NCBI RefSeq assembly: GCF_018739865.1
Contig: NZ_JADOER010000008.1
Location: forward strand, 1 to 64,000
Origin: Leptothoe kymatousa TAU-MAC 1615
GTDB lineage: Bacteria > Cyanobacteriota > Cyanobacteriia > Phormidesmidales > Phormidesmidaceae
Length of the DNA: 64,000 nucleotides
Reading direction: 5' to 3'
Shown here: in pieces, positions 1 through 64,000 of the stretch
How the letters are laid out: every line of letters starts with the position of its first letter
How positions within the stretch are numbered: position 1 is the stretch's first letter
The notes under the pieces: generated by a model
The model's input: only the letters and a program-made list of their open reading frames with translations
Databases searched by the model: none
What the model was told of the DNA's origin: nothing
Position numbers and translations under genes: made by a program

Positions 1-9
1 CCGAGTTGA

Positions 10-1368
10 TTGGCACCCGTCACCCACCTTACCCAAATGGGCAGTCATCATTGGGTGACGGGTGTTTATTTATGTGCACACGCCTTAGGCTATGTTGATA
101 TCTTTGCTGATGTAGATCGTGACGGTACCTTTGACCCCATCGGCGGTCAAGCTACCATCCCAAATTCAAATGGGTCTATTGTTCTGATTGACAAAGACGA
201 GGCTGATTTTAGCTCCGGTTCCCTAGGGCGTTGGCTATGGATTCATGAGCTAGGCCATGCCGTGGGTGGTTTTAATGACGTGACTGTGGGGATTAACGCT
301 GACACCCGTTACCCTATTGCTAGTGAACAAAACAATCAAGGCATAGATGGCCAGGTGCTTGGCCAGTGGCAAGACAATCAACAATATACGGTGATGTCGT
401 ACAATCCCCACCCCTATATGCGTGGGGTTAGCCCCAGCACCTTGGGCCTGTACGACATTGCGGCCATTCAGGCCCTATATGGTGCCAACTGGAGCCACAA
501 TGCAGGCAACAATACCTATAGTTGGGGGCGCAATGAAACCTTTATTGAAACCATTTGGGATGGAGGGGGCAATGACACCATTAATGCCTCTAACCAAACC
601 CGGCGTTCTATCATCAATCTGGGGGCTGGGCGTTTCAGTTCCATTGGTTCCCTCAACGGTGTCAGCAATGCGTTGAGCAATTTGGCCATTGCCTACGGAG
701 TAACCATTGAAAATGCCTTTGGTGGCAGTGGCAGTGACAGCATCACCGGCAACAACATTGGCAATGTCCTGCTTGGTCTGGGCGGGAACGACTCAATTTT
801 TGCCCTGGGCGGCAATGACATTATTTATGGGGGGACCGGCAATGACATTATTTATGCAGGGGCAGGTAATGACAGCGTCTATGGAGGAGCCGGTAACGAC
901 AGGGTCTATGGTGGCACTGGCAATGACTATGTGGTCGGCGATAGTGGGGATGACGTGATGGCTGGTGGTGCCGGGAGTGACATTCTGATTGGCGGCTGGG
1001 GCAACGACACGATTAATGGCACCACCTATGTCTCCCAAGGAACGGGGGAACGGGACATTTTAACGAGCGGTAGCTATGGCGATCGGGATACCTTTGTGCT
1101 GGGCCAGTATGGCCGCGTGTTCTATAACGATCGGGGCAATGCTGACTATGCCCTGATCCGAGACTTTGATGTTTACGATGTCTTTGGTGAGGCTGCAGAC
1201 AAAATCCAATTGCTGGGCAGTGCCGCATCCTACAAACTCTCGAATGTATCCATCAATGGTTTGGCTGGGGCAGGTATCCACGTTGCTGGCGATCTCATTG
1301 GCCTGGTTCAAAATGTAAATGCGGCTAGCCTGAACTTGGCCAACGCATATCAGTTTACCTACGTTTAG
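10..1368 (+). CDS. Serralysin-like (peptidase M10) RTX protein, N-terminally truncated or broken
   Basis: The protein resembles secreted serralysin-type zinc metalloproteases: a catalytic stretch, a Met-turn (VMSYNP, about residues 128-133), the hallmark M10_C sequence around DIAAIQALYGAN, then about eight calcium-binding RTX nonapeptides (GGxGNDxxx, about residues 240-335) and a C-terminal secretion-type domain. Two things are odd. The zinc motif is HELGHAVGGFN (residues 79-89), so the expected third ligand, a His at the last position, is Asn. The catalytic domain is also too short: HExxH normally lies near residue 170-180 of these proteins. An in-frame TGA sits directly before the only possible start, a TTG at 10. 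Either the true 5' part is in another frame beyond the window edge, or this is a decayed or non-catalytic RTX protein. Export by a type I system is family knowledge; no transporter genes are nearby. Confidence 0.75.
   Translation: MAPVTHLTQMGSHHWVTGVYLCAHALGYVDIFADVDRDGTFDPIGGQATIPNSNGSIVLIDKDEADFSSGSLGRWLWIHELGHAVGGFNDVTVGINADTRYPIASEQNNQGIDGQVLGQWQDNQQYTVMSYNPHPYMRGVSPSTLGLYDIAAIQALYGANWSHNAGNNTYSWGRNETFIETIWDGGGNDTINASNQTRRSIINLGAGRFSSIGSLNGVSNALSNLAIAYGVTIENAFGGSGSDSITGNNIGNVLLGLGGNDSIFALGGNDIIYGGTGNDIIYAGAGNDSVYGGAGNDRVYGGTGNDYVVGDSGDDVMAGGAGSDILIGGWGNDTINGTTYVSQGTGERDILTSGSYGDRDTFVLGQYGRVFYNDRGNADYALIRDFDVYDVFGEAADKIQLLGSAASYKLSNVSINGLAGAGIHVAGDLIGLVQNVNAASLNLANAYQFTYV
14..64. repeat. 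13-bp perfect inverted repeat at the window edge
   Basis: CACCCGTCACCCA (14-26) is exactly reverse-complemented by TGGGTGACGGGTG (52-64), leaving a 25-nt loop. It lies inside the first reading frame, just after an in-frame TGA (7-9). It may be a real hairpin or a fold-back join near a contig end; the sequence cannot tell which. Confidence 0.8.
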
Positions 1369-1398
1369 CCGCTCAGCTGAGACGATTATTTTAAGGGG

Positions 1399-1426
1399 TC
1401 TGGCGAGCTGGTCTTAGCCAGATTTT
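1399..1426 (+). terminator. Weak intrinsic terminator after the RTX gene
   Basis: TCTGGC (1399-1404) pairs with GCCAGA (1417-1422) and is followed at once by TTTT. The stem is only 6 bp and lies 30 nt after the RTX stop codon. Confidence 0.4.
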
Positions 1427-1459
1427 AATTATCGAGCTTGCCGAAAGTTGTTTTCTGAA

Positions 1460-1490
1460 CTGAGTGGTCTTGCATGATAAGACCACTCAG
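1460..1490. terminator. Perfect 12-bp hairpin between convergent genes
   Basis: CTGAGTGGTCTT (1460-1471) and AAGACCACTCAG (1479-1490) form a perfect 12-bp stem with a 7-nt loop, 8 nt past the stop of the minus-strand VOC gene. There is no clean U-tract on either strand. A transcript-end or RNA-stabilising hairpin between convergent genes is the best reading. Confidence 0.55.
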
Positions 1491-1498
1491 CGCTGCTG

Positions 1499-2281
1499 TT
1501 AATCATCGGGGGTATTGACCTGCATCAAAACGACCACAGCTCCCTGGGGATCCAAAATGGTCGTAAAGCGACCCGGTTCAATGTCCATGGGGTCCATTAA
1601 AACGCTGCCACCCAGTCGATTTACCACAGCTAACGACGCATCCAAATCTGCCACATTAAAATACACCACCCACCTAGGAGGAACATTGTCGGGCATCGGG
1701 GCTTTAGCCATATCAAACATGCCGCAGTTCATATGTCCCTTCACACTGGCGCTGATGTAGTTCGGTGGTGCTTCATCCACCTCTAGCTCCCAACCAAAAA
1801 CAGATTTGTAGAATTCTGCGGCCCTCTCTGCCCCTCTGGTTTGCAACTCTGTCCAACAAAAGGTGTTGACCTCATTAACCCGTTCCGCACCAATGTGCTC
1901 CGTGGCCTGCCAGAGACTGACCACGGCCCCAGTGGGATCCTTAATTATGGCCATCCGACCCGCTTGCATAACATCAAAAGGGGCCATTTCAATGGTGGCG
2001 CCGTTCTCCTGACAGCTTTGTACGGTGGTGTCTAAATCTTTGACGGTGATGTAGCTTTGCCAGCTCGGGGGCATGTCCATGGTGGGGGGAATGGCGGAGA
2101 TGGCCGCCACCGAGCGATCGCCTTTATAGGCCATGGAGTAGACGCCCCCCATATCCGTTGGCTTGTCCTTAAAGGTCCAACCAAATAGTTCTGCGTAGAA
2201 CTGCTTTGCCGCTTCCTGTTCGCTGGTCATTAGGTCTACCCAGCTGAACACACCATTTTCATAGCTGTTTCGGATACCCAT
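1499..2281 (-). CDS. VOC (glyoxalase/bleomycin-resistance fold) family protein, two domains
   Basis: 260 residues made of two tandem vicinal-oxygen-chelate domains (about 8-125 and 135-258). Each opens with a segment of the type FSWVDLMTSEQEAAKQFY or FCWTELQTRGAERAAEFY and closes with a DPxGAVVxLxQ segment typical of VOC strands. This two-domain layout matches the CFP-30B-like subgroup of VOC proteins, whose substrates are mostly unknown; metal-dependent chemistry on a small molecule is family knowledge only. The ATG at 2281 is preferred over an upstream GTG (2296) because GGAG lies 9 nt before it. The gene is monocistronic and divergent from the aldose epimerase gene. Confidence 0.85.
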   Translation of the reverse strand: MGIRNSYENGVFSWVDLMTSEQEAAKQFYAELFGWTFKDKPTDMGGVYSMAYKGDRSVAAISAIPPTMDMPPSWQSYITVKDLDTTVQSCQENGATIEMAPFDVMQAGRMAIIKDPTGAVVSLWQATEHIGAERVNEVNTFCWTELQTRGAERAAEFYKSVFGWELEVDEAPPNYISASVKGHMNCGMFDMAKAPMPDNVPPRWVVYFNVADLDASLAVVNRLGGSVLMDPMDIEPGRFTTILDPQGAVVVLMQVNTPDD

Positions 2282-2594
2282 TGCCACTGTCTCCACATAT
2301 CAAGCAATACAAATATACTAATCATGATTTTGGCAAGTGGGAAGATGTATTGTGTTAAGAAACTTGATTTGATTGTCGATATGGGGCGCGACTTTCTAGG
2401 CAGATAGCCGATTTTTTGGTGGCGGATCTCTAAAAATAGTATGGCTATTGCTCTGAAAAATCAGGAACGGTAGCGTAAGAAAATAGAAGGCATCGTAGGA
2501 ACCGTAAAGATTCCATGGTGGTGTCCCACATTGCATAGGGAAACGACTATCCTATGGCAGGGTTTTAACAGCAACGCCCTAAAGGAAGTATTAA
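2282..2594. other. Divergent intergenic region
   Basis: This 313-bp gap between the minus-strand VOC gene and the plus-strand epimerase gene must hold both promoters. I see no convincing paired -35/-10 boxes, repeats or small ORF. Confidence 0.5.
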
Positions 2595-3446
2595 ATGAGC
2601 ACGATTACGACTGAAAACCAGCAGCATTTGGCCTATATTTTGGCCGATGGCGATTCTCAGGTGTCCGTAGTACCGGAACGGGGCGGTATTGTGACTAGTT
2701 GGAAGATCAATGGCAAGGAGGTGTTCTATTTAGATGCAGAACGCTTCAAGGACCCTAGTTTGTCTGTGCGTGGAGGGATTCCGCTGCTATTTCCCATCTG
2801 TGGCAACCTCGTAGACGACGCCTATAGCTTTAAGGGGGAAACCTACCCCATGAAGCAACATGGCTTTGGTCGCACCCTGCCCTGGGAAGTAACCCAGCAG
2901 TCTACTGAGGATGGCGCTAGTATTACAATTACCCTCAAGAGTAGTGAAGAGACCCGCGCCGTTTATCCCTTTGATTTTCAGCTAGATTATATATATACCC
3001 TTAAAGGTAATACCCTAGAACAGCGTTTCCGACACACCAATCTGTCGGAGAAAACCATGCCGTTTTCTACGGGTACCCATCCCTATTTTCAGGTGGCAGA
3101 TAAAACGAAATTGGTGTTTGATATACCGTCTACTGACTACAAAATTAAAGGTGGAAAAGAGGTATTTGCCTTTAACGGTAAGTTTGACTTTGACCAAGAA
3201 GAAATCGATTTTGCCTTTATTAATTTGGAAGGTCAAACAGCCACGGTTAAGGATGGGGATAGCACGCTAACTATTTCCTATGACGAGAACTATTCAACGC
3301 TTGTTTTTTGGACAGTAAAAGGTAAAAACTTTTACTGCATGGAGCCCTGGAGTGGCCCTCGTAATGCGATGAATACAGGGGACTTCCTGTTGACCGCTGC
3401 GCCCCAACAAACTGTGGAAACTGTTATTTCTATGACTATGAGCTAA
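2595..3446 (+). CDS. Aldose 1-epimerase (galactose mutarotase) family protein
   Basis: 283 residues, the usual length for the family. It would interconvert alpha and beta anomers of a free or phosphorylated hexose in the cytoplasm. The expected active-site residues are visible: His89 in KQHGFGR, the general-acid-type His162 in TGTHPYF, and the base Glu250 in FYCMEPWSGP. The LFPICGNL segment (about 65-72) is also typical of the family. The ATG at 2595 has AAGGA about 8 nt upstream. A strong terminator follows the gene, so it is probably a single-gene unit. Glucose/galactose mutarotase and hexose-6-phosphate mutarotase cannot be separated from sequence alone. Confidence 0.88.
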   Translation: MSTITTENQQHLAYILADGDSQVSVVPERGGIVTSWKINGKEVFYLDAERFKDPSLSVRGGIPLLFPICGNLVDDAYSFKGETYPMKQHGFGRTLPWEVTQQSTEDGASITITLKSSEETRAVYPFDFQLDYIYTLKGNTLEQRFRHTNLSEKTMPFSTGTHPYFQVADKTKLVFDIPSTDYKIKGGKEVFAFNGKFDFDQEEIDFAFINLEGQTATVKDGDSTLTISYDENYSTLVFWTVKGKNFYCMEPWSGPRNAMNTGDFLLTAAPQQTVETVISMTMS

Positions 3447-3480
3447 CCACGGGCGACATCTTGTGGCGTTGGTTTTAGCC

Positions 3481-3533
3481 AATAGCTCCAATCAACTAGG
3501 GTCTGGTGCCCGATGTTGGTTGGAGCTATTTTG
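3481..3533 (+). terminator. Intrinsic terminator of the epimerase gene
   Basis: AATAGCTCCAATCAAC (3481-3496) pairs with GTTGGTTGGAGCTATT (3515-3530) with one mismatch, followed by TTGT. The stem is 15-16 bp, 35 nt after the stop codon. It argues against starting the next gene inside it (GTG 3506). Confidence 0.75.
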
Positions 3534-3619
3534 TATGGTGGCGTTCCTGCGGGATGATTTTAGTTATCACCTTGACTCTTTACACTGGAATGGGCTGGGT
3601 AAATTGGGAGAACGCTACT

Positions 3620-5320
3620 GTGAAAAAGGTTCGATTGCCTAAATTGACGGGGCGTCAGGTGACTGGAGCCTTGTTGCTAGCGCTTTTAGCATTGGGCTGT
3701 TTGATATACCACCACCATGGTGTGTCTACGGATGAAACCCTGGAAATTAATATGGTGATGTGGCATCTGGATGCCATTGGGAGTGCCAATCCTACTGAAG
3801 AAATTTCTTCGGATTTAGAATACTACGGTCTCTTTTTTAATTTGGTGAGCATGGGCGTTTTCCTGCTGACTCAAGTTATACAGACTGGCGTTCAGCCCGT
3901 TGAGCAATTGATTTCCCAAGGGTTAGCCAATGGGGATATTTATGTGTCTAAGCATTTGGTTACCTATGTGTTTAGTGGCCTTGCCTATGTGGGGGTGGCG
4001 TTGTTTACTAAAGACCTGCTGCGGTGGTCGTTCGCGCCTGTTGCCGTGGTCGTTTTGGCGCTGGCACCGCGCTTTTGGGGCCATTCTTTTTTTAATCCGA
4101 AGGATATTCCCTTTGCGGCTTTGTTTACGGTGGTGAGCTATGTGGGGGCTCGGTTTACGGCGGAATTGGCCGATCCCCAGCGGGACAACGCCCGTGGCGG
4201 GAGTGTTGTTTTTTTGAGAAAATCCCTGGTATTTGGTGCCTTGGCCGGATTGTTAACCTGTATTCGGGCTGGTGGCTTTGTTGTTTTAGGCTACGGGGTG
4301 TTTTGCCAGGTGATTCTTTTGGCCGTTGGCTATGGGGCCAGGACACAAGAGACATCTAGCACCCCCTCACCCATAGGGCTGGGGCGTCGTTGTTTACTGT
4401 CCTATGGGGTTGCGATCGCAGCCTGGGCCACCGTGACCACCCTCCTTAGCCCGGTTGCTTGGGGCAACCCCATGGGATGGTTTGTGGAAACAATTGCCTA
4501 TTTATCTAGCCACACCTGGGAAGGGGTTACCCTCACCTTTGGCCAAAAGCTGCCGCCCCAACCCCCCTGGTTTTATCTGCCGGTGTGGTTTGGCATTACG
4601 ACGCCCTTAATTACGTTGTTGTTGGCCAGTGTGGGGCTAGGGACCCAACTCCGGTCATGGTTGCGATTAACCCCATTGCAACAAAGTTTGACCATTTGGT
4701 TAATCCTGCAGCTATGGGCATTGCCCGTGGTCGGCATTGTGAAACGCTCCACCATTTACAATGCCGAACGCCAGTTTTTGTTTGTTTTACCTGCCGTTGC
4801 CGTGTTTGCGGTGCTGGGGTTGGCATGGTTTTTAAACCATATTTCCCATCGCTTTTGGCGAACGTCGTTCATCACCCTGTTGGTTATGGCCTATGGTTCG
4901 GTGACCATCGATTTAGTCCGGCTCCATCCCTACGAATATGTATATTTCAATTCCATTGCCCGCAGTGAACGGCTGGCAACAGACTTTGAGACTGATTACT
5001 GGGGGGTGAGTGTGCGAGAGGCCATTGAGTGGGTGAATGGCCAGGTGGATGAGAAAACTTTGGTGTTGTTCCATGCGCCTTCCGGTAGCATTCGCCCTTT
5101 TGCCGATGAAACCCTCGTGTTAGATCGGGGCCATAAACTCAAGGATGTGCCCTATGAGGAGATTCAAAAGCCGTTTTACTATGTGGCCTATCCCCGCAAT
5201 AAGTATGGTGGCCTGCCCCATCCCCAGGATCGATTTCCACAGTGCGATCGCGTCTTCACGGTTCAACGCCCCCTCGGTTCAGTAAATATCCCCTTAACGA
5301 TTGTCAAAAAATGCCAGTAA
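3620..5320 (+). CDS. GT-C type membrane glycosyltransferase (ArnT/PMT-like superfamily)
   Basis: 566 residues with about ten to twelve hydrophobic segments and a C-terminal soluble domain. Soon after the first membrane helix lies the acidic pair Asp38-Glu39 (HHHGVSTDETLEI), the position of the catalytic acidic motif in GT-C enzymes that use polyprenyl-phosphate sugars. RFWGHSFFNPKDIPF, about 120 residues later, is a motif I associate with this bacterial subgroup. The likely role is transfer of a sugar from a lipid carrier on the outer face of the inner membrane; donor and acceptor are unknown. The frame opens at 3506, but that point lies inside the preceding terminator. GTG 3620 has GGGAG 9 nt upstream and a typical KK..R..K start before the first helix, so I chose it. 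Confidence 0.75.
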   Translation: MKKVRLPKLTGRQVTGALLLALLALGCLIYHHHGVSTDETLEINMVMWHLDAIGSANPTEEISSDLEYYGLFFNLVSMGVFLLTQVIQTGVQPVEQLISQGLANGDIYVSKHLVTYVFSGLAYVGVALFTKDLLRWSFAPVAVVVLALAPRFWGHSFFNPKDIPFAALFTVVSYVGARFTAELADPQRDNARGGSVVFLRKSLVFGALAGLLTCIRAGGFVVLGYGVFCQVILLAVGYGARTQETSSTPSPIGLGRRCLLSYGVAIAAWATVTTLLSPVAWGNPMGWFVETIAYLSSHTWEGVTLTFGQKLPPQPPWFYLPVWFGITTPLITLLLASVGLGTQLRSWLRLTPLQQSLTIWLILQLWALPVVGIVKRSTIYNAERQFLFVLPAVAVFAVLGLAWFLNHISHRFWRTSFITLLVMAYGSVTIDLVRLHPYEYVYFNSIARSERLATDFETDYWGVSVREAIEWVNGQVDEKTLVLFHAPSGSIRPFADETLVLDRGHKLKDVPYEEIQKPFYYVAYPRNKYGGLPHPQDRFPQCDRVFTVQRPLGSVNIPLTIVKKCQ

Positions 5321-5393
5321 GCAAGCGTTAAACACCGACAAAAAAGCGGCCTACGGCTAATGGGGTGCAATTATTTAAGTTTTGTAACAAAAT

Positions 5394-5425
5394 GGAGGAT
5401 GAGTACGCCATGATTATTTGACCCA
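5394..5425 (+). promoter_or_regulatory. Misplaced ribosome-binding site and mini-ORF ahead of the oxygenase gene
   Basis: A strong GGAGG (5394-5398) is 27 nt from the oxygenase ATG, too far to serve it. It is 11 nt from ATG 5410, which opens a three-codon frame (Met-Ile-Ile-TGA) ending 4 nt before the real start. ATG 5399 is in frame with the oxygenase but meets TGA after four codons. Translation may therefore reach the oxygenase by reinitiation, or the original start has been lost by mutation. Confidence 0.4.
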
Positions 5426-6820
5426 ATGACGGCCACCCATCCCGAACGCCTAGCCAAAAGTTCTGTCCCCCTCGCAGCAGGTGGCCCCGACCCACAACGG
5501 TTTGACTGGTTTGAAGCTTGGTATCCGGTGCACTATGTCGAAGACTTAGATAAAGCTAAGCCAACCCGATTTACCCTACTGGGGCAGGATGTGGTGATTT
5601 GGTGGGAGCCCACAGCCAAGACCTGGCGGGTGCTAGCGGACCAGTGTCCCCATCGCCTGGCCCCCCTTTCGGAAGGTCGCATTAACGAAGCGGGGCAGTT
5701 AGAATGCCCATACCATGGCTGGGCATTTTCTGGAGAAGGCTTGTGTGAGCACATTCCCCAGCAGCCCCCCCAGGGAGAGGCCCATCGCTCGAATCGAGCC
5801 TGTGTGGCATCGATGCCCACGGATGTGCGCCAGGGGCTGCTATTTGTATATCCTGGCAAGCCAGAGAATGCGGCGCGGGTGGAGGTGCCCATCATTGACC
5901 CCGTGGTGGCAGAACCCGATGGCTGGGTCATGCTCAATACATTTCGAGATTTGCCCTACGATGCGCTAACGCTGTTGGAAAATGTGCTGGATGCTAGCCA
6001 TATTCCCTACACACACCACAAAACGGTCGGCAAGCGAGAAAATGCAGCCCCCATGCAGATGGACGTCGTTTCATCGGGGAAGCAGGGTTTTCAAGGGGTT
6101 TGGCCAGAGGGGCCGCGCAAGGGTGCCCTAGGCACGCAGCATACGACATTTGTGGCGCCCGCTCTGATGTATCACGACCTCACATCGAAACAGTTTGGCC
6201 GAACGCTGACGGTGGTCTATGCAACGCCAATGCGAAAAGGAGAATGTCGCCTATTTGCAAGGTTTCCGTTTAAGTTTTCGTCAAAGTTGCCAGCATTTTT
6301 TATCAAACGTACCCCCCGGTGGTTTAGCCATGTTGGCAACAACCGGGTGTTGGAAGACGATCAAATCTTTTTGCATCTTCAAGAGCGATTGTTGGAGAAA
6401 GAACAACATCGACCCTATGCCCAGAGTTGTTACTTGCCCACCCAGGCAGATCGCTATGTGGTGGCATTTCGCAAGTGGATTAGCGATTTTGAGGCAAATC
6501 CGTTTGAGGGTGAGCCCCTGCCGCCAGAACAATCCATAGATATGTTGATGGACCGGTATGGGTCCCATACCAAACACTGTGGCAGCTGTGGACCAGCGTT
6601 GAAGCGGATTCAAGCGATTCGTAAGGGCGCTATCGTGTTGAGTGCTGCGATTTGGTCGTTGGTACCGTTGCTGGTGGTCAGCCCGTGGACCATACCCTGG
6701 TGGGCGGGGGCTAGTTTGACCGCAGTACCTTTGTTGGCAGGGGCGTTATGGCTATGGCTAGGAGATTTGGAACAAAAGTTGTATAAGGGTGATCCAACTC
6801 CACCGCGCAATTTGTCTTAA
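5426..6820 (+). CDS. Rieske oxygenase of the pheophorbide a oxygenase / Tic55 type
   Basis: 464 residues. The Rieske 2Fe-2S ligands are Cys74-His76 (CPHR) and Cys94-His97 (CPYHGW). The mononuclear iron site follows the NxxDxxHxxxxH pattern with Asn186, Asp189, His192 and His197. CGSC at 385-388 is the C-terminal CxxC found in the PaO/Tic55 group as a thioredoxin target, followed by two membrane helices (about 404-425 and 428-447). In plants such enzymes open the ring of pheophorbide a or hydroxylate its breakdown products; cyanobacterial members are mostly uncharacterised, so the substrate here is open. Electrons would come from ferredoxin (family knowledge). The gene stands alone. Confidence 0.88.
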   Translation: MTATHPERLAKSSVPLAAGGPDPQRFDWFEAWYPVHYVEDLDKAKPTRFTLLGQDVVIWWEPTAKTWRVLADQCPHRLAPLSEGRINEAGQLECPYHGWAFSGEGLCEHIPQQPPQGEAHRSNRACVASMPTDVRQGLLFVYPGKPENAARVEVPIIDPVVAEPDGWVMLNTFRDLPYDALTLLENVLDASHIPYTHHKTVGKRENAAPMQMDVVSSGKQGFQGVWPEGPRKGALGTQHTTFVAPALMYHDLTSKQFGRTLTVVYATPMRKGECRLFARFPFKFSSKLPAFFIKRTPRWFSHVGNNRVLEDDQIFLHLQERLLEKEQHRPYAQSCYLPTQADRYVVAFRKWISDFEANPFEGEPLPPEQSIDMLMDRYGSHTKHCGSCGPALKRIQAIRKGAIVLSAAIWSLVPLLVVSPWTIPWWAGASLTAVPLLAGALWLWLGDLEQKLYKGDPTPPRNLS

Positions 6821-7805
6821 TTGCCCCATGGGTCGATGGGATAGGTTTGGATGTCAGCCGTAAAAAAAGACAAACCACCTGGGTCTGACAGCTAAAATCA
6901 TACCGAAAAGTAGTTATTCAAGAAATATTGTTTGATTGAGCTATATCAAACAACTATTTAGTAGAAACAGCGGATTTACGAAATTTAGAAGGTATTGTTT
7001 AATCCCTAAATGGCAATATCAAAAAAACTTGCAAGCCAGTGATTTGAGGCTGAATAATACGTATATTTAGCTAGCCCTAGCCTGATCTTTAAACTGCATA
7101 TTTTTGAGGTTTTAAGGGTAATCTCTGGGAAAATATTCTTTTAAATGGTGATGACAATGCATTATTATTGAAAATGTTAATTCAATGGGTTAATTACTTG
7201 ATCTAACGTTTTTTAGCAACGCTATTACCATTTAACAAGATTGACTGTAGAAGATTGAGCCTATTGTTGATTCGGCTTTAGGCATTATCAGCACAATCCC
7301 TGATTCTATCTGGAGACATCACTATTGTTCTAATAATAAAATCAAGTTCTTAGTGATGTATTGGTGATGTAGTTATCTATTTCGGTTGAACACACTCCCT
7401 TGACTGACACAGTTTTTTGATGTGGGTTGGGTAGAACAACGTGAAGCCCAACACTAGAAACAGTTTCATTGGGTTACGCTAGTGCTAACCAAACCTATTG
7501 CAGAACAAGGGTTTCGAGAGTTTTGTCAGTCAACCAGCCTTCAATCTAAGGCCAGTCTTTTAGATATTGCGTTTAAAGGTTGAATCTAGGGCCAGTCTTT
7601 TAGATATTGCGTTTAAAGGTTGAATCTAAGACGAGTTTTAGAACAAATTTCAGAGCTTGTAACCATTAGATATTTATCTATTTAGTGTGTCTAAATCATT
7701 CTGGATGTCTTCCAGTTAATGTCTAATGCTTTGATATCAATGGTTAGGTGATATTGGATTTTGACAACTTTTTAGTAAGTAATTTAAGTATTCTTTAGGA
7801 CGATA
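6821..7805. other. Long AT-rich gene-free region upstream of the desaturase
   Basis: 985 bp with no plausible gene and a visibly higher AT content than its neighbours. It holds a 9-bp hairpin, TTGTTTGAT (6928-6936) with ATCAAACAA (6945-6953), and a 40-bp tandem repeat near its 3' end. A possible promoter for the desaturase is TTGACA at 7761-7766, but the -10 match (TAAGTA, 7785-7790) is weak. Confidence 0.6.
7543..7622. repeat. 40-bp tandem repeat, two copies plus a partial third
   Basis: Copies at 7543-7582 and 7583-7622 differ at one base (AATCTAAGG against AATCTAGGG). A third begins at 7623 (AATCTAAG) and then diverges. The repeat lies 180 bp before the desaturase start and encodes nothing obvious. 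Confidence 0.9.
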
Positions 7806-8720
7806 ATGGGAAAATATTCTCTAGCTACAAAAATTTCTTATGTCATCGGTCCAATTCTAATTATCGTTAGCCATGTGGGCTCGTTGCTTGTTTTTGCTAC
7901 GGGCTTGAGTTTGGGCGCGATTTTATGGGCGGTTTGGCTATATCTAATTCGTATGCTGGCGACAACCGCCATCTATCATCGCTTGCTCACCCATAAAAGT
8001 TATAAAGCTCCTGCCCCTTTTCTTTGGTTGGGCTGTATTGTGGGCACAGCGGCTGGGCAAATGGGGCCAAGCTGGTGGAAGGCCCATCACCTATCTCACC
8101 ACCGATATGCGGATCAAGAGTTGGATGGCCATTCTCCGTATACTCCATCCAAGGGTGCTAAAGGATTTCTGTGGTCCCAGGGCATGTGGCTGTTGTCTAC
8201 TCGATTCTTTCCTGCGAAGCTGCCGCTAGATGTCGAGAAGGATATGGTGTTGCGAGTGATTGACCGTTTACATTTTGTTCCTTTGGTTTTGCTTGGCCTC
8301 ATCTCCTATGGGATGGGGGGTGTCGAATATCTTGGTGCCTTTTTCCTGAGTACGACGCTGTTATTCCATGGGGTGCAAACCGTGAATTCCCTGAGTCACC
8401 TCATGGGCGATCAGCCTTTTGCCACCGGTGACCAAAGTCGAAACAATGGGCTAGTTGCCTTTCTCACCCTGGGTGAAGGTTGGCACAACATGCATCATGC
8501 GTTTCAGGTGTCCGTTCGCCATGGCATCACCCTTAAAAATGGGGCGGTGGTGAAGCTTATAGATCCTACCTTTGCGTTTATTAAAGTGCTTGAGTCCCTA
8601 AAGTTAGCGACCAATCTTAAGCTGCCGAATGAGGCTGCGTTGCTAGCAAAGGCCAATACTGTTGGCTTTGCCGATGCTAAAACAGTCGGTGATAGGGTAA
8701 TGGGTAAGGTTGCTTCCTGA
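7806..8720 (+). CDS. Membrane fatty-acid (acyl-lipid/acyl-CoA type) desaturase
   Basis: 304 residues. The three histidine boxes that hold the di-iron centre are present: HRLLTH (58-63), HHLSHH (94-99) and HNMHH (227-231), set between hydrophobic segments near 10-50, 70-88 and 155-190. The NSLSH segment (about 194-198) before the last box also fits this family. Such enzymes place a double bond in acyl chains, in cyanobacteria usually on membrane lipids and usually at delta-9 for this box pattern; the position is inferred. ATG 7806 has TTAGGA just upstream. The C-terminal ~60 residues are a hydrophilic tail. A 30-nt gap separates it from the next gene, so co-transcription is possible. Confidence 0.88.
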   Translation: MGKYSLATKISYVIGPILIIVSHVGSLLVFATGLSLGAILWAVWLYLIRMLATTAIYHRLLTHKSYKAPAPFLWLGCIVGTAAGQMGPSWWKAHHLSHHRYADQELDGHSPYTPSKGAKGFLWSQGMWLLSTRFFPAKLPLDVEKDMVLRVIDRLHFVPLVLLGLISYGMGGVEYLGAFFLSTTLLFHGVQTVNSLSHLMGDQPFATGDQSRNNGLVAFLTLGEGWHNMHHAFQVSVRHGITLKNGAVVKLIDPTFAFIKVLESLKLATNLKLPNEAALLAKANTVGFADAKTVGDRVMGKVAS

Positions 8721-8750
8721 ATAGGATAAGGCGTTTACGACAGGGGTAAA

Positions 8751-9452
8751 ATGGCCCCTGTTAGACACCTGGCATGGCAGGATTTCAGCACCAAAATAGA
8801 TCTTCAGCCCAGAAACCTTCATTGTCATGAGTTTTTGGGGGATGGCAATGGGACGACATCTGTTATTCTTTACGGCCCAATTTGTTATGCCGGCAATATA
8901 TCAATTCTAGTTGATATATTGCCGGCCAGTGTGGGCATTTTGAGAAGAACGGAGGGTGTCCCTGTCTATCTAAACCCAACGGTTGGAGTTACTTGGAGTG
9001 CAAAATTACCCATGCAGCATCTGGTTTATTTTAAAGTTTTCCAAGATGATGAAGCTATTGCCTCAGGCGTGAAATTACCGTCTGGGCAGTTTGCCCTAAG
9101 TTGGTATGGTCGTTGTCATAGTCATGGTGTATTCCCTAGCTTTGACGTGTTCAAAGGGATGCAGGATCAACGTGTTGGACGCACTGTTAAACAAATGTCA
9201 GCGCCATTAACGGCAACCGGTGTGGCTAGGACTTTTTATCTTCAGCGTAATGAAGATTGGAGTGGCATTAGTGGGACTGGCGTTGTGGCCGTTGGGTTTG
9301 AATTTGACCATTGGACGGTTTTGCATTGGCTAGATGCCCAGGGGTCAACATTTTGGTACCCGAGTGTTGCCATGGTGGAACAGGTCCATGGCCATGAAGG
9401 ACGCACGCTCATTGTTCGATGTGAGATGGCGTCTAGTTTGCAATATGCCTAG
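8751..9452 (+). CDS. Uncharacterised protein with a WSGISGTGVVA C-terminal module
   Basis: 233 residues, no signal peptide or membrane segment. The first ~165 residues are not recognised. The last ~70 (FYLQRNEDWSGISGTGVVA onward, ending near VHGHEGRTLIVR) resemble a small stand-alone bacterial protein type of unknown function with the pattern SGTGxVAxGxxF...L.WL...S..W...HGH.G.T. That comparison is from memory. The gene contains a 16-bp perfect palindrome (8889-8926) that codes for AGNISILVDILPA. ATG 8751 has AGGGG about 5 nt upstream. Being 30 nt after the desaturase, it may share its transcript. Confidence 0.6.
   Translation: MAPVRHLAWQDFSTKIDLQPRNLHCHEFLGDGNGTTSVILYGPICYAGNISILVDILPASVGILRRTEGVPVYLNPTVGVTWSAKLPMQHLVYFKVFQDDEAIASGVKLPSGQFALSWYGRCHSHGVFPSFDVFKGMQDQRVGRTVKQMSAPLTATGVARTFYLQRNEDWSGISGTGVVAVGFEFDHWTVLHWLDAQGSTFWYPSVAMVEQVHGHEGRTLIVRCEMASSLQYA
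8889..8926. repeat. 16-bp perfect inverted repeat inside a coding region
   Basis: GCCGGCAATATATCAA (8889-8904) and TTGATATATTGCCGGC (8911-8926) are perfect complements around a 6-nt loop, TTCTAG. No U-tract follows, so it is not a standard terminator. Such length without mismatch inside a gene is well beyond ordinary coding constraint. Confidence 0.95.
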
Positions 9453-9571
9453 GGTTTGATGGTACAACGCAATCTTACCTGTGATGCTAGGGTAGGTAGG
9501 GCTTTGAGCAATAACCCATAGGCCATGGCCGATATCTACCCACCCGGGCCCTAACGCCGTAGGGGAGTCCG

Positions 9572-10636
9572 CTAATCGGAGAGGGGGCATAAGCACCCTA
9601 GGTCTTTTAGGAGATCGGCAATGTGAGATTCTAGAAACAGATTGCGCCTGTCGGTAGTGGTGGCTAATGGGTCTAGCAATGGATTGAAAACGACATCGCC
9701 AATGTCGATGCCCAGGGGTCTGAGGTGACCACCTGTTAAACGTTTCTGATGCTGTTCTGGAGGCTTGCCCAAGTCCTGGGTGAACCAGTGGCAGGTTTCG
9801 GACGCAATGTTGTCGGACTTGAAACAAACGAGACCTAATAGGTTGAAAAGGTTACTCTTTTTGATTAATGCATGGGTGGTGGCAGGATCTGGTTTTACCC
9901 CCAGCCCTAGCCGATCGATGAGATGGGCCAGCGCTTTGGGGCGAATGGCACTGGATGTGTCGCTGATGTCGGGGGCTAGTAAGATAGACGGCTGATTTCG
10001 GATGAAAATATTGGTAAAGTCTAATGCTGTTTCTGTGGCCTCTGAACCAGCATATTCTTGGATGTAGGCTTCGACTAGATTTTTGGCTGCGATCGCATCT
10101 TGTTTTAGCGTATCCACCAAAATGTTGATTTGTTGAATGACCCGTTGGATTTTCCTGGGAGGATACTGTTGCCTTTCGGTTGTACTTAAACTGGTGTCAG
10201 TTTGAATGCTCCTTAACAATTCACAGATAAAGGCATCACGCTGCTCTTTGTCTGTGGGCAGTGCGCTTAAGCCCTCTAGCAGAGATATATATTTGCAACC
10301 AACACTATGCCCCATCCAAACATAGTTACGTTCGTGTAGATAAACCTCATAGGGATAATTGTTCATCAGCGCCATTCTGACTAATTCAGGCAACACTCGA
10401 TATTGTTCCTGGGCTAAAAAGCCAGCTTCTCGATAATGATTGAACGTAAAGGCAAAGGGTAATAATACAATTGAGTAAGACTGCTCATAAAAGTAGTTCA
10501 ACAGATGACGGTAAAACACCATGGGGCCAAAGGTACCAAAGAATGCCCCGCCAACAAATTGAATGACGCCCTTTGGGTTTGGGTGTAGTGCTACCCAGCT
10601 ATGGGAAACCGGTTTAAAGCGTAATGATAGGGTCAT
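9572..10636 (-). CDS. DUF1350 family alpha/beta-hydrolase-like protein
   Basis: 354 residues. Opens with a VSHSWVALHPNPKGVIQFVGGAFFG-type segment and carries GHSVGCK (about 109-115), the nucleophile-elbow position of alpha/beta hydrolases with Ser as centre. This layout matches DUF1350, a family found in cyanobacteria and plant plastids. No substrate is known. The middle part (about 120-215) is a helical insert rich in Gln and charged residues. The start at ATG 10636 begins MTLSLRFKPVS. Its upstream gap holds a 19-bp hairpin. Confidence 0.8.
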   Translation of the reverse strand: MTLSLRFKPVSHSWVALHPNPKGVIQFVGGAFFGTFGPMVFYRHLLNYFYEQSYSIVLLPFAFTFNHYREAGFLAQEQYRVLPELVRMALMNNYPYEVYLHERNYVWMGHSVGCKYISLLEGLSALPTDKEQRDAFICELLRSIQTDTSLSTTERQQYPPRKIQRVIQQINILVDTLKQDAIAAKNLVEAYIQEYAGSEATETALDFTNIFIRNQPSILLAPDISDTSSAIRPKALAHLIDRLGLGVKPDPATTHALIKKSNLFNLLGLVCFKSDNIASETCHWFTQDLGKPPEQHQKRLTGGHLRPLGIDIGDVVFNPLLDPLATTTDRRNLFLESHIADLLKDLGCLCPLSD

Positions 10637-10728
10637 GGTCTGAGAAAAAGGATGATGGTTTAGCTACGGCTACTTTACGGGAGGTGAATCAATAGGTTAG
10701 TTATCCATAGACATGTGGACGATGCCCT

Positions 10729-10780
10729 CATAGTTCGAACAATGGGGTGCTACCTATACATCCCCATTGTCCGAGCTATG
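10729..10780. repeat. Long imperfect hairpin (19-bp arms)
   Basis: Arm 10729-10747 (CATAGTTCGAACAATGGGG) pairs with 10762-10780 with two mismatches and a 14-nt loop. It lies between two minus-strand genes: after the 10814-11548 gene in the transcript and before DUF1350. No T-run follows on either strand, so it is either a non-canonical terminator or an mRNA structure upstream of DUF1350. Confidence 0.85.
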
Positions 10781-10813
10781 GTACAGCTAACCTAAGGCTT
10801 AGAAGTTGGCGGC

Positions 10814-11548
10814 TTAATACACCTTACGAGCATTTGCTAAGTAGATAGAACGGCCCTTGGGAGAATAGACAAAGGGCGAATTCTTAGCCGCCTGTTGGAA
10901 CTGACGGGGCAACAGACTGGACACATCAGAAAAGTCAACCGTGACCTTTTGGGTCGCACCATCAACAACAATGCCCCTAGCATCTGGGCGACAATTTAGC
11001 TCGTTGATTTTCTCTAATGCTTTCATCTGAGCCTTTTTATCAACTGAGACATACACTAAATAGCCTTGATTAGAAAGTTTTTCGCCGCGATCGTTAGCTT
11101 CAGACTCACTGTCAAAAAAGGAGATTTGGGTATCTTCAATGGAAATAGGGCAGCTGCTTTCATTGGGTTTGCCTGCAACAACGGCATAGAGGATAGATGT
11201 AGCAGGTTGACCATTGACAGTTGTTAGGGGGCCACTAAACGCAATACGAGCATCTGTATTAGGAACGTTTGGAATTGAGTCGCTAAAGTCTAGGTCAGCA
11301 CTTTGAAACGTGCCAGAACCTAACTGTTCGTGACTTAAATCCTTCACGTTTAAGGGTATGGAAACATCAAACCCAATGGTCTTGAGTACATCAACTTTTT
11401 GCTTTTGTTCCTCAGGATTGTCGTAAAAGCTGGTTAGGGCTACATCCAACTCTGTAGATATAGCTTGTGCCATGGCGACTTTGCAGGTACTCAATACTAA
11501 AAATGTGCATAGTAAAACCCCGAAAACTAAGCCTCGAATCTTTTGCAT
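10814..11548 (-). CDS. Secreted protein of unknown function
   Basis: 244 residues. A clear signal peptide (MQKIRGLVFGVLLCTFLVLS...) ends at AMA-QA near residue 28. The mature part shows no domain I recognise. It has two Cys (in SSCPIS and LNCRPD) that could form a disulfide in the periplasm. The C-terminal third (VTVDFSDVSSLLPRQFQQA...SIYLANARKVY) looks like mixed alpha/beta sequence. The gene is probably monocistronic or leads into DUF1350 through the hairpin region. Confidence 0.65.
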   Translation of the reverse strand: MQKIRGLVFGVLLCTFLVLSTCKVAMAQAISTELDVALTSFYDNPEEQKQKVDVLKTIGFDVSIPLNVKDLSHEQLGSGTFQSADLDFSDSIPNVPNTDARIAFSGPLTTVNGQPATSILYAVVAGKPNESSCPISIEDTQISFFDSESEANDRGEKLSNQGYLVYVSVDKKAQMKALEKINELNCRPDARGIVVDGATQKVTVDFSDVSSLLPRQFQQAAKNSPFVYSPKGRSIYLANARKVY

Positions 11549-11972
11549 GATTGTAATGTGGTAGATGTTTGTAGTATTTAACGTTGTTAGGGCATAGCAG
11601 CGGCTACTGCATGCACCCAGGGCAACCCCGGCGATGACTGGTGTTGTTTGCCACTAAATTTAGTATGGAACTTAGAATGGTTGTCGCGATAGTACCCCTG
11701 TGGGTACTCTTAGCTTTTTTGATGTAAATATTGCCAGTAGTACGCTTGCTGCGAGTTCGGTTTACACAAAACCCCCCCTTAGGATTGAAGTTTAAATCAT
11801 GGGGTTGCCGACATAGTGACAAATAGGGTTTGTAGTTTTGTCTAATTTATCTGTCTAAATCTGTAAAATCATCTAGAAATAATGAATATATGAACGGGTT
11901 TTTGATGGCCATGCCGTCTTTTGTTTAGGACGTTGTAGGCATCAGATTCCTTGCATCTACTTCGTAAACTCC
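11549..11972. other. Divergent intergenic region upstream of the TIR-WD40 gene
   Basis: 424 bp between the secreted-protein gene (minus) and the TIR-WD40 gene (plus). An open frame of 72 codons on the minus strand (11604-11822) has no coding character. The segment 11836-11890 is AT-rich and could hold the plus-strand promoter, but no well-spaced box pair is visible. Confidence 0.45.
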
Positions 11973-14900
11973 ATGGCTGACTTATTTATCTCTTACTCGC
12001 GCAAAGATACAGAGTTTGTCCGCACCCTAGATGCTGCATTAATCCGTAGCAAGTACGATACCTGGGTAGATTGGCAAAATATTCCACCGACGGCAGACTG
12101 GTGGGAAGAGATAGAGTCTGGCATTGAAGCGGCCCATAGCTTTATATTTATTTTGAGTCCCGATTCGGTGGCTTCTAAGGTATGCCGGAAGGAGGTTGAT
12201 CATGCCGTTAAAAGCAACAAGCGGCTGATCCCCATTGTTCGCCGTGATGTGGAAGCAGGCAATGTACACCCTGAGTTAGCAAAAATAAACTGGATTCATT
12301 TTCGTAAGCAGGATGACTTTCGGTCTAAATTTTTCGATCTGGTAAAAAGTATCGATATTGATTTAGGGCATTGGAAGTCCCATACGACGCTGCTTACCCA
12401 GTCAGTCAGGTGGGAGAAAAGCAATCGGGATAGCGGTTTGCTCCTGCGGGGTCGTTCCTTGTCAGAAGCTGCCCAATGGTTGATTCAATCAAACGCTAAC
12501 AAAGAACCCAGACCGACCCAGAGCCAGATTGATTATGTCTCTGCCTCGGTGGCAGCGCGTAGGGCAACCAATACTCGACAGCGGGTTACTATCAGCATAT
12601 TGGGAACCTTGTTAGCCATGGCAATGGGGGCGGGCGGAGTGGCCTATGCCCAATATAAAAAAACAGAGAGAGCCCTGGATACGATTGGTAATTTGCAGGC
12701 CGTTGACAGGTACCAGGGGGTAACGGCCCGTTCTAGACAGCTTAAACAAAAGGAATTTGACAAGGGAACTTTATTAGCTGCGGCCACCATGAAGGGGTTG
12801 CAACGGCTAGACGCGCCTACCGGAGAGGTGAGTCAGATTGTATATGACAGTTTAGGCTTAATGCCTCCCAGCAAGTCTGTTTTTAATACTGAAGAATCGG
12901 TTCAAGAGATCAGCTTCAGTCCTGATGGTCGTTATTTAGCAACTCGTAGCTCTGACAATATGGGAAAACTATGGGATGTGACTGAAAAAAAGCTAATTGA
13001 ACAATTTAGTTCCGAAAAAATCAGCTTTGGCCCTAAAAATCGGTATTTTGTTAGTCATCATAGCGATCAAGGCATTGTGATCTGGTCACTTCAGGAGAGT
13101 AAACAGGTTCAACGGTTTGACCTGCCAGGGAAAAATCTGAAAGATGTCCAATTTGGTAGCGATGGCCGGTACATGGTGGCCCATAGTGATGCGAATACGG
13201 CAACGTTGTGGGATTTAGACAGTGGGCAACAAGTGGGTGGTTTCTCTCCTGGGAATACTGTTGAAAAGGTTGTCTTTAGCCCCCAAGGTAAATATCTTGC
13301 TACTTTGCACAGCGGGAACAGAGTAACAATTTGGAATGTACAAACAGCAAAGCAAGAGCACGATCGTCCATATATAGGGACTGCCTATGATGTGCGATTC
13401 AGTCCCAATGATCGCTACTTTGCTTACCGCGTCAGTGATACTGAAATCTGGGTACAGGATTTACAGGACAGCACTAACCATTCGAGAATTAGACATATTG
13501 GGAATGTCAAGGATATTAGATTTAGTCCCAAAAGCCCCTATGTGACGAACCGTTATACTAACGAAGTTGTCAGACTGTGGGATCTGCAGGCTACGAAAAG
13601 TGTTGATCGTATTGAGCATCAAGGTTCCGTAGAAGGCGTCAGCTTTAGCCCAGATGGTCGATATTTAGCGGTGAGCGGTCAAGATAACACTGCCATTGTT
13701 TGGGATTTAGACCAGCGTAAACAGGCTATCGCAATTTTTCACGACAACAAGGTTGAAGATATTAGGTTTAGTCCAGGAAGCAAGTATCTTGCCACCCGCA
13801 CTACGGGGACTCAGAGTATGCGAGTTTGGGACATTGCTAATGATATAGAGGCTGCTCGCATTGCCCATACTGGCAATGTAACAGATTTCAGCTTTAGCCC
13901 CGATGGTCGTTATATCGCCACTGGCAGTGAGGATAAAACGGTAAAGGTGTGGGATTTAGAACGCAATGAAGAGGTGGCCCGCATCTCTCATGACCGGGCA
14001 ATTACTAATTTAAGCTTTAGTGCAGATGGTCAATCTTTGGCTACGGGCAGTGCGGATAAGACGGCCAGGGTATGGGATTTGAGCCTGCAATCTAATGTTA
14101 CGCAAGTTGTTCATGATGTTGATTCCCTTGGCGATTCAAGCTTTAGTCTGGATGGTCGATATCTTGCGATCGCTAATGGAAACAAGATTGTCAGTGTTTG
14201 GAACCTGCAAGATGATCGGCAGATTAATCTATCCCATACAGTCGATATGACAAATGTAAATTTCAGTCCCGATGGTAGCTACCTGTCGACCTATGGTTCT
14301 GATGGGAAAGTCAGAGTTTGGAACTGGAGTAAAGACGACTCTGCACCTGCTATTACCATTGAAGCTTCAGAGATTACAGCGGTTGCATTTGATCCTAAAG
14401 GTCAGTACCTGGCCATCGGCCAGTCTGTTGTTATTGACAGTGAGGGAGATGCCGCTGACAGCAAGAAGAATATAGCTGTGATATGGGATCTCAAGAACAA
14501 TCAAAAGATTGAGAGTCTGGTGCATGAGGGGGCTATTAATGATCTGAGCTTTAGCCCCGATAGTCAGTATCTGGCGACGGCTAGTGATGACAAAATTGCC
14601 AGGGTTTGGAACTTAGAGACCTATGGGCAAGAGACTCGGATGCCTCATGAGGGGGTTGTTAATGCCGTTAGCTTTAGCCAAGATGGTGCCTATTTGGCAA
14701 CGGGTAGTGCAGACAAGACGGCCAGGGTTTGGGACCTCCAGCAAGAGCAGGAGCTGCCTCCGATTATTCATGATGATGAGGTGACGGCGGTAAGCTTTAG
14801 CAAGGACGGTCAATATTTAGCTACGGGCAGTGCAGACAAGATGGCGAGGGTATGGAACTTGTCCGCCTTTCAGGGACAGACCATTAGCCAAAACTTCACT

Positions 14901-15218
14901 GACGATGACGAGCAGGAGACGTTCCTAAGTTTTGCTGGCATTGCTAAGTATGCCGAAGGGGAAGAATGGGTGCTGCAGCAAATTGTTGAGTTTGCTCGCA
15001 TTCCCCATAGGTATAGTGTGGAGGATGTGCGTTTCAGTATTGACGGGGATAAATTGCTAACCCGTAGTGGTAACAAGATACAAGTCGTATCGGTGGAGAT
15101 GGACAACTTGATTGGGGAAACCTGTAAACGTTTAACCCGGAACCTGACAGAGACAGAGTGGACCCGTTTCTTTGGAGATAGGGAAGAGTACAATGCAACC
15201 TGTGCAAATCTGTCGTAA
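11973..15218 (+). CDS. TIR domain - membrane helix - WD40 repeat protein
   Basis: 1081 residues. A TIR domain (1-130) starts ADLFISYSRKD. Glu74 in CRKEVDHA sits at the place of the catalytic Glu of NAD-cleaving TIR domains, and the BB-loop region (WVDWQNIPPTADWW) is intact. A basic linker is followed by one membrane helix (about 204-226), so the TIR part faces one side and the repeats the other. From about residue 305 I count 17 WD40-type repeats with the pattern FSPDGRYLATGSxDKTxRVWDL, enough for two propellers; the central ones are near-canonical. A Cys-containing tail closes the protein. It could be a stress or signalling scaffold, or a TIR-effector sensor; known WD40-TIR and WD40-NACHT fusions make a defence or cell-fate role plausible but unproven. 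It stands alone, without a recognisable operon partner. Confidence 0.88.
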   Translation: MADLFISYSRKDTEFVRTLDAALIRSKYDTWVDWQNIPPTADWWEEIESGIEAAHSFIFILSPDSVASKVCRKEVDHAVKSNKRLIPIVRRDVEAGNVHPELAKINWIHFRKQDDFRSKFFDLVKSIDIDLGHWKSHTTLLTQSVRWEKSNRDSGLLLRGRSLSEAAQWLIQSNANKEPRPTQSQIDYVSASVAARRATNTRQRVTISILGTLLAMAMGAGGVAYAQYKKTERALDTIGNLQAVDRYQGVTARSRQLKQKEFDKGTLLAAATMKGLQRLDAPTGEVSQIVYDSLGLMPPSKSVFNTEESVQEISFSPDGRYLATRSSDNMGKLWDVTEKKLIEQFSSEKISFGPKNRYFVSHHSDQGIVIWSLQESKQVQRFDLPGKNLKDVQFGSDGRYMVAHSDANTATLWDLDSGQQVGGFSPGNTVEKVVFSPQGKYLATLHSGNRVTIWNVQTAKQEHDRPYIGTAYDVRFSPNDRYFAYRVSDTEIWVQDLQDSTNHSRIRHIGNVKDIRFSPKSPYVTNRYTNEVVRLWDLQATKSVDRIEHQGSVEGVSFSPDGRYLAVSGQDNTAIVWDLDQRKQAIAIFHDNKVEDIRFSPGSKYLATRTTGTQSMRVWDIANDIEAARIAHTGNVTDFSFSPDGRYIATGSEDKTVKVWDLERNEEVARISHDRAITNLSFSADGQSLATGSADKTARVWDLSLQSNVTQVVHDVDSLGDSSFSLDGRYLAIANGNKIVSVWNLQDDRQINLSHTVDMTNVNFSPDGSYLSTYGSDGKVRVWNWSKDDSAPAITIEASEITAVAFDPKGQYLAIGQSVVIDSEGDAADSKKNIAVIWDLKNNQKIESLVHEGAINDLSFSPDSQYLATASDDKIARVWNLETYGQETRMPHEGVVNAVSFSQDGAYLATGSADKTARVWDLQQEQELPPIIHDDEVTAVSFSKDGQYLATGSADKMARVWNLSAFQGQTISQNFTDDDEQETFLSFAGIAKYAEGEEWVLQQIVEFARIPHRYSVEDVRFSIDGDKLLTRSGNKIQVVSVEMDNLIGETCKRLTRNLTETEWTRFFGDREEYNATCANLS

Positions 15219-15354
15219 CCTTTGTTTGATGTCGGAAAATGAATATTTTGAGGAGCTTGCAACAGCGGTGTAAAGTCTTACAAACCTGATGCACGGTTCC
15301 ATAATACTTGCGCAACAATAAGCAATACAATCGGCGTACTTGGACCCCTTAGTG

Positions 15355-16068
15355 ATGGCAGCTACCCCCGAGCAAATTCAAGAAGTTTTAGCTCTGCGCG
15401 ATCGCAAAGTGGGGCCGAAGCAAATTGCCCGCAAACTAGGGTTACGCCCCGCCGAGGTGAACAATATTATCCATACCCAGCTCAGCGCCAATCCGGAAAA
15501 GCACAGCCAGCCCAAAAAGCCACTGAAATTAAAGGAATGTTTAATTGACGCCCAGGGGTTTGATCGCTTTTTTGGTAGCCAAATTATTCGAAAGGATCGC
15601 AAAGGATTGTTCCAGGTGATGGTGTCCCGTGTGGATGGACAACATTGTTTGGTCAGTACCTTTCTGATTGATGCCTGGTGTTTGGGGGTAAAAAACGTCA
15701 TTGGACCCCGAAAGGTGAAAACCATCGACTATCCATTAATGCGAGAAAAGGCCTATGCCCAAACCATGCAGGATAGCTACAGAACAATCTCCCTAGCCCA
15801 GGCGCAATCGGTTGTCTTTGGGGCGGTGGATTATGCGAAGCGATTGGGGCTGGACCCCCATGCAGATTTTGAGCGGGCTCAGGTAAACCTGGGACCTCGC
15901 ATGGATGACCTGACCCGCCATGAATTTGGCAAAAACGGTAAGCCCTATTACTTTGGTAGCCCCTATGATGACACGGACGACATTTTGGCAAAACTGCGAG
16001 CCACCGTGGGCGAGGGGAAATTTGACTACACCATTGGTATGGATCTAGGCATGGGGACGGTGCTCTAG
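15355..16068 (+). CDS. Helix-turn-helix containing conserved protein of unknown function
   Basis: 237 residues. The N-terminus (about 5-40, EVLALRDRKVGPKQIARKLG) is a clear helix-turn-helix: a recognition-helix pattern following VGPKQIARKLG. The middle contains a core VSRVDGQHCLVSTFLIDAWCLGVKN, a pattern I associate with conserved bacterial proteins of unknown function, some with SEC-C motifs; none is present here. A third region (FGKNGKPYYFGSPYDDTDDILAKL) may bind metal or nucleic acid. ATG 15355 is preferred over an upstream TTG at 15340. It follows the TIR-WD40 gene by 136 nt. Confidence 0.65.
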   Translation: MAATPEQIQEVLALRDRKVGPKQIARKLGLRPAEVNNIIHTQLSANPEKHSQPKKPLKLKECLIDAQGFDRFFGSQIIRKDRKGLFQVMVSRVDGQHCLVSTFLIDAWCLGVKNVIGPRKVKTIDYPLMREKAYAQTMQDSYRTISLAQAQSVVFGAVDYAKRLGLDPHADFERAQVNLGPRMDDLTRHEFGKNGKPYYFGSPYDDTDDILAKLRATVGEGKFDYTIGMDLGMGTVL

Positions 16069-16096
16069 ATAATGTGCGACATACCCGCTAAATTCG

Positions 16097-16378
16097 ATGC
16101 ATCTTGTGCGTGTTGTCTGGGCGGGGGGTGTGACCACCGTCAACAACGAGGAACCAGGAGACTTGGAGCGTAATGCCGATAGCGTTACTGTAAAAAATGC
16201 CAATGGTTCAACGGCTGATGTGACTCCGTTTGCCCTGGGAGACCTGGCAGATAACGACAATAACCACGAACTTTGTTTAGATACGGCTGATATCCCAGTT
16301 TCTGTTTCATTTTCCGCGGGCTATCTCACCGATCCCAATAACGACTTAAATCCAGCCACAACCGTTGACGTCATTTAG
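16097..16378 (+). CDS. Small unrecognised ORF, possibly the 3' remnant of a secreted-protein gene
   Basis: 93 codons. The sequence from about residue 22 on (rich in Asp, Asn, Thr and Val, ending NPATTVDVI) has the composition of an extracellular beta-rich domain, not of a random frame. There is no signal peptide and no clear ribosome-binding site. It may be the tail of a lost larger gene. It lies 28 nt after the HTH gene. Confidence 0.35.
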   Translation: MHLVRVVWAGGVTTVNNEEPGDLERNADSVTVKNANGSTADVTPFALGDLADNDNNHELCLDTADIPVSVSFSAGYLTDPNNDLNPATTVDVI

Positions 16379-16657
16379 CGTTGACCAAAACAATATTGGA
16401 ATGGTGACAAAATTTATGACTGCAATGGGAACAGTTTAGATTCTGTATTGATAACTCATATTACGACTTTGCCAGACTGTATTCTATTCGCTTGAATTCC
16501 CAAAAGTTATTTGGCAGCATGATCGAATCATTCGCTGCTGAACGCCCTACCATTTACATAGACCATAGCCCTATTTCGGTTGTCCACTCGTTTCATAATC
16601 TAGCTATAGCAATAGTTTTGTGCCCCCACTGCCCACCTAAGTTCTACCGTTACCCCT

Positions 16658-18133
16658 ATGACCTCTGACGGTATCAGACCCCAACCGCCGGTGCCCCCTG
16701 ATCCCCCTGCAGACGTAGCTGTTGAGGCACCTTCCCAGCCCCCATCCAGCCCCTCCCCAGGCTGGCGTCGAAAACCGAAGAAGCCCCTCTGGCCTGCGGT
16801 GGCCTTAGTTATGCTCGTGGTGGCGGGTTGGGTCGGTGTCAAGGCCTATCGGTCTTTGACCGCGGCTCCTCCTGGCGAAGATGGCGAGGACGCCATTTTG
16901 AACCTGGCGCGGTTGCCGGTGAAGGTGCAAATCGCCCAAAAAGGTCCGATTCAGGGCTGGGTATTTGATGAGGGTTCGGTGTGGCCGGTGCGACGGCGAC
17001 TGCTGAATTTTCAGGCCAGTGGCGACATTACCTATGTGGCCAAGCTCAACGGTGTGGAGCTGCGGGAAGGAGACTTTGTGGCGCGGGGGCAGTTGCTGGC
17101 GGAAATTGACGCTCGTCGGCAGGAGGCTAGCATTGACACGGCAGCAGCGGATATTCAAGTGTCTGAAACGCAGCTGAGCCAGTCGCGGGCGAGTTTTTTG
17201 CAGTCCCAGGCCAGTTTAGAACGGGCACAGTCGGACCTGGCCCTGGCTGAAACGGAGCTGCGCCGCTATGAGAATTTATTTGTCCAGGGGGCCGTTTCGG
17301 AAAGCGATCGCGATTCCTACATTAACCGGGTGGACCAAGCCGCCGCTGCCCTCAAAACCGCTGAGCAGGACGTGCGCTCTGCCGAAGACGGCATTCGGTC
17401 GGCTGAAGCCACGGTGAATGCGTCGGTTGCCCGCCTGAATGAAAGCGCCGTTGACCTGGAAGATACCCAGCTGGTGTCCCCCATTGATGGGGTGGTGGCC
17501 TACATTAATATCCGCGAAGGAGAATATTGGAGTACCCAATACCTCAACACCGCTAGTCCCCAAGATTTAATTGAATCCGCCCCAATTGTGGTGGTGGATC
17601 CCACCTCCTTTGAAGTGGAACTGGAGCTCCAGGCGGGGGACGCGGACGACATTGCCGCCGGGCAGCGGGCCTATGTCGTCCTAGAAGAGGACGTGAGTCA
17701 GGCCCAGGCGGCGGGCATCGGCTCCCAGGACCTGTTGGATATTGCTAAGCAGCGGGGTAGCGGTGGCCGGGTCTTTGCCGTTAGCCCGTCCCAAACGCCG
17801 GGCAGCCGGGGCACCGAAATTACCATTCGCGACCTCGACCGGGTGCGCAACCTGAAGGTGGGCGGTCGGGTCTATGTGTGGGTTGAAGTGGCTAGCGATC
17901 GCAATGCGGTGGTCCTCCCCATCGGGGCCGTCGTCACCAGAGGTCAGGCCTCCCATATATTTGTAGTCAATGAAGCCGATGGCACCGTCCAACAGCGTCG
18001 GGTCACCCCCGGCATTGAAGGCTTGGCCGGTGTGGAAATTCTCTCCGGCGTAGAACCCGGCGATTTAGTCGTCACCGAAGGGCAAAACCGTTTAGTAGAT
18101 GGCACCCCCGTCGAGATTGTGAGTCGGAACTAG
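16658..18133 (+). CDS. RND efflux periplasmic adaptor (membrane fusion protein, HlyD/AcrA type)
   Basis: 491 residues. An unusual Pro-rich cytoplasmic leader (about 1-45) precedes one membrane helix (about 46-63). A lipoyl/barrel-sandwich half follows (FQASGDITYVAKLNGVELREGDFVARGQLLAEID), then a long Ala/Gln/Glu coiled-coil hairpin (about 155-270), the second lipoyl half (DTQLVSPIDGVVAYINIREGE), and a C-terminal beta-barrel ending VEIVSRN. It would link the inner-membrane pump encoded 5 nt downstream to an outer-membrane channel, which is not in this window. Most adaptors in this class are lipoproteins or begin with a short helix; the Pro-rich leader is not typical. Confidence 0.88.
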   Translation: MTSDGIRPQPPVPPDPPADVAVEAPSQPPSSPSPGWRRKPKKPLWPAVALVMLVVAGWVGVKAYRSLTAAPPGEDGEDAILNLARLPVKVQIAQKGPIQGWVFDEGSVWPVRRRLLNFQASGDITYVAKLNGVELREGDFVARGQLLAEIDARRQEASIDTAAADIQVSETQLSQSRASFLQSQASLERAQSDLALAETELRRYENLFVQGAVSESDRDSYINRVDQAAAALKTAEQDVRSAEDGIRSAEATVNASVARLNESAVDLEDTQLVSPIDGVVAYINIREGEYWSTQYLNTASPQDLIESAPIVVVDPTSFEVELELQAGDADDIAAGQRAYVVLEEDVSQAQAAGIGSQDLLDIAKQRGSGGRVFAVSPSQTPGSRGTEITIRDLDRVRNLKVGGRVYVWVEVASDRNAVVLPIGAVVTRGQASHIFVVNEADGTVQQRRVTPGIEGLAGVEILSGVEPGDLVVTEGQNRLVDGTPVEIVSRN

Positions 18134-18138
18134 AAACC

Positions 18139-21100
18139 ATGCAGATCGACGAGCGCGCTGTTGTTGCCCCCAACGATGAAAAAAGGGCCGAGGCACCCGC
18201 CTGGATGGAATTCTTCTTTACCCAGCAAATTTTTGCCATTCTCCTATGCTTTATGTTGTTCATGGGGGGGCTAATGGGCTACTTCTCCATGGTCAAAGAA
18301 GGAGACCCAGAGATTAAAATTGCCCGGGCCATGATCACCACCACCTGGGGCGGCACCGACGCAGAAACCATCGAAAACCAAGTTACCGACAAACTCGAAG
18401 AAGAAATCAAAAGTCTCCAGGGGCTGGACGATTTTACCAGCGCCACCTTTAACTCCTTTTCCATCATCAATGTGGCCTTCAAGGCCGAGGCCCCCGTAGC
18501 CCAGTCCATCCAGGAACTGCGGGGCAAAGTGGACGATGCCGAGTCCGAGCTGCCGGAAGAATCCACCGGTCGGGAAAAGCCCAGCTTTGAACAACTGTCC
18601 CAGCAAGACTCCCCGGTGCTTACCCTGGCCCTCACCGGAGAAGGCTTGGACATTGGTTTGCTAAGTCAGGTGTCCGAAGATTTACAAGAACGGCTAGAGT
18701 CCGTCAAAAATGTACGGGAGGTAAATCTCGGCGGCCAGCGGGATGACGTGATCCACGTGCAGATGATCCCCAGTCGCCTCACCACCCTGGGCATTTCCTC
18801 CACCCAGGTGCGCGACGCCATCCAAGGGGGCAACATCGACCGCTCCTGGGATCTGGTGCGGGATGACGAAATCGGTGCCCAGGTGAGACTCTACGGCCGC
18901 TTTCGCTCCCTCGACGATTTAGAAAATCTTCCCGTCACCCGGCTAGACGACAACCGGGTGGTGCGCCTGTCGGAGGTGGCCAATGTCTACCAGGGGTTAG
19001 AACGGGAAACCCAGCGCGCATTTCTCAGTTGGCAAGGCAGTGAGTTTAGCCCCACCATTAACCTCGAAGTGGTCAAAGTTGCCGGTAGCGACACCATCCA
19101 GGTGATTGACGATGTTTTGGCGGAAATAGAGCTAGCCAAGCAGGACCCTAACCTGTGGCTCTTTGGCATGGACTACCGCGTCATCACCAACGACGCAGGG
19201 TCCATTCGCAACGAATTATCCAACCTCGCCGTCAATGTATTTCAGGCCTCCCTGTTGGTATTTGCCATCTTGTTTGTGGCCCTCACCTGGCGAGAGGCCC
19301 TAATTGCCGGACTGGCCATTCCCATGACCTTTGCCGGGGTATTGTTTATCCTGTGGATGCTGGGCTACACCCTCAACACCATGGTCACCGTAGGCATGAT
19401 CCTAGCCCTAGGTTTGCTGGTGGACGTGTTTATCCTCATGCTAGAAGGGTTGCACGACGGCATCTTTGTCCAGGGTTTGAGATTTCCCCAGGCTGCCATC
19501 AAAACCGTGCGTACCTATGCCTCCCCCGCATTTACCGGGCAGCTCACCACCATTTTAGCCATGGCCCCCCTAATGGCCATTTCCGGCACCCTAGGCAAAT
19601 TTATTCGCCTGATTCCCATTAGCGCCATTACCTGTTTGGTGATGAGCTACATTTTGGCGTTGTTTGCCGTGGTGCCCCTGTCCAAGTTTCTCTTGGGCAA
19701 CCAAGGGGGCCATGGCGAGTCTAAAACCTATGTAGACCGCCTAACAGAGGCCGCTTCCGAGAAATTCTCCCAATGGAGTTTGCGCATGACGGTGCCCAAC
19801 CGCCATGTGGCCCGGCTGTGGACGGCGGGTGCCCTGGCCCTATTTGTCTGTGCGGCACTGTTGTTTAGCCAGCTACCCAGCTCTTTGTTTGCCGTCAGCG
19901 ACGACAACAAACTCAGCCTAAATGTGGAGCTACCCCCCGCCGCCACCCTAGAAACCTCCCAAGCAGTAGCCGACCGCATGGGAGAAATCGTGCGCAACTA
20001 TAGCGACCCCAATGGCAAAAAAGTATTTAACAGCGTCGTAAAGCTGGTGGGGCAGCGCAGTAACCTGGTGGCCGCCAGCGAGATTAAGCCAGGCAATGCC
20101 GATTATTTTGTTGGCCTGTCGGCAGTATTTGTGGACCGCAACCAGCGGGCCAGGGATTCCTTTGACTATGCCTATGATCTAAAGGTGCAGCTAGAAACCG
20201 AAATTATCCGCGACTATCCAGGGGCGGTATTGGCCACTGGGTTTCCCATTGCCGGTGGTGGGGCGGACCCAGTCCAAATCGAAATTTTTGGTGACGATCT
20301 ACAAACCCTAAGGGAAATTTCCAGCGAAGTGCAACAGGTGTTGCGAGAGATTCCTGGCACCATGGACGTGCGGGACGACCTGGGTAACCTGCGGGAAGAT
20401 TATAAACTGGTGCCCAAGCGGGAGGCCCTAAATTTCTACGGCATTAGCCAGGATGAATTGGGGCTACAGGGGCGCTATATGATGATCGACAACGATGTGG
20501 GCGACTTTGCCATCGGCAGCGGTGAAGAAGATCTCGATATTCGCCTCAGTACCCGCTGGCCCTCGCAACAGGGGCGCATTGGCGGACCTTCGCGGCTAGA
20601 TGAATTTGCCACCCTCAGGTTTATCAACAACGATGGCGATGCCATCTCGCCCGATGCCCTACTGGAAGAAGTGCCGGGGGCGGTGCCCTTGGCCATTACC
20701 CATCGCGATACCCGGCGCAGTGTGACGGTGTTGGCCAAGGTGATTCCGGGGCAAGACTTTTTCGATACTGAGATTTTGGCGGAGCTAACGCCGAAGCTGG
20801 AGGCAATGCAGCACGACCCGACGGATCGGGACAATCCGGAGCGTTGGCCCCAGGGCTATTCCTACCGATTTGGGGGGGATGCGGATACCAGCAGTGAAAC
20901 CTTTGGTTCGGCGGGGCAGATGCTGGTGGTGGCCATCTTCCTGGTGTTTGCGGTGTTGGTGCTCCAGTTTGGCTCCTATACCCAACCGGTGATTATTATT
21001 TTGACGATTCCCTTTGCGTTAATTGGCACGCTGTTTGGGTTCTTTGTCCTCGGCCTGTCGTTCTCGTTTCCGGCGATGATTGGTGTGATTGCGCTGGTGG

Positions 21101-21405
21101 GGATTGTGGTAAACGATGCCATCGTGATGGTGGAGACGATGAACGAGCGGCGCAAGGATGGGATGGATGTGCGCCATGCGGCGGCGGCGGGGGCCAGCGA
21201 TCGACTGAGGCCGATTTTGACGACGTCGCTGACGACGATTATTGGGTTGTTGCCGTTGGCGTTTAGTGATGCCCAGTGGTTTCCGCTGTGTATGGCGATT
21301 ATTTTTGGGTTGTTGTCGGCGACGTTGATTGCGTTACTGGTGGTGCCAGGGTTGTATTTGCAGTTGACGCCGAACAACTCAAAAGCTGTTTCGTACTCGT
21401 CTTAA
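18139..21405 (+). CDS. RND efflux transporter permease
   Basis: 1088 residues, full length for an AcrB-type pump: two repeats of six membrane helices and two large periplasmic loops. Proton-relay positions differ from AcrB. The TM4 motif reads LGLLVDVFILMLEGL, so only the first Asp of the usual DD pair is kept. The TM10 motif reads GIVVNDAIVMVET, with Asn-Asp where AcrB has Lys-Asn. This points to a divergent HAE/HME-like subfamily with unknown substrate. It is the second gene of the adaptor operon (5-nt gap). Its last ~290 bp are duplicated as a decayed copy at 24762-25042. Confidence 0.9.
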   Translation: MQIDERAVVAPNDEKRAEAPAWMEFFFTQQIFAILLCFMLFMGGLMGYFSMVKEGDPEIKIARAMITTTWGGTDAETIENQVTDKLEEEIKSLQGLDDFTSATFNSFSIINVAFKAEAPVAQSIQELRGKVDDAESELPEESTGREKPSFEQLSQQDSPVLTLALTGEGLDIGLLSQVSEDLQERLESVKNVREVNLGGQRDDVIHVQMIPSRLTTLGISSTQVRDAIQGGNIDRSWDLVRDDEIGAQVRLYGRFRSLDDLENLPVTRLDDNRVVRLSEVANVYQGLERETQRAFLSWQGSEFSPTINLEVVKVAGSDTIQVIDDVLAEIELAKQDPNLWLFGMDYRVITNDAGSIRNELSNLAVNVFQASLLVFAILFVALTWREALIAGLAIPMTFAGVLFILWMLGYTLNTMVTVGMILALGLLVDVFILMLEGLHDGIFVQGLRFPQAAIKTVRTYASPAFTGQLTTILAMAPLMAISGTLGKFIRLIPISAITCLVMSYILALFAVVPLSKFLLGNQGGHGESKTYVDRLTEAASEKFSQWSLRMTVPNRHVARLWTAGALALFVCAALLFSQLPSSLFAVSDDNKLSLNVELPPAATLETSQAVADRMGEIVRNYSDPNGKKVFNSVVKLVGQRSNLVAASEIKPGNADYFVGLSAVFVDRNQRARDSFDYAYDLKVQLETEIIRDYPGAVLATGFPIAGGGADPVQIEIFGDDLQTLREISSEVQQVLREIPGTMDVRDDLGNLREDYKLVPKREALNFYGISQDELGLQGRYMMIDNDVGDFAIGSGEEDLDIRLSTRWPSQQGRIGGPSRLDEFATLRFINNDGDAISPDALLEEVPGAVPLAITHRDTRRSVTVLAKVIPGQDFFDTEILAELTPKLEAMQHDPTDRDNPERWPQGYSYRFGGDADTSSETFGSAGQMLVVAIFLVFAVLVLQFGSYTQPVIIILTIPFALIGTLFGFFVLGLSFSFPAMIGVIALVGIVVNDAIVMVETMNERRKDGMDVRHAAAAGASDRLRPILTTSLTTIIGLLPLAFSDAQWFPLCMAIIFGLLSATLIALLVVPGLYLQLTPNNSKAVSYSS

Positions 21406-21521
21406 CATCGACCGAGATTTTGTCACCCGCGTCTGAATCGTCTGTTTCTCTGAAAATGCCATTTGGGCAAAGGCTTTTAGCGATCACCTATGGGCTGAAC
21501 TATATGCGCCAAGCAATAATT

Positions 21522-23192
21522 TTAATTGTGCAGGGTGAAATTTTCCTTGGGACGCTTGGGTAGTTCTACCTTAATGCGAGTTCCTTTTCCCTGCTTGCTT
21601 TTGACAACAATACTGCCACCATGTAATTCCACAGCAGCTTTGACAATGTTTAGACCCAAGCCAGTTCCAGGTATTTCACCAACATTGCTACCTCGGCGAA
21701 ACACTTGGAATAAATAGGGAATATCTGCTTCTGGGATGCCCATGCCTTCATCATTGATATGACAGGTGATTTGGGTGGCTTCTCCCACAATCACTAACTG
21801 AATATCGCCTCCCTCTAGGGAGTACTTAATAGCATTGGATAATAAGTTCTCAAACACTTGTTGCAAGAGTCCGAGATCGCCAACAAAATTATCGATATTT
21901 CCGAGACTGGTAAGAGAAATATGATTGTTATCCGTTTCAATGTCTTGATGTTCGTCGATCAATTTGGAAAATAAACGCTCTAAGTTAATATCCATCGGTT
22001 TTAGCTGTAGCTGGTCAAGATCTGCTTGGTTGGCTAGCAGCATATCTTTTACTAGCACAGACAGGTATTTCGCCTTATATTCAATGATGGAAAGATAGCG
22101 ATCTCGATGGCTGGAATCAAGGGAATTAGAGTGGACCCGTAATGTTTCGGCAGCTGCTTTTATAGCGGTTAGGGGAGTGTTGTACTCATGGGAAATTGTG
22201 GTTAAAATTTTTGATTTAAATGCACTTAATGCCTTAGCTTTTTCTAGGGCGGTTTGAGTTTGTTCTAATAGTTGCGCTTGCTGAATGGCAATGGCAATAT
22301 GCAGAGATAACATCTCTAAGAGTTTTGTTTCATCAGAAATCCATGCCCGTGGCCCCACGCATTGGTGAGCCACCAATAAGCCCCATAGGCGTGGGGGGGT
22401 CTTATGGCTGTCTTGCAGTAAAATCGGTGTGACTAAAATTGCCCGTACATTAAACTGTTCGAGTAATTTGATATGACAAGGATCTAAATTAGCTGTGTAG
22501 ATATCATCTACCCATTGGATCCGGCCTTTGCAGTACTCCTGAGCGCCTTGATCTTGAAAGTACGAATCACGTACGGTTTGTCCCAGCGATGTTTGGTAGC
22601 CCGCTTGAACCGACTCAGCAATGATGGTGCCACTCATGTCAGGCGAAAATTGATAGGCGAGCACCCGATCACACCCTAATAGCTGGCGAACTCCTTCTAC
22701 GGTCGTTTTAAGGGTTTCATCCAGAACGAGAGATTGTCTAATATTTAGGGTCAGTGCAGTAATCAATTCCTGACGCTTTTGATTAGCCTGAAGCTGGTTC
22801 TGAAGCTGTAGGTGTTTGATATTGCTACGAATGGTTCGCTGGATCAGCTCTGGGGATAACTGATCTGTGATCAAATAGTCGTGAGCACCGTTTTCTATGG
22901 CTCGAATCGCAAGTTGCTCATTTCTCTGACTGGCCAGCACGATGATGACTGTCCCTGGGTACTGAATCTTAAGCCGATCTAGAATTTGCAACCCATCGGT
23001 ATCGGCACCCTGAAGGTCTAGCAAGATAGCATCAAACCATTCCTGGTGACAGCGCTCTTTCTCTGCAAGATCTGCTTCAATAATGCTGTAGCGACAGTGG
23101 GGACCATGTTGCAGATCCTGCAGAGAAATTTTACGCTCTGCTGTGGAGCTATGGATAATCAGAACGTTGTGATCGGTCTTTTCTTCAGCCAT
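21522..23192 (-). CDS. Response-regulator-fused GAF sensor histidine kinase (REC-GAF-HisKA-HATPase)
   Basis: 556 residues from ATG 23192. Receiver domain (about 8-125): the phosphorylatable Asp is in DAILLDLQG, but the Lys usually found in DYLVK is replaced (HDYLIT), so it may be a degenerate receiver. The GAF domain (about 145-315) matches the phytochrome/cyanobacteriochrome class: LDPCHIKLLEQFNVRAILV carries the Cys-His that binds a bilin in that class, followed by LWGLLVAHQC. HisKA has its His in SHEYNTPL. HATPase shows NLLSNAIKYS, DEGMGIP and GTGLGL. Whether it is a light sensor depends on chromophore loading. An upstream TTG (23228) has a good AGGAG but only 3 nt of spacing. Confidence 0.85.
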   Translation of the reverse strand: MAEEKTDHNVLIIHSSTAERKISLQDLQHGPHCRYSIIEADLAEKERCHQEWFDAILLDLQGADTDGLQILDRLKIQYPGTVIIVLASQRNEQLAIRAIENGAHDYLITDQLSPELIQRTIRSNIKHLQLQNQLQANQKRQELITALTLNIRQSLVLDETLKTTVEGVRQLLGCDRVLAYQFSPDMSGTIIAESVQAGYQTSLGQTVRDSYFQDQGAQEYCKGRIQWVDDIYTANLDPCHIKLLEQFNVRAILVTPILLQDSHKTPPRLWGLLVAHQCVGPRAWISDETKLLEMLSLHIAIAIQQAQLLEQTQTALEKAKALSAFKSKILTTISHEYNTPLTAIKAAAETLRVHSNSLDSSHRDRYLSIIEYKAKYLSVLVKDMLLANQADLDQLQLKPMDINLERLFSKLIDEHQDIETDNNHISLTSLGNIDNFVGDLGLLQQVFENLLSNAIKYSLEGGDIQLVIVGEATQITCHINDEGMGIPEADIPYLFQVFRRGSNVGEIPGTGLGLNIVKAAVELHGGSIVVKSKQGKGTRIKVELPKRPKENFTLHN

Positions 23193-23322
23193 AGGTGAAC
23201 GTTCAGCCTTGTTAGCTGTAAAAAGCAATCGCTCCTTATTATTGACACTTCCTAGTAGTTGTGACTCAAAAGTTATTTAATCTATGGAAACAGCAAATAT
23301 TGTGAATGATAAGCCTTGAATC

Positions 23323-23565
23323 ATGGGCCAAATTAGCACGCTTGATTGGGTCGATGATTTTCCATCTATCGCTAACCTGGTAAGGATAGACCACCATGAT
23401 TATCACCTAATTGCTTTCTCCATAGCAGAGGGACACAGTGGACAAATACAGGTGTCTGAAGTGTTGCCAGGTCTAAAGATGAGCCTGGTTGAAGAGGCGT
23501 TGGTGCGATCGCAAACTGCAGATGATGGCGCAATAACACGATGGCTTATGCAGACGCTAGGGTAA
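23323..23565 (+). CDS. Small protein, possibly the C-terminal remnant of a Uma2-type or antitoxin-like gene
   Basis: 80 codons. The latter half (GQIQVSEVLPGLKMSLVEEALVRS.., ending ITRWLMQTL) has protein-like character and resembles the VLPGL tail of Uma2-family proteins (comparison from memory). No ribosome-binding site is clear, and the length is too short for a full Uma2. It lies in a strip of small accessory genes. Confidence 0.4.
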   Translation: MGQISTLDWVDDFPSIANLVRIDHHDYHLIAFSIAEGHSGQIQVSEVLPGLKMSLVEEALVRSQTADDGAITRWLMQTLG

Positions 23566-23703
23566 ACACAAATACCATGACTACTAGCAAAAGCCATGCC
23601 ATTTCTCCGTGCAAGCAAAATGCCATAGCTGCCACAATCAGGCCACATTATAATTACATAGTAAGCGCACAGTACCTCCAAACCGAGGTTTCCCAAAGGC
23701 AAA

Positions 23704-23943
23704 ATGGTTACAACCCTTAAACAGCCATCTTCACTAATACATGAAATCCGACTCGAACTAGTCGGTACCTGGTACTTGTTCAAATTTAGTGAAACCCTTC
23801 AGCTGCGAATGGAAAGCCTGCTGGATAAAAAGAAAGCTGACCAACTCACCCTTGAGGAAATCGCAGAACTAGATGCTATATCAGAGCTAGATCGCATTTT
23901 TACTCACATGAATGCAATGCTTGCTGCTCAGTATGCCAATTAA
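23704..23943 (+). CDS. Small antitoxin-like cyanobacterial protein
   Basis: 79 residues. It resembles a small cyanobacterial family with the tail LTxEEIAELDAISELDRIFxxMNAMLAAQ, often located directly before an HNH-nuclease or similar gene and treated as antitoxin-like. The N-terminus (RLELVGTWYLFKFSETLQLRMESLL) is predicted helical. The next frame starts inside its end (ATG 23933) but is only 25 codons long, so any partner is probably truncated. Confidence 0.6.
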   Translation: MVTTLKQPSSLIHEIRLELVGTWYLFKFSETLQLRMESLLDKKKADQLTLEEIAELDAISELDRIFTHMNAMLAAQYAN

Positions 23944-24010
23944 TCCGGAAGAAGATTCTATCCGAGAAACAAGACGATTTTGGATTAAGACAGGGTTACA
24001 TCCACCATAA
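23933..24010 (+). pseudogene. Truncated partner frame overlapping the antitoxin-like gene
   Basis: ATG 23933 overlaps the upstream stop by 11 nt. The peptide MPINPEEDSIRETRRFWIKT then continues five residues and ends at TAA (24008-24010). RETRRFW looks like the start of a real gene, not noise. The layout fits a toxin-antitoxin-type operon whose second gene is cut short; this is inference. Confidence 0.3.
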
Positions 24011-24072
24011 GAACACTCAAATGCGACCACATATAGTGTTGGTGGGCTTTGCCCTACGACGACTACCTCTAC

Positions 24073-24648
24073 CTACCAAATGTAGGATAGTTTCAGATTA
24101 AAACCGGGCAACAGGGTTTCCCCTGATAGTTGAGTCGGATTCTCCAATTTTTCAACCGGCTGGTTGGGGCGGTAAATTTCAACAAACCGTCCTTTACGAT
24201 TAATTAACCAGCCAAGGCGTAGACTATTTTCCAGGTATTCGGCCATTTTTTCTTGAGCTTTGCTGAGGGCATCGCTGGGGGACATTAGCTCCACTACAAA
24301 GTCAGGACATAGGGGCACGAACTGTTCTTGTTGTTCGGGGTTGAGGGCTTGCCATCGTTCTAAAGCGACCCAGGCGGCATCGGGCGAACGGTCGGCACCA
24401 TTGGGTAGTTTGAAACCAGTGGACGAGTCAAAGACAATGTCTAATTCGTTATTATCGGACCAGTTGAAAAGCTGCTGGATTAGGCGGCCATTGCGGTTAC
24501 CCGTTTCTCCACCGGTCGGTGACAGGATGACTAGGTTTCCTTCGACAGTGCGTTCAAACTTTAGGTCGGGGTTCTGACGACAGAGCTGATAGAACTGCTG
24601 GTCGGTTATGGTTATGGCCGATTCAAGGTTAACGGTTAAAGCAGTCAT
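24073..24648 (-). CDS. Uma2 family (DUF820) PD-(D/E)XK nuclease-fold protein
   Basis: 191 residues, full length. The family signature is complete: N-terminal ITITDQQFYQLCRQNPDLKFE, the Asp of RSPDAAWV (about 88-90), then PDFVVELMSPSDAL with the catalytic Glu, and C-terminal LPGFNLKLSYIW. The fold is that of a PD-(D/E)XK endonuclease. Uma2 proteins are highly amplified in cyanobacteria, and their biological role is not settled. It is convergent with the toxin-antitoxin-like frames. Confidence 0.9.
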   Translation of the reverse strand: MTALTVNLESAITITDQQFYQLCRQNPDLKFERTVEGNLVILSPTGGETGNRNGRLIQQLFNWSDNNELDIVFDSSTGFKLPNGADRSPDAAWVALERWQALNPEQQEQFVPLCPDFVVELMSPSDALSKAQEKMAEYLENSLRLGWLINRKGRFVEIYRPNQPVEKLENPTQLSGETLLPGFNLKLSYIW

Positions 24649-24761
24649 CAGATGTGCTAGTTAATCTACTAAGTTTCTATATTTTAACAGTTGTAAAAAT
24701 GAGCATAAAGACTGTAGGTGCGAATGGTGGTGAATGATGTGAACTGACAAGTTAGCACTGG

Positions 24762-25042
24762 CGCTATCGTGATGGTGGAGACGATGAATGAACGACGAAG
24801 GAGGGATTGGATGTGCGCCAGGCAGTGGCGGGGGCCAGCGATCGGTTAAGGCCGATTTTGACGACGTCGCTGACGACGATTATTGGTCTGTTACCATTTG
24901 CGTTTAGTGATGCGCAGTAGTTTCCGCTATGTATGGCGATTATTTTTAGGTTGTTGTCGGCGACGTTGATTGCGTTTCTGGTGGTGCCGGGGTTGTATTT
25001 GCAATTGACGCCGAATAGTTCTAAGGAGACTGTTATTAATTA
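24762..25042 (+). pseudogene. Decayed duplicate of the RND permease 3' end
   Basis: The DNA closely follows 21116-21400 of the RND gene: GTGATGGTGGAGACGATGAA, GACGACGTCGCTGACGACGA, and the end GGGTTGTATTTGCA. It is broken by a base loss near 24795 (CGACGAAGGAGGGATTGG against CGGCGCAAGGATGGGATGG), which shifts the frame, and by an in-frame TAG at 24918-24920 where the intact gene has TGG. It encodes no functional protein. It probably marks an old duplication followed by deletion, or a second, lost RND operon. Confidence 0.88.
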
Positions 25043-25088
25043 AGAATTAATTCTCTTAAATTGCTTTTAAATAATCTGAGAGTGTTTG

Positions 25089-25793
25089 CTAATCTTCACA
25101 TTGATTAACTTCTACTTTCTCACCTTTACTATCGAAAGACTTATCTCGATCAGTCGAAGCATTTACCTCAAACTCAAGAGTTACATCTCCTCTGGCACCT
25201 TTTTCAAGTTCATAATGCGAACTTTTCAAAGGTGTCTCTTCGGCATCAAGATGGTCCGAGATGATTTTTCGTAACTCCTGCGGAATTTCACGTACTGGCT
25301 CCTGTTCATATTCAATTTCAATAAGTCCTCCATCATCATTTTTAAACTCAACTTCAATTATTTGACTGCCAATAGCAAATCTAGCCTCTGCAGCATCCGA
25401 AAGATTTTCATTGTCGATCAGGCACTGTGACTTATATTGAACAGTCACCCATTCAATAGTTTCTGCATCAATATTTGAAAATCTTTCGCTCAGCGTTCTA
25501 ATAGCCTGTTCACATCCTTCGAGAGACAATTGACTATTATTTTCACAATTACTTAAAGCCTCATTCGTAGGAGAATCAGCCACAGTGGGTTGTGAAACAT
25601 CTCCAAATAAGGCAGCAAAAGGATCTTCAGGTGAAGAGTTATGATTCGCCTGTGGATTTTGAAGTTTTGGTGAAGCAACAGCTATGATATCTTCACTTTG
25701 AGATTGAAGATGTTCAAATATTTTAAGTGTAGAACCAACCAAGCCCAAGCCTGAGAATCCTAGTATCAAAAACAAGACACTTTTATTAATCAT
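25089..25793 (-). CDS. Secreted or membrane-anchored protein of unknown function, second gene of an AT-rich pair
   Basis: 234 residues with an N-terminal hydrophobic segment (about 4-24) that could be an uncleaved anchor or signal. A low-complexity stretch follows (PKLQNPQANHNSSPEDPF), then a folded part with Cys in LSNCENNSQLSLEGCEQ and at QCLIDN, and an acidic C-terminus. No known domain is recognised. It starts 2 nt after the stop of the upstream gene, so the two form one operon. Base composition is markedly AT-richer than the flanking genes, a sign of recent acquisition. Confidence 0.65.
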   Translation of the reverse strand: MINKSVLFLILGFSGLGLVGSTLKIFEHLQSQSEDIIAVASPKLQNPQANHNSSPEDPFAALFGDVSQPTVADSPTNEALSNCENNSQLSLEGCEQAIRTLSERFSNIDAETIEWVTVQYKSQCLIDNENLSDAAEARFAIGSQIIEVEFKNDDGGLIEIEYEQEPVREIPQELRKIISDHLDAEETPLKSSHYELEKGARGDVTLEFEVNASTDRDKSFDSKGEKVEVNQCED

Positions 25794-25795
25794 TG

Positions 25796-26668
25796 TCAGA
25801 AAACTGCATAAGCCTCTACAGTAATAATTTTTTCCTCCTTATCAATCGGTCCTATCTTTCCATAAACATTAAATTTACTGTACGAATTGATGTCGTCTTT
25901 CAACAAAGATTTTCCCGATGCAGTTAATGTATCTTTTAGAAGCTTTATCTCTACTGAGTAGTCATCATTCTGTCTTTCAGATACAAGAAATCCGTTATTA
26001 CCCTCATTTCGAAAGCCAATCACCTCAAATTCATGATTCTCAATGAAGCATTCCCGAATTTTACTATGCTCATACTTTTCCTGAAGAAATCTACCTAACA
26101 ACTCTCCACCTTTGCTAGATGTAGAAGAAGATTGAATAGCCTCTTTCTCTCTTTCTATGGAACCTTTATCTATGATTATATTAGGATGAGATTCCTTTAA
26201 ATCTTCTAACTTACTTATAAGACTATCTTCTCGCTCCCTTTCCTTTGCACGAACAAAATCATCTTTCTCAACATAGAAATGAATTGTATCTTTTCCTAGA
26301 AGAGTTTCTAAAACTATTCCCAGCTTAGATAGATTTGAGTCTGAATAAAGAACTTTGAATTCTCCATTTGACCTTGCTCCAAATCTTACCAATTCAGCCT
26401 CAATAAACCCTTCTAGCCCTGACTGTAATGTAGCTTCTCTTATACTTGCAGGAACAATTGTATTATATTGATCGCCTATATAGTCCTCATTATACTGATA
26501 GGTGTTAGAGGGCACTACAGGGACACCATTATTATAATTACCCCTTTTGCTATGGTTAAAATCGAGCTTATTTGCAGCCTTTAAGTGTTCTGTTAATCCA
26601 AAAGCTGCATAAAAAAATGCGAAGACTGAAGATACAGCACATATAGTATAGAAGATGATCCAAACCAT
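25796..26668 (-). CDS. Single-pass membrane protein of unknown function, first gene of an AT-rich pair
   Basis: 290 residues. One N-terminal helix (about 2-24, WIIFYTICAVSSVFAFFYAAF), a linker rich in Asn and Tyr, then an alpha/beta cytosolic or periplasmic part with a charged coiled region (about 130-185, KEREREDSLISKLEDLKES). No domain is recognised. ATG 26668 has GGAG 5 nt upstream, a textbook site. Together with the following secreted protein it may form a small envelope complex; this is inference from gene order only. An IS element lies just upstream. Confidence 0.65.
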   Translation of the reverse strand: MVWIIFYTICAVSSVFAFFYAAFGLTEHLKAANKLDFNHSKRGNYNNGVPVVPSNTYQYNEDYIGDQYNTIVPASIREATLQSGLEGFIEAELVRFGARSNGEFKVLYSDSNLSKLGIVLETLLGKDTIHFYVEKDDFVRAKEREREDSLISKLEDLKESHPNIIIDKGSIEREKEAIQSSSTSSKGGELLGRFLQEKYEHSKIRECFIENHEFEVIGFRNEGNNGFLVSERQNDDYSVEIKLLKDTLTASGKSLLKDDINSYSKFNVYGKIGPIDKEEKIITVEAYAVF

Positions 26669-26970
26669 ATAAACTCCGGGCAGGCTAGCAATAAATAAGA
26701 GCGATAGCGATAAATAATAATTAGCCTCTTATTTCAAAGACAAGAGTAATCAGTTGACTGATTACTTACGTTAATCCTAACAGGAAATCACTGCGTTACT
26801 ACTACATAGAATAGTAATTAAAAGGAGATATCAGTTTTTGGTTAAGGTTTGATTAAGGACTCCGATTATAGTCAGTAGCTAGCTAGTTAGCGTGACTAAC
26901 GCACCGCTTTCTTAAATCATCACTTATCCCAAGCATCATAAGCCAGGCAGGATGGAAACGGTCTATCCTA
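26669..26970. other. Gap between the AT-rich pair and the IS element
   Basis: 302 bp without a gene. It probably holds the promoter of the minus-strand pair. It may also hold the original promoter of the PPOX gene, now cut off from it by the IS element. AAAGGAG at 26821-26827 is a ribosome-site-like string with no start codon behind it. TA at 26969-26970 is the likely IS target duplicate. Confidence 0.45.
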
Positions 26971-27911
26971 AGAATGGGTTCGTAAACTAATACTAGGCAG
27001 TCTGAGGAGTCTTCGACGTCCACCGTCGTCGATTATCGGTTAGCCGACGCAGCATTAGTCTAATCATGACCATATAGACCGATCCTTCATGGTTTTCAGG
27101 TAAAACCTCATAGTCTCGACACAGACGTCTGGCCTTATCTAACCAAGAGAATGTTCGCTCAACGACCCATCGATAAGGCATCGATAAGGAGCCGGGATAA
27201 ACCCCTCGCCTAGTTTTGTTGTCACCTCTAAAATGCAGTGATGAACGTGTTTTGCAATCTCTCCTAAAGCTCCCTTGTATGCTTGGTCAGTCAACACTTT
27301 CTCAAGCCTCACATAGGTCTCTAATACAGGCCCTAACACTGCAACGGCTGCTTTAATATCCGCCATATTGGCGGCACTAACAAAACAATTTAACACCATG
27401 CCTAAGATGTCAACAACGATATGACGCTTACGTCCCTTGACACACTTATGACCATCAATTCCTTGTTCAGGTCCTTTTTTCTCTGAGGTCCTCACAGATT
27501 GACTGTCAATACTGGCCAAGCTCGGTTGCTCATCTCGTCCCTCTGCGAGTCTTACTAGCTTTACCAAGCGTTCATTGATCTGTTCCCATAAGCCTATCTT
27601 GACCCAACGACGATAATAATCATAGACAGTTGACCAGTTAGGCAGATCATGAGGCATCGCCCGCCATTTGATACCGTTATCAGCCCAATACAAAATGGCA
27701 TTCACGATCTCTCGTAAGTTCACTTCTCGAGGATGACCGGCACCCTGATGGACGGGGATTAATGGCTCAACCAAGTCCCACTCATCATCGCTTAAATCTG
27801 AGGGATACGGAAGACGATTCATCCCTTCCTCCAGTTCTAACAACACTGCTGGTTATACAGGGACGAAAGGAAGGATATTCACTCGTTTACAATAATTTAC
27901 GAACCCATTCT
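26971..27911 (-). mobile_element. IS5-family insertion sequence, 941 bp, perfect 16-bp ends
   Basis: Perfect terminal inverted repeats AGAATGGGTTCGTAAA (26971-26986) and TTTACGAACCCATTCT (27896-27911), flanked by TA on both sides (26969-26970, 27912-27913), with a single transposase on the minus strand. The length, DDE layout and ends fit the IS5 family (IS427/IS1031-like groups). The transposase is frame-broken, so the copy is probably immobile unless helped in trans. Confidence 0.9.
26993..27822 (-). pseudogene. IS5-family transposase inactivated by an 11-bp tandem duplication
   Basis: The N-terminal part (ATG 27822, GGAGGAAGGG upstream) holds the DUF4096-like segment LSDDEWDLVEPLIP and the first two catalytic Asp ([16 protein letters not shown]). 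The C-terminal part in another frame holds the catalytic Glu ([11 protein letters not shown]). The frames part exactly at CATCGATAAGG (27168-27178), repeated in tandem at 27179-27189. Removing one copy restores [18 protein letters not shown], the normal family sequence. This explains the break better than programmed frameshifting, which would not need a perfect duplication. Confidence 0.9.
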
Positions 27912-27925
27912 TAGAGTAAATAACG

Positions 27926-28429
27926 ATGATCACCGCAAAAATTGCCCAATCCATAGAATCAAGTGTATTGTGCTGGCTTGCCACCGTTGCGCCTGATGGC
28001 AGCCCCAACGTATCTCCCAAAGAAGTCTTTATGCACGATGGCAACGGCAAGATCATCGTCGCCCACATCGCCTCCCTCCAAACCGTTCGCAATATCGAAA
28101 ACAACCCTCGCGTGTGTCTGAGTTTCGTTAATGTGTTTACCCAAAAAGGCCATAAAGTTAGAGGAACAGCCACCATTCTCCGAGCATCCCACGAACGCTA
28201 TCCACAGCAGAAAGCGAACTTAGCTCAATTAGTAGGAGACACATTCCCCATTCTCGCAGTGATTGAAGTCGAACCAACAAAAGTCGAAGAGATTATCGCC
28301 CCAAGCTACCGTATGTTTCCAAACACAACAACAAATAAGATGGTTCAACAAGCGTTAGCCACTTACAACGTTACCGAATACCAAAACGATGGCCAAGATA
28401 ATTCAAACCTGGATGGAGAAGCCAGATAG
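27926..28429 (+). CDS. Pyridoxamine 5'-phosphate oxidase (PPOX) family flavin-binding protein
   Basis: 167 residues. The split-barrel fold is visible: LCWLATVAPDGSPNVSPKEVF near the N-terminus, IVAHIASLQTVRNIENNPRVCLSFVNVFTQKGHKVRGTA in the middle. Such proteins bind FMN or F420 and reduce or oxidise small molecules; this one is too general to name. The C-terminal ~35 residues are a hydrophilic extension. The start lies only 14 nt from the IS5 end, and no ribosome-binding site is clear, so expression may have been altered by the insertion. Confidence 0.85.
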   Translation: MITAKIAQSIESSVLCWLATVAPDGSPNVSPKEVFMHDGNGKIIVAHIASLQTVRNIENNPRVCLSFVNVFTQKGHKVRGTATILRASHERYPQQKANLAQLVGDTFPILAVIEVEPTKVEEIIAPSYRMFPNTTTNKMVQQALATYNVTEYQNDGQDNSNLDGEAR

Positions 28430-28544
28430 GGAGAACAGTCCATATCTGGGTGTCTAATAATTCCAAAAAGTGCTCTCTAAACAGTCTTGAAGCGTCTAAA
28501 CATCCATAATCTACACATCTACTAATTTCGACAATTAAAAAATT

Positions 28545-29411
28545 ATGTCCAGCAATCTGCCTAATGGAAGTGGTGCAGTTGTTTCACTGTGGCGATATCC
28601 GGTCAAATCTATGCTGGGTGAGGAGTTGACTACCGCCGCTGTCACCGATGGCGGGCTGCTGGGCGATCGCGCCTATGGCTTGATCGATCAAGCCACGGGC
28701 AATGTGGCCAGCGCTAAGCTGCCGCGTAAATGGGGCAAACTGCTAGGCTGTCGCTCTGCCTTTGTCGAACCGCCAGTATTGGGCAAACCATTGCCCCCAG
28801 TGCAGATTACCCTTTCTGATGGCACCATTGTTACCAGTGAACACGAGCAAATCGATGTCTTCCTTTCCCAGATGCTACAACGTGACGTAACATTGGCCAC
28901 CCAACGACCGAAGGAACCCAGTGTGGAACGGTTGGATGCCCTGGCAGCGGAAGAAACAATTTTGGATATTGGTGCGCTGATGATGGAGGGCCGATTTTCT
29001 GATTATGCGGCGGTTCACCTGATGACCACCGCCACCCTCGACCGCTTGAATGAGCTTTATCCCCAAGGTCGTTTTGAAGTACGGCGATTTCGGCCCAACA
29101 TCGTGGTGACACCAGCCCCCGACCAAAAAGGTTTTGTGGAAAATGATTGGGTGGGTAAAACCGTGGCCATTGGGGATCAGGTGCGCTTACGCATTACCGA
29201 TCCCTGTCCCCGCTGTGCCATAACGACCCTGGCCCAAAGCGATCTGCCCGAAGACTTAGGGGTGCTGCGTGCGATCGCGCAGCACAACCAACTAGGCATT
29301 CCGGCCCTCGAAGGCGAAAAACTACCCAGCGCTGGGGTGTATGCCTTTGTCCTCCAGGGCGGCACAGTCCACCAGGGAGATACGGTCAGGGTTGAACCCC
29401 CAGACCAATAA
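28545..29411 (+). CDS. MOSC domain protein (N-terminal beta-barrel + MOSC)
   Basis: 288 residues. The N-terminal barrel starts VVSLWRYPVKSMLGEEL (about 12-28). The MOSC domain follows (about 120-285), with RRFRPNIVV and CPRCAITTLAQ, the conserved Cys region of molybdenum-cofactor sulfurase C-terminal domains. Proteins of this YcbX-like layout bind the molybdenum cofactor and reduce N-hydroxylated compounds, often through a ferredoxin domain that is lacking here. No molybdenum genes are nearby. The gene has its own promoter region of about 115 bp. Confidence 0.88.
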   Translation: MSSNLPNGSGAVVSLWRYPVKSMLGEELTTAAVTDGGLLGDRAYGLIDQATGNVASAKLPRKWGKLLGCRSAFVEPPVLGKPLPPVQITLSDGTIVTSEHEQIDVFLSQMLQRDVTLATQRPKEPSVERLDALAAEETILDIGALMMEGRFSDYAAVHLMTTATLDRLNELYPQGRFEVRRFRPNIVVTPAPDQKGFVENDWVGKTVAIGDQVRLRITDPCPRCAITTLAQSDLPEDLGVLRAIAQHNQLGIPALEGEKLPSAGVYAFVLQGGTVHQGDTVRVEPPDQ

Positions 29412-29614
29412 CAACCAAAAGTACGGGTCGCTGGTGCGCCGTAGGCTGGGTTATCCAACCAACCCCTTTCTAGCGTTTGGTTTCACCACGTTCTATCCGG
29501 CCTATCCAATGGGCGGGGAGTTCTTACGTCTCCAGGATTGGGGATGCTTTTGTATGGGTGTCATCTTCAATAATTTTGTTGGATAATTTATTTTGCCAAA
29601 GTCATGTCACCACC

Positions 29615-30130
29615 ATGCCACAACAAATAAAATTACGTGCCCTAGAAAAAACAGATCTGGAATTTATCCATGCATTAAACAACAACCGAAACATAATGGC
29701 CTATTGGTTTGAGGAACCCTATGAATCCTTTGATGAACTAGCAGACCTATACCAAAAGCACATTCACGACAATACAGAAAGACGCTTCATCGCCGAAGAT
29801 AGCAACGAAACCGCCATCGGACTTGTCGAACTACTAGAAATTGACTACATCCATAGAACATCAGAGTTCGCCATCATTATTTCACCCGCCTACCAAGGCA
29901 AAGGGTTTGCAAGGCCACTGATTTCCCTAGCCCTAGATTATGCCTTTTCCATTCTTAACCTCAATAAGGTCTATCTTCTTGTTGCCGTGGAAAATGAAAA
30001 AGCAATTCATCTCTATAATGAGTCAGGATTTACCGAAGAAGGCCGTTTGATCCAAGAAGTTTTTACCAACGGAAAATATCGAGATGTGATCCGCATGTAT
30101 ATATTGCAAAGTAAATTCTTTGATGGCTAA
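29615..30130 (+). CDS. speG: Spermidine N1-acetyltransferase (GNAT family)
   Basis: 171 residues from ATG 29615. It closely follows enterobacterial Spe[21 protein letters not shown], then [25 protein letters not shown], the acetyl-CoA site [11 protein letters not shown], and [11 protein letters not shown]. It would acetylate spermidine or spermine to limit polyamine excess. The frame is open back to 29477, but those 46 codons have no family match and the SpeG N-terminus starts exactly here. A typical SpeG is about 170-186 residues. Confidence 0.88.
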
Positions 30131-30681
30131 TCGCATAACAACATATTGAGCTATAGCACAACAATTTTTTAACTCAGACTCTCTCTCGATAGGCCCCATC
30201 GCCTCGATAGTGACCCCATCAATGGATGTCTGAAAACGCTGATTTGTCTATATGTAACGACACTCAAAAATGCATACTTAGCCAGATGGATCGCGAGGAT
30301 GGTGCCCTTAATGTCTTGACTGCTGAACAACCTCTGACGCGGGTGAATCGCCCCTGTGCTTAGACTAGATTACCCATGGCTGGCCACCTCAAAACCACGA
30401 AACTCCTGTGTAGTAATTATTACCGCCTGGATCGGGCAACCTACTGAAGATACAGCAGAGCTGCCTAAATAGCCCTGAAGCTAGGAAAAATATTTAGAAA
30501 CTTTCTAGATAACTTCTATCTGAAGGGTATTATCAGGGGGTTTGTGCATACAGAATAGTTCCCTGAAAAGGGGCATTGGGAAGGTTGTGCCATGCAAATT
30601 GAATTATCCACGCCGCTACTATTTAAGCGCCACCCTAGACCATGCCATCGGTGTATGGGAGGCCAATGCTAAATAATAGCG
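30131..30681. other. Gene-free region before the FIST gene
   Basis: 551 bp. No gene with coding character; a 25-codon frame at 30284-30361 has no visible support. No repeat or strong hairpin is apparent. The promoter of the FIST-GGDEF-EAL operon is probably in the 3' part. Confidence 0.5.
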
Positions 30682-31851
30682 ATGAGACCTATTTCAAATT
30701 TAGATATTGAAGAACAGACCACCGAGACGTTGCTCTACGACTTGGCCACGGGCTGGTCGAAGCCGTTTCCAAACTGGGATTCTGACAACACTCTTGTGGT
30801 TGTGTTCGCCGCCCATGAATATTGCCACTTACCGCAGCCCTTAGACGCACTCCGCAATGCTTTTCCACAATCAAAGATTATCGGTTGCAGTACGCCGGTT
30901 GTGGTCTGTGATGGTGCATTGCTCCCAGACACTATCTCTGTCGGCATCATCCGTTTTCACCATACCCAACTTCGCCTTTCCTATGCTCCAGTGCCATCAT
31001 TCGAAGAATCTCGCGTGGCGGGCCAAATGTTGGGGCAACAGTTGGCCGCTGCCAACCTCAAAGGGGTGCTCATTTTTTCCGATGGTGTAACCACGGAAGC
31101 GACGGAGTTGGTGCAAGGCTTGCAAGAAATGTTGCCACCGAATGTGACCATTGCCGGCGGACTGGCAAGCGGTCACTCCCTGGATGATACCTGGATGCTG
31201 TGTGACGGTGAGCTAAAAAGATTCCATGCATGTGCCGTTGGCTTTATGGGCAATGCGGTGGAACTGACCCGGGCCACTGGCGGCGGCTGGCGATTGATTG
31301 GCGCTGAATGTAAGGCAACACGAACATCGGGGCGTACATTATTTGAACTCGATGGTGAACGGGCCAAAGACGTATACCATCGACAGGTTGGCCGCGACAT
31401 TGGGTTCGGTTTGCGTGAGTCGTCGTCGCGCTACCCGCTAACGGTGCGATTGCCGGGGCTGGAAATGCAGATCGTGCGGGACGTTAATAGCGTGGATGAA
31501 GACTCTGGGGCGATTGAACTGGCTGGCGATATTCCAGAAGGGGTGATGGTGCAAGTGATGACCACCACCGAAGACGACATTCTGGACGGTGTGGATGAAG
31601 CGATTGATCGCATGCGTAGTAAGACGATTTTGCCGCAAAACAACGCCCTGGCCATTTGTGTGAGCTGTGCTGGCCGACGTGCGGTGTTGCTGGAGAAAAC
31701 CTGTGAAGAAGCCGCCCTCGCCCACGATGGCCTGGGCCATGGGATTCATCAAATTGGGATGTATGCGTTTGGCGAAATCTCGACGACTTCGTCGGGGCCG
31801 CCGCAGGTGCACAATGAGACCATCACCATCGGTCTAATTCGCGAGTATTAG
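30682..31851 (+). CDS. FIST domain signal sensor (FIST_N + FIST_C)
   Basis: 389 residues. FIST_N occupies about 35-220 (LVVVFAAHEYCHLPQPLDALRNAFP, GCSTPVV, TIAGGLASG) and FIST_C about 230-385 (GRTLFELDGERAKDVYHRQ, LLEKTCEEAA, IHQIGMYAFGEI). FIST is a cytoplasmic sensory domain thought to bind small ligands such as amino acids and to feed kinases or c-di-GMP enzymes. Here the GGDEF-EAL gene begins in the next 100 nt, after a tandem repeat that starts at the FIST stop codon, so a sensor-effector pair is likely. Confidence 0.88.
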   Translation: MRPISNLDIEEQTTETLLYDLATGWSKPFPNWDSDNTLVVVFAAHEYCHLPQPLDALRNAFPQSKIIGCSTPVVVCDGALLPDTISVGIIRFHHTQLRLSYAPVPSFEESRVAGQMLGQQLAAANLKGVLIFSDGVTTEATELVQGLQEMLPPNVTIAGGLASGHSLDDTWMLCDGELKRFHACAVGFMGNAVELTRATGGGWRLIGAECKATRTSGRTLFELDGERAKDVYHRQVGRDIGFGLRESSSRYPLTVRLPGLEMQIVRDVNSVDEDSGAIELAGDIPEGVMVQVMTTTEDDILDGVDEAIDRMRSKTILPQNNALAICVSCAGRRAVLLEKTCEEAALAHDGLGHGIHQIGMYAFGEISTTSSGPPQVHNETITIGLIREY

Positions 31852-31982
31852 GGATCGACTATGTCAATCAAGCCCTTGCTCGAAAACCGTTCTTAGGGAT
31901 CGACCATGTCAATCAAGCCCTTGCCCGAAAACCGTTCTTAGGGATCGACCATGTCTATTAAGCCCTTGCCCGAAAAAAGTTC
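31848..31982 (+). repeat. Three 45-bp tandem copies of the FIST stop / GGDEF start junction
   Basis: Copies at 31848-31892, 31893-31937 and 31938-31982 differ at few positions. Each carries TTAGGGATCGACCATG, i.e. a TAG stop, an AGGGA ribosome-binding site and an ATG. Copies 1 and 2 (ATG at 31861 and 31906) open 11-codon frames (MSIKPLLENRS, MSIKPLPENRS) that end at TAG inside the next copy. Copy 3 (ATG 31951) runs into the GGDEF-EAL gene (MSIKPLPEKSS). All three starts are in one frame (period 45). Confidence 0.95.
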
Positions 31983-33651
31983 TAATGAACTCACCCGCAT
32001 GCTTCAACGACTGATGCGGCGGCAGGGGGTAGCCGTTGATCACGTTCCTGGTTCGGAAGGTTGGATGAATTTTGTTTTAGCTGTCGATCAAACCATTAAG
32101 GAATTTAGTACCAATCGCAAACTTTTAGAACAGTCGGTGCAGGCAACGTCGTTGAAACTAAAGCAGGCCTATGCAGATTTAAAAGCTGAATCGAGTTTGC
32201 GCCTGACCCAAGCGAAGTTGCACCAGCAGGAACTGGAGAACTTGGTAGAGGAAAGAACAACTGAACTGCGTAATGCCCAGCTGCGCCTGGAAAAAATCAA
32301 TAAACAACTGGAGTACGATGCCACCCACGACGATCTAACGGGGTTGGCCAACCGCAACCAATTAATGAGGGAATTAAACGGGTGTGTGGCCAAGTTGGAC
32401 ACGGACTTTAGATTCTCTTTTTTCTTTATTGACTTCGACCGCTTTAAACAAATCAATGATAAGTTTGGGCACCTGATGGGAGACAAGGTGTTAGTTCAAA
32501 TGGCCCAGCATTTGTCGACCCTGGTTAGCGACACCATCTGCTTTGCCCGTTTGGGCGGCGATGAGTTTGTGATGCTGATGGCTAGTTTGGATGAGTGCGA
32601 GGCTTTTGAACTCGCCCAAAAAATCAACCAGGCGTTTGCGCGGCCCCTTCGCATGAGTGATGTTGAGATTCCTGTGGCGGCAAGTGTAGGCATTGTTTTA
32701 GCGGATGCATCCTACCAATCGGCTGATGAGGTGGTGCGGGATGCCGACATTGCCATGTATCGTGCCAAGGCCATGGGCAACTGCTATCAACTTTTTGACG
32801 AGGAGATGCGGACACAGCATCTCGACAAAATTGAACTGGAAGGAGAATTGACGATCGCCGTGCGTGAACAACAGTTTCGTGTGGCCTTTGAACCCATTGT
32901 TGATATTCATGGATCTGCGATCTTTTCGGTCGAATCTTTGGTGCGATGGATGCATCCGGAAAAAGGCATGATCTCACCCAATACGTTTATTCCCCTGGCG
33001 GAAGAGCTGGGGCTGATTATAGAAATTGATCGGATCGTATTTAAGAAAACCTGTCAGCAGTTTCACCAGTGGCGAGAGAAGGGCATCATTAGTCCCAACC
33101 AGAAGTTTAATGTGAATCTTTCCTGTGCTCAGCTTCAAAGGTCCGATATTATTCCTTTTTTGCTGAGCACCGTGGATGGGTTAGATATTGGCCCCCATGA
33201 TATTGTGCTCGAAATCACGGAGAGTTATTTGCTGGCCGACTCTGGGCTAGTGATGAAAAATCTGAACGAAATGAACCAGCTAGGATTCAGCATTTTTGTG
33301 GATGATTTTGGCACAGGCTACTCGTCGCTGAGTTATCTGGCTAAGTATCCAATCCATGGGATTAAAATTGATCGTAGTTTTGTGAGAGATTTGGAAAAAA
33401 GTGTGGAAAGTAAGGAGTTAATTCGCTCAATTATTGCGATGGCTGACGCTTTGAAGCTAAAGGTTGTTACGGAAGGTGTGGAAACCGTAGAGCAGCTGCA
33501 GGTGATGACGGAACTCGGTTGCCGCTATATTCAAGGCTTCTTATTTACGCGGCCCATGACTTCTACCCAGGCCCAAACGTTTTTTGTGGATAGTCCATAT
33601 CGTGAGTGGCTTAATCAAACCCCTGTTGATCATGGTGGGGCGTCAATTTAA
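31951..33651 (+). CDS. GGDEF-EAL bifunctional c-di-GMP protein
   Basis: 566 residues, soluble. An N-terminal helical/coiled-coil region (1-125) precedes GGDEF (intact GGDEF at 202-206, in FARLGGDEFVML) and EAL (about 300-550). EAL catalytic positions look present: the EAL motif reads ESL in FSVESLVRW, then LEITES, VDDFGTGYSS, KIDRSFV and TEGVET. Both activities are therefore possible. The protein has no sensory domain of its own, which fits control by the FIST protein encoded just upstream. The start at 31951 is preceded by a tandem repeat of decoy starts. Confidence 0.9.
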   Translation: MSIKPLPEKSSNELTRMLQRLMRRQGVAVDHVPGSEGWMNFVLAVDQTIKEFSTNRKLLEQSVQATSLKLKQAYADLKAESSLRLTQAKLHQQELENLVEERTTELRNAQLRLEKINKQLEYDATHDDLTGLANRNQLMRELNGCVAKLDTDFRFSFFFIDFDRFKQINDKFGHLMGDKVLVQMAQHLSTLVSDTICFARLGGDEFVMLMASLDECEAFELAQKINQAFARPLRMSDVEIPVAASVGIVLADASYQSADEVVRDADIAMYRAKAMGNCYQLFDEEMRTQHLDKIELEGELTIAVREQQFRVAFEPIVDIHGSAIFSVESLVRWMHPEKGMISPNTFIPLAEELGLIIEIDRIVFKKTCQQFHQWREKGIISPNQKFNVNLSCAQLQRSDIIPFLLSTVDGLDIGPHDIVLEITESYLLADSGLVMKNLNEMNQLGFSIFVDDFGTGYSSLSYLAKYPIHGIKIDRSFVRDLEKSVESKELIRSIIAMADALKLKVVTEGVETVEQLQVMTELGCRYIQGFLFTRPMTSTQAQTFFVDSPYREWLNQTPVDHGGASI

Positions 33652-33657
33652 TCCGAA

Positions 33658-33719
33658 AAGGCTTGTTAGGCCATGATTTCAAGGAGCAAGACCGTGATTT
33701 TGATTTTTGACAAACCCTC
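33658..33719 (+). repeat. Dispersed palindromic repeat, copy D (opposite orientation to A-C)
   Basis: Starts AAGGCTTGTTAGGCCATGA and runs to TTTTTGACAAACCCT. It matches the reverse complements of copies at 38709-38770, 50030-50090 and 54938-54999 over about 62 bp: GGCTTGTTA(A/G)GCCA at one end, CAAGACC in the middle, TTTTxACAAxCCCT at the other. The ends are inverted repeats of each other, as in a small MITE or REP-like element. Confidence 0.8.
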
Positions 33720-33818
33720 AGTCAGTGAGGAGCAAGACCGTGATTTTGATTTTTGACAAACCCTCAGTCAGTGAGGAGCAAGACCATGATTTTGATTTGT
33801 AATAAGCCCTTAGTCAGT
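33681..33818 (+). repeat. 46-bp tandem triplication grown from repeat copy D
   Basis: Copies at 33681-33726, 33727-33772 and 33773-33818 (the third more diverged). The repeated block contains GGAGCAAGACC(G/A)TGATTTTGATTT, which supplies a ribosome-binding site and a GTG or ATG start each time. The 3' half of the dispersed repeat D falls in the first copy. Confidence 0.92.
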
Positions 33819-33842
33819 TATGTCGACAGAGACCTAGATTGA
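33786..33842 (+). CDS. Possible 18-residue leader peptide coupled to the next gene
   Basis: ATG 33786 has GGAG 7 nt upstream (33775-33778) and reads MILICNKPLVSYVDRDLD before TGA 33840-33842. The stop shares its A with the ATG of the next gene (TGATG). That gene has no good ribosome-binding site of its own, so it may be translated by coupling to this leader. Copies 1 and 2 of the tandem repeat open similar 20-codon frames (from GTG 33694 and 33740). No function is claimed for the peptide. Confidence 0.4.
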   Translation: MILICNKPLVSYVDRDLD

Positions 33843-34552
33843 TGGCGCCAACCCCACCAAAGCTAAATCCGTCTGGCCCCGGCATTGGGCTGCTCAATGA
33901 AAAACCGCTCCACGCCTCCCTCAAACAGTGGTATGGCCAGCCTGGAGATTGCTTTGAGGTGCCCGTGGATGGTTTTGTGATCGACATTGTGCGCGGTGAT
34001 CGGCTGTTAGAAATTCAGACCGCCAATTTCTCTGCCATGAAGTCGAAGTTAACCAAACTGGTGCAGTCCCATCCCGTTCGCGTTATCTATCCCATCGCCC
34101 AGGAGAAATGGCTGGTCAAACTCTCTACGGATGGGGATAAGGCCAATACCCGCCGCAAGTCCCCTAAAAAAGGACGGGTGGAAGATGTCTTTTGGGAAAT
34201 GGTTAGAATCTCCCATCTGATTCCCAACCCGAATTTCTCCCTGGAAGTGTTGCTGATTCAGGAAGAGGAAGTGAGGCGCTTTGAGGCAAAGCGACGATGG
34301 CGCAGAAACGGCTGGTGTACGGAAGAGCGTCGATTGCTGGCGGTGGTGGCCCGACACCTGCTGCAAACCCCGGCAGACTGGCTGGCCTTTTTGCCCCAGG
34401 GGGTGGATGCTTTTACCACGAAGGATATTGCTGATGCCATGGGGATTAGGAGAGAACTGGCCCAGAAAATAGCCTATGCCCTACGCACGGCGAAACTAAT
34501 TGAGCTGATTGGTAAGCGGGGGCGGGGAAATTTGTATCGAGTTGCGGTTTAG
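33842..34552 (+). CDS. Conserved protein of unknown function with a winged-helix-like C-terminus
   Basis: 236 residues. The N-terminal half (GIGLLNEKPLHASLKQWYGQPGDCFEVPVDGFVIDIVRGDRLLEIQTANFSAMKSKL) has the look of a nuclease-type core: an Asp-containing strand, then EIQT, the arrangement seen in PD-(D/E)XK folds; this is inference. The C-terminal half has a basic patch (RRKSPKKGR) and a helix-turn-helix-like region (FTTKDIADAMGIRRELAQKIAYALRTAKLIEL). A conserved family of bacterial proteins with this layout exists, as I recall, without assigned function. The ATG at 33842 overlaps the leader stop. Confidence 0.6.
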   Translation: MAPTPPKLNPSGPGIGLLNEKPLHASLKQWYGQPGDCFEVPVDGFVIDIVRGDRLLEIQTANFSAMKSKLTKLVQSHPVRVIYPIAQEKWLVKLSTDGDKANTRRKSPKKGRVEDVFWEMVRISHLIPNPNFSLEVLLIQEEEVRRFEAKRRWRRNGWCTEERRLLAVVARHLLQTPADWLAFLPQGVDAFTTKDIADAMGIRRELAQKIAYALRTAKLIELIGKRGRGNLYRVAV

Positions 34553-34747
34553 GTGGCGTGCTGGTCTTTGTTGTGGTCTTGCTAAAAATCGATGATGTGC
34601 TAGGGTAGTAGACCGCAACCGACTCCCGGTCTATCGTTGCAGCCTTGGAGCTTGAACATCCAACGCAAACCATAAAACTATTGCTCTTAAGACTGGTCCC
34701 AGCATTACATTTGGGGTAGGGGCACATTTCGGAGCCACCAAAAACCC

Positions 34748-36034
34748 ATGAAATTTGATACCTTAGGCCTCGCAGCCCCGATTTTACGGGCTGTGACTGA
34801 ATCTGGCTATACGGCTGCCACGCCGATTCAGCAGCAGGCAATTCCCCCCGTTTTAGAAGGCAAGGATGTGCTAGCCAGTGCCCAGACGGGCACTGGTAAA
34901 ACCGCCGGGTTTACCTTGCCCTTGCTGCATCGCCTTAGCGAAGGGCAGCCCTCCTATTCCACGCGTTCCCCCCGTGCCCTGATCCTGACGCCCACCCGTG
35001 AGCTAGCCGACCAGGTGAACAATAGCGTCAGTACCTACAGTAAGTATCTGCCGATTAAATCGGTGGTGGTGTTTGGCGGTGTTAGCATTGGCCGTCAAAT
35101 TAAGGCATTGCGGAACGGCTGTGACATTGTGGTGGCCACCCCCGGTCGCCTGCTGGACCACGTTGGTCAGAGAACCATTGACCTATCCCAGATTGAGGTG
35201 CTGGTGCTGGATGAGTGCGATCGCATGCTAGACATGGGCTTTATCCACGACATTCGCAAGGTGCTGGCGGTTGTCCCAGAATCCCGCCAGACCCTGATGT
35301 TTTCCGCCACCTTTTCCAGCGGTATCCGCAAACTGGCCCGCACGCTGCTTTACAATCCGGTGCAGATCGAAGTAGCCCCCCGCAATACCGCCGCCGAGCA
35401 GGTAGAACAACACATCTATCGCGTTGATGCCTCCCGTAAGCGAGAGCTGCTCTCCTATCTAATCGGCTTTCAAAATTGGCAGCAGGTGCTGGTGTTTACC
35501 CGCACCAAACATGGCGCCAATCGCCTGGCCGACCAACTGGCAAAGGATGGTTTAAAAACGGCCGCCATTCACGGCAACAAAAGCCAGGCCGCCCGGACAC
35601 GAGCCCTCCGAGACTTTAAGCAGGGGCGAGTGCGGGTGCTGGTGGCCACCGACGTTGCCTCCCGCGGTCTAGACATTGACCAGCTGCCCTACGTCGTCAA
35701 CTTTGAATTGCCCAACGTCCCCGAAGACTACGTCCACCGCATTGGCCGCACCGGCCGCGCTGGCAACGAGGGGCAGGCCATATCCCTGGTCTCCAACGAC
35801 GAACAGTCCCTCTTAAAGGGCATCGAAAAGCTGCTTAAGCGCAGGTTTAAGCAGGCGGTGCTTCCCGGTTACGAACCCACCCCCGGTGCTGACCAGGGGG
35901 CAAAATCCAAGCGCCGTCGCCCCCAGCCCCGTCGCGGTTCATCTGCCGCCCCCTCCCGCCCTGTGGGTAAAAAATCCCCCCGCCCCGGTAATCGCCGCAG
36001 ACGGAATGCGTCATCGGCTAAATCGTCGTCATAG
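34748..36034 (+). CDS. DEAD-box ATP-dependent RNA helicase (RhlE-like)
   Basis: 428 residues. Motifs in order: Q motif (about 25, TPIQQQAI), motif I AQTGTGKT (about 44-51), Ia PTRELA, Ib TPGRLLDH, motif II DECD (not DEAD), [28 protein letters not shown], and [12 protein letters not shown]. The last ~60 residues are a basic Arg/Lys/Pro tail that binds RNA. It would unwind or remodel structured RNA, in cyanobacteria often under cold or redox stress. The Cys in motif II is the variant known from UAP56-type helicases and does not by itself abolish activity. Confidence 0.9.
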
Positions 36035-36097
36035 CCACTGTCGAACTGCCTAGGCGGTTGTTATGGTAGATAACGGTAGTTTCCAGATAGAAATAGA

Positions 36098-36748
36098 ATG
36101 CTCCCAATGACCTTGGGCCGAACCCTATCCGCCTGTTCGCTGGTGCTCTTTCTGGGCGGATGCACGTCTCTAACTGCGGCCGATCAGGATTCGGTGGCGA
36201 ACCCTGATGCTCTCCCCGCCGCGGCCGATCAGGATTCGGTGGCGAACCCTGATGCTCTCCCCGCCGGGGCCGATCCGAATTTAGCCACAGTCGAGGTTGA
36301 ATTTGTTGAGGGCGCCCCCAAGGATCGCTTCGTGATTCAAAATACGGGGGCCTGTGGCCTAGAAGACCTCACGGTTGCCCTCGATTTATCATCCAGTGCA
36401 GGTGGGCTAATATTTGACACCTCTGCCACGGGGGCCGGTGTGGAGGTGTTTCAGCCGTTTGAGGTAGAGGAGGGCGACATCGCCCAGCTGGTGGCCAACC
36501 GGGTTGAAGATGGTGATACCGAACTGGCGTTGCGCATTGCGACTTTAGGGGCCGGCGACCGGGCCAGCTTTACCATCGATGTGGACGATACCCTGCCCCA
36601 GGGAGAATTAGGCCAAATTCGAGTGGCGGATTCAGAGATTAGCGGCGCTCGGGTAACCATTACCGCTGGGGATTCAGCCGTAACCGCCGCTGAGTTTAGC
36701 AACGGCAGCATCGCCCGGGCACAACTGTCCCCATGCCCCTCCGCCTAG
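36098..36748 (+). CDS. Lipoprotein resembling 'aggregation factor core' proteins, with a 15-residue internal duplication
   Basis: 216 residues. A lipobox ends at Cys22 (FLGGC), so the mature protein is anchored to a membrane. Two exact 15-residue repeats (AADQDSVANPDALPA) follow, then a beta-rich domain (ATVEVEFVEGAPKDRFVI..ENTG-like, SSSAGGLIFDTSATGAGVEV) that I associate with proteins annotated as aggregation factor core; role unknown. The DNA repeat is 45 bp and perfect (36176-36265). It may be involved in adhesion or surface protein interaction; this is inference. Confidence 0.7.
   Translation: MLPMTLGRTLSACSLVLFLGGCTSLTAADQDSVANPDALPAAADQDSVANPDALPAGADPNLATVEVEFVEGAPKDRFVIQNTGACGLEDLTVALDLSSSAGGLIFDTSATGAGVEVFQPFEVEEGDIAQLVANRVEDGDTELALRIATLGAGDRASFTIDVDDTLPQGELGQIRVADSEISGARVTITAGDSAVTAAEFSNGSIARAQLSPCPSA
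36176..36265. repeat. Perfect 45-bp tandem duplication within the lipoprotein gene
   Basis: 36176-36220 and 36221-36265 are identical (starting GCGGCCGATCAGG, ending CTCTCCCCGCC). Since 45 is a multiple of three, the frame is kept and 15 residues are added to the linker after the lipobox. The perfect identity suggests a recent event. Confidence 0.95.
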
Positions 36749-36765
36749 GTTCCGAGGGAGGGGCC

Positions 36766-37122
36766 ATGACCTACGATGAATTTAATGATTTTTGTAGTGC
36801 GTTACCGGCCACATCCTATGGCATGCAGTGGGGAAATTCCCACGTGTGGAAAGTGGGGGGCAAAGTGTTTGCCATCGGTGGCTGGGCCAAAGACGAGGGG
36901 CCAGCCTTCACCTTTAAGGTCTCCGAGCTAACCTTCGAACTGCTGCGGGAAGAACCCGGCTTTCGACCCGCCCCCTACATGGCCTCCCGGGGGCTGAAGT
37001 GGATACAACAATATGAAGATCTCGACGATGAACAGCTTAGGGCCTACCTGCAAGAGTCACACCACATTGTGTCGTTGGGGCTAACCAAAAAGAAACAAAA
37101 AGAGCTGGGGCTTAACCAATAG
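36766..37122 (+). CDS. MmcQ/YjbR family DNA-binding-fold protein
   Basis: 118 residues from ATG 36766, with GAGGG just upstream. The family sequence is visible: MTYDEFNDFCSALPATSYGMQWG, VWKVGGKVFAI, FKVSELTFELLREEPGFRPAPYMAS, GLKWIQQ. YjbR-type proteins have a CyaY-like fold and are proposed to bind DNA, without a fixed role. The longer frame from 36733 overlaps the lipoprotein gene and has no family match. It follows the lipoprotein by 17 nt. Confidence 0.88.
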   Translation: MTYDEFNDFCSALPATSYGMQWGNSHVWKVGGKVFAIGGWAKDEGPAFTFKVSELTFELLREEPGFRPAPYMASRGLKWIQQYEDLDDEQLRAYLQESHHIVSLGLTKKKQKELGLNQ

Positions 37123-37219
37123 CCATGGCGCCTGAAAATTATTACGGCAGAACCACATCCACCTAAGATACATACACGTACTATATTGCGTGTAGCTGCC
37201 TTTTTTGGGTGCCAAGCCT

Positions 37220-37813
37220 ATGGCTTCTGACGGTCCTAAACGTCAAACTTCAGATTGGGAAAATGAAACAGATGAAGCCCTGGTGTTGTCTTTGCGCCAG
37301 GGGAATAAGGCCGCATTAGCAATTTTGTACGATCGCTACTCGCGGCTGGTGTATTCCATTGCCTTTCGGGTCCTTAATAATGGACCCGAGACTGAAGATT
37401 TAACCCAAGATATTTTTCTCAATCTCTGGCAAAAACAAACCTACGATCCTAGCCGCAGTTCCCTGAGCCGATTTTTAAGCACCGTTACCCGCAATCGTGC
37501 CATCGATCGGGTGCGGTCTCGCAGCAATCGCCGCCGCATCCTAAAGGGGGTGGCCGCCCCCCAAACAATACCGCTGGAGACGTTTTCGTTACCCGAAGCC
37601 AACGCCTCCTTGGGGGAACGCTCTGAACGGGTGCGCCAGGCTTTGCTGACGTTACCTGAAAAGCAGCGGCAGCTACTCTGGCTGGCTTATTACCATGGAT
37701 TCACCCAATCCGAAATTGCTGGTCACACGAATATTCCTTTAGGGACTGTCAAGTCACGGATGCGCCAGGGCTTGCTCAAGCTTAGGGGAACGCTGCAAGA
37801 TTTGGCTGATTAA
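37220..37813 (+). CDS. ECF-type RNA polymerase sigma factor
   Basis: 197 residues. Region 2 (about 25-90) has LYDRYSRLVYSIAFRVL and ETEDLTQDIFLNLWQ. Region 4 (about 135-190) has LPEKQRQLLWLAYYHGFTQSEIAGHTNIPLGTVKSRMRQGLLKLR, a clear HTH. There is no region 1 or full region 3, typical of ECF sigma factors of the SigG/RpoE-like groups. The next gene is a membrane anti-sigma factor, so it is presumably held at the membrane and released by an envelope or oxidative signal. An upstream TTG (37205) is possible; ATG 37220 is preferred. Confidence 0.9.
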   Translation: MASDGPKRQTSDWENETDEALVLSLRQGNKAALAILYDRYSRLVYSIAFRVLNNGPETEDLTQDIFLNLWQKQTYDPSRSSLSRFLSTVTRNRAIDRVRSRSNRRRILKGVAAPQTIPLETFSLPEANASLGERSERVRQALLTLPEKQRQLLWLAYYHGFTQSEIAGHTNIPLGTVKSRMRQGLLKLRGTLQDLAD

Positions 37814-37853
37814 GTAGACTTTGCCCTGACGATTGACCCCATACTTCTGTCCT

Positions 37854-38612
37854 ATGGCTGCTGAACGAAAATTAGATGAATTAGCCGCTGACTATGTTGT
37901 TGGCAACCTCTCGGCCGCAGAGGCGGACGAATTTGCCCGGTTGATGGTCGAAAATCCTGAGCTTCGGTCGGAGGTAGACCGGCTGGAAAAAACGGTGGGG
38001 TTAATGCTCAATGAACTGCCGATGATGGCCCCCCCCAGCTCCCTGCGCGACACGGTTCTGGCCGGGGCCGAAGACGTATCTGCCGATGTGCCGTTGGCGT
38101 CATCACCTCCCCTGGCCCGGCGCACCTGGGTCTTAGGGGCTGTGGCCGCCGGGGCAACGCTGCTGTCGCTGGTCCTGGGGGTGAATAACTATCGTCTGCG
38201 GCTGGCCAACCAGGGGCTGCAGACCGAGCTATTGGCGGCCGGTCCGGCCCAACAGGCCCAGCTGATTTTGCAACAGCCCGCCACCCGGTTCTATGATTTT
38301 GCTGGGACCGATCAGGCGAAAAATGCCGTTGGCAATATGATTGTGGATACGGATGGGTTGGAGGCTGCGATCGCATTTAAAGACCTTGCCCCCCTATCCA
38401 CCGACCAAACCTATGCCCTCTGGGTCAGCTACCAGGGGCAATATATTCCCTGCGGCGATTTTCAACCCGGTCAAAACGGCACCGTCTTTGCCACCTTAGA
38501 GATGCCAGCCGTCTATCAATCGAGACCCTGGGTAAAAGACGTCATCGTCACGGTGGAATCCACCGACTTACCCCCCCAACCCACCGGCCCGATTGTGGCT
38601 CAAACCATATAG
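37854..38612 (+). CDS. Anti-sigma factor, RskA (anti-sigma-K) type
   Basis: 252 residues. A cytosolic anti-sigma domain (ELAADYVVGNLSAAEADEFARLM) is followed by one membrane helix (about 90-112, WVLGAVAAGATLLSLVLGV) and a periplasmic RskA domain with APLSTDQTYALWVSYQGQYIPCGDFQPGQNGTVFATL. It would hold the sigma factor encoded 40 nt upstream at the membrane; such factors are released by regulated proteolysis. The frame is open from 37833 (TTG), but ATG 37854 begins the domain. Confidence 0.88.
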   Translation: MAAERKLDELAADYVVGNLSAAEADEFARLMVENPELRSEVDRLEKTVGLMLNELPMMAPPSSLRDTVLAGAEDVSADVPLASSPPLARRTWVLGAVAAGATLLSLVLGVNNYRLRLANQGLQTELLAAGPAQQAQLILQQPATRFYDFAGTDQAKNAVGNMIVDTDGLEAAIAFKDLAPLSTDQTYALWVSYQGQYIPCGDFQPGQNGTVFATLEMPAVYQSRPWVKDVIVTVESTDLPPQPTGPIVAQTI

Positions 38613-38708
38613 ACGCCAAGGGTTCCAATAAAAATCAAAAAAACTCATCCAATTCCCACCCCCATTCGTATTGATAGTCAAACAGATAAATAGTTGTTGA
38701 TATGAGCC

Positions 38709-38770
38709 TAAGGGCTTGTTAAAAACTACTTCACGGTCTTGTTCCTTAAAACCATGGCTTAACAAGCTTG
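38709..38770 (-). repeat. Dispersed palindromic repeat, copy A
   Basis: Starts AAGGGCTTGTTAAAAACTA and ends ACCATGGCTTAACAAGCTT. Its reverse complement matches copy D, including the flank TTAATCCGAA. The central CACGGTCTTGTTCCTTAAAA is the common core. Confidence 0.8.
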
Positions 38771-38812
38771 TTCGGATTAACCCGTCAGTAGTTTCTTGAG
38801 AGATCCTAAGTT

Positions 38813-38862
38813 GAATCTCCCGGTGCACCAAGGTGCATCAGGAGATTCTCAGGAGATTTTTT
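38813..38862 (+). terminator. Intrinsic terminator-like hairpin after the anti-sigma gene
   Basis: GAATCTCC (38813-38820) pairs with GGAGATTC (38841-38848), with inner pairing of GGTGCACC to GGTGCA. A second GGAGAT (38852-38857) allows an alternative stem that runs directly into seven T's. It lies about 200 nt past the stop. Confidence 0.6.
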
Positions 38863-39165
38863 TATTGTGGTTTGCTAATTCCTGATCCGACTCAATGTCG
38901 GATCAGGCAACCAGGATTAGGTTCGAGCAGGTCTCAAAAAAAGTCTCAAAAAATCTCATCCAATATCAACCACTATTCGTATCTATAACTGAATGCCAAT
39001 TCTGTTCTTCTAAAGATTGAACAGTCACCGCATATCTGTTTATACGTTCTTCTCTCGTTAAAAATATCTGCCGCAAACGCCTGGATCCATAGCCAGGGCC
39101 GTTTCACCATGCTGAATTTTTCGAGAATGCTTGTTTTTGCCCATCTACATTCATAGGGAACTCCA

Positions 39166-40680
39166 ATGAACACGTTTCTAACGCTTCTAGTTAACCAAAT
39201 TGTTGACACATTATTTGAAAATGCTCCCAACGTTGAAGATCTCGGCGATCTTTTTGTGGGCAACAATGGCGATGACGCCTTCCAGGGGGGCGATCAAGAT
39301 GATATTTTTATCACCGGCGATGGGGATGACGTCGTTCGCGGTGGTGCTGGCACCGATGTGGTGTTTGCTGGCCAAGGTGAGGATACGGTTGTTGGCCAGA
39401 CCGGCAATGATGTTGCCTTTCTAGGCTCCGGCGATGACCGCTTTATTTGGAATAATGGGGACGGGAGCGACTTTATTGATGGGGGTTCCGGCTACGATAC
39501 TACCCAGGTAAATGGTGCCGATGGCCCTGGCGATGAGTTTGACCTCAAGGCAGAAAATGGCCAGGCCCTCTTTAACCGTCTGAATCTGGGCCCATTTACC
39601 CTAACCAACGAAAGTATTGAGCAGTTTGAGATCAACGGCCAAGGTGGGGATGATGTTTTAACCGTGGGCGACTTGGCTGGCAGCGATGTTAAAAAAGTTG
39701 TTTTCTCGGGCGGTGCTGGCAATGACGTTTTAGACGCCCGGGAAAGCTCCACCACCATTGAAGCTTTAGGCGGCGACGGCCACGACCTATTGCAGGGCGG
39801 TGCGGCCGAAGATACCTTCTTTGCCGGAGCCGGTGATGACATCGTTGTGGGCCAGCGCGGCAATGACACCGCCGACCTGGGCTACGGCGACGACCGGTTT
39901 ATCTGGAACAATGGCGACGGTAGTGATTTTATTAACGGGGGTGATGGGTTTGACGTCACCCAGGTGAACGGAGCCGATGGCCCCGGAGACGAATTTGACT
40001 TGAGCCAAACAGGTGGTCAGGCCATTTTCAATCGTCTGAACCTGGGGCTATTTACCCTAACCAACGAAAGTATTGAACAGTTTGAGATCAATGGTCAAGG
40101 TGGGGCGGATTCACTCACCATCAACGACCTCACCGGTAGTGCCGTGCAATCTGTTATCTTCTCAGGCGGTGATGGTAACGACTTTTTAAATGGGAGTGGG
40201 ACATCGACCCCGATAACGGCCGATGGTGGCGATGGCGACGATATTCTTATTGGGGGGGCCGGTAACGACATTTTGATTGGTGGCGATGGCGCCGACTTGC
40301 TGATTGGGGGAGGCGGTAACGATATCTTGATTGGTGGCGATGGCGCCGACTTCTTTGGTTTCGACACCGGCGCCGCCTTTAATGCGGCTGATATGGGCAC
40401 CAATCAAATCCAAAACTTTGAAGCTATCGATAGCATTGTGCTGGATGTCACTGTCTTTACTCAGCTGACCGTTGGCGCCCTGTCCGCCAGTGAGTTTGCC
40501 GTGGTCAATAGTGCAGAAGCCGCGGCCCTCAGCGATGCGGTCATTGTCTACGGTGCCAACACTGGCAACCTGTACTACAACCCCAATGGGGCAGACACTG
40601 GCTTTGGTAACGGCGCCCAGTTTGCCACCATTGAGGGGGCGCCTGCCTTGGATGCCAATAGCTTTGTCGTTCAGGCTTAG
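39166..40680 (+). CDS. RTX-type calcium-binding surface or secreted protein with an internal duplication
   Basis: 504 residues. Two long homologous blocks (about 85-200 and 225-345) share DDRFIWNNGDGSDFI.GG.G.D..QVNGADGPGDEFDL and FTLTNESIEQFEINGQGG. They are separated and followed by RTX nonapeptides (GGDGDDILIGGAGNDILIGG at about 350-395). The C-terminus has an acidic or hydrophobic tail typical of type I secretion targets. There is no N-terminal signal peptide. The likely role is extracellular structural or adhesion; no enzyme domain is seen. Its context, upstream of a c-di-GMP block, suggests but does not prove a biofilm link. Confidence 0.85.
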   Translation: MNTFLTLLVNQIVDTLFENAPNVEDLGDLFVGNNGDDAFQGGDQDDIFITGDGDDVVRGGAGTDVVFAGQGEDTVVGQTGNDVAFLGSGDDRFIWNNGDGSDFIDGGSGYDTTQVNGADGPGDEFDLKAENGQALFNRLNLGPFTLTNESIEQFEINGQGGDDVLTVGDLAGSDVKKVVFSGGAGNDVLDARESSTTIEALGGDGHDLLQGGAAEDTFFAGAGDDIVVGQRGNDTADLGYGDDRFIWNNGDGSDFINGGDGFDVTQVNGADGPGDEFDLSQTGGQAIFNRLNLGLFTLTNESIEQFEINGQGGADSLTINDLTGSAVQSVIFSGGDGNDFLNGSGTSTPITADGGDGDDILIGGAGNDILIGGDGADLLIGGGGNDILIGGDGADFFGFDTGAAFNAADMGTNQIQNFEAIDSIVLDVTVFTQLTVGALSASEFAVVNSAEAAALSDAVIVYGANTGNLYYNPNGADTGFGNGAQFATIEGAPALDANSFVVQA

Positions 40681-40775
40681 TGATCTGTCAAGACTAAGAT
40701 TTTGGATCAAGGCAGCATCCAATTGTCAGCTTTGACGCGAAGCTATTGCCGTGCTTGCAAAGCGTAAATCAATTA

Positions 40776-40862
40776 AGCGCTTGAAGAAATTGTCATACTT
40801 TCTTCAAGCGCTGCATTACTGAATGGATGGTAAGGGCGTCCCTGCGAGATTAGCAGGGGCGT
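40776..40862. terminator. Two hairpins between convergent RTX and CBS-GAF-GGDEF genes
   Basis: AGCGCTTGAAGAAA (40776-40789) is perfectly complementary to TTTCTTCAAGCGCT (40799-40812), a 14-bp stem with a 9-nt loop. A second, imperfect hairpin is GGCGTCCCTGC (40835-40845) with GCAGGGGCGT (40853-40862). Neither has a clean T-run, but the position between converging genes fits bidirectional termination. Confidence 0.65.
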
Positions 40863-40870
40863 CTATTGCG

Positions 40871-42874
40871 TTAAGCCTGCAATTGGGGGGCATGACTTTC
40901 CGATGCCCATCGGTTGCGGCCACTTTCTTTCGCTGCATAGAGGGCCATATCCGCTGTTTTTACCAACTCTTCAGGGGAAGATTTCGAGTTGGGAATACAG
41001 CAGGCCACCCCTAGACTTAGGGTGACGCAGTCGCTGGTTTTAGAACTCCTATGGGGGATGTTTAGCCCCTGCACCTGGAGCCGTATTTGTTCGGCCACGT
41101 GCTGAGCGCCCTCTAGAGGGGTGTTGGGTAAAACAATAACAAACTCCTCGCCCCCATATCTAGCGGTCTCATCGGCCGGCCGCTTAACCGGTTGTTTGAG
41201 CGCTTGGGCCACAGCCTTTAAGCAATCGTCCCCCGCTTGGTGTCCGTAGGTGTCGTTATATAGCTTAAAGTGGTCAACATCACACAAAATTACGGACAGG
41301 GGCTGTTGTTCCCGCTGTAGTCGTTTCCATTCTTTGGCCAAACAGTGACTAAAATGACGCCGATTCGATAGCTGTGTGAGTTCATCGGTGTTTGCCTGGT
41401 TCAGCAGTTTTTGATTGGCAATTTCTAGTTGAGAGTAAAGTACGGCCTGTTGGATTGCCAGTCCGATTTGGGCTGTAATTTGTTCAAATAGTTTAATCTC
41501 TGACCGTTCCCAGCGGCGGGGTTCTTCCTGGCTTAGGAGCAGTAATCCCCAAAGATTTTGTTTGACCAGGATGGGCGCAATTAAAACAGAACGAATGCCA
41601 TGGGCTGCTAGAAATCGCGTCTTTTGGGAGGAGCGATCATCGGCTTCTAGATCCGGTACGGAATGGACCCTGCCGCTGGCATAGAAATCCATATCCAGCT
41701 GGGCTAGGGCCGGACCTAGCGGCGATGCCGTTGGAGCCCCATTGCCGGCCACCGCGGAGCCGGCTTCGGCAATGATTTCCCCCGCCGGTCTCTCCTCATC
41801 CACAATTCGATAAATTAATGTTCTACCGGCCTGAAAGAACGCGCTGACCTCATCAACAGCGGTGGTCAAAATCGAGGTGAGTTCTAGGGATTGGCGAATA
41901 TTTTGTGTAATGCGATTGACCAGGCGTTCTCGGGCGATTTGTTGTTGTAGGGCTGCCTTAGCGCGCTTTCGTTCTTGAATAGTGCGCTCTAACTTTTGGT
42001 TGGCCTGGCTCAGATCGACAGTATGCTCATCAATGATATTGGTCAGTGTCTTGAGGGTAAGCTGGGCTTCATCGGGTTCTACCGATTGAAACAAGCTACT
42101 TTGGGTCACAACCCCGGCTAGAAAGCCATCGGTACCTACCACCACTAACCGTCGGGTCCCATCGGTGGTCATTAGTTTATGGGCATACCACAGGGAATCT
42201 GTGGTGAGAATGCACCGAAACGATCCGTTGATCAGGTCCTGGGCTTGGGTATGGTCAAAGTTGGCCCCTTGCATCCATAGGTGGATAATATGGGGCTCAG
42301 TGACCACACCAATGGGGCGAATACAGCCCAGCATCGGTGATGCTTCGCCAATGACGATACAGCTAACCCGATGGGAGGCCATCAAATTGCTCAATTCTGT
42401 TAAGGAGGTGTGGGGTGGTGCCCAAATCACCTGCGATGTCATTACTTCTTCGACGTGGCGCAATCGCAGTAAATCAATCGGGTTGAGCAGACGACTGAGG
42501 TTGTCGTAGGTGATCACCCCCTCAATACAGCCCTGGTCGCTGACCAAGGGGAGGTGGCGGATTTTGTGCTGACGCAATAGGAGTCTGGCGGTTAGCAGGT
42601 CTGTAATTTGGTCGATGTGGCTGGTGATGACCTCAGCTGGCATGACTGCAGCTAGGGAGATATCGGATGAGTGTCGACTGTTAACGATGATATTTAGTAG
42701 ATCGCGTTCTGTTAATAGGCTGGCGAATTTGTTGCCCGCCTGTGCTACTAAGATATAGCTGCTGGCCGCTGTCTGCATCTGGATCAGCGCACTCTTGATA
42801 GACTCGCCTGGTGTTGTGATGGGGGGATGGCGATCAATAGCTCGTTCTAAGGCGAAGCTGGAAACGGTAGACAT
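40871..42874 (-). CDS. CBS-CBS - GAF - GGDEF diguanylate cyclase
   Basis: 667 residues, soluble. Four CBS motifs in two pairs (about 20-140 and 145-270; e.g. MPAEVITSHIDQITDLLTARLLLRQHKIRHLPLVSDQ, then VEEVMTSQVIWAPPHTSLTELSNLMASHRVSCIVI) suggest adenosine-nucleotide sensing. A coiled linker leads to a GAF domain (about 330-480), then GGDEF with the active motif GGEEF at 574-578. An inhibition-site RxxD (RPAD) lies just before it. It would make c-di-GMP under control of an energy or nucleotide signal and a GAF ligand. The GAF lacks the Cys-His of phytochrome-type bilin sites. Confidence 0.9.
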   Translation of the reverse strand: MSTVSSFALERAIDRHPPITTPGESIKSALIQMQTAASSYILVAQAGNKFASLLTERDLLNIIVNSRHSSDISLAAVMPAEVITSHIDQITDLLTARLLLRQHKIRHLPLVSDQGCIEGVITYDNLSRLLNPIDLLRLRHVEEVMTSQVIWAPPHTSLTELSNLMASHRVSCIVIGEASPMLGCIRPIGVVTEPHIIHLWMQGANFDHTQAQDLINGSFRCILTTDSLWYAHKLMTTDGTRRLVVVGTDGFLAGVVTQSSLFQSVEPDEAQLTLKTLTNIIDEHTVDLSQANQKLERTIQERKRAKAALQQQIARERLVNRITQNIRQSLELTSILTTAVDEVSAFFQAGRTLIYRIVDEERPAGEIIAEAGSAVAGNGAPTASPLGPALAQLDMDFYASGRVHSVPDLEADDRSSQKTRFLAAHGIRSVLIAPILVKQNLWGLLLLSQEEPRRWERSEIKLFEQITAQIGLAIQQAVLYSQLEIANQKLLNQANTDELTQLSNRRHFSHCLAKEWKRLQREQQPLSVILCDVDHFKLYNDTYGHQAGDDCLKAVAQALKQPVKRPADETARYGGEEFVIVLPNTPLEGAQHVAEQIRLQVQGLNIPHRSSKTSDCVTLSLGVACCIPNSKSSPEELVKTADMALYAAKESGRNRWASESHAPQLQA

Positions 42875-42961
42875 ATGCCCCTATTTGTAGTCTGCTGCAC
42901 AAATGTAGGGTACCCAAGTATAGAAACAGAGCTCTACCGACTGTGGGGCGATACGGTGATG

Positions 42962-45397
42962 TTAATGGGGATTGGCGATGGCCAGATATTTTTCGGCGGC
43001 GGCGGCGGGTAAGGGTTTGGAAAATAAATAGCCTTGGCTGGCATCGCAGGCAAGGGTTTGCAATTCTGTTAGTTGTTCGTGGGTTTCTACCCCTTCGGCA
43101 ATGGTTCTAAACCCTAAGGCTTTGGCTAAATTGATGATCGCACTGGTAATTCTAAGGTTGCGATCGCTATTATTCAATCTATGCACAAAAGAACGGTCAA
43201 CCTTAATGGTGCTGATGGGAAATTGTTGTAAATATCGCAGGGAAGAAAACCCCGTGCCAAAATCATCTAGACTCAGCTCAATCCCCCGGCTACGAATCAG
43301 TTCCATGATTTCCGTGGCCGCCTGGATGTTGTGAATCAAACTACTTTCGGTGATTTCTAATTTCAGACACCGTGGATCTAATTGAGTCTCCTCCAAAATA
43401 GTATCCAGCACATCGAGCAACGAAGGATCTCGAAACTGTTGCCCAGACAGATTTACACTAAGGTATAAATCCGTTGTCACTTTCCCTTCCATCTGCCAAG
43501 TTTTTAATTGCTCACAGGCATTGCGTAACACCCAATCGCCAATGCTGTTAATCTGTCTAGTTTCCTCAGCAATGGGAATAAATTCCGAGGCCGGTATCAG
43601 TCCCTTTTCTGGTTGATGCCAGCGCAATAACACCTCAAACCCCTCCAGGGTATGGGGGGGATGCAGATGCACAAGGGGTTGATAGTACAGGCGAAACTCT
43701 CGTTTTTTAACCGCCTGCCGCAGTGCCGTTTCGGTGTCTACTAAATGCAGGGTTTGCAGATACATGGTTTGGTCAAATACGGCATATCCCGCTTTCCCCT
43801 GGCTTTTGGCCCGATACATGGCAATATCGGCATCGCGGATAATCTCATCCACTGACTGATACGATAGATTAGAAAAAACAACACCAATGCTGGCACTGGT
43901 GAAAATCTCCCGCCCCTCTAGGTAAAAGGGCTTTTGCAACTCATTTTGTAGACGATAGGCTGTCTTTAGGGCATCGTTGAGACTTTCTAGCTTCTCTAGC
44001 AGAATAAGAAACTCATCCCCCCCTAGGCGCGCCACGCCATCGATCTCTCTGACGATTGCCTTTAGCCTTTGGGAAACTTGAATCAGCAGCTGATCGCCCG
44101 CTAAATGGCCAAGGCTATCATTGATATGCTTAAAGTTATCGAGATCCACAAACAAAACGGAAAAGTGTTCATGGGAGTTGCGTTTCTGTTGCTCGATGGC
44201 CAGTTCCAAACGGTTTAAACAACACACTCGATTATCCAAGCCGGTGAGGCTATCGTGCAATGCTTCGTAGGTTAAGCGGGCCTCTGAAGCCCTACGCTGG
44301 GAAATGTCGCGCCCACTACCATACAGCAAGTTTTCTTGGGGAAATGGCACTAGATTCCAGGCTATCCACTGATAGCCTCCATCTCTTGACCGCATTTTTA
44401 GTTCTAACCCATTGATTTCTTTTCCCTGGGCTAGGGTCTCCCGTAACTCCTGCATACTATTGTTATCTTCTGGCACCATGAACTGCCAGAAAGGCTGGCC
44501 CAATAAATCGTCAGCCGTATGGCCAAAGGTGTTAGACCAGGAGGGGTTGACGCGCCTAAATGTACCGTCTGTGTCGGCAATAAATAATAGATCAATAGCG
44601 AGGTTGAAAAAGCGATCGCGTTCTATTTCCGCTTGCTTCCGCTCAGTAATATCGTGAATCATGCCAAACCGTAGGGTTTGGTGTTGGGCTTTTACCCACG
44701 ATTCGGATAGCAACACGGTGCGATCTTTGCCGATGGAAGATTCTAAAGACAGTTCGGTTTTTAGAATCCGAGACGGTTGCTTTTGCCTGCTTTGGCGTTG
44801 GGTTCCCTGGGACAGAAGCTTTTGCAATATTGGGTAGTCATGTAGGGCGGGTATTTTCCCCAAGCTGGGCTTAGGCGGACAGGCACACAAATGCCTAAGG
44901 GATTGGTTCAGAAACAGCACCTCCCCCGCTTCAGTGGCCATATAGATCCCATCATGGATACTTTGGAGCACATGGGTTAATAGCCGAATTTCTGCGGCGG
45001 CCTGGGTTCGTTCTATGGCATGGAGAATGGAACGCTCGAGCAGTGGCCCGGTCAACAGTTTACCTTTGACTAAATAATCGGAAGCGCCTATGGCCATACA
45101 TTGGCGATCGATGTCATAGTTGCCAAAACCCGTCAACAGAATAATGGGTTTGCGTAGACCAGACTCCACCGCCGCTTGTAGTAGATCTAGTCCCGTTTCT
45201 GCCCCCAGGTGGTAGTCCAATAGGTAAACATCATGACGGTCGGCATACAGGGCTTCTAACCCCGCCTGGTAAGTGTCTATCCAGGTCAACTCAAACGATG
45301 CCTGTTCTGCCTCTTCGAGTAAGTCACGGGTAACAATATAGTCATCGCTATCGTCATCGATTAGCAAGACTTTGTATACCAAATTGCTCATTTGCAT
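42962..45397 (-). CDS. REC - PAS - GGDEF - EAL response regulator
   Basis: 811 residues. Receiver (about 5-125): DVYLLDYHLGAETGLDLL with the phospho-Asp and the switch Lys in SDYLVKG. A PAS-like segment (about 135-250) and a canonical PAS domain (about 255-375, ending GSGRDISQRRASEARL) follow. The GGDEF motif is intact (VARLGGDEFLIL). The EAL motif reads EVL (FEVLLRW), with LEITES, LDDFGTGFSSLRYL, KVDRSFV and AEGVET, so phosphodiesterase activity is plausible. It has GGGAG upstream of the start (ATG 45397; ATG 45391 also possible). Output is likely c-di-GMP turnover under control of an unidentified kinase, perhaps one of the neighbours. Confidence 0.9.
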   Translation of the reverse strand: MQMSNLVYKVLLIDDDSDDYIVTRDLLEEAEQASFELTWIDTYQAGLEALYADRHDVYLLDYHLGAETGLDLLQAAVESGLRKPIILLTGFGNYDIDRQCMAIGASDYLVKGKLLTGPLLERSILHAIERTQAAAEIRLLTHVLQSIHDGIYMATEAGEVLFLNQSLRHLCACPPKPSLGKIPALHDYPILQKLLSQGTQRQSRQKQPSRILKTELSLESSIGKDRTVLLSESWVKAQHQTLRFGMIHDITERKQAEIERDRFFNLAIDLLFIADTDGTFRRVNPSWSNTFGHTADDLLGQPFWQFMVPEDNNSMQELRETLAQGKEINGLELKMRSRDGGYQWIAWNLVPFPQENLLYGSGRDISQRRASEARLTYEALHDSLTGLDNRVCCLNRLELAIEQQKRNSHEHFSVLFVDLDNFKHINDSLGHLAGDQLLIQVSQRLKAIVREIDGVARLGGDEFLILLEKLESLNDALKTAYRLQNELQKPFYLEGREIFTSASIGVVFSNLSYQSVDEIIRDADIAMYRAKSQGKAGYAVFDQTMYLQTLHLVDTETALRQAVKKREFRLYYQPLVHLHPPHTLEGFEVLLRWHQPEKGLIPASEFIPIAEETRQINSIGDWVLRNACEQLKTWQMEGKVTTDLYLSVNLSGQQFRDPSLLDVLDTILEETQLDPRCLKLEITESSLIHNIQAATEIMELIRSRGIELSLDDFGTGFSSLRYLQQFPISTIKVDRSFVHRLNNSDRNLRITSAIINLAKALGFRTIAEGVETHEQLTELQTLACDASQGYLFSKPLPAAAAEKYLAIANPH

Positions 45398-45520
45398 TAG
45401 TCTCCCTTTTATTTATGGGAATAAAGCCTACTTTGGGGGGCTACGCAAACAGAAAGTCCTAGGTGATGCAGGACAGTGGGCAGTGGTGGGTCCTATTGAG
45501 ATATAAATGCCTTTGTGTCT

Positions 45521-45985
45521 TTAACTTAGACTGACTTCATCGGGCAAATCTACGATGTCAAACCAGTATGTCCCCAGGGTCTCCATAATACTAACCATAG
45601 ATTGGAAGTTCACAGGTTTTGTAATAAAAGAATTTACTCCTAGTTCGTAGGTTCGTAGGATATCTTCTTCGGCTTTGGAGGTGGTTAATACCACAACTGG
45701 AATACTGCGCAGGGTAGGATCACTTTTTATCTCTGCTAGGGCTTCTCGACCGTCTTTTCGAGGCATGTTCAAATCTAATAAAATTAGCGTAGGTCGGGGC
45801 GCCATGCCTGGCTCTCCATAGTCTCCTCGTTGATATAGATAATCCATCAAGGCTTCCCCATCTTCAACAAAATACAGACTATTAACCGCCTGATTCTCTG
45901 CTAAAGCTTCCTGGGTGAAAAGGCGATCGTCTTCATCATCCTCAGCCATGAGAATAATGATAGGTTTACTCCGCTGGTAAGACAT
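45521..45985 (-). CDS. Single-domain response regulator, Rcp1-like
   Basis: 154 residues. A receiver with the acidic pair in MAEDDEDDR, the phospho-Asp in LILLDLNMPRKDGREAL, and the Lys in SFITKPVNF. The short C-terminal extension (TLGTYWFDIVDLP) is typical of Rcp-type regulators of phytochrome-class kinases. The start at 45985 lies 20 nt inside the end of the kinase gene upstream, the usual arrangement of a cognate pair. There is no output domain. Confidence 0.9.
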   Translation of the reverse strand: MSYQRSKPIIILMAEDDEDDRLFTQEALAENQAVNSLYFVEDGEALMDYLYQRGDYGEPGMAPRPTLILLDLNMPRKDGREALAEIKSDPTLRSIPVVVLTTSKAEEDILRTYELGVNSFITKPVNFQSMVSIMETLGTYWFDIVDLPDEVSLS

Positions 45986-48900
45986 TTGTTTCCTCTTGGG
46001 ACTGATGAACCGGCAAGGTGACAATAAATGTGGACCCTGCTCCAGGCTGGCTTTCGGCCCGAAGACTTCCGCCGTGGCGTCGAATGACTTTGCGGCAAAT
46101 CGCTAGGCCAATGCCGCTGCCCTCATAGGTTTTGCGCCCATGCAGCCGCTGGAATGGTTGGAAAATGCGATCGCAATACTTAACATCAAACCCTATGCCA
46201 TTATCGATCACCCGCAATTCACAAACTTCTTTTTCCCCCATGCCACAATGGTTCACCCGCACCTGAATCTGGGGTGCTACACCGGGTTTATGAAACTTTA
46301 GGGCATTGCTCAAAAGGTTTTGAAAGACCTGTTGCATTTGCGTCCGGTCCGCATCAATGGTTGGTAATGGAGCCAAATTTATAATAGCGCCAGTTTGCTC
46401 AATGCGGACTTCCAAATCCGACAAAACCCCAGCCATAACGTGAGATAAATCAGTGGGGTTAAACGGTTTGGCCTGGGTCGTCACCCTCGAAAAGCTCAGC
46501 AAATCATTAATCAATACCTGGGCCCGCATCGCCGCATTTAGCATCCGTGCCAAATAATCTTGCCCTTTGTCAGAAAGGCCATCCTGGCAGGTGTGGCCTA
46601 AGCGATCTCCAAAGGCCTGCACTTTGCGCAAGGGCTCCTGGAGATCATGGGAGGCCACATAGGCAAAGTCCTGGAGTTCCTGATTACTTTCCTCCAATCG
46701 TTTTGCAGTGCGCTGTAGGGTCTTAATCAACTGCTGACGCACCCTAATTTCATTATTAAGCTTTTGCTCGGCCAGCTTGCGCGCCGAAATATCCCGCATA
46801 ATTGTTGAGCTGCCAATAACCAGCCCCACCCGATCCCTCAGGGGGGAAATGGTCAGCGAAACGTCTAAAAGCGCACCGTCTTTATGGCAGCGAACGGTTT
46901 CAAACTGATCAATGCTCTTACCTTGCTTGAGCTGTTCCAACGTTTTACTCACTTCAGCCATCCGATCCGTCGGGAAAAGCATCGTCACCGGTTGTCCAAT
47001 CGCGTCCACCTCCGAATACCCCAAAAGTTTTTCTGCGCCTGTATTCCAACTGGTAATACAACCATCGACTGTCTCCGTAATCACGGCATCATCGGTGGAC
47101 TCAACAACGGCCGCCAGCAAACGCACCGTTTGCAGCGATCGATAATGCTGCACCGTGCGCCAAACCAAATTGAAAATCAACTGCACCGTCTCAATATCCA
47201 TGTCGGTGTAGTTGCTGCCCTTATTACCCACCCCGGTCAGCATCACCACCTTGCCATTTTCAATTACAGGAACACTCAAGAGGCGATTCAGCCGCTCATG
47301 CTCTTCCAGTAGTCCTTGCTTTTTCAACACTGCTTGCTCATGTAAAGAGGGGCCACAGGCTCTATTGCAAATGACGGGCTGACGCTGGTGCAAAACATCG
47401 GCCAACATGCCGGCCTGATCAATGGGCAGGTGGTTCTCAGCGGCAACATGACCAAAATCAGTCCACGCTTCCTGGGTCCGATTCATCAGCTCAAAGGTCG
47501 CTTGCTCCTCATGGACAAGGTAAAGAAACGACATCTGACTGCCCGTTAAACTCTCGGCAATGTCCTGGGCCTGCTGCATAAAATCATGTTCATTCAATTG
47601 CTCAGCTAGCAGGGGTAGCTCTAACAACGCTTCTGCTCGATGCGCCTGGTGGGTTAGGGCAACTTCAGCCGCATGGATGGCTGAGATATCTCGCACACTG
47701 ACCACCGCCCCCGTAATCGTTCCATCCACTTCTCGATAAGGGGTATAGGTGACATCTAAATATTGCCGTAGCTCCTCTGCCATGGCAAAGAAACTCTGAT
47801 AGTGAACTTCTTCCCCCGCAAAGGTGCGATCCAGATTAGGTTTTACCGTTTGGAGAAACGTTTCCTCCCCCAGCAGCTCTGCTACCGAATGCCCGACAAT
47901 CTCGGATTTGGATTTACCAAACTTCTCAGCGTAGACGTCATTAACCATGGAATAGACATAATTTCGATCCACAAACGACATGTGGTCAGGTGTAGTACAG
48001 ATGGCTCGCTCATAGAGGCGCAGCATCTCTTCCGTTTTTTTCCGTGCATTGATATCTTCAATCACACCAATAAAGTAATCCGGGTCGCCATTGGGCTGGC
48101 GTACTAGGGCCCCGGTTAGATTGGCCCAGGTTACGGTGCCATCCTTTCGGAGATAGCGTTTTTCCATGCGGTAGGTTCTGATCTGGCCCGCCAGAGCCTG
48201 CTGGCAATAGGCCGAATTAGCATCTACATCATCTGGATGCGTAATCACCTGAAATTCGAGGTTTAGCAGGTCTGTTTTAGGGTGGCCAACAATGTCACAA
48301 TAGCGCTGGTTGACGCGCATAATTTGGCCTGTGGGAGAAATATGGACAATCCCCACGGCCGCTTGCTCAAACGTGTTGCGGAACAGGGCCTCTTTCCGGG
48401 CAGTTTCGTCTTGAGCCGCTTTCAGTCGTAGTTCTGTCTGTTTACGCTCGGTAATATCGGTGAGGCATCCCACATAGCCGACCACCTGATTGGCATGGTC
48501 AAATTCTGGGACCGCTTTTTCATACACCCAAGTCACCGGCCCCGACGGACGGCCAAATCGATATTCCAAGACAAACGGCAGGTTCTCGCTGGTGGATTGA
48601 TGCCATTCCGCCAAAACGGCGTCCCTATCCCCTGGATAGAGTGCCTGAACCCAGCCTGTTCCTAACATTTGTGCAAGGGGTAACTGGGCAATATTGCACA
48701 AATGTTGATTAGCGTAGATGCAATTGCCCTCAACATCTGTACGAAAAATGCCCACCGGGGCGGCCGCCGCAAGGCTGGCAAAGCGTTCTTCACTCTCCTT
48801 CAGCAAGTGTTCGGCTTCCTTCCGGGCAGTGATGTCGTAATTGGTGCCAATCATACGAATGGGCGCTGCTTTGTCATCACGTTGAATCAGACCATTGGCT

Positions 48901-49619
48901 TTCATATACCGCACTGTGCCATCGGCATGAATGACCCGAAATTCAATGTCATAGGCGGCCTCATTGCTTAGCGCGCGCTGCATAGCCGCTTCCGCCGCCG
49001 GTCGATCCTGCGGGTAGATATGGCTGGCCCAGGCTTCGTAATTTCTCTCAAAGGCGGCGGGCGTTGTGCCATAGAGTTCATGGAAACGATCGTCCCAGGT
49101 CAATGTGTTGTGGGTAATGTCCCAATCCCAAATGCCAATGCCCACCGCCTCCAGGGCTAAGTTCAGCCGGGTTGATAACTCTCTTAGCTCAGCTTCGGCC
49201 TGTCGCCGTTCAGCCACTTCCTGCTGCAATTGATGGTTCAAGGCATCTAGCTCAGCTGGGCTGCGCAAGTCTAAGGCCTTCGGGATTACGGGGATGATGG
49301 CCATCGCCGTGTACGTAGAAATGAAAGCCGTCATTGCCTTCAGGCTGCCAGACACCCAATAGTCCGAATACCACAGGGTCCAAACATTTGCTAAGTGGGT
49401 GGTCCCACAAAAAATAATAAACGCAGCAAAAAGCAGGAAAATATTGTGAAAAGGCAAATCCCGACGCTTTCTAAGGAAATATAACAGCGTGATGGGAATA
49501 GAATAATAAGCTAGACCAATTAAAACGTCCGATACTAAATGCAAGCCGACTAGACCGGGTCTCCACAAATAACAATAGCCATGGGGCATGTACTGGCCAA
49601 GTAATGGCATATTCAACAT
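45966..49619 (-). CDS. Ethylene-receptor-like multi-PAS, GAF, phytochrome-class histidine kinase
   Basis: 1217 residues. The N-terminus is a three-helix membrane domain (about 24-115) like plant ETR1 and cyanobacterial SynEtr1. Its key residues keep ETR1 spacing with a constant offset of +6: Asp31, Tyr38, Ile41, Pro42, Cys71 and His75 (SDVLIGLAYYSIP, FCGTTHLANVW). Cys and His ligate copper for ethylene in ETR1. A coiled stretch leads to four PAS domains (about 145-660), a GAF domain (about 665-835), a fifth PAS (about 845-965), HisKA (ASHDLQEPLRK, about 1000) and HATPase (NALKFH, DNGIGFD, GSGIGLA). The Rcp-like regulator overlaps its end. It is a candidate sensor of ethylene or of the copper site's redox or light state; this is inference from ligand conservation. 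Confidence 0.9.
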   Translation of the reverse strand: MLNMPLLGQYMPHGYCYLWRPGLVGLHLVSDVLIGLAYYSIPITLLYFLRKRRDLPFHNIFLLFAAFIIFCGTTHLANVWTLWYSDYWVSGSLKAMTAFISTYTAMAIIPVIPKALDLRSPAELDALNHQLQQEVAERRQAEAELRELSTRLNLALEAVGIGIWDWDITHNTLTWDDRFHELYGTTPAAFERNYEAWASHIYPQDRPAAEAAMQRALSNEAAYDIEFRVIHADGTVRYMKANGLIQRDDKAAPIRMIGTNYDITARKEAEHLLKESEERFASLAAAAPVGIFRTDVEGNCIYANQHLCNIAQLPLAQMLGTGWVQALYPGDRDAVLAEWHQSTSENLPFVLEYRFGRPSGPVTWVYEKAVPEFDHANQVVGYVGCLTDITERKQTELRLKAAQDETARKEALFRNTFEQAAVGIVHISPTGQIMRVNQRYCDIVGHPKTDLLNLEFQVITHPDDVDANSAYCQQALAGQIRTYRMEKRYLRKDGTVTWANLTGALVRQPNGDPDYFIGVIEDINARKKTEEMLRLYERAICTTPDHMSFVDRNYVYSMVNDVYAEKFGKSKSEIVGHSVAELLGEETFLQTVKPNLDRTFAGEEVHYQSFFAMAEELRQYLDVTYTPYREVDGTITGAVVSVRDISAIHAAEVALTHQAHRAEALLELPLLAEQLNEHDFMQQAQDIAESLTGSQMSFLYLVHEEQATFELMNRTQEAWTDFGHVAAENHLPIDQAGMLADVLHQRQPVICNRACGPSLHEQAVLKKQGLLEEHERLNRLLSVPVIENGKVVMLTGVGNKGSNYTDMDIETVQLIFNLVWRTVQHYRSLQTVRLLAAVVESTDDAVITETVDGCITSWNTGAEKLLGYSEVDAIGQPVTMLFPTDRMAEVSKTLEQLKQGKSIDQFETVRCHKDGALLDVSLTISPLRDRVGLVIGSSTIMRDISARKLAEQKLNNEIRVRQQLIKTLQRTAKRLEESNQELQDFAYVASHDLQEPLRKVQAFGDRLGHTCQDGLSDKGQDYLARMLNAAMRAQVLINDLLSFSRVTTQAKPFNPTDLSHVMAGVLSDLEVRIEQTGAIINLAPLPTIDADRTQMQQVFQNLLSNALKFHKPGVAPQIQVRVNHCGMGEKEVCELRVIDNGIGFDVKYCDRIFQPFQRLHGRKTYEGSGIGLAICRKVIRRHGGSLRAESQPGAGSTFIVTLPVHQSQEETNVLPAE

Positions 49620-50317
49620 GTTGGAGAAGGATCCTCGGATTTCTCAAATCAAGCTCGATGCACCCCTACATTATCAATTGAATTTGATAATGATTTCCAT
49701 TTATAGATAGCCCTAAGTCGATGAGATTTATCTCATCACAATTCAATCTGTTCGCTCAAAGAATAGGATTCGCCAGGTTTTCAAGGGGTAAGGGAGCGCT
49801 GCCTGCCTTGCATAAACATAAAGTTAAATAAGTTTAACAAAGTTTTCGATTTATACAAGCCTAATCAAGAGCCATTGCTGATTTATGGGATGCATCAGTC
49901 TATGGGACCTGCGACTGGGCACACTTGGCCAGTAAAAGATCCTGGGAATCAGCAACACCAAAAAGAATAGGGACTTAGGGGCGATAGGCCGCTACTACAA
50001 AAGTTGCAACGTCCTAAAATAAGGCAGAGTAAGGGCTGGTTAAAAAATAAAACCATGGCCTTTTGGGGTTAATTCATGGCTTAACAAGCCTTTCAGACTT
50101 ACCCCATGAATTAATTTCTTAACAGCTCCTAAGTGGGATAATCCTATCTTACTTATCTTTTGAAAATTAGCACTGCTGATGTGGTGCAAGCTGTCTCGTA
50201 ATGATCAAGTTAGGCGTTGTTAAGAAATAAGCTTGCGATTTTAGCGAAAGTAATTCTACACCCGTCGTCATACAACATCACAGCTGCTCCAAGGTCCGTG
50301 CCCCATGAAGACGTTGT
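49620..50317. other. Gap upstream of the ethylene-receptor-like gene, with repeat copy B
   Basis: 698 bp without a gene. Copy B of the dispersed repeat is at 50030-50090. The minus-strand promoter of the sensor kinase must lie in the first ~200 bp, where AT-rich sequence is seen (49680-49760). No further gene or RNA was found. Confidence 0.6.
50030..50090 (-). repeat. Dispersed palindromic repeat, copy B
   Basis: Starts TAAGGGCTGGTTAAAAAATA and ends TTCATGGCTTAACAAGCC. The similarity to copy A goes on beyond the core to CTCCTAAG (50126-50133; copy A has ATCCTAAG at 38803-38810), so the full family unit may be ~100 bp. Confidence 0.78.
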
Positions 50318-52381
50318 TTAAGCGACTTGTTTCAATGTGGTTATCAGTTCTTGTAAATGAATTGGCTTACTAATGTAGCTATCCATACCGGCAGCTAAAA
50401 ACTTCTCACGGTCACCGTGCATGGCATTAGCCGTAAGGGCAATGATCTGGGGGCGCTGTGGTGGCGACCATTGCTCATGGATTTTCGCCGTTGCCGTTAG
50501 ACCATCCATATTGGGCATCTGGATATCCATCAAAATCACATCATAATGTTGTTTTTTCAATGCTTCGATCGCTTTATCGCCATCCCCAACGATATCGGGT
50601 TGGTATCCTAACTTGTTGAGATATTGTTTGGCCAGTTGCTGATTTACCAGATTATCTTCTGCAACTAAAATCTTTAGCGGATGGGTTTGACCGAGGGTGG
50701 GTTCTAAAAATTGGATTTTGCTAGGCTCAGGTGTTGTTGCAGGCAGGGCTTGGCTGCTCAGCACTTGGGTCAACACCTCGTGCAAGCGCGATTGCCGCAT
50801 GGGCTTATTGAGAAATGCCGCAAATTTAATCGCCTTAATCTTGTGCTCTGGCAGCTCCGGTCGCCCGATGGAGGTGAGCATAATGAGCGGTACTTTTTGC
50901 CCATAGTTGCCCTGTAAGCGAATGTTGTTCGCCAAGACTAACCCATCCATGTTGGGCATTTGCATATCGAGGATAATCGCATCAAAATCAGACTGGCAGC
51001 TTAAAATGCCTAATGCTTCGTAGCCGGACTGTGCCGCCAGTGAGTCTATGCCCCAAGACTTTGCGTGTAATGTGAGAATATCCCGATTAGTGGCATTGTC
51101 ATCCACAATCAGTATGCGTTTACCCTGTAACGGATTCGGATGCCCCAGTTTTGGCTGGACAGGTTGGTCGGGCAAAACTGGGGTGGAAATCGAGAAGGAG
51201 AAACAGGTCCCTTCCCCCAAGACGCTGTTTACTGAAATTGAACCTCCCATTAGCTCACAGAGCTTTTTACTAATGGCCAGCCCCAAGCCAGTGCCGCCAT
51301 ATTTGCGGGTTGAGGAAGAGTCTACTTGGCTAAATGACTTAAACAGGGTGTCAATTTTATCGGCAGGAATACCAATGCCAGTATCTTGCACTGAAAAATG
51401 AACGCTCAGACATTGTTCATCAGCGGCATGATTGACTGATTCGCCTGGTGTTGCGTGAACTTTAACCACGACCTCACCTGTCTGGGTGAATTTAATTGCA
51501 TTGCCCAACAGGTTAATTAAAATCTGTCGCAGTCTAGTAACATCGCCGACTAGGGTATTTGGTATCTTTTCATCCACCACACAGCAAAGTTCTAAACCTT
51601 TCTCTGCCGCTTGAGGTGCTAACAACTCTAACGATTCTTCAACACACACACGTAAGTTAAATGGGGCATGTTCTAAATCCAGCTTATTGGATTCAATTTT
51701 AGAGAAATCTAAAATATCGTTGATAATCGTGAGTAGGGAACTACTGCATGTTTGAACTGTTTCTGTAAAATCACGTTGTTCAGCATCTAAGTCTGTATCC
51801 AGCAAGAGTTCGGTCATCCCAATAATGCCGTTCATGGGTGTGCGAATCTCGTGGCTCATGGTCGCTAGAAATTCACTTTTAGCCCTTTCTGCGGCGAGGG
51901 CCTCATCGCGGGCAACGGCAAGCTGTACCAAGTTTTCCTGGAGCTGGGTTGTGCGCTCTGCCACCCGTTGTTCCAGGTGTTCATTGAGATTTTTAATCTC
52001 AGCTTGGGCCGCTGTCAGGGCCAGGTGGGTTTTTATTCGGGCCAGTACCTCATCAATCTGAAAAGGTTTGGTGACATAGTCAACACCGCCCACCTCAAAC
52101 GCTTTTATCTTGTCGATGGTTTCCCCTAAGGCGCTGATAAAAATAACTGGAATTTGTTGAAATCGCTCATTACTTTTGAGGGTTTGGCACACCCTGTAGC
52201 CATCCATGTCGGGCATATTAATGTCCAGCAAGATTAGGTCCGGCGGTGCAGCGTCAATTGTTTTAAGGGCTAAGGGGCCGCTGATGGCGCAGCGTACCTT
52301 ATAGCCTTGACCCAGGAGGACCTCAAGCAATAGCTCTAAGTTTTGAGGGGTGTCATCAACCAACAGAATGTTACTAGCCAT
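50318..52381 (-). CDS. Hybrid regulator-kinase: REC - HisKA - HATPase - REC - REC
   Basis: 687 residues, soluble. Receiver 1 (about 3-125) has [14 protein letters not shown]; a coiled linker (about 125-165) follows; HisKA has its His in [16 protein letters not shown] (about 170-230); HATPase (about 275-400) has [17 protein letters not shown] and GTGLGLAIS. Receiver 2 (about 425-545) has [15 protein letters not shown], and receiver 3 (about 567-687) has [15 protein letters not shown]. It has no input domain of its own and lies 49 nt behind a transmembrane hybrid kinase, so the two are probably one operon and one relay. Confidence 0.9.
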
Positions 52382-52430
52382 ACCTATTTATTGGAGTCAA
52401 AAAATGAGTGTTTGCAAAACCTCAGGTGAT

Positions 52431-54674
52431 CTAAATATGGGCGCCTTCTAAGATATCGCTCGTATAGTCGGTAATCTTGTCAAACCTGAAACTATTGGCC
52501 CAGGTTTGTAACTGTGCGGCCAAGTCACTGTGCTCATCTACCACTTGTTGCAGCAAATTAGAGACGGCTTCCCGGTCGAGTTCTATGGAGGCTGCATGGA
52601 GTTGTTCTAGCCAGTCCCTAGGCATGGCGGCTATTTGTGTCTCCATGGTTTCATGGGTAATCACGCCTTTTTCAACACTCTTGGTCGACGCTTCGGTTGG
52701 TTCTATCTGTTCTCCTTCATACAAATACCGAACGTCCAGATGTTGCTCTAGCTTTTCGAACAGATCCTGTTCGCGAAATGGTTTGCGCACATAGTCGTCG
52801 CATCCGGCCTCAAGGGCCATGGTTCGATGTTCTTCAAAGGCAAACGCTGTCAATGCAATGATAATGGTCGACTGTTGTTCTTTCTTGATTTGGTTTTTTT
52901 CAAGATCTCGAATGCATCGGGTTGCCTCAAATCCATCCATAACGGGCATGCGCATATCCATCCACACGAGGTGGGGGTGCCACGCTTTCCAACATTCCAA
53001 ACCTTCTAAACCATTGGCTGCTGTTTTTACCTCAAATCCGGTTAATTCCAGTATTCTGGTCAACAGCTGTCGATTTTCTTCCACGTCTTCCACGATTAAT
53101 AGGCGGTAGGTGTTTTGCTCGGGGGCTAGGCCAATGATGCGCTTGGTCTCATGGGTCTCAAGTTTTACGTCAACGGCTGCCGCCAGTTGTATCGGCAGCG
53201 CAAACTGAAACGTTGATCCTTGGCCTACCTGGCTGGATACGGTGAGGTCTCCGCCCATTAGCCGCACATAGCGACGGCTGATGGCTAAACCCAGACCGGT
53301 GCCTTTTTGGCTATTGCGGCCTAGGTCTGTTTGTTCAAATGGTTCAAAGATCGCGGCAAGATTTTCGTTGGCAATGCCCGGTCCAGTATCTTCTACCGCA
53401 AATGACACGCGCTGGATCTGGGGTTGTGACGGATCTACAAAGGTTTCGACTTGCAGGGTGATGCAGCCTGCTTGGGTGAATTTGACGGCGTTGCTTAATA
53501 AATTTAAGAGCACCTGTCTGAGTTTTCGTTCGTCGGCTTTTACATATTGGGGTAGGTCCGATCGGTAGTTAAAGACGAGGTGTAGGTTTTGGGCCTGTGC
53601 TCTGACCCTCAGCATGTCATAGAGGGTTTGCAAAAAGTAGGGTAAATCGAAGGCCACTGGCTCAATTAACGTTTGCCCCGATTCTATTTTTGCCATTTCT
53701 AGAACATCGTTAATCAGGGCGAGTAAATGCTCTCCGCTACGATTAATTGTCTCCAGGGTCCGCTTCTGATTGGGGGTGGTGTCCTGCTCGCGAGTCATTA
53801 GCTCACTGAAGCCTAAAATAGCGTTTAGCGGTGTGCGCAATTCATGGCTCATGTTGGCTAAAAATTCGCTTTTTGCCTTATTCGCAGCAATGGCTTCATC
53901 CCGTGCTTTTGCTAAGCCAACGAGGTTCTCTTGGAGCTGATCGGCCATGCGATTTAGGGCACTGCCAACTTGACCAATTTCGTCCCCATAGCCAATTTGA
54001 ATTCGCTGGCTCAGGTTGCCTTCTTCAAACCCACGGGCAAATTTTCGCAGCGCCTTTAAGGGCATATATACTTGGCGGTTAAATAGAACAATGGTCAGCG
54101 CTGCTAAGAGTAAGCTGACCAGGAAAGCCCTAATAATGCTATTTAATGCCGCAATCACACTCTCGGAGCGCACCCGCTGGGTTGAGTAGCCCAAGCGAAT
54201 TTGTCCTAGGGGTTCACCAAAGGGTTCAATCGGTAATAGCACTTGGTGCATGTAGGGCTGTTGATCCACTTTGGCCAATACATCCAACAAATTCTCTGGT
54301 TGTGTGTCGGGGGCGGCAATAACGGATTTGACCACGAGCTGGTCACGATTGAGATATTTGGTCAGCAGTTCGCCGTCGTGGCTGATGATGACGCTGTAAA
54401 CAATGTCGCTATCTTCGGTAGCTTGCTGCATCATTGTTTCCAGATACAGAAAGTCAAGGTCAAATATAGCTTCTGGGGCAACGCCTCGTAGAAAGGCAGC
54501 TTTGGTCTTGACGCGATCGTGCAGATTGTTCATCTGCTGTGTCTGGCTACGGTGAATTTGCAATAGGCTAAATACTAGCTGCACTGACAACACAAATGAG
54601 CTGGCAATCGTTAAGTAACGCAATGCCACACTATTTTGAAATTGAAGCGCTAAAAACTTTCGTAAGTTTTGCAT
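52431..54674 (-). CDS. Transmembrane hybrid sensor kinase (periplasmic domain - HAMP - HisKA - HATPase - REC)
   Basis: 747 residues. Two membrane helices (about 14-34 and 178-198) flank a periplasmic sensor loop of about 140 residues with no recognised fold. HAMP follows (about 200-250), then HisKA (His in FLANMSHELRTPLNAI), HATPase ([26 protein letters not shown]) and a receiver (LVWMDMRMPVMDG). The tail (about 655-747) is a helical segment seen in other cyanobacterial hybrid kinases. ATG 54674 is preferred over TTG 54692; neither has a clear ribosome-binding site. It leads an operon with the following REC-kinase-REC-REC gene. Confidence 0.88.
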   Translation of the reverse strand: MQNLRKFLALQFQNSVALRYLTIASSFVLSVQLVFSLLQIHRSQTQQMNNLHDRVKTKAAFLRGVAPEAIFDLDFLYLETMMQQATEDSDIVYSVIISHDGELLTKYLNRDQLVVKSVIAAPDTQPENLLDVLAKVDQQPYMHQVLLPIEPFGEPLGQIRLGYSTQRVRSESVIAALNSIIRAFLVSLLLAALTIVLFNRQVYMPLKALRKFARGFEEGNLSQRIQIGYGDEIGQVGSALNRMADQLQENLVGLAKARDEAIAANKAKSEFLANMSHELRTPLNAILGFSELMTREQDTTPNQKRTLETINRSGEHLLALINDVLEMAKIESGQTLIEPVAFDLPYFLQTLYDMLRVRAQAQNLHLVFNYRSDLPQYVKADERKLRQVLLNLLSNAVKFTQAGCITLQVETFVDPSQPQIQRVSFAVEDTGPGIANENLAAIFEPFEQTDLGRNSQKGTGLGLAISRRYVRLMGGDLTVSSQVGQGSTFQFALPIQLAAAVDVKLETHETKRIIGLAPEQNTYRLLIVEDVEENRQLLTRILELTGFEVKTAANGLEGLECWKAWHPHLVWMDMRMPVMDGFEATRCIRDLEKNQIKKEQQSTIIIALTAFAFEEHRTMALEAGCDDYVRKPFREQDLFEKLEQHLDVRYLYEGEQIEPTEASTKSVEKGVITHETMETQIAAMPRDWLEQLHAASIELDREAVSNLLQQVVDEHSDLAAQLQTWANSFRFDKITDYTSDILEGAHI

Positions 54675-55024
54675 GGGGAGCAAGTTGTTCAATAGTGCAT
54701 AGAATGCTCAAGTAGCGTGTGTTTTAAGTGCATTTTTTTACCTATGGTGTAGACCCACCCGCCAGAGGCTGTGTCATTTATAGTGCCTTGTGGGTTTTAT
54801 AAACTAACAGCTGCCGTACATCCAAACGAAACTAGACCCTGCTTACGTAGGTATATGGTTGCTGCCGTTGGCGCCGGAGCAACCGGGCCTAGGTACTATT
54901 GCTGGGCAGGGGACTGTACAAAAATAATGGGCCAGGTAAGGGCTTGTTGAAAACTAAAATTATGGTCTTGTGCCTTGAAATCGTGGCTTAACAAGCCTTG
55001 TTTGATTTTGCACCCTATTGCCCA
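54675..55024. other. Gap with repeat copy C
   Basis: 350 bp between the hybrid kinase gene and the heme-domain GGDEF gene. The kinase-operon promoter (minus) should lie near 54700-54800. Apart from the dispersed repeat (54938-54999) nothing else is seen. Confidence 0.55.
54938..54999 (-). repeat. Dispersed palindromic repeat, copy C
   Basis: Starts AAGGGCTTGTTGAAAACTAA and ends ATCGTGGCTTAACAAGCCTT. Its reverse complement is the closest to copy D (GATTTCAAGG, CAAGACC). The two ends are near-perfect inverted repeats (AGGGCTTGTT and AACAAGCCTT). Confidence 0.82.
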
Positions 55025-56356
55025 TCAATGCGCATTGATAGGCGCTGGCTGGTCCCAGATAATGTAGCGATCGCGGCCCTGTTCTTTTGCCTGATATAGG
55101 GCTTGGTCGGCGGCATGAATAAGTTGTTCCCAGGTTTGTTCCCTAGAGGGAATAACCGTGGCAATGCCGATGCTAATGGTGACGTAGGGTTTGATTTTCG
55201 ACTTGGCATGGGGCACCTTCACTTCGTGGAGGCGCCGTTGAATCAGTTGGGCCACCTTCACCGCATCATTGGTATCGTTCCCAGGCAAGATAATGCCAAA
55301 CTCCTCGCCGCCGTAGCGGGCTACCACCTCCCCTGCGCGTTTGGCACTAGTACTCAACGCTTGGGACACCGTCTTGAGGCAGTCGTCCCCAGCCTGGTGG
55401 CCATAGGTATCGTTATAGGGTTTAAAGAAATCAACGTCACACAGCAACAACGATAGCGGTAGTTGTGGGCGAATTGCCCGTCGCCATTCTTCGTCTAAAC
55501 GTTGGTCAAAGTAGCGTCGATTTGCAATTTGGGTCAAACCATCTAGATTCGCCAACCGATTGAGCTCTGCCGTTCGGTCGGCCACTTTCTTTTCGAGTTC
55601 AACATTGATGAACCGGAAACGACTAATCACCAAGCTGAGGCCAATTACCGCCAGCAGGCTAAGCACAATCAGAATCATATAGTGATTGCGCAGACCTTCC
55701 TGGGCCATGAGGAGAATCTCGTCTAGGGGCTGGGTGATGGCAATAACGCCTCTGACATCACCCACTTTCCAGTCTTTCTTAGGGCTGGAATATAACTTGT
55801 TATGGCATTCGACGCAGCTCGCTTTCATTTGCACCGCTTCGGCATAGCGAAAGGAGACCTGATCGTTGATTTTTTCTTTGCGGAAAAACGATGCCGTAGG
55901 ATTTTTGCGTAGATAGGCTAGGGCATCTTGTTCAAAGCTATCTTGGGGACCGCCTGTTGCTTGACGGTTAGGAAACGGATAGTCGCTGTATAGTCTAAAA
56001 ATAGAGCCCTTGGCCAGGTCGGTGATATTCTCACTGAGCTCGATGGAAAATGTTGCTGGCACTGGAATTGCACCATCCGTAGAATGGTATTCGGGCGTTA
56101 GGGTGACCCCTTCAACGGACCTGAGGCGCTGGGCCACATTTTCGCTATAGAGCACCCGGGTTTTGTTGAGAGTGTCAATGCTGATGCGGGCATATTGTTG
56201 GGCCTGGGCCTCCACCAATTTGACGGATAGGTTATAGCTGCCGGCTAAGCCAATGCCCAATCCTAAGCATAGCAACAGCACTAGGATTAATGTGATATGT
56301 TCGCAGAGGAGCTGATACCCTTTTTTGAACCGACGGATGATGCGGGAAAAAATCAT
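55025..56356 (-). CDS. Tll0287-like (DUF3365) heme-domain diguanylate cyclase
   Basis: 443 residues. Membrane helix 1 (about 20-42), a periplasmic domain (about 43-215) with a covalent c-type heme motif CVECH (Cys181, Cys184, His185), helix 2 (about 225-246), a coiled-coil, then GGDEF with GGEEF at 349-353. The residues RAGE stand where the inhibition site RxxD is expected, so feedback control may be weak. The sensor domain is of the Tll0287/DUF3365 type, proposed to sense redox or gas ligands. Thus a periplasmic redox signal would set cytoplasmic c-di-GMP. The gene stands alone, and a palindrome lies just upstream of its start. Confidence 0.9.
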   Translation of the reverse strand: MIFSRIIRRFKKGYQLLCEHITLILVLLLCLGLGIGLAGSYNLSVKLVEAQAQQYARISIDTLNKTRVLYSENVAQRLRSVEGVTLTPEYHSTDGAIPVPATFSIELSENITDLAKGSIFRLYSDYPFPNRQATGGPQDSFEQDALAYLRKNPTASFFRKEKINDQVSFRYAEAVQMKASCVECHNKLYSSPKKDWKVGDVRGVIAITQPLDEILLMAQEGLRNHYMILIVLSLLAVIGLSLVISRFRFINVELEKKVADRTAELNRLANLDGLTQIANRRYFDQRLDEEWRRAIRPQLPLSLLLCDVDFFKPYNDTYGHQAGDDCLKTVSQALSTSAKRAGEVVARYGGEEFGIILPGNDTNDAVKVAQLIQRRLHEVKVPHAKSKIKPYVTISIGIATVIPSREQTWEQLIHAADQALYQAKEQGRDRYIIWDQPAPINAH

Positions 56357-56724
56357 AAAAATTGGATAGATATATGTGCCAGTGGCCCGTTAACGCTTAG
56401 GAACTGTTGTTGATATATCAACCAAAAGATATGTTGATCGCTGGGTTGGCAGTTATCAAGTTTTGCAGGTACGTCATCGTTGTCTTTTGTCCTAATCGGT
56501 GCACACTCCGCAATCAATCCATGCACAGTTGTGCCTTTTCGTTCATTTTTCCCATCCAGTTGGCTTCAATCTCTGCCTGCCTAGGTGGAACCTGTAGGGC
56601 TAGGTTTTTATTAAGATTGGGTCTGGGTCAAATGGCTTTATAGTACACTAGTACTTAATTGAATTTCATGCCCTGTGCATCCTATGGAAATAGGGTGCAA
56701 GTGCTACGTTTAATGGAGTGACCT
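56357..56724. other. Divergent intergenic region
   Basis: 368 bp between the heme-GGDEF gene (minus) and the small membrane-protein gene (plus). A 78-codon frame at 56407-56643 has no coding character. The palindrome at 56409-56422 is the only clear motif. Confidence 0.5.
56409..56422. promoter_or_regulatory. 14-bp perfect palindrome upstream of the heme-GGDEF gene
   Basis: GTTGATATATCAAC is fully self-complementary and lies 52 bp upstream of ATG 56356, a place where an operator could act. No regulator is known; the AT-rich centre could also occur by chance. Confidence 0.3.
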
Positions 56725-57135
56725 ATGACTATTGCTAAATCCCCCCCATCCACTGAAACTGCGACTATTGCCACCGCTGACGCGGTGAACGAACATCGTA
56801 TTGCCCTGGAAAGTAAGCTGAGTAATTTGGCCAGTTATGCCACCCATGGGGCCTTGAGTCTATGGCACCAGTACCGGCCTGTGACCAATGATAAAACCCA
56901 GGCTGTTTGGCAGTTGCTGCGCACTACTCAGCCGGTTCATCTGTTGTTGGCGGCGGCTTTGGCAGTACTTGCGATCGCACTCATCACCCTAGTCACCGTA
57001 TTCAATGGCCTCATTATTTTGTTGCTTAAAATCGCCGCTTTGGGGCTAGCGGCTGTTGCCGTGGGGCAATGGGTCGTGCGTGGGTTTGATTGGGCCGATG
57101 GCCAACTGCCCTCCACCCTCGATGGGCAGGAATAG
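56725..57135 (+). CDS. Small two-helix membrane protein of unknown function
   Basis: 136 residues. A hydrophilic N-terminus (1-70) is followed by two closely spaced membrane helices (about 73-92 and 93-118) and a short acidic tail. GGAG lies 7 nt before ATG 56725. A strong terminator follows. It is not recognised; similar small cyanobacterial membrane proteins are common. Confidence 0.65.
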   Translation: MTIAKSPPSTETATIATADAVNEHRIALESKLSNLASYATHGALSLWHQYRPVTNDKTQAVWQLLRTTQPVHLLLAAALAVLAIALITLVTVFNGLIILLLKIAALGLAAVAVGQWVVRGFDWADGQLPSTLDGQE

Positions 57136-57162
57136 TTACTATTCTCTTTAAAATAAGCGCCT

Positions 57163-57210
57163 GTGGGGGTGAGATTTTTAGAAAGAAAAATCTCATCCCC
57201 ACTGTTTTTT
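57163..57210 (+). terminator. Strong intrinsic terminator
   Basis: GTGGGGGTGAGATTTTT (57163-57179) pairs with AAAAATCTCATCCCCAC (57186-57202) with one G-T mismatch, a 6-nt loop, then TGTTTTTT. It ends transcription of the 56725-57135 gene. Confidence 0.9.
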
Positions 57211-57223
57211 ATTGCAGTCCATG

Positions 57224-57253
57224 AAAAAAGCTGGCCCATGGAGAGGAACCAGC
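57224..57253 (-). terminator. Intrinsic terminator of ycf35 (minus strand)
   Basis: Read on the minus strand: AAGCTGG (57253-57247), then CCAGCTT and further T's (down to 57224). The stem is 7 bp with a 12-nt loop and a T-run. It lies about 45 nt past the ycf35 stop. Confidence 0.75.
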
Positions 57254-57297
57254 TTAAATATGCGTGGGAACGCGTATGGGAAGCAGTAACCTTCTTT

Positions 57298-57648
57298 CTA
57301 CTGAAGGACGAGCTTCACGTTAGCATTCTGAAGACCAGGACGCTTAACTTCTGCTAAAGTCCGGTTAACCGCATACTTTTGGTTAATGGAGTTGATTAGC
57401 TCAGTTTGGTTGTGCTTTTTAGCAACGCCCCAAAGGTCAGCAATCAGATCAAAGGAACCATCTGTGTTGCGAGCCCAGCCTAGATCATACTCGCCTTCTA
57501 GAACGGCTACGATGTCAGCACGTACACGCTGGCCGTTATAACCGCGAACATCAGCTTCGGTTTTAACGGAGATGCCCAAGTCTTTCAGAGAAGACTTAAG
57601 GATTTCAGCTTCAGTGATCTTCGTGCGTAGAGTACTAAAGTGAGACAT
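57298..57648 (-). CDS. ycf35: Ycf35 / DUF1257 family protein
   Basis: 116 residues. The DUF1257 signature is visible: MSHFSTLRTKITEAEILKSS, LKDLGISV, YNGQRVRADIVAVLEGEYDLGWARN, DLIADLWGVAKKHNQTELI. The gene is conserved in cyanobacteria and in plastid genomes of red algae. No biochemical function is proven. Here it follows ycf46 by 255 bp in the same direction, and ycf46 is preceded by an RHH gene. It has its own terminator. Confidence 0.92.
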   Translation of the reverse strand: MSHFSTLRTKITEAEILKSSLKDLGISVKTEADVRGYNGQRVRADIVAVLEGEYDLGWARNTDGSFDLIADLWGVAKKHNQTELINSINQKYAVNRTLAEVKRPGLQNANVKLVLQ

Positions 57649-57851
57649 TGTGTTTCCTCCAGTAGGAAAATGAGAGATTGAGAATTAAAAAACGCAAAGC
57701 CAATAGATTAACAAACCAACGGTTAAAACCTGATGTTGCCGATTCTTGGTATGACGGTCCCTGTAAGATGGTGGTCCATGACCGGTATCTCCAGTTGGGT
57801 CTATCCTTGAAATCAGCAATGATAATTTGCTAAGCCATTGCCTCAAAAACT

Positions 57852-57892
57852 GCTAACCACATGGTTAGCCCCTTGCTAGGGGAAATCCCCTA
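57852..57892 (-). terminator. Two tandem hairpins between ycf46 and ycf35
   Basis: GCTAACC (57852-57858) pairs with GGTTAGC (57863-57869), and TAGGGG (57877-57882) pairs with CCCCTA (57887-57892). They lie 12-52 nt past the ycf46 stop. They may end or attenuate the ycf46 transcript or mark a processing site. No long T-run follows. Confidence 0.5.
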
Positions 57893-57903
57893 ACAAAAGC
57901 CTG

Positions 57904-59412
57904 TTAAAACTCCATCCGCTGATATTCAGCGACGGATGAAGCCGCGGGGCGAGCACGCTGCCGTGCCCAATCGCGAAGCGCCGTTACCTGTTCACTCATG
58001 GTCTTAGACAACGGTAACGTTGCCCGAATAGCCGCAATAATGTCGAGTTGATTAAACTCGCGGCCTTGGGCAAACGCTTCATACATTGCAGAGATTAAAC
58101 CCTGTTCAATCTCTGCCCCCGAAAAACCTTCACATACCTTAGTTAGTTGTTCGAAATCAAATCGTTCAACATCGCGGCGACGCTTACTAAGGTGAATCTT
58201 AAATATCTCTTTGCGCTCTTCTTCGTTGGGTAGGTCCACAAAGAAGATCTCGTCGAACCGGCCCTTGCGCAAAAACTCGCTAGGCAAACGCTCCACCCGG
58301 TTGGCCGTGGCCATAACAAATACGGGGGAGTTTTTTTCCTGCATCCAGGTGAGAAAGCTACCAAAAATTCGACTGGAGGTGCCACCATCGGAGTCGGCGG
58401 AACCGGCCCCACCGGCAAAGGCCTTGTCGATTTCGTCAATAAACAAAATGGCGGGGGAAATCGACTCGGCGGTGCGAAGGGCACCCCGCAAATTGGCCTC
58501 GGACCGACCCACCATGGAGCCGTCGTATACCCGGCCCATGTCTAGGCGCAGTAAGGGCAAACCCCACAGCCGGGCGGTGGTTTTTGCAATGAGGGATTTA
58601 CCACAGCCGGGCACCCCGAGAATTAACATCCCCTTGGGCTGGGGTAGACCATACTCACGGGCCCGCTCAGTAAATGCGTTTGAGCGTTGTCTGAGCCAGC
58701 GCTTGAGCTCTTCCAAACCGCCGACAGAATCCAGCGTTTCATCCTCTTCAATATATTCAAGGATGCCGTTACGACGAATGAGCTGCTTTTTCTCGGAGAG
58801 AACGATATTTACTTCCGATTCGGTCAGCTTGCCGGAAACAACCCTGGCTTTGCGAAACACCTTCTCGGCTTCGTCCTCGGTGAGACCAAGGGCCGCCTTG
58901 AGTAGTTTTTCGCGAACATCGGTGGTGATGTTGCCGCCGCCCGCCTTGGCTAGCTCAGCCGTGAGAACCTTGTTTAGTTCACCCATGCTGGGCATGTCAA
59001 AGTTGAGGACAACAACTTCCTTTTCTAATTCTATCGGAATCTCCTGCACCGGAGACATGAGAACGATGGTTTTGTTACTACCCTTAAAACTTGCGATCGC
59101 ATCCCGCAAACATCGAGTTACCGCAGGGGAATCCATAAATGGATGCAAGTCTTTAAAGACGTAGATGCCCGGATCCTTCTGACGAATCGCCCAATCAATG
59201 GCAGCCTCGGGAGAGACCGTATTACTATTCTGGGAGCTACGCGCTTGACCATACTCAGTAACACCGTGGGTCACCGTCCAGGTGAATAATCTCCTGGGTG
59301 GATGCTGTTTTGCAATCGTAGCAATTGTTCTCTCTGCTCTTTCCTCCTCAAAGGTGAGCAAATAGATCAGAGGATACTGAGCTTTAACTAGGACCTTGAG
59401 CTCTTCTTTCAT
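57904..59412 (-). CDS. ycf46: Ycf46 AAA+ ATPase
   Basis: 502 residues, full length. The N-terminal region (1-230) includes KAQYPLIYLLTFEEERAERTI. The AAA+ domain follows: Walker A GVPGCGKSLIAK (about 265-276), Walker B AILFIDEIDKAF (about 322-333), sensor 1 (VFVMATANRVE) and the arginine-finger region (FLRKGRFDEIFFVDLP). It is an ATP-driven remodelling protein linked in Synechocystis (slr0374) to stress and inorganic-carbon responses; the target is not known. In this window it is between an RHH regulator (upstream) and ycf35. Confidence 0.93.
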   Translation of the reverse strand: MKEELKVLVKAQYPLIYLLTFEEERAERTIATIAKQHPPRRLFTWTVTHGVTEYGQARSSQNSNTVSPEAAIDWAIRQKDPGIYVFKDLHPFMDSPAVTRCLRDAIASFKGSNKTIVLMSPVQEIPIELEKEVVVLNFDMPSMGELNKVLTAELAKAGGGNITTDVREKLLKAALGLTEDEAEKVFRKARVVSGKLTESEVNIVLSEKKQLIRRNGILEYIEEDETLDSVGGLEELKRWLRQRSNAFTERAREYGLPQPKGMLILGVPGCGKSLIAKTTARLWGLPLLRLDMGRVYDGSMVGRSEANLRGALRTAESISPAILFIDEIDKAFAGGAGSADSDGGTSSRIFGSFLTWMQEKNSPVFVMATANRVERLPSEFLRKGRFDEIFFVDLPNEEERKEIFKIHLSKRRRDVERFDFEQLTKVCEGFSGAEIEQGLISAMYEAFAQGREFNQLDIIAAIRATLPLSKTMSEQVTALRDWARQRARPAASSVAEYQRMEF

Positions 59413-59506
59413 TGTTTTTTATCCTCTCAACGCCGACCGACAAACCAGACCAAATAAGACCTTCAGCACCGCGATTATGAGTGTCTCAACAACTAGACTA
59501 ACGCCC

Positions 59507-59839
59507 CTAACAGGGCACTAGCTCGCCTTCATCAGACCGCACCGAACTAGGCACAACGTCTGGCACTTCGGTCAACGACTCTGCATGTAAATCCCCGTGA
59601 GATTCCACCGTCATTAAGTCGTTGTCCTTGAGCACCACGGGCGTAGAACAAGAAGGACACTCATACACCAAATGAGCTCTGCCCTGCACACCATCAACTA
59701 CATCTGAATGATTAAGATAAAAACCAATTGCCCTTTCGGCCAAGGTAGACATAGGTTCACCATCTACCGCAGCACGAATCTTAAGCTGGCGGTGCAGGTC
59801 ATCGGGCATATAGAGAGTGACCTTCTGCTTGCCTTGCAT
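59507..59839 (-). CDS. Ribbon-helix-helix protein with a Cys pair, upstream of ycf46
   Basis: 110 residues from ATG 59839. The N-terminal half (QKVTLYMPDDLHRQLKIRAAVDGEPMSTLAERAI) is a CopG-like ribbon-helix-helix DNA-binding domain. The second half has YECPSCSTPVV, a CxxC that could bind zinc or act as a redox switch. The gene order RHH-ycf46 resembles Synechocystis slr0373-slr0374, a stress-responsive operon; this is from memory. A direct repeat in its upstream gap could be its operator. Confidence 0.8.
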   Translation of the reverse strand: MQGKQKVTLYMPDDLHRQLKIRAAVDGEPMSTLAERAIGFYLNHSDVVDGVQGRAHLVYECPSCSTPVVLKDNDLMTVESHGDLHAESLTEVPDVVPSSVRSDEGELVPC

Positions 59840-59945
59840 ATCAACCCTAATAAATAGCAATAATTCACGGGGCCTGAACCCATGCAGTCACTGTACCCAT
59901 CCTGCCCGATGCAGTCAAGCCGTCATGCGGCTATAACGCTAAAAA

Positions 59946-59961
59946 GTTTACATATGTTTAC
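59946..59961. promoter_or_regulatory. GTTTAC direct repeat with 10-bp spacing (candidate RHH operator)
   Basis: GTTTACATATGTTTAC places GTTTAC at 59946-59951 and 59956-59961, one helical turn apart. It lies in the divergent gap between the RHH gene and recQ. RHH proteins bind tandem sites of this sort, so autoregulation is a fair guess. Confidence 0.35.
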
Positions 59962-60012
59962 GTCGCAATTTCTATAGATTTTTTTAGTGGGTTTTACTCC
60001 TGTGTCGAGGTT

Positions 60013-62259
60013 ATGTGGAAGTCTAGAATAATTGCCGACGAGTTTTCTGCTGACATGGCCAACGCACCTACCATGGCGTCATTTCCATCCCTAGAGTCTG
60101 CTCTCAAACACTTTTTCGGCTACGACGACTTTCGGTACTATCAGCGCACGATTATTGAGCAAGCCCTAAAGGGGCAGGATGTGCTGGTGATTATGCCCAC
60201 GGGTGGGGGTAAGTCTTTGTGCTATCAGCTGCCGGCGCTGTTGCGTTTGGGGGTGACCATTGTGGTGTCCCCGCTGATTGCCCTGATGCAGGATCAGGTG
60301 CGCAGTCTCAAGGACAATGGCATTGCCGCCACCTTTCTCAACAGTAGTTTGACCTTTGCGGAGGCACGGGAGCGAGAAAGTGCGCTGCTAAATGGCGATG
60401 TCAAGCTGCTGTATCTGGCCCCAGAGCGGTTAATGAGTCCTAACTTTTGGCCACTCCTGGAGCGGCTGCAACAAACCGTGGGCATCGCGTCATTTGCCAT
60501 TGATGAGGCCCACTGTGTGTCGGAATGGGGGCATGATTTTCGGCCAGAATATCGCCAGTTGTTTCAACTTAAGCAGCAGCTACCCCAGGTGCCCATGATC
60601 GCGCTGACGGCGACGGCGACGGAGCGCGTGCGCCAGGACATTAGTCAGCAGCTGCGGCTCAAGGAACCCCAGGTGTTTGTGTCGGGGTTCAACCGTCAAA
60701 ACTTGCACTATGAGGTCAAGCCCAAGACCAAGCAAAGTTACGATCATGTGCTGAAGCTGGTGAAACAGCAGCCGGGGTCTGGAATTATTTACTGTCTGAG
60801 CCGTAAGCGGGTGAATGAAATTTCCTTTCGGCTGAAGCAAGATGGGATTTCGGCTTTGCCCTACCATGCCGGGTTAAGTGATAAGGAACGGCAGGAGAAC
60901 CAGGAACAGTTTATTCGCGACGATGTGCGCATCATTGTGGCCACCATTGCCTTTGGCATGGGCATCAACAAACCCGATGTGCGGTTTGTCATTCACTACG
61001 ATTTGCCCCGCACCATCGAAAGCTACTACCAGGAATCTGGTCGGGCCGGACGGGATGGGGACCCGGCCAACTGTACCGTGTTCTTTAGCTATGCCGATGT
61101 GGCCACGGTGGAGTACCTCATTAATCAAAAGCCCGATGAGCAGGAGCAGCGCATCGCCCGCCAACAGCTGCGCCATGTGATCAACTATGCCGAAAGTGCC
61201 ATCTGTCGTCGCAAGATTCAGCTGAGCTATTTTGGGGAATCGTTTCCGGGGGATTGCAAAAACTGCGACAACTGTTTGAATCCTGTGCCGATGGAGGATT
61301 GGACCATCGAGTCGCAAAAGTTTCTCTCCTGTGTGGCGCGCTGTCAGGAACGATTTGGCATGAACCATGTCATTGATGTGCTGCGCGGGTCTCGCAAGAA
61401 AAGGGTGTTGGACCTCGGCCACGATCGGCTGTCTACCTATGGCATTGGCCAGGACCACAGTGTGGATGAATGGCGGCAGCTGTGTCGGTCGTTGTTGCAC
61501 CAAGAGCTGCTTTCGGAAACCACCGATGGCTATTCTGTGCTGAAGCTAAATGGCGGTAGCTGGCAGGTGCTAAAAAAAGAGATTCCGGTCAATATCCATG
61601 TGATTAAGCGACCGGAGCCGGAGGCCAAGGCCAAGGCTAATGATGTGGTGCAGCTAAGTGGGGATGAGGCCTTGTTGCTGGAGCAGCTGCGACAGCTACG
61701 GAAGCGGCTGGCCGACGAACAATCGGTGCCGCCCTATGTGGTTTTTGCCGATGCCAGTTTGCGGCAAATGGCCCAGCAGCGCCCAATTACCACGGCCGCA
61801 TTTTCGGCGATTTCTGGGGTGGGCAAACGCAAGCTAGAGCAGTATGGCAAAACCTTTACCGAGACCATCGAGGTATTTTGTCGTTCCCACAATTTGACCC
61901 CAAATACGGTGGCCGCCGATGCTGCCGCTGCAACCACGTCGTCGTCTTCGTCGAGCGAGCTGACGGCGACTCAACTGACCACCCATGGGTTATTTCAGCA
62001 GGGGCTATCCCTATCGGAAATTGCCATTGAGCGGGGGCTGCGATTGGGCACCATTATTGACCATATGGAGCATTTGATGGCCGCCAACTATGAGGTGGAT
62101 TTGGGGCGGCTGGTGTCGCCAGAACGCCAGGTGCCAATTTTTGAAGCGATTGAAAAGGTGGGGGCCCATTCTTTGAGAGCTATCCGTGAGGAGCTGGGGG
62201 ACACCTATGATTACAACGAGATTCGGTTGGTGAGGGCGGCCTGGGAAGGGAAAAAATAA
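60013..62259 (+). CDS. recQ: RecQ-family ATP-dependent DNA helicase
   Basis: 748 residues. Motif 0 (FRYYQRTI), Walker A MPTGGGKSLC (about 55-65), DEAH with DEAHCVSEWGHDFRPEY, motif VI QESGRAGRDG, then a zinc-binding RQC region with Cys in CRRKIQLSYFGESFPGDCKNCDNC, a winged helix, an HRDC domain (about 540-620), a low-complexity Ser/Thr/Ala linker and a C-terminal HTH_40-type domain (about 650-748). It acts in recombination and fork repair. ATG 60013 has GAGG only 2 nt upstream; ATG 60055 is an alternative start. It is divergent from the RHH-ycf46 operon. Confidence 0.93.
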   Translation: MWKSRIIADEFSADMANAPTMASFPSLESALKHFFGYDDFRYYQRTIIEQALKGQDVLVIMPTGGGKSLCYQLPALLRLGVTIVVSPLIALMQDQVRSLKDNGIAATFLNSSLTFAEARERESALLNGDVKLLYLAPERLMSPNFWPLLERLQQTVGIASFAIDEAHCVSEWGHDFRPEYRQLFQLKQQLPQVPMIALTATATERVRQDISQQLRLKEPQVFVSGFNRQNLHYEVKPKTKQSYDHVLKLVKQQPGSGIIYCLSRKRVNEISFRLKQDGISALPYHAGLSDKERQENQEQFIRDDVRIIVATIAFGMGINKPDVRFVIHYDLPRTIESYYQESGRAGRDGDPANCTVFFSYADVATVEYLINQKPDEQEQRIARQQLRHVINYAESAICRRKIQLSYFGESFPGDCKNCDNCLNPVPMEDWTIESQKFLSCVARCQERFGMNHVIDVLRGSRKKRVLDLGHDRLSTYGIGQDHSVDEWRQLCRSLLHQELLSETTDGYSVLKLNGGSWQVLKKEIPVNIHVIKRPEPEAKAKANDVVQLSGDEALLLEQLRQLRKRLADEQSVPPYVVFADASLRQMAQQRPITTAAFSAISGVGKRKLEQYGKTFTETIEVFCRSHNLTPNTVAADAAAATTSSSSSSELTATQLTTHGLFQQGLSLSEIAIERGLRLGTIIDHMEHLMAANYEVDLGRLVSPERQVPIFEAIEKVGAHSLRAIREELGDTYDYNEIRLVRAAWEGKK

Positions 62260-62371
62260 ATGCTTTCTGTACTCCTGGGGGATCGGCCGGGGCGGTGATG
62301 TTCAATTGCGGGATCCTAAGGCATGATTGATAGGCTGCTTGAGTCTGGTGTGTTGAAACCTTAGTGCCCCT

Positions 62372-63511
62372 ATGTTGTTTAACTGTTTTGCGACTGTCGC
62401 CCGTGGGTTGGAAGAACTGGCCGCCAATGAACTGGAGCGGCTGGGGGCAGACGGGGTGGAACCGGGGTTTTGTGGGGTGGGTTTTCGCTGCGATCGCACC
62501 CAGCTGTACAAAATCAACCTATGGGCCCGGCTGCCGTTTCGAATTTTGGTGACGGTGGGAAAAGTGGGGGCCCGCGATCGCGATTCTCTGTACTACGGCA
62601 TCCAAAGTATTGACTGGGACATATATTTCTCGCCAGACTATTCCATTGCCGTCAAGGCCACCGGCAAAAATCAGCGCTTAAACCACAGCCACTTCACCGC
62701 CCTCCAGGTAAAAAACGCCATCGTCGATCAGCAGCAGGATCGCCATGGGGGCCGTTCCGGGGTGGATACCGAAAGCCCCGACGTGCAGATCAATGTGCAC
62801 ATCGACAACAACCAGGCCGTGGTCAGCTTAGATAGCTCCGGCAGTAGTTTGCACCGCCGTGGTTACCGCCCCGCCATGGGGGTGGCCCCCCTAAAGGAAT
62901 CCCTAGCCGCCGCCCTAGTGAGCCTGACCGAATGGTCCGGGGATATCGCCTTTTTAGACCCCATGTGCGGCTCGGGCACCCTGCCCATCGAGGCCAGTTT
63001 GCAGGCCCTAAATATTGCGCCGGGGTTGTTTCGCCAGCAATCGGGGCAGCAATTTGGGTTTCAAACCTGGCCCGACTATAAGGAGCCGCTGTGGCAGTCG
63101 CTGGTGGCAGAGGCGGAACAACAGCAGCGAGCTGAGCTGACCGGGCCGGTGCTGGGGTGCGATCGCGACCTAGAGGTGCTCGACCAGGCCCGCACCAACG
63201 CCAGCCACAGTGGTGTGGACAATTACATCGACTTTAGCTACACCGACTTTGCCGACATCGAAGCCCCCGCCGACAGCGGCATTTTGATTTGCAACCCCCC
63301 CTATGGGGAGCGACTGGGGCAGAGCGAAAATTTAGCCCCGTTTTATAAACTCATGGGGGATATTCTCAAACAGCGGTTTAAAGGATGGACCGCCTATATT
63401 TTGAGTGGCAACAAGGCCCTGACCAAGCGCATTGGCCTGCGAACCGCTAGAAAGATTCCGGTCTATAACGGTGCAATTCCGTGTCAGTTTCTAAAATATG
63501 AGCTGTACTAA
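62372..63511 (+). CDS. THUMP-domain RNA (guanine-N2) methyltransferase, RlmL/YpsC type
   Basis: 379 residues. It starts NCFATVARGLEELAANELERLGA, has a THUMP domain (about 60-150, with DSLYYGIQSIDWDIYF and LNHSHFTALQVKNAIVD), then the class I methyltransferase core: motif I FLDPMCGSGTLPIEA, and NPPYGERLG (motif IV), the catalytic NPPY of N2-guanine methyltransferases. It most likely makes m2G in 23S rRNA (as the N-terminal half of E. coli RlmL). The substrate is inferred from family, not shown. Confidence 0.9.
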   Translation: MLFNCFATVARGLEELAANELERLGADGVEPGFCGVGFRCDRTQLYKINLWARLPFRILVTVGKVGARDRDSLYYGIQSIDWDIYFSPDYSIAVKATGKNQRLNHSHFTALQVKNAIVDQQQDRHGGRSGVDTESPDVQINVHIDNNQAVVSLDSSGSSLHRRGYRPAMGVAPLKESLAAALVSLTEWSGDIAFLDPMCGSGTLPIEASLQALNIAPGLFRQQSGQQFGFQTWPDYKEPLWQSLVAEAEQQQRAELTGPVLGCDRDLEVLDQARTNASHSGVDNYIDFSYTDFADIEAPADSGILICNPPYGERLGQSENLAPFYKLMGDILKQRFKGWTAYILSGNKALTKRIGLRTARKIPVYNGAIPCQFLKYELY

Positions 63512-63544
63512 AACTATCTGTGCGCGTTTTCACCGGGAAGCACC

Positions 63545-64000
63545 ATGACCATTGCAGCGCCTAAAACCTACACCGCCGAAGACTACCTAGCCTTAGAGGT
63601 GGAGTCCGAGCTGCGCCATGAATTTCGCAATGGGGAAATCGTCGAAATGACAGGGGGCACACCGGAGCACAATGAAATTACAGGAATGTTGATTTTTCTG
63701 TTAAGGGCTAGTTTGCGCAAGCAACCCTACGGTATCTTTTTCACAGATCAACGGCTTTGGATTCCTGACAGGACCGTTTACACCTACCCAGACATGATGG
63801 TGACGCCTCGACCACCAGAACTACAACCTGGGCGAAAAGATACGATTATTAATCCCCTATTGATTGGCGAAACCCTATCGGCCTCTACCCAGGGCTATGA
63901 TCGCGGGCAAAAATTTTCCCACTACCGCACCATCGCATCCCTGCAAGAATATTTACTAATTGACCAATACTCGCCCCATGTGGAGCACTATGTAAAACAG
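63545..64000 (+). CDS. Uma2 family nuclease-fold protein, cut by the window end
   Basis: An open frame of 152 codons runs from ATG 63545 to the last base with no stop. It reads MTIAAPKTYTAEDYLALEVE, then LRHEFRNGEIVEMTGGTPEH, YPDMMVTPRPPE and QEYLLIDQYSPHVEHY, all typical of Uma2 (DUF820). About 30-40 residues are missing at the C-terminus. It is the second Uma2 in the window after 24073-24648, and they are not close copies. Confidence 0.88.
   Translation, partial: MTIAAPKTYTAEDYLALEVESELRHEFRNGEIVEMTGGTPEHNEITGMLIFLLRASLRKQPYGIFFTDQRLWIPDRTVYTYPDMMVTPRPPELQPGRKDTIINPLLIGETLSASTQGYDRGQKFSHYRTIASLQEYLLIDQYSPHVEHYVKQ

Follow-up and report, generated by a model that had tools for sequence, protein, structure and literature searches.

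The window analysed here comprises 64,000 nucleotides from a contig of the cyanobacterium Leptothoe kymatousa TAU-MAC 1615 (NZ_JADOER010000008.1), and its reverse strand encodes a long sensor kinase followed by an Rcp-type response regulator and a REC-PAS-GGDEF-EAL protein (Table 1). According to Pfam, the kinase contains PAS_4 in five stretches, GAF_2 at residues 675-823, HisKA at 982-1047 and HATPase at 1091-1205, with an H-box stretch SHDLQEP starting at residue 990, an N-box at 1101 and G-boxes at 1139 and 1167; we take its SHDLQEPLR box to resemble that of phytochrome kinases. This domain order agrees with the one claimed in an earlier note on this DNA, in which a three-helix domain precedes four PAS domains, a GAF and a fifth PAS. 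The same note called the sensor stack unusually long, a description that we do not retain, as 21 of the 148 ETR1_N proteins examined (this one included) have at least 1217 residues. Long ETR1_N proteins are thus ordinary, and the stack is long without being exceptional. Bilin-binding cyanobacteriochrome GAF domains are recognised by a Cys-His pair; within residues 675-823 we found no such dyad, the only cysteines being 751 and 755. The kinase therefore lacks the mark of a SynEtr1-type dual light and ethylene receptor and is unlikely to sense light in the manner of SynEtr1.

Table 1. Features of the kinase locus, with positions in the window.
Feature	Position	Strand	Basis
ETR1_N - 4 PAS - GAF - PAS - HisKA - HATPase sensor kinase, 1217 aa	45966..49619	-	ORF and Pfam
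PHGYCYLW motif (residues 12-19) with His13 and Cys16; predicted to be extracytoplasmic	49563..49586	-	conservation, co-loss with copper pair, charge-based topology
ETR1_N transmembrane domain, residues 23-118	49266..49553	-	PF25487 profile matches; three predicted long helices
CGTTH, residues 71-75; Cys71 and His75 equivalent to ETR1 Cys65 and His69	49395..49409	-	alignment
PAS and GAF array, residues 173-945	46785..49103	-	Pfam
HisKA and HATPase core, residues 982-1205	46005..46676	-	Pfam
Overlap of kinase and regulator genes, 20 nt	45966..45985	-	equal length in window, L032, L033 and L034
Rcp-type response regulator with a single domain, 154 aa; Asp71 the expected phospho-acceptor	45521..45985	-	Pfam Response_reg, Rcp1 match, motif positions
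REC-PAS-GGDEF-EAL protein, 811 aa, third cassette gene	42962..45397	-	Pfam; adjoins the regulator in both L033 and L034, 81% identical
CBS-GAF-GGDEF protein, following gene; does not adjoin the cassette in L033 or L034	40871..42874	-	Pfam, neighbour comparison

In phmmer, the regulator matches the solved Rcp1 as well as RcpA and RcpB (E values of 5.5e-36, 1.1e-34 and 5.8e-34), and it keeps the phospho-Asp, Thr and Lys of Rcp-type regulators, at Asp71 and in TTSK and TKPV motifs; its structure model, built without an alignment, was poor (pLDDT 54.8). The overlap with the kinase gene, measured at the length that had been proposed, recurs in three relatives (L032, L033 and L034), so that with the window four of four cassettes share it; the kinases of the relatives are 75-80% and their regulators 84-86% identical to those of the window. 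The third gene, separated from the regulator by 123 nt, is kept in both relatives whose sequence extends that far, with 81% identity. The order kinase, Rcp, REC-PAS-GGDEF-EAL is thus conserved in relatives, and the flanks beyond these three genes in L033 and L034 differ from those of the window. The earlier note also placed two hybrid kinases and several c-di-GMP enzymes nearby, and Pfam identifies two hybrid kinases, one GGDEF-EAL protein and two GGDEF proteins.

The N-terminal domain scores 136.2 bits against PF25487 (ETR1_N) in the protein scan and 143 bits in the genome scan, above the curated cut-off of 27 bits by which we assign a protein to the bacterial ethylene receptors. In an alignment with the N-terminus of ETR1, the latter typed from recall, D31, Y38, I41, P42, C71 and H75 pair with D25, Y32, I35, P36, C65 and H69, at the offset of +6 given in the earlier note, and I68 also pairs with I62. 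All seven ethylene-binding positions are thus present, Y32 being counted among them on our assumption and that of the earlier note. Homology to the ethylene receptor, residue spacing, Rcp-type neighbour and domain order are therefore confirmed as far as sequence comparison goes. In the accessible parts of the respective papers, I35, P36, I62, C65 and H69 are described as essential for ethylene binding in ETR1 (PMC6586836), and so are D25 and C65 (PMC11819568). The seven positions are kept together in 105 of the 148 domains, a set that omits the weakest genome-scan matches (at five listed places and further unlisted ones). In the Adonisia relative, L034, Pro42 is replaced by Ala, so the binding site is not strictly kept even within the cassette.

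The domain itself is common in Cyanobacteriota: in a sample of 292 genomes of the phylum, 74 have it. The implication that the window receptor is special does not hold. Stand-alone ETR1_N proteins without a kinase were also found in phages, one of them adjoining an endolysin gene. Additional viral scans returned these contigs once more, together with one record of 124695 bases that carries the ETR1_N protein of a Maribacter phage.

An AlphaFold model of residues 1-131 (mean pLDDT 78.5) places long helices at 21-51, 58-83 and 87-115, and across 170 ETR1_N sequences the mean number of Lys and Arg residues is 2.89 in loop 1 vs 0.05 in loop 2; the domain is accordingly predicted to have three transmembrane helices with the N-terminus outside. 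A sequence search found no solved relative of the domain, and Foldseek against the PDB returned nothing at E <= 0.001, only generic helical matches.

Preceding helix 1 and outside the Pfam model lies a PHGxCYLW motif, in a block (residues 11-20) with a mean pLDDT of 66. Its His13 and Cys16 are both kept in 150 of the 155 domains with an intact copper Cys/His pair, as against 2 of the 15 without it. These 170 rows are the 148 plus 28 added loci, less the duplicates L248 and L249, L272 (below 60 bits) and L273-L275 (no match), and gaps in the motif were scored as losses, with L170, L187, L176, L074 and L185 having no clear motif stretch. The association still holds when the domains are stratified by their overall decay, with both the Fisher and CMH values uncorrected for relatedness. 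A tree-based pair test on supported branches gave six pairs, on average 3.7 changing the same way, 1.0 in the opposite way and 1.3 showing no difference, a result that is underpowered and not significant (p 0.375). We found no paper with 'PHGHC' in the literature text, which is weak evidence, since alignments sit in figures. PHGxCYLW is an unexplained extra motif, common to the ETR1_N family, that looks able to bind metal. Tentatively, and with considerable doubt, we propose that in bacterial ETR1_N domains, including that of the window, an extracytoplasmic His13-x-x-Cys16 completes or loads the Cys71/His75 Cu(I) site, and that plant ETR1, keeping only the Cys, may be a pared-down form in which the remnant of the motif serves the dimer disulphide. 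The motif is relevant to how many copper sites ethylene receptors have and how these are made up, both of which are unsettled.

Bacterial ethylene receptors are already known, with SynEtr1, GeiEtr1/2 and AzoEtr1 published. From the portions of these papers available, the SynEtr1 domain binds ethylene in yeast, as do cells of Geitlerinema, which has GeiEtr1/2 (PMC6682694), and residues 1-130 of AzoEtr1 bind it, the gene adjoining that of a single-domain regulator (PMC11819568). Compared by description, SynEtr1 (slr1212, Hik44/UirS/PixA) of Synechocystis shares with the window kinase an N-terminal ethylene-binding domain, a soluble sensor domain and a His kinase; it is, however, described in the same portions as carrying a cyanobacteriochrome and signalling via the response regulator slr1213 (PMC6682694, PMC11819568), whereas the window kinase has five PAS domains and a GAF lacking the Cys-His pair, and its regulator is of the Rcp type. 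The AzoEtr1/AzoRR-etr1 pair of Azospirillum brasilense likewise consists of a receptor kinase followed directly by the gene for a regulator without another output motif, and our list of likenesses also names the biofilm phenotype, but AzoEtr1 has 525 aa and one PAS, and the accessible text names no c-di-GMP gene among its neighbours (PMC11819568). GeiEtr2 of Geitlerinema PCC 7105, again likened by description, has 1025 aa, keeps the seven residues and is grouped with a diguanylate cyclase-domain gene, although its other neighbours differ, as far as the available part of the source tells (PMC6682694). Cph1/Rcp1-type pairs share the Rcp-type regulator but differ in the sensor, which in the window is ETR1_N plus PAS/GAF and not a phytochrome. 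The window gene would extend this small published set by a receptor whose regulator gene is conserved and overlaps its own.

The window protein is probably a bacterial sensor kinase of the ethylene-receptor type. Its three-helix domain would use Cys71 and His75 to hold Cu(I) and would bind ethylene. Binding would change autophosphorylation at the H-box, lowering it by analogy with ETR1 and SynEtr1, and further inputs would come from the cytoplasm through the PAS and GAF domains. The phosphate would pass to the Rcp protein, at Asp71, and perhaps also to the GGDEF-EAL protein at its receiver, and this could shift c-di-GMP and hence surface attachment or motility. Alternatively, ETR1_N could be a copper (or redox) sensor with Cu(I) on Cys71/His75 and His13/Cys16, copper occupancy and not ethylene being the signal. 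Such a role would fit the kinase-less phage proteins and the presence of a second His/Cys pair, which is conserved, lies outside the membrane and in most cases disappears along with the copper pair. However, the parts of the papers cited above describe ethylene binding by bacterial members of the family (PMC6682694, PMC11819568), and the counterparts of the ethylene-essential I35, P36 and I62 (PMC6586836, available portion) are also kept in the window kinase, so we consider it unlikely. We give even less credence to the membrane domain serving only as anchor and dimer interface, with the signal supplied by the PAS and GAF domains. The five PAS domains and the single GAF would provide input enough, and in 43 of the 148 domains one or more of the seven positions are not kept, yet the ligand positions rank with the most conserved columns (0.93 for C71 and 0.97 for H75, n=148) and are intact in the window.

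A further question for the ethylene-receptor reading is whether the Rcp protein is the sole output, the GGDEF-EAL gene answering to other inputs. REC-GGDEF-EAL genes lie within two genes of 12 of the 118 ETR1_N kinases, which include the window and L032-L034, fetched for their similarity to it, and about equally often (7/60) near control kinases without ETR1_N, hand-picked among the matches listed from 40 ETR1_N-bearing genomes. With neighbour genes called by a simple longest-ORF script, and counting loci where the available sequence exceeds 3 kb, GGDEF/EAL genes occur within two downstream genes in 13/108 vs 9/58 (p 0.63); over all loci, a lone receiver is the next gene in 24/118 vs 33/60, the opposite direction. 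On this matched control we reject, as far as neighbours are concerned, the idea that c-di-GMP genes are specially linked to ethylene domains; Rcp or c-di-GMP neighbours of ETR1_N kinases are ordinary, so the case for a c-di-GMP output is a weak one. An Rcp-only output, which the 123-nt gap also favours, is a realistic possibility towards which we do not quite lean, given that the three-gene order and the identity of the third protein persist in L033 and L034 despite their differing further flanks. Direct ETR1_N-GGDEF(-EAL) fusions occur in 9 of the 148 proteins, one of them with 302 aa in L183, and these would allow the effect of ethylene on c-di-GMP to be measured in one protein.

The N-terminal membrane domain of the window kinase matches the Pfam ethylene-binding model ETR1_N (PF25487) over residues 23-118 with 136 bits (cut-off 27, E 4.8e-40). 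We aligned 148 such domains, including this one, with the N-terminus of ETR1, and ETR1 D25, Y32, I35, P36, I62, C65 and H69 fell on D31, Y38, I41, P42, I68, C71 and H75. All six ligand residues that an earlier note had placed at ETR1 spacing align, and I68 is a further, seventh kept position; the seven are complete in 105 of the 148 domains. Judged by its sequence, the resemblance is homology rather than chance, and the binding positions are intact. Pfam also sees five PAS_4 stretches, GAF_2 (675-823), HisKA (982-1047) and HATPase (1091-1205), in agreement with the proposed fusion of four PAS domains, a GAF and a fifth PAS to the ethylene domain. This sensor stack had been called unusually long; it is long, in the longest seventh of the set (median 795 aa), but "unusually" says too much, as 21 of the 148 proteins reach 1217 aa or more.

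The predicted 20-nt overlap between kinase and regulator genes was found at 45966-45985, and it is exactly 20 nt in all four of the window and its nearest full-length relatives, from a Leptolyngbyaceae MAG (L032), Leptolyngbya sp. PCC 7375 (L033) and Adonisia turfae (L034). Their kinases are 75-80% and their regulators 84-86% identical to those of the window, the L032 regulator being incomplete where its contig ends within the gene; the Pro42 position is Ala in Adonisia. The regulator was rightly described as Rcp-type: its nearest matches among solved structures are an unnamed receiver (4.6e-38), Rcp1 (5.5e-36), RcpA (1.1e-34) and RcpB (5.8e-34). The same REC-PAS-GGDEF-EAL protein (81%) comes next in L033 and L034; flanks further out are unlike the window's, and neither its upstream hybrid kinases nor its downstream CBS-GAF-GGDEF gene adjoins the cassette there. 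The window gene encodes a genuine bacterial kinase of the ethylene-receptor type, apparently intact and partnered by an Rcp protein. Copper on C71/H75 would bind ethylene, the ensuing helix motion would change the kinase, and phosphate would pass to the Rcp protein, with the receiver domain of the REC-PAS-GGDEF-EAL protein as a possible second acceptor. By analogy with ETR1 and SynEtr1, for which parts of PMC11819568 state that ethylene lowers kinase activity, ethylene would be expected to reduce it here. SynEtr1 also has a light input, whereas none is expected in the window kinase, because no Cys-His pair was found in its GAF domain.

Features of the window and of fetched loci from other contigs and genomes (L-numbers)
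Feature	Locus	Position	Strand	Remark
ETR1_N sensor kinase gene	window	45966-49619	-	1217 aa
Rcp-type regulator gene	window	45521-45985	-	154 aa
REC-PAS-GGDEF-EAL gene	window	42962-45397	-	811 aa
Tll0287-like sensor domain joined to GGDEF	window	55025-56356	-	
Protein with many GGxGxD-like repeats	window	39166-40680	+	504 aa; read from translation
Second ETR1_N kinase	L048 (contig C14 of window genome)	6554-12769		1269 aa
Stand-alone ETR1_N proteins, IMG/VR contigs	L276; L277; L278; L279	2743-3552; 2968-3462; 3007-3513; 2989-3357		
ETR1_N protein, Maribacter phage Colly_1 (MT732450)	L280	4890-5759		289 aa; annotated "hypothetical"
ETR1_N protein, Molly_1 (MT732451)	L281	4890-5759		289 aa; annotated "hypothetical"
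ETR1_N-GGDEF (7) and ETR1_N-GGDEF-EAL (2) fusions	L050, L060, L079, L090, L125, L142, L167, L181, L183			

The part of the finding worth pursuing is a conserved PHGxC motif. PHGYCYLW directly precedes helix 1 of the window kinase, outside the Pfam model, and its identity across the 148 domains (P12 0.93, H13 0.90, G14 0.92, C16 0.92, Y17 0.88, L18 0.92, W19 0.96) is close to that of the copper residues (C71 0.93, H75 0.97). Residue 15, Tyr in the window, is His in 109 of 148. In ETR1, Cys6 and Trp11 fall on C16 and W19, and the motif position of the His is not occupied by one. Charge distribution predicts an extracytoplasmic segment, on the same side as C71/H75, and the predicted structure places, with modest confidence, a short turn at 13-16 before a helix at 21-51.

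Once 22 further sequences are included, of which 2 come from cyanobacteria and 20 from two classes of proteobacteria, the copper pair and His13/Cys16 are both kept in 150 of 170 and both changed in 13; only the copper pair is kept in 5, and only His13/Cys16 in 2. Among conserved columns of the 148, those most strongly tied to C71/H75 loss, after C71 itself, are H13, C16 and Y17, and in L173 Ser replaces both Cys16 and Cys71. Five domains nevertheless retain C71/H75 although their motif is incomplete, and in decayed members many positions are gone; the association persists when domains are grouped by how far 26 other conserved columns have decayed (CMH p 1.6e-7, a test that ignores kinship). 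On the tree, the motif is absent too in 8 of 10 copper-loss groups, including L074, whose nearest copper-intact relative also lacks it, and a tree-based pair test of co-loss gave p 0.375 with just 6 usable pairs. It is conceivable that the motif supplies an additional copper ligand in bacterial domains, because in ETR1, according to portions of PMC6586836, simulations fill 2 to 3 of the four copper positions from protein and the others from water, and modelling omitted the first 15 residues from rigid docking, adding them later. Sections of PMC6682694 remark on the single N-terminal Cys of the cyanobacterial proteins and propose a disulphide. No paper in the collection searched has "PHGHC" in its text, although alignments in figures escape such searches.

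A special role of c-di-GMP as output of ethylene domains was rejected for neighbouring genes. A REC-GGDEF-EAL protein lies at most two genes downstream of 12 of 118 ETR1_N kinases, a count to which the window cassette and its two relatives contribute three, and of 7 of 60 controls, which were kinases without ETR1_N recovered with the window kinase core from ETR1_N-bearing genomes and scored identically. For any GGDEF/EAL at that distance, where there was enough room, the counts were 13 of 108 and 9 of 58 (p 0.63); the cassette would thus seem to be a standard output unit in these bacteria, with this sensor plugged in. Direct fusions to GGDEF or GGDEF-EAL make up 9 of 148 ETR1_N proteins, all nine Pfam-confirmed, the shortest being 302 aa with no further Pfam domain at E <= 1e-8. 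The pairing of ethylene and c-di-GMP is not new in print: papers already mention ethylene receptors alongside c-di-GMP, and also alongside diguanylate cyclases and cyanobacteria. In the collection searched, "ethylene-binding domain" occurs with "GGDEF" when hyphenated, but in no paper when spelled without the hyphen.

Of 292 genomes drawn from the phylum of the window, 74 match PF25487, the window's own included (72 above cut-off); matches also occur in 19 of 289 from the class of the alphaproteobacterium carrying L041, and in 13 of 274 (9 above cut-off) from that of the L044 genome, Candidatus Thiodiazotropha, a gammaproteobacterium. The window's own genome holds a second copy, L048. The gene before it encodes a protein that combines three receivers with Trans_reg_C, Hpt and GGDEF domains, and the gene after it a lone receiver; L098 and L152 have similar neighbours. 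Natural low-affinity forms may exist, since 15 of 148 domains carry Asn at the Asp31 position (ETR1 Asp25), and the exchange, as given in part of a 2026 review (PMC13012798), weakens ethylene binding by a factor of about 100. PCC 7375 (L251) and Adonisia (L250) carry this Asn in their second copies.

ETR1_N also occurs, without a kinase, on four contigs with phage genes (72-103 bits, cut-off 27): a RusA-like resolvase in L276, an amidase in L277, a lysozyme/endolysin (weak match) in L278 and a tail protein upstream in L279. The C-x3-H pair is kept in all four, which were found with a search pattern that included PHGxC, and a PAS protein is the next reading frame in L277 and L278. In the collection searched, no paper mentions phage, ethylene receptor and holin together. 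In Colly_1 and Molly_1 the domain is N-terminal (60-61 bits), and an N-acetylmuramoyl-L-alanine amidase gene starts 3 nt past the gene end; the spot just before an amidase gene is a frequent holin location. The PHG motif is missing from the Colly_1 protein, although an N-terminal Cys and CGIGH are there. Elsewhere in the window, the repeats of the 504-aa protein are ones that we take to resemble RTX-type calcium-binding repeats.
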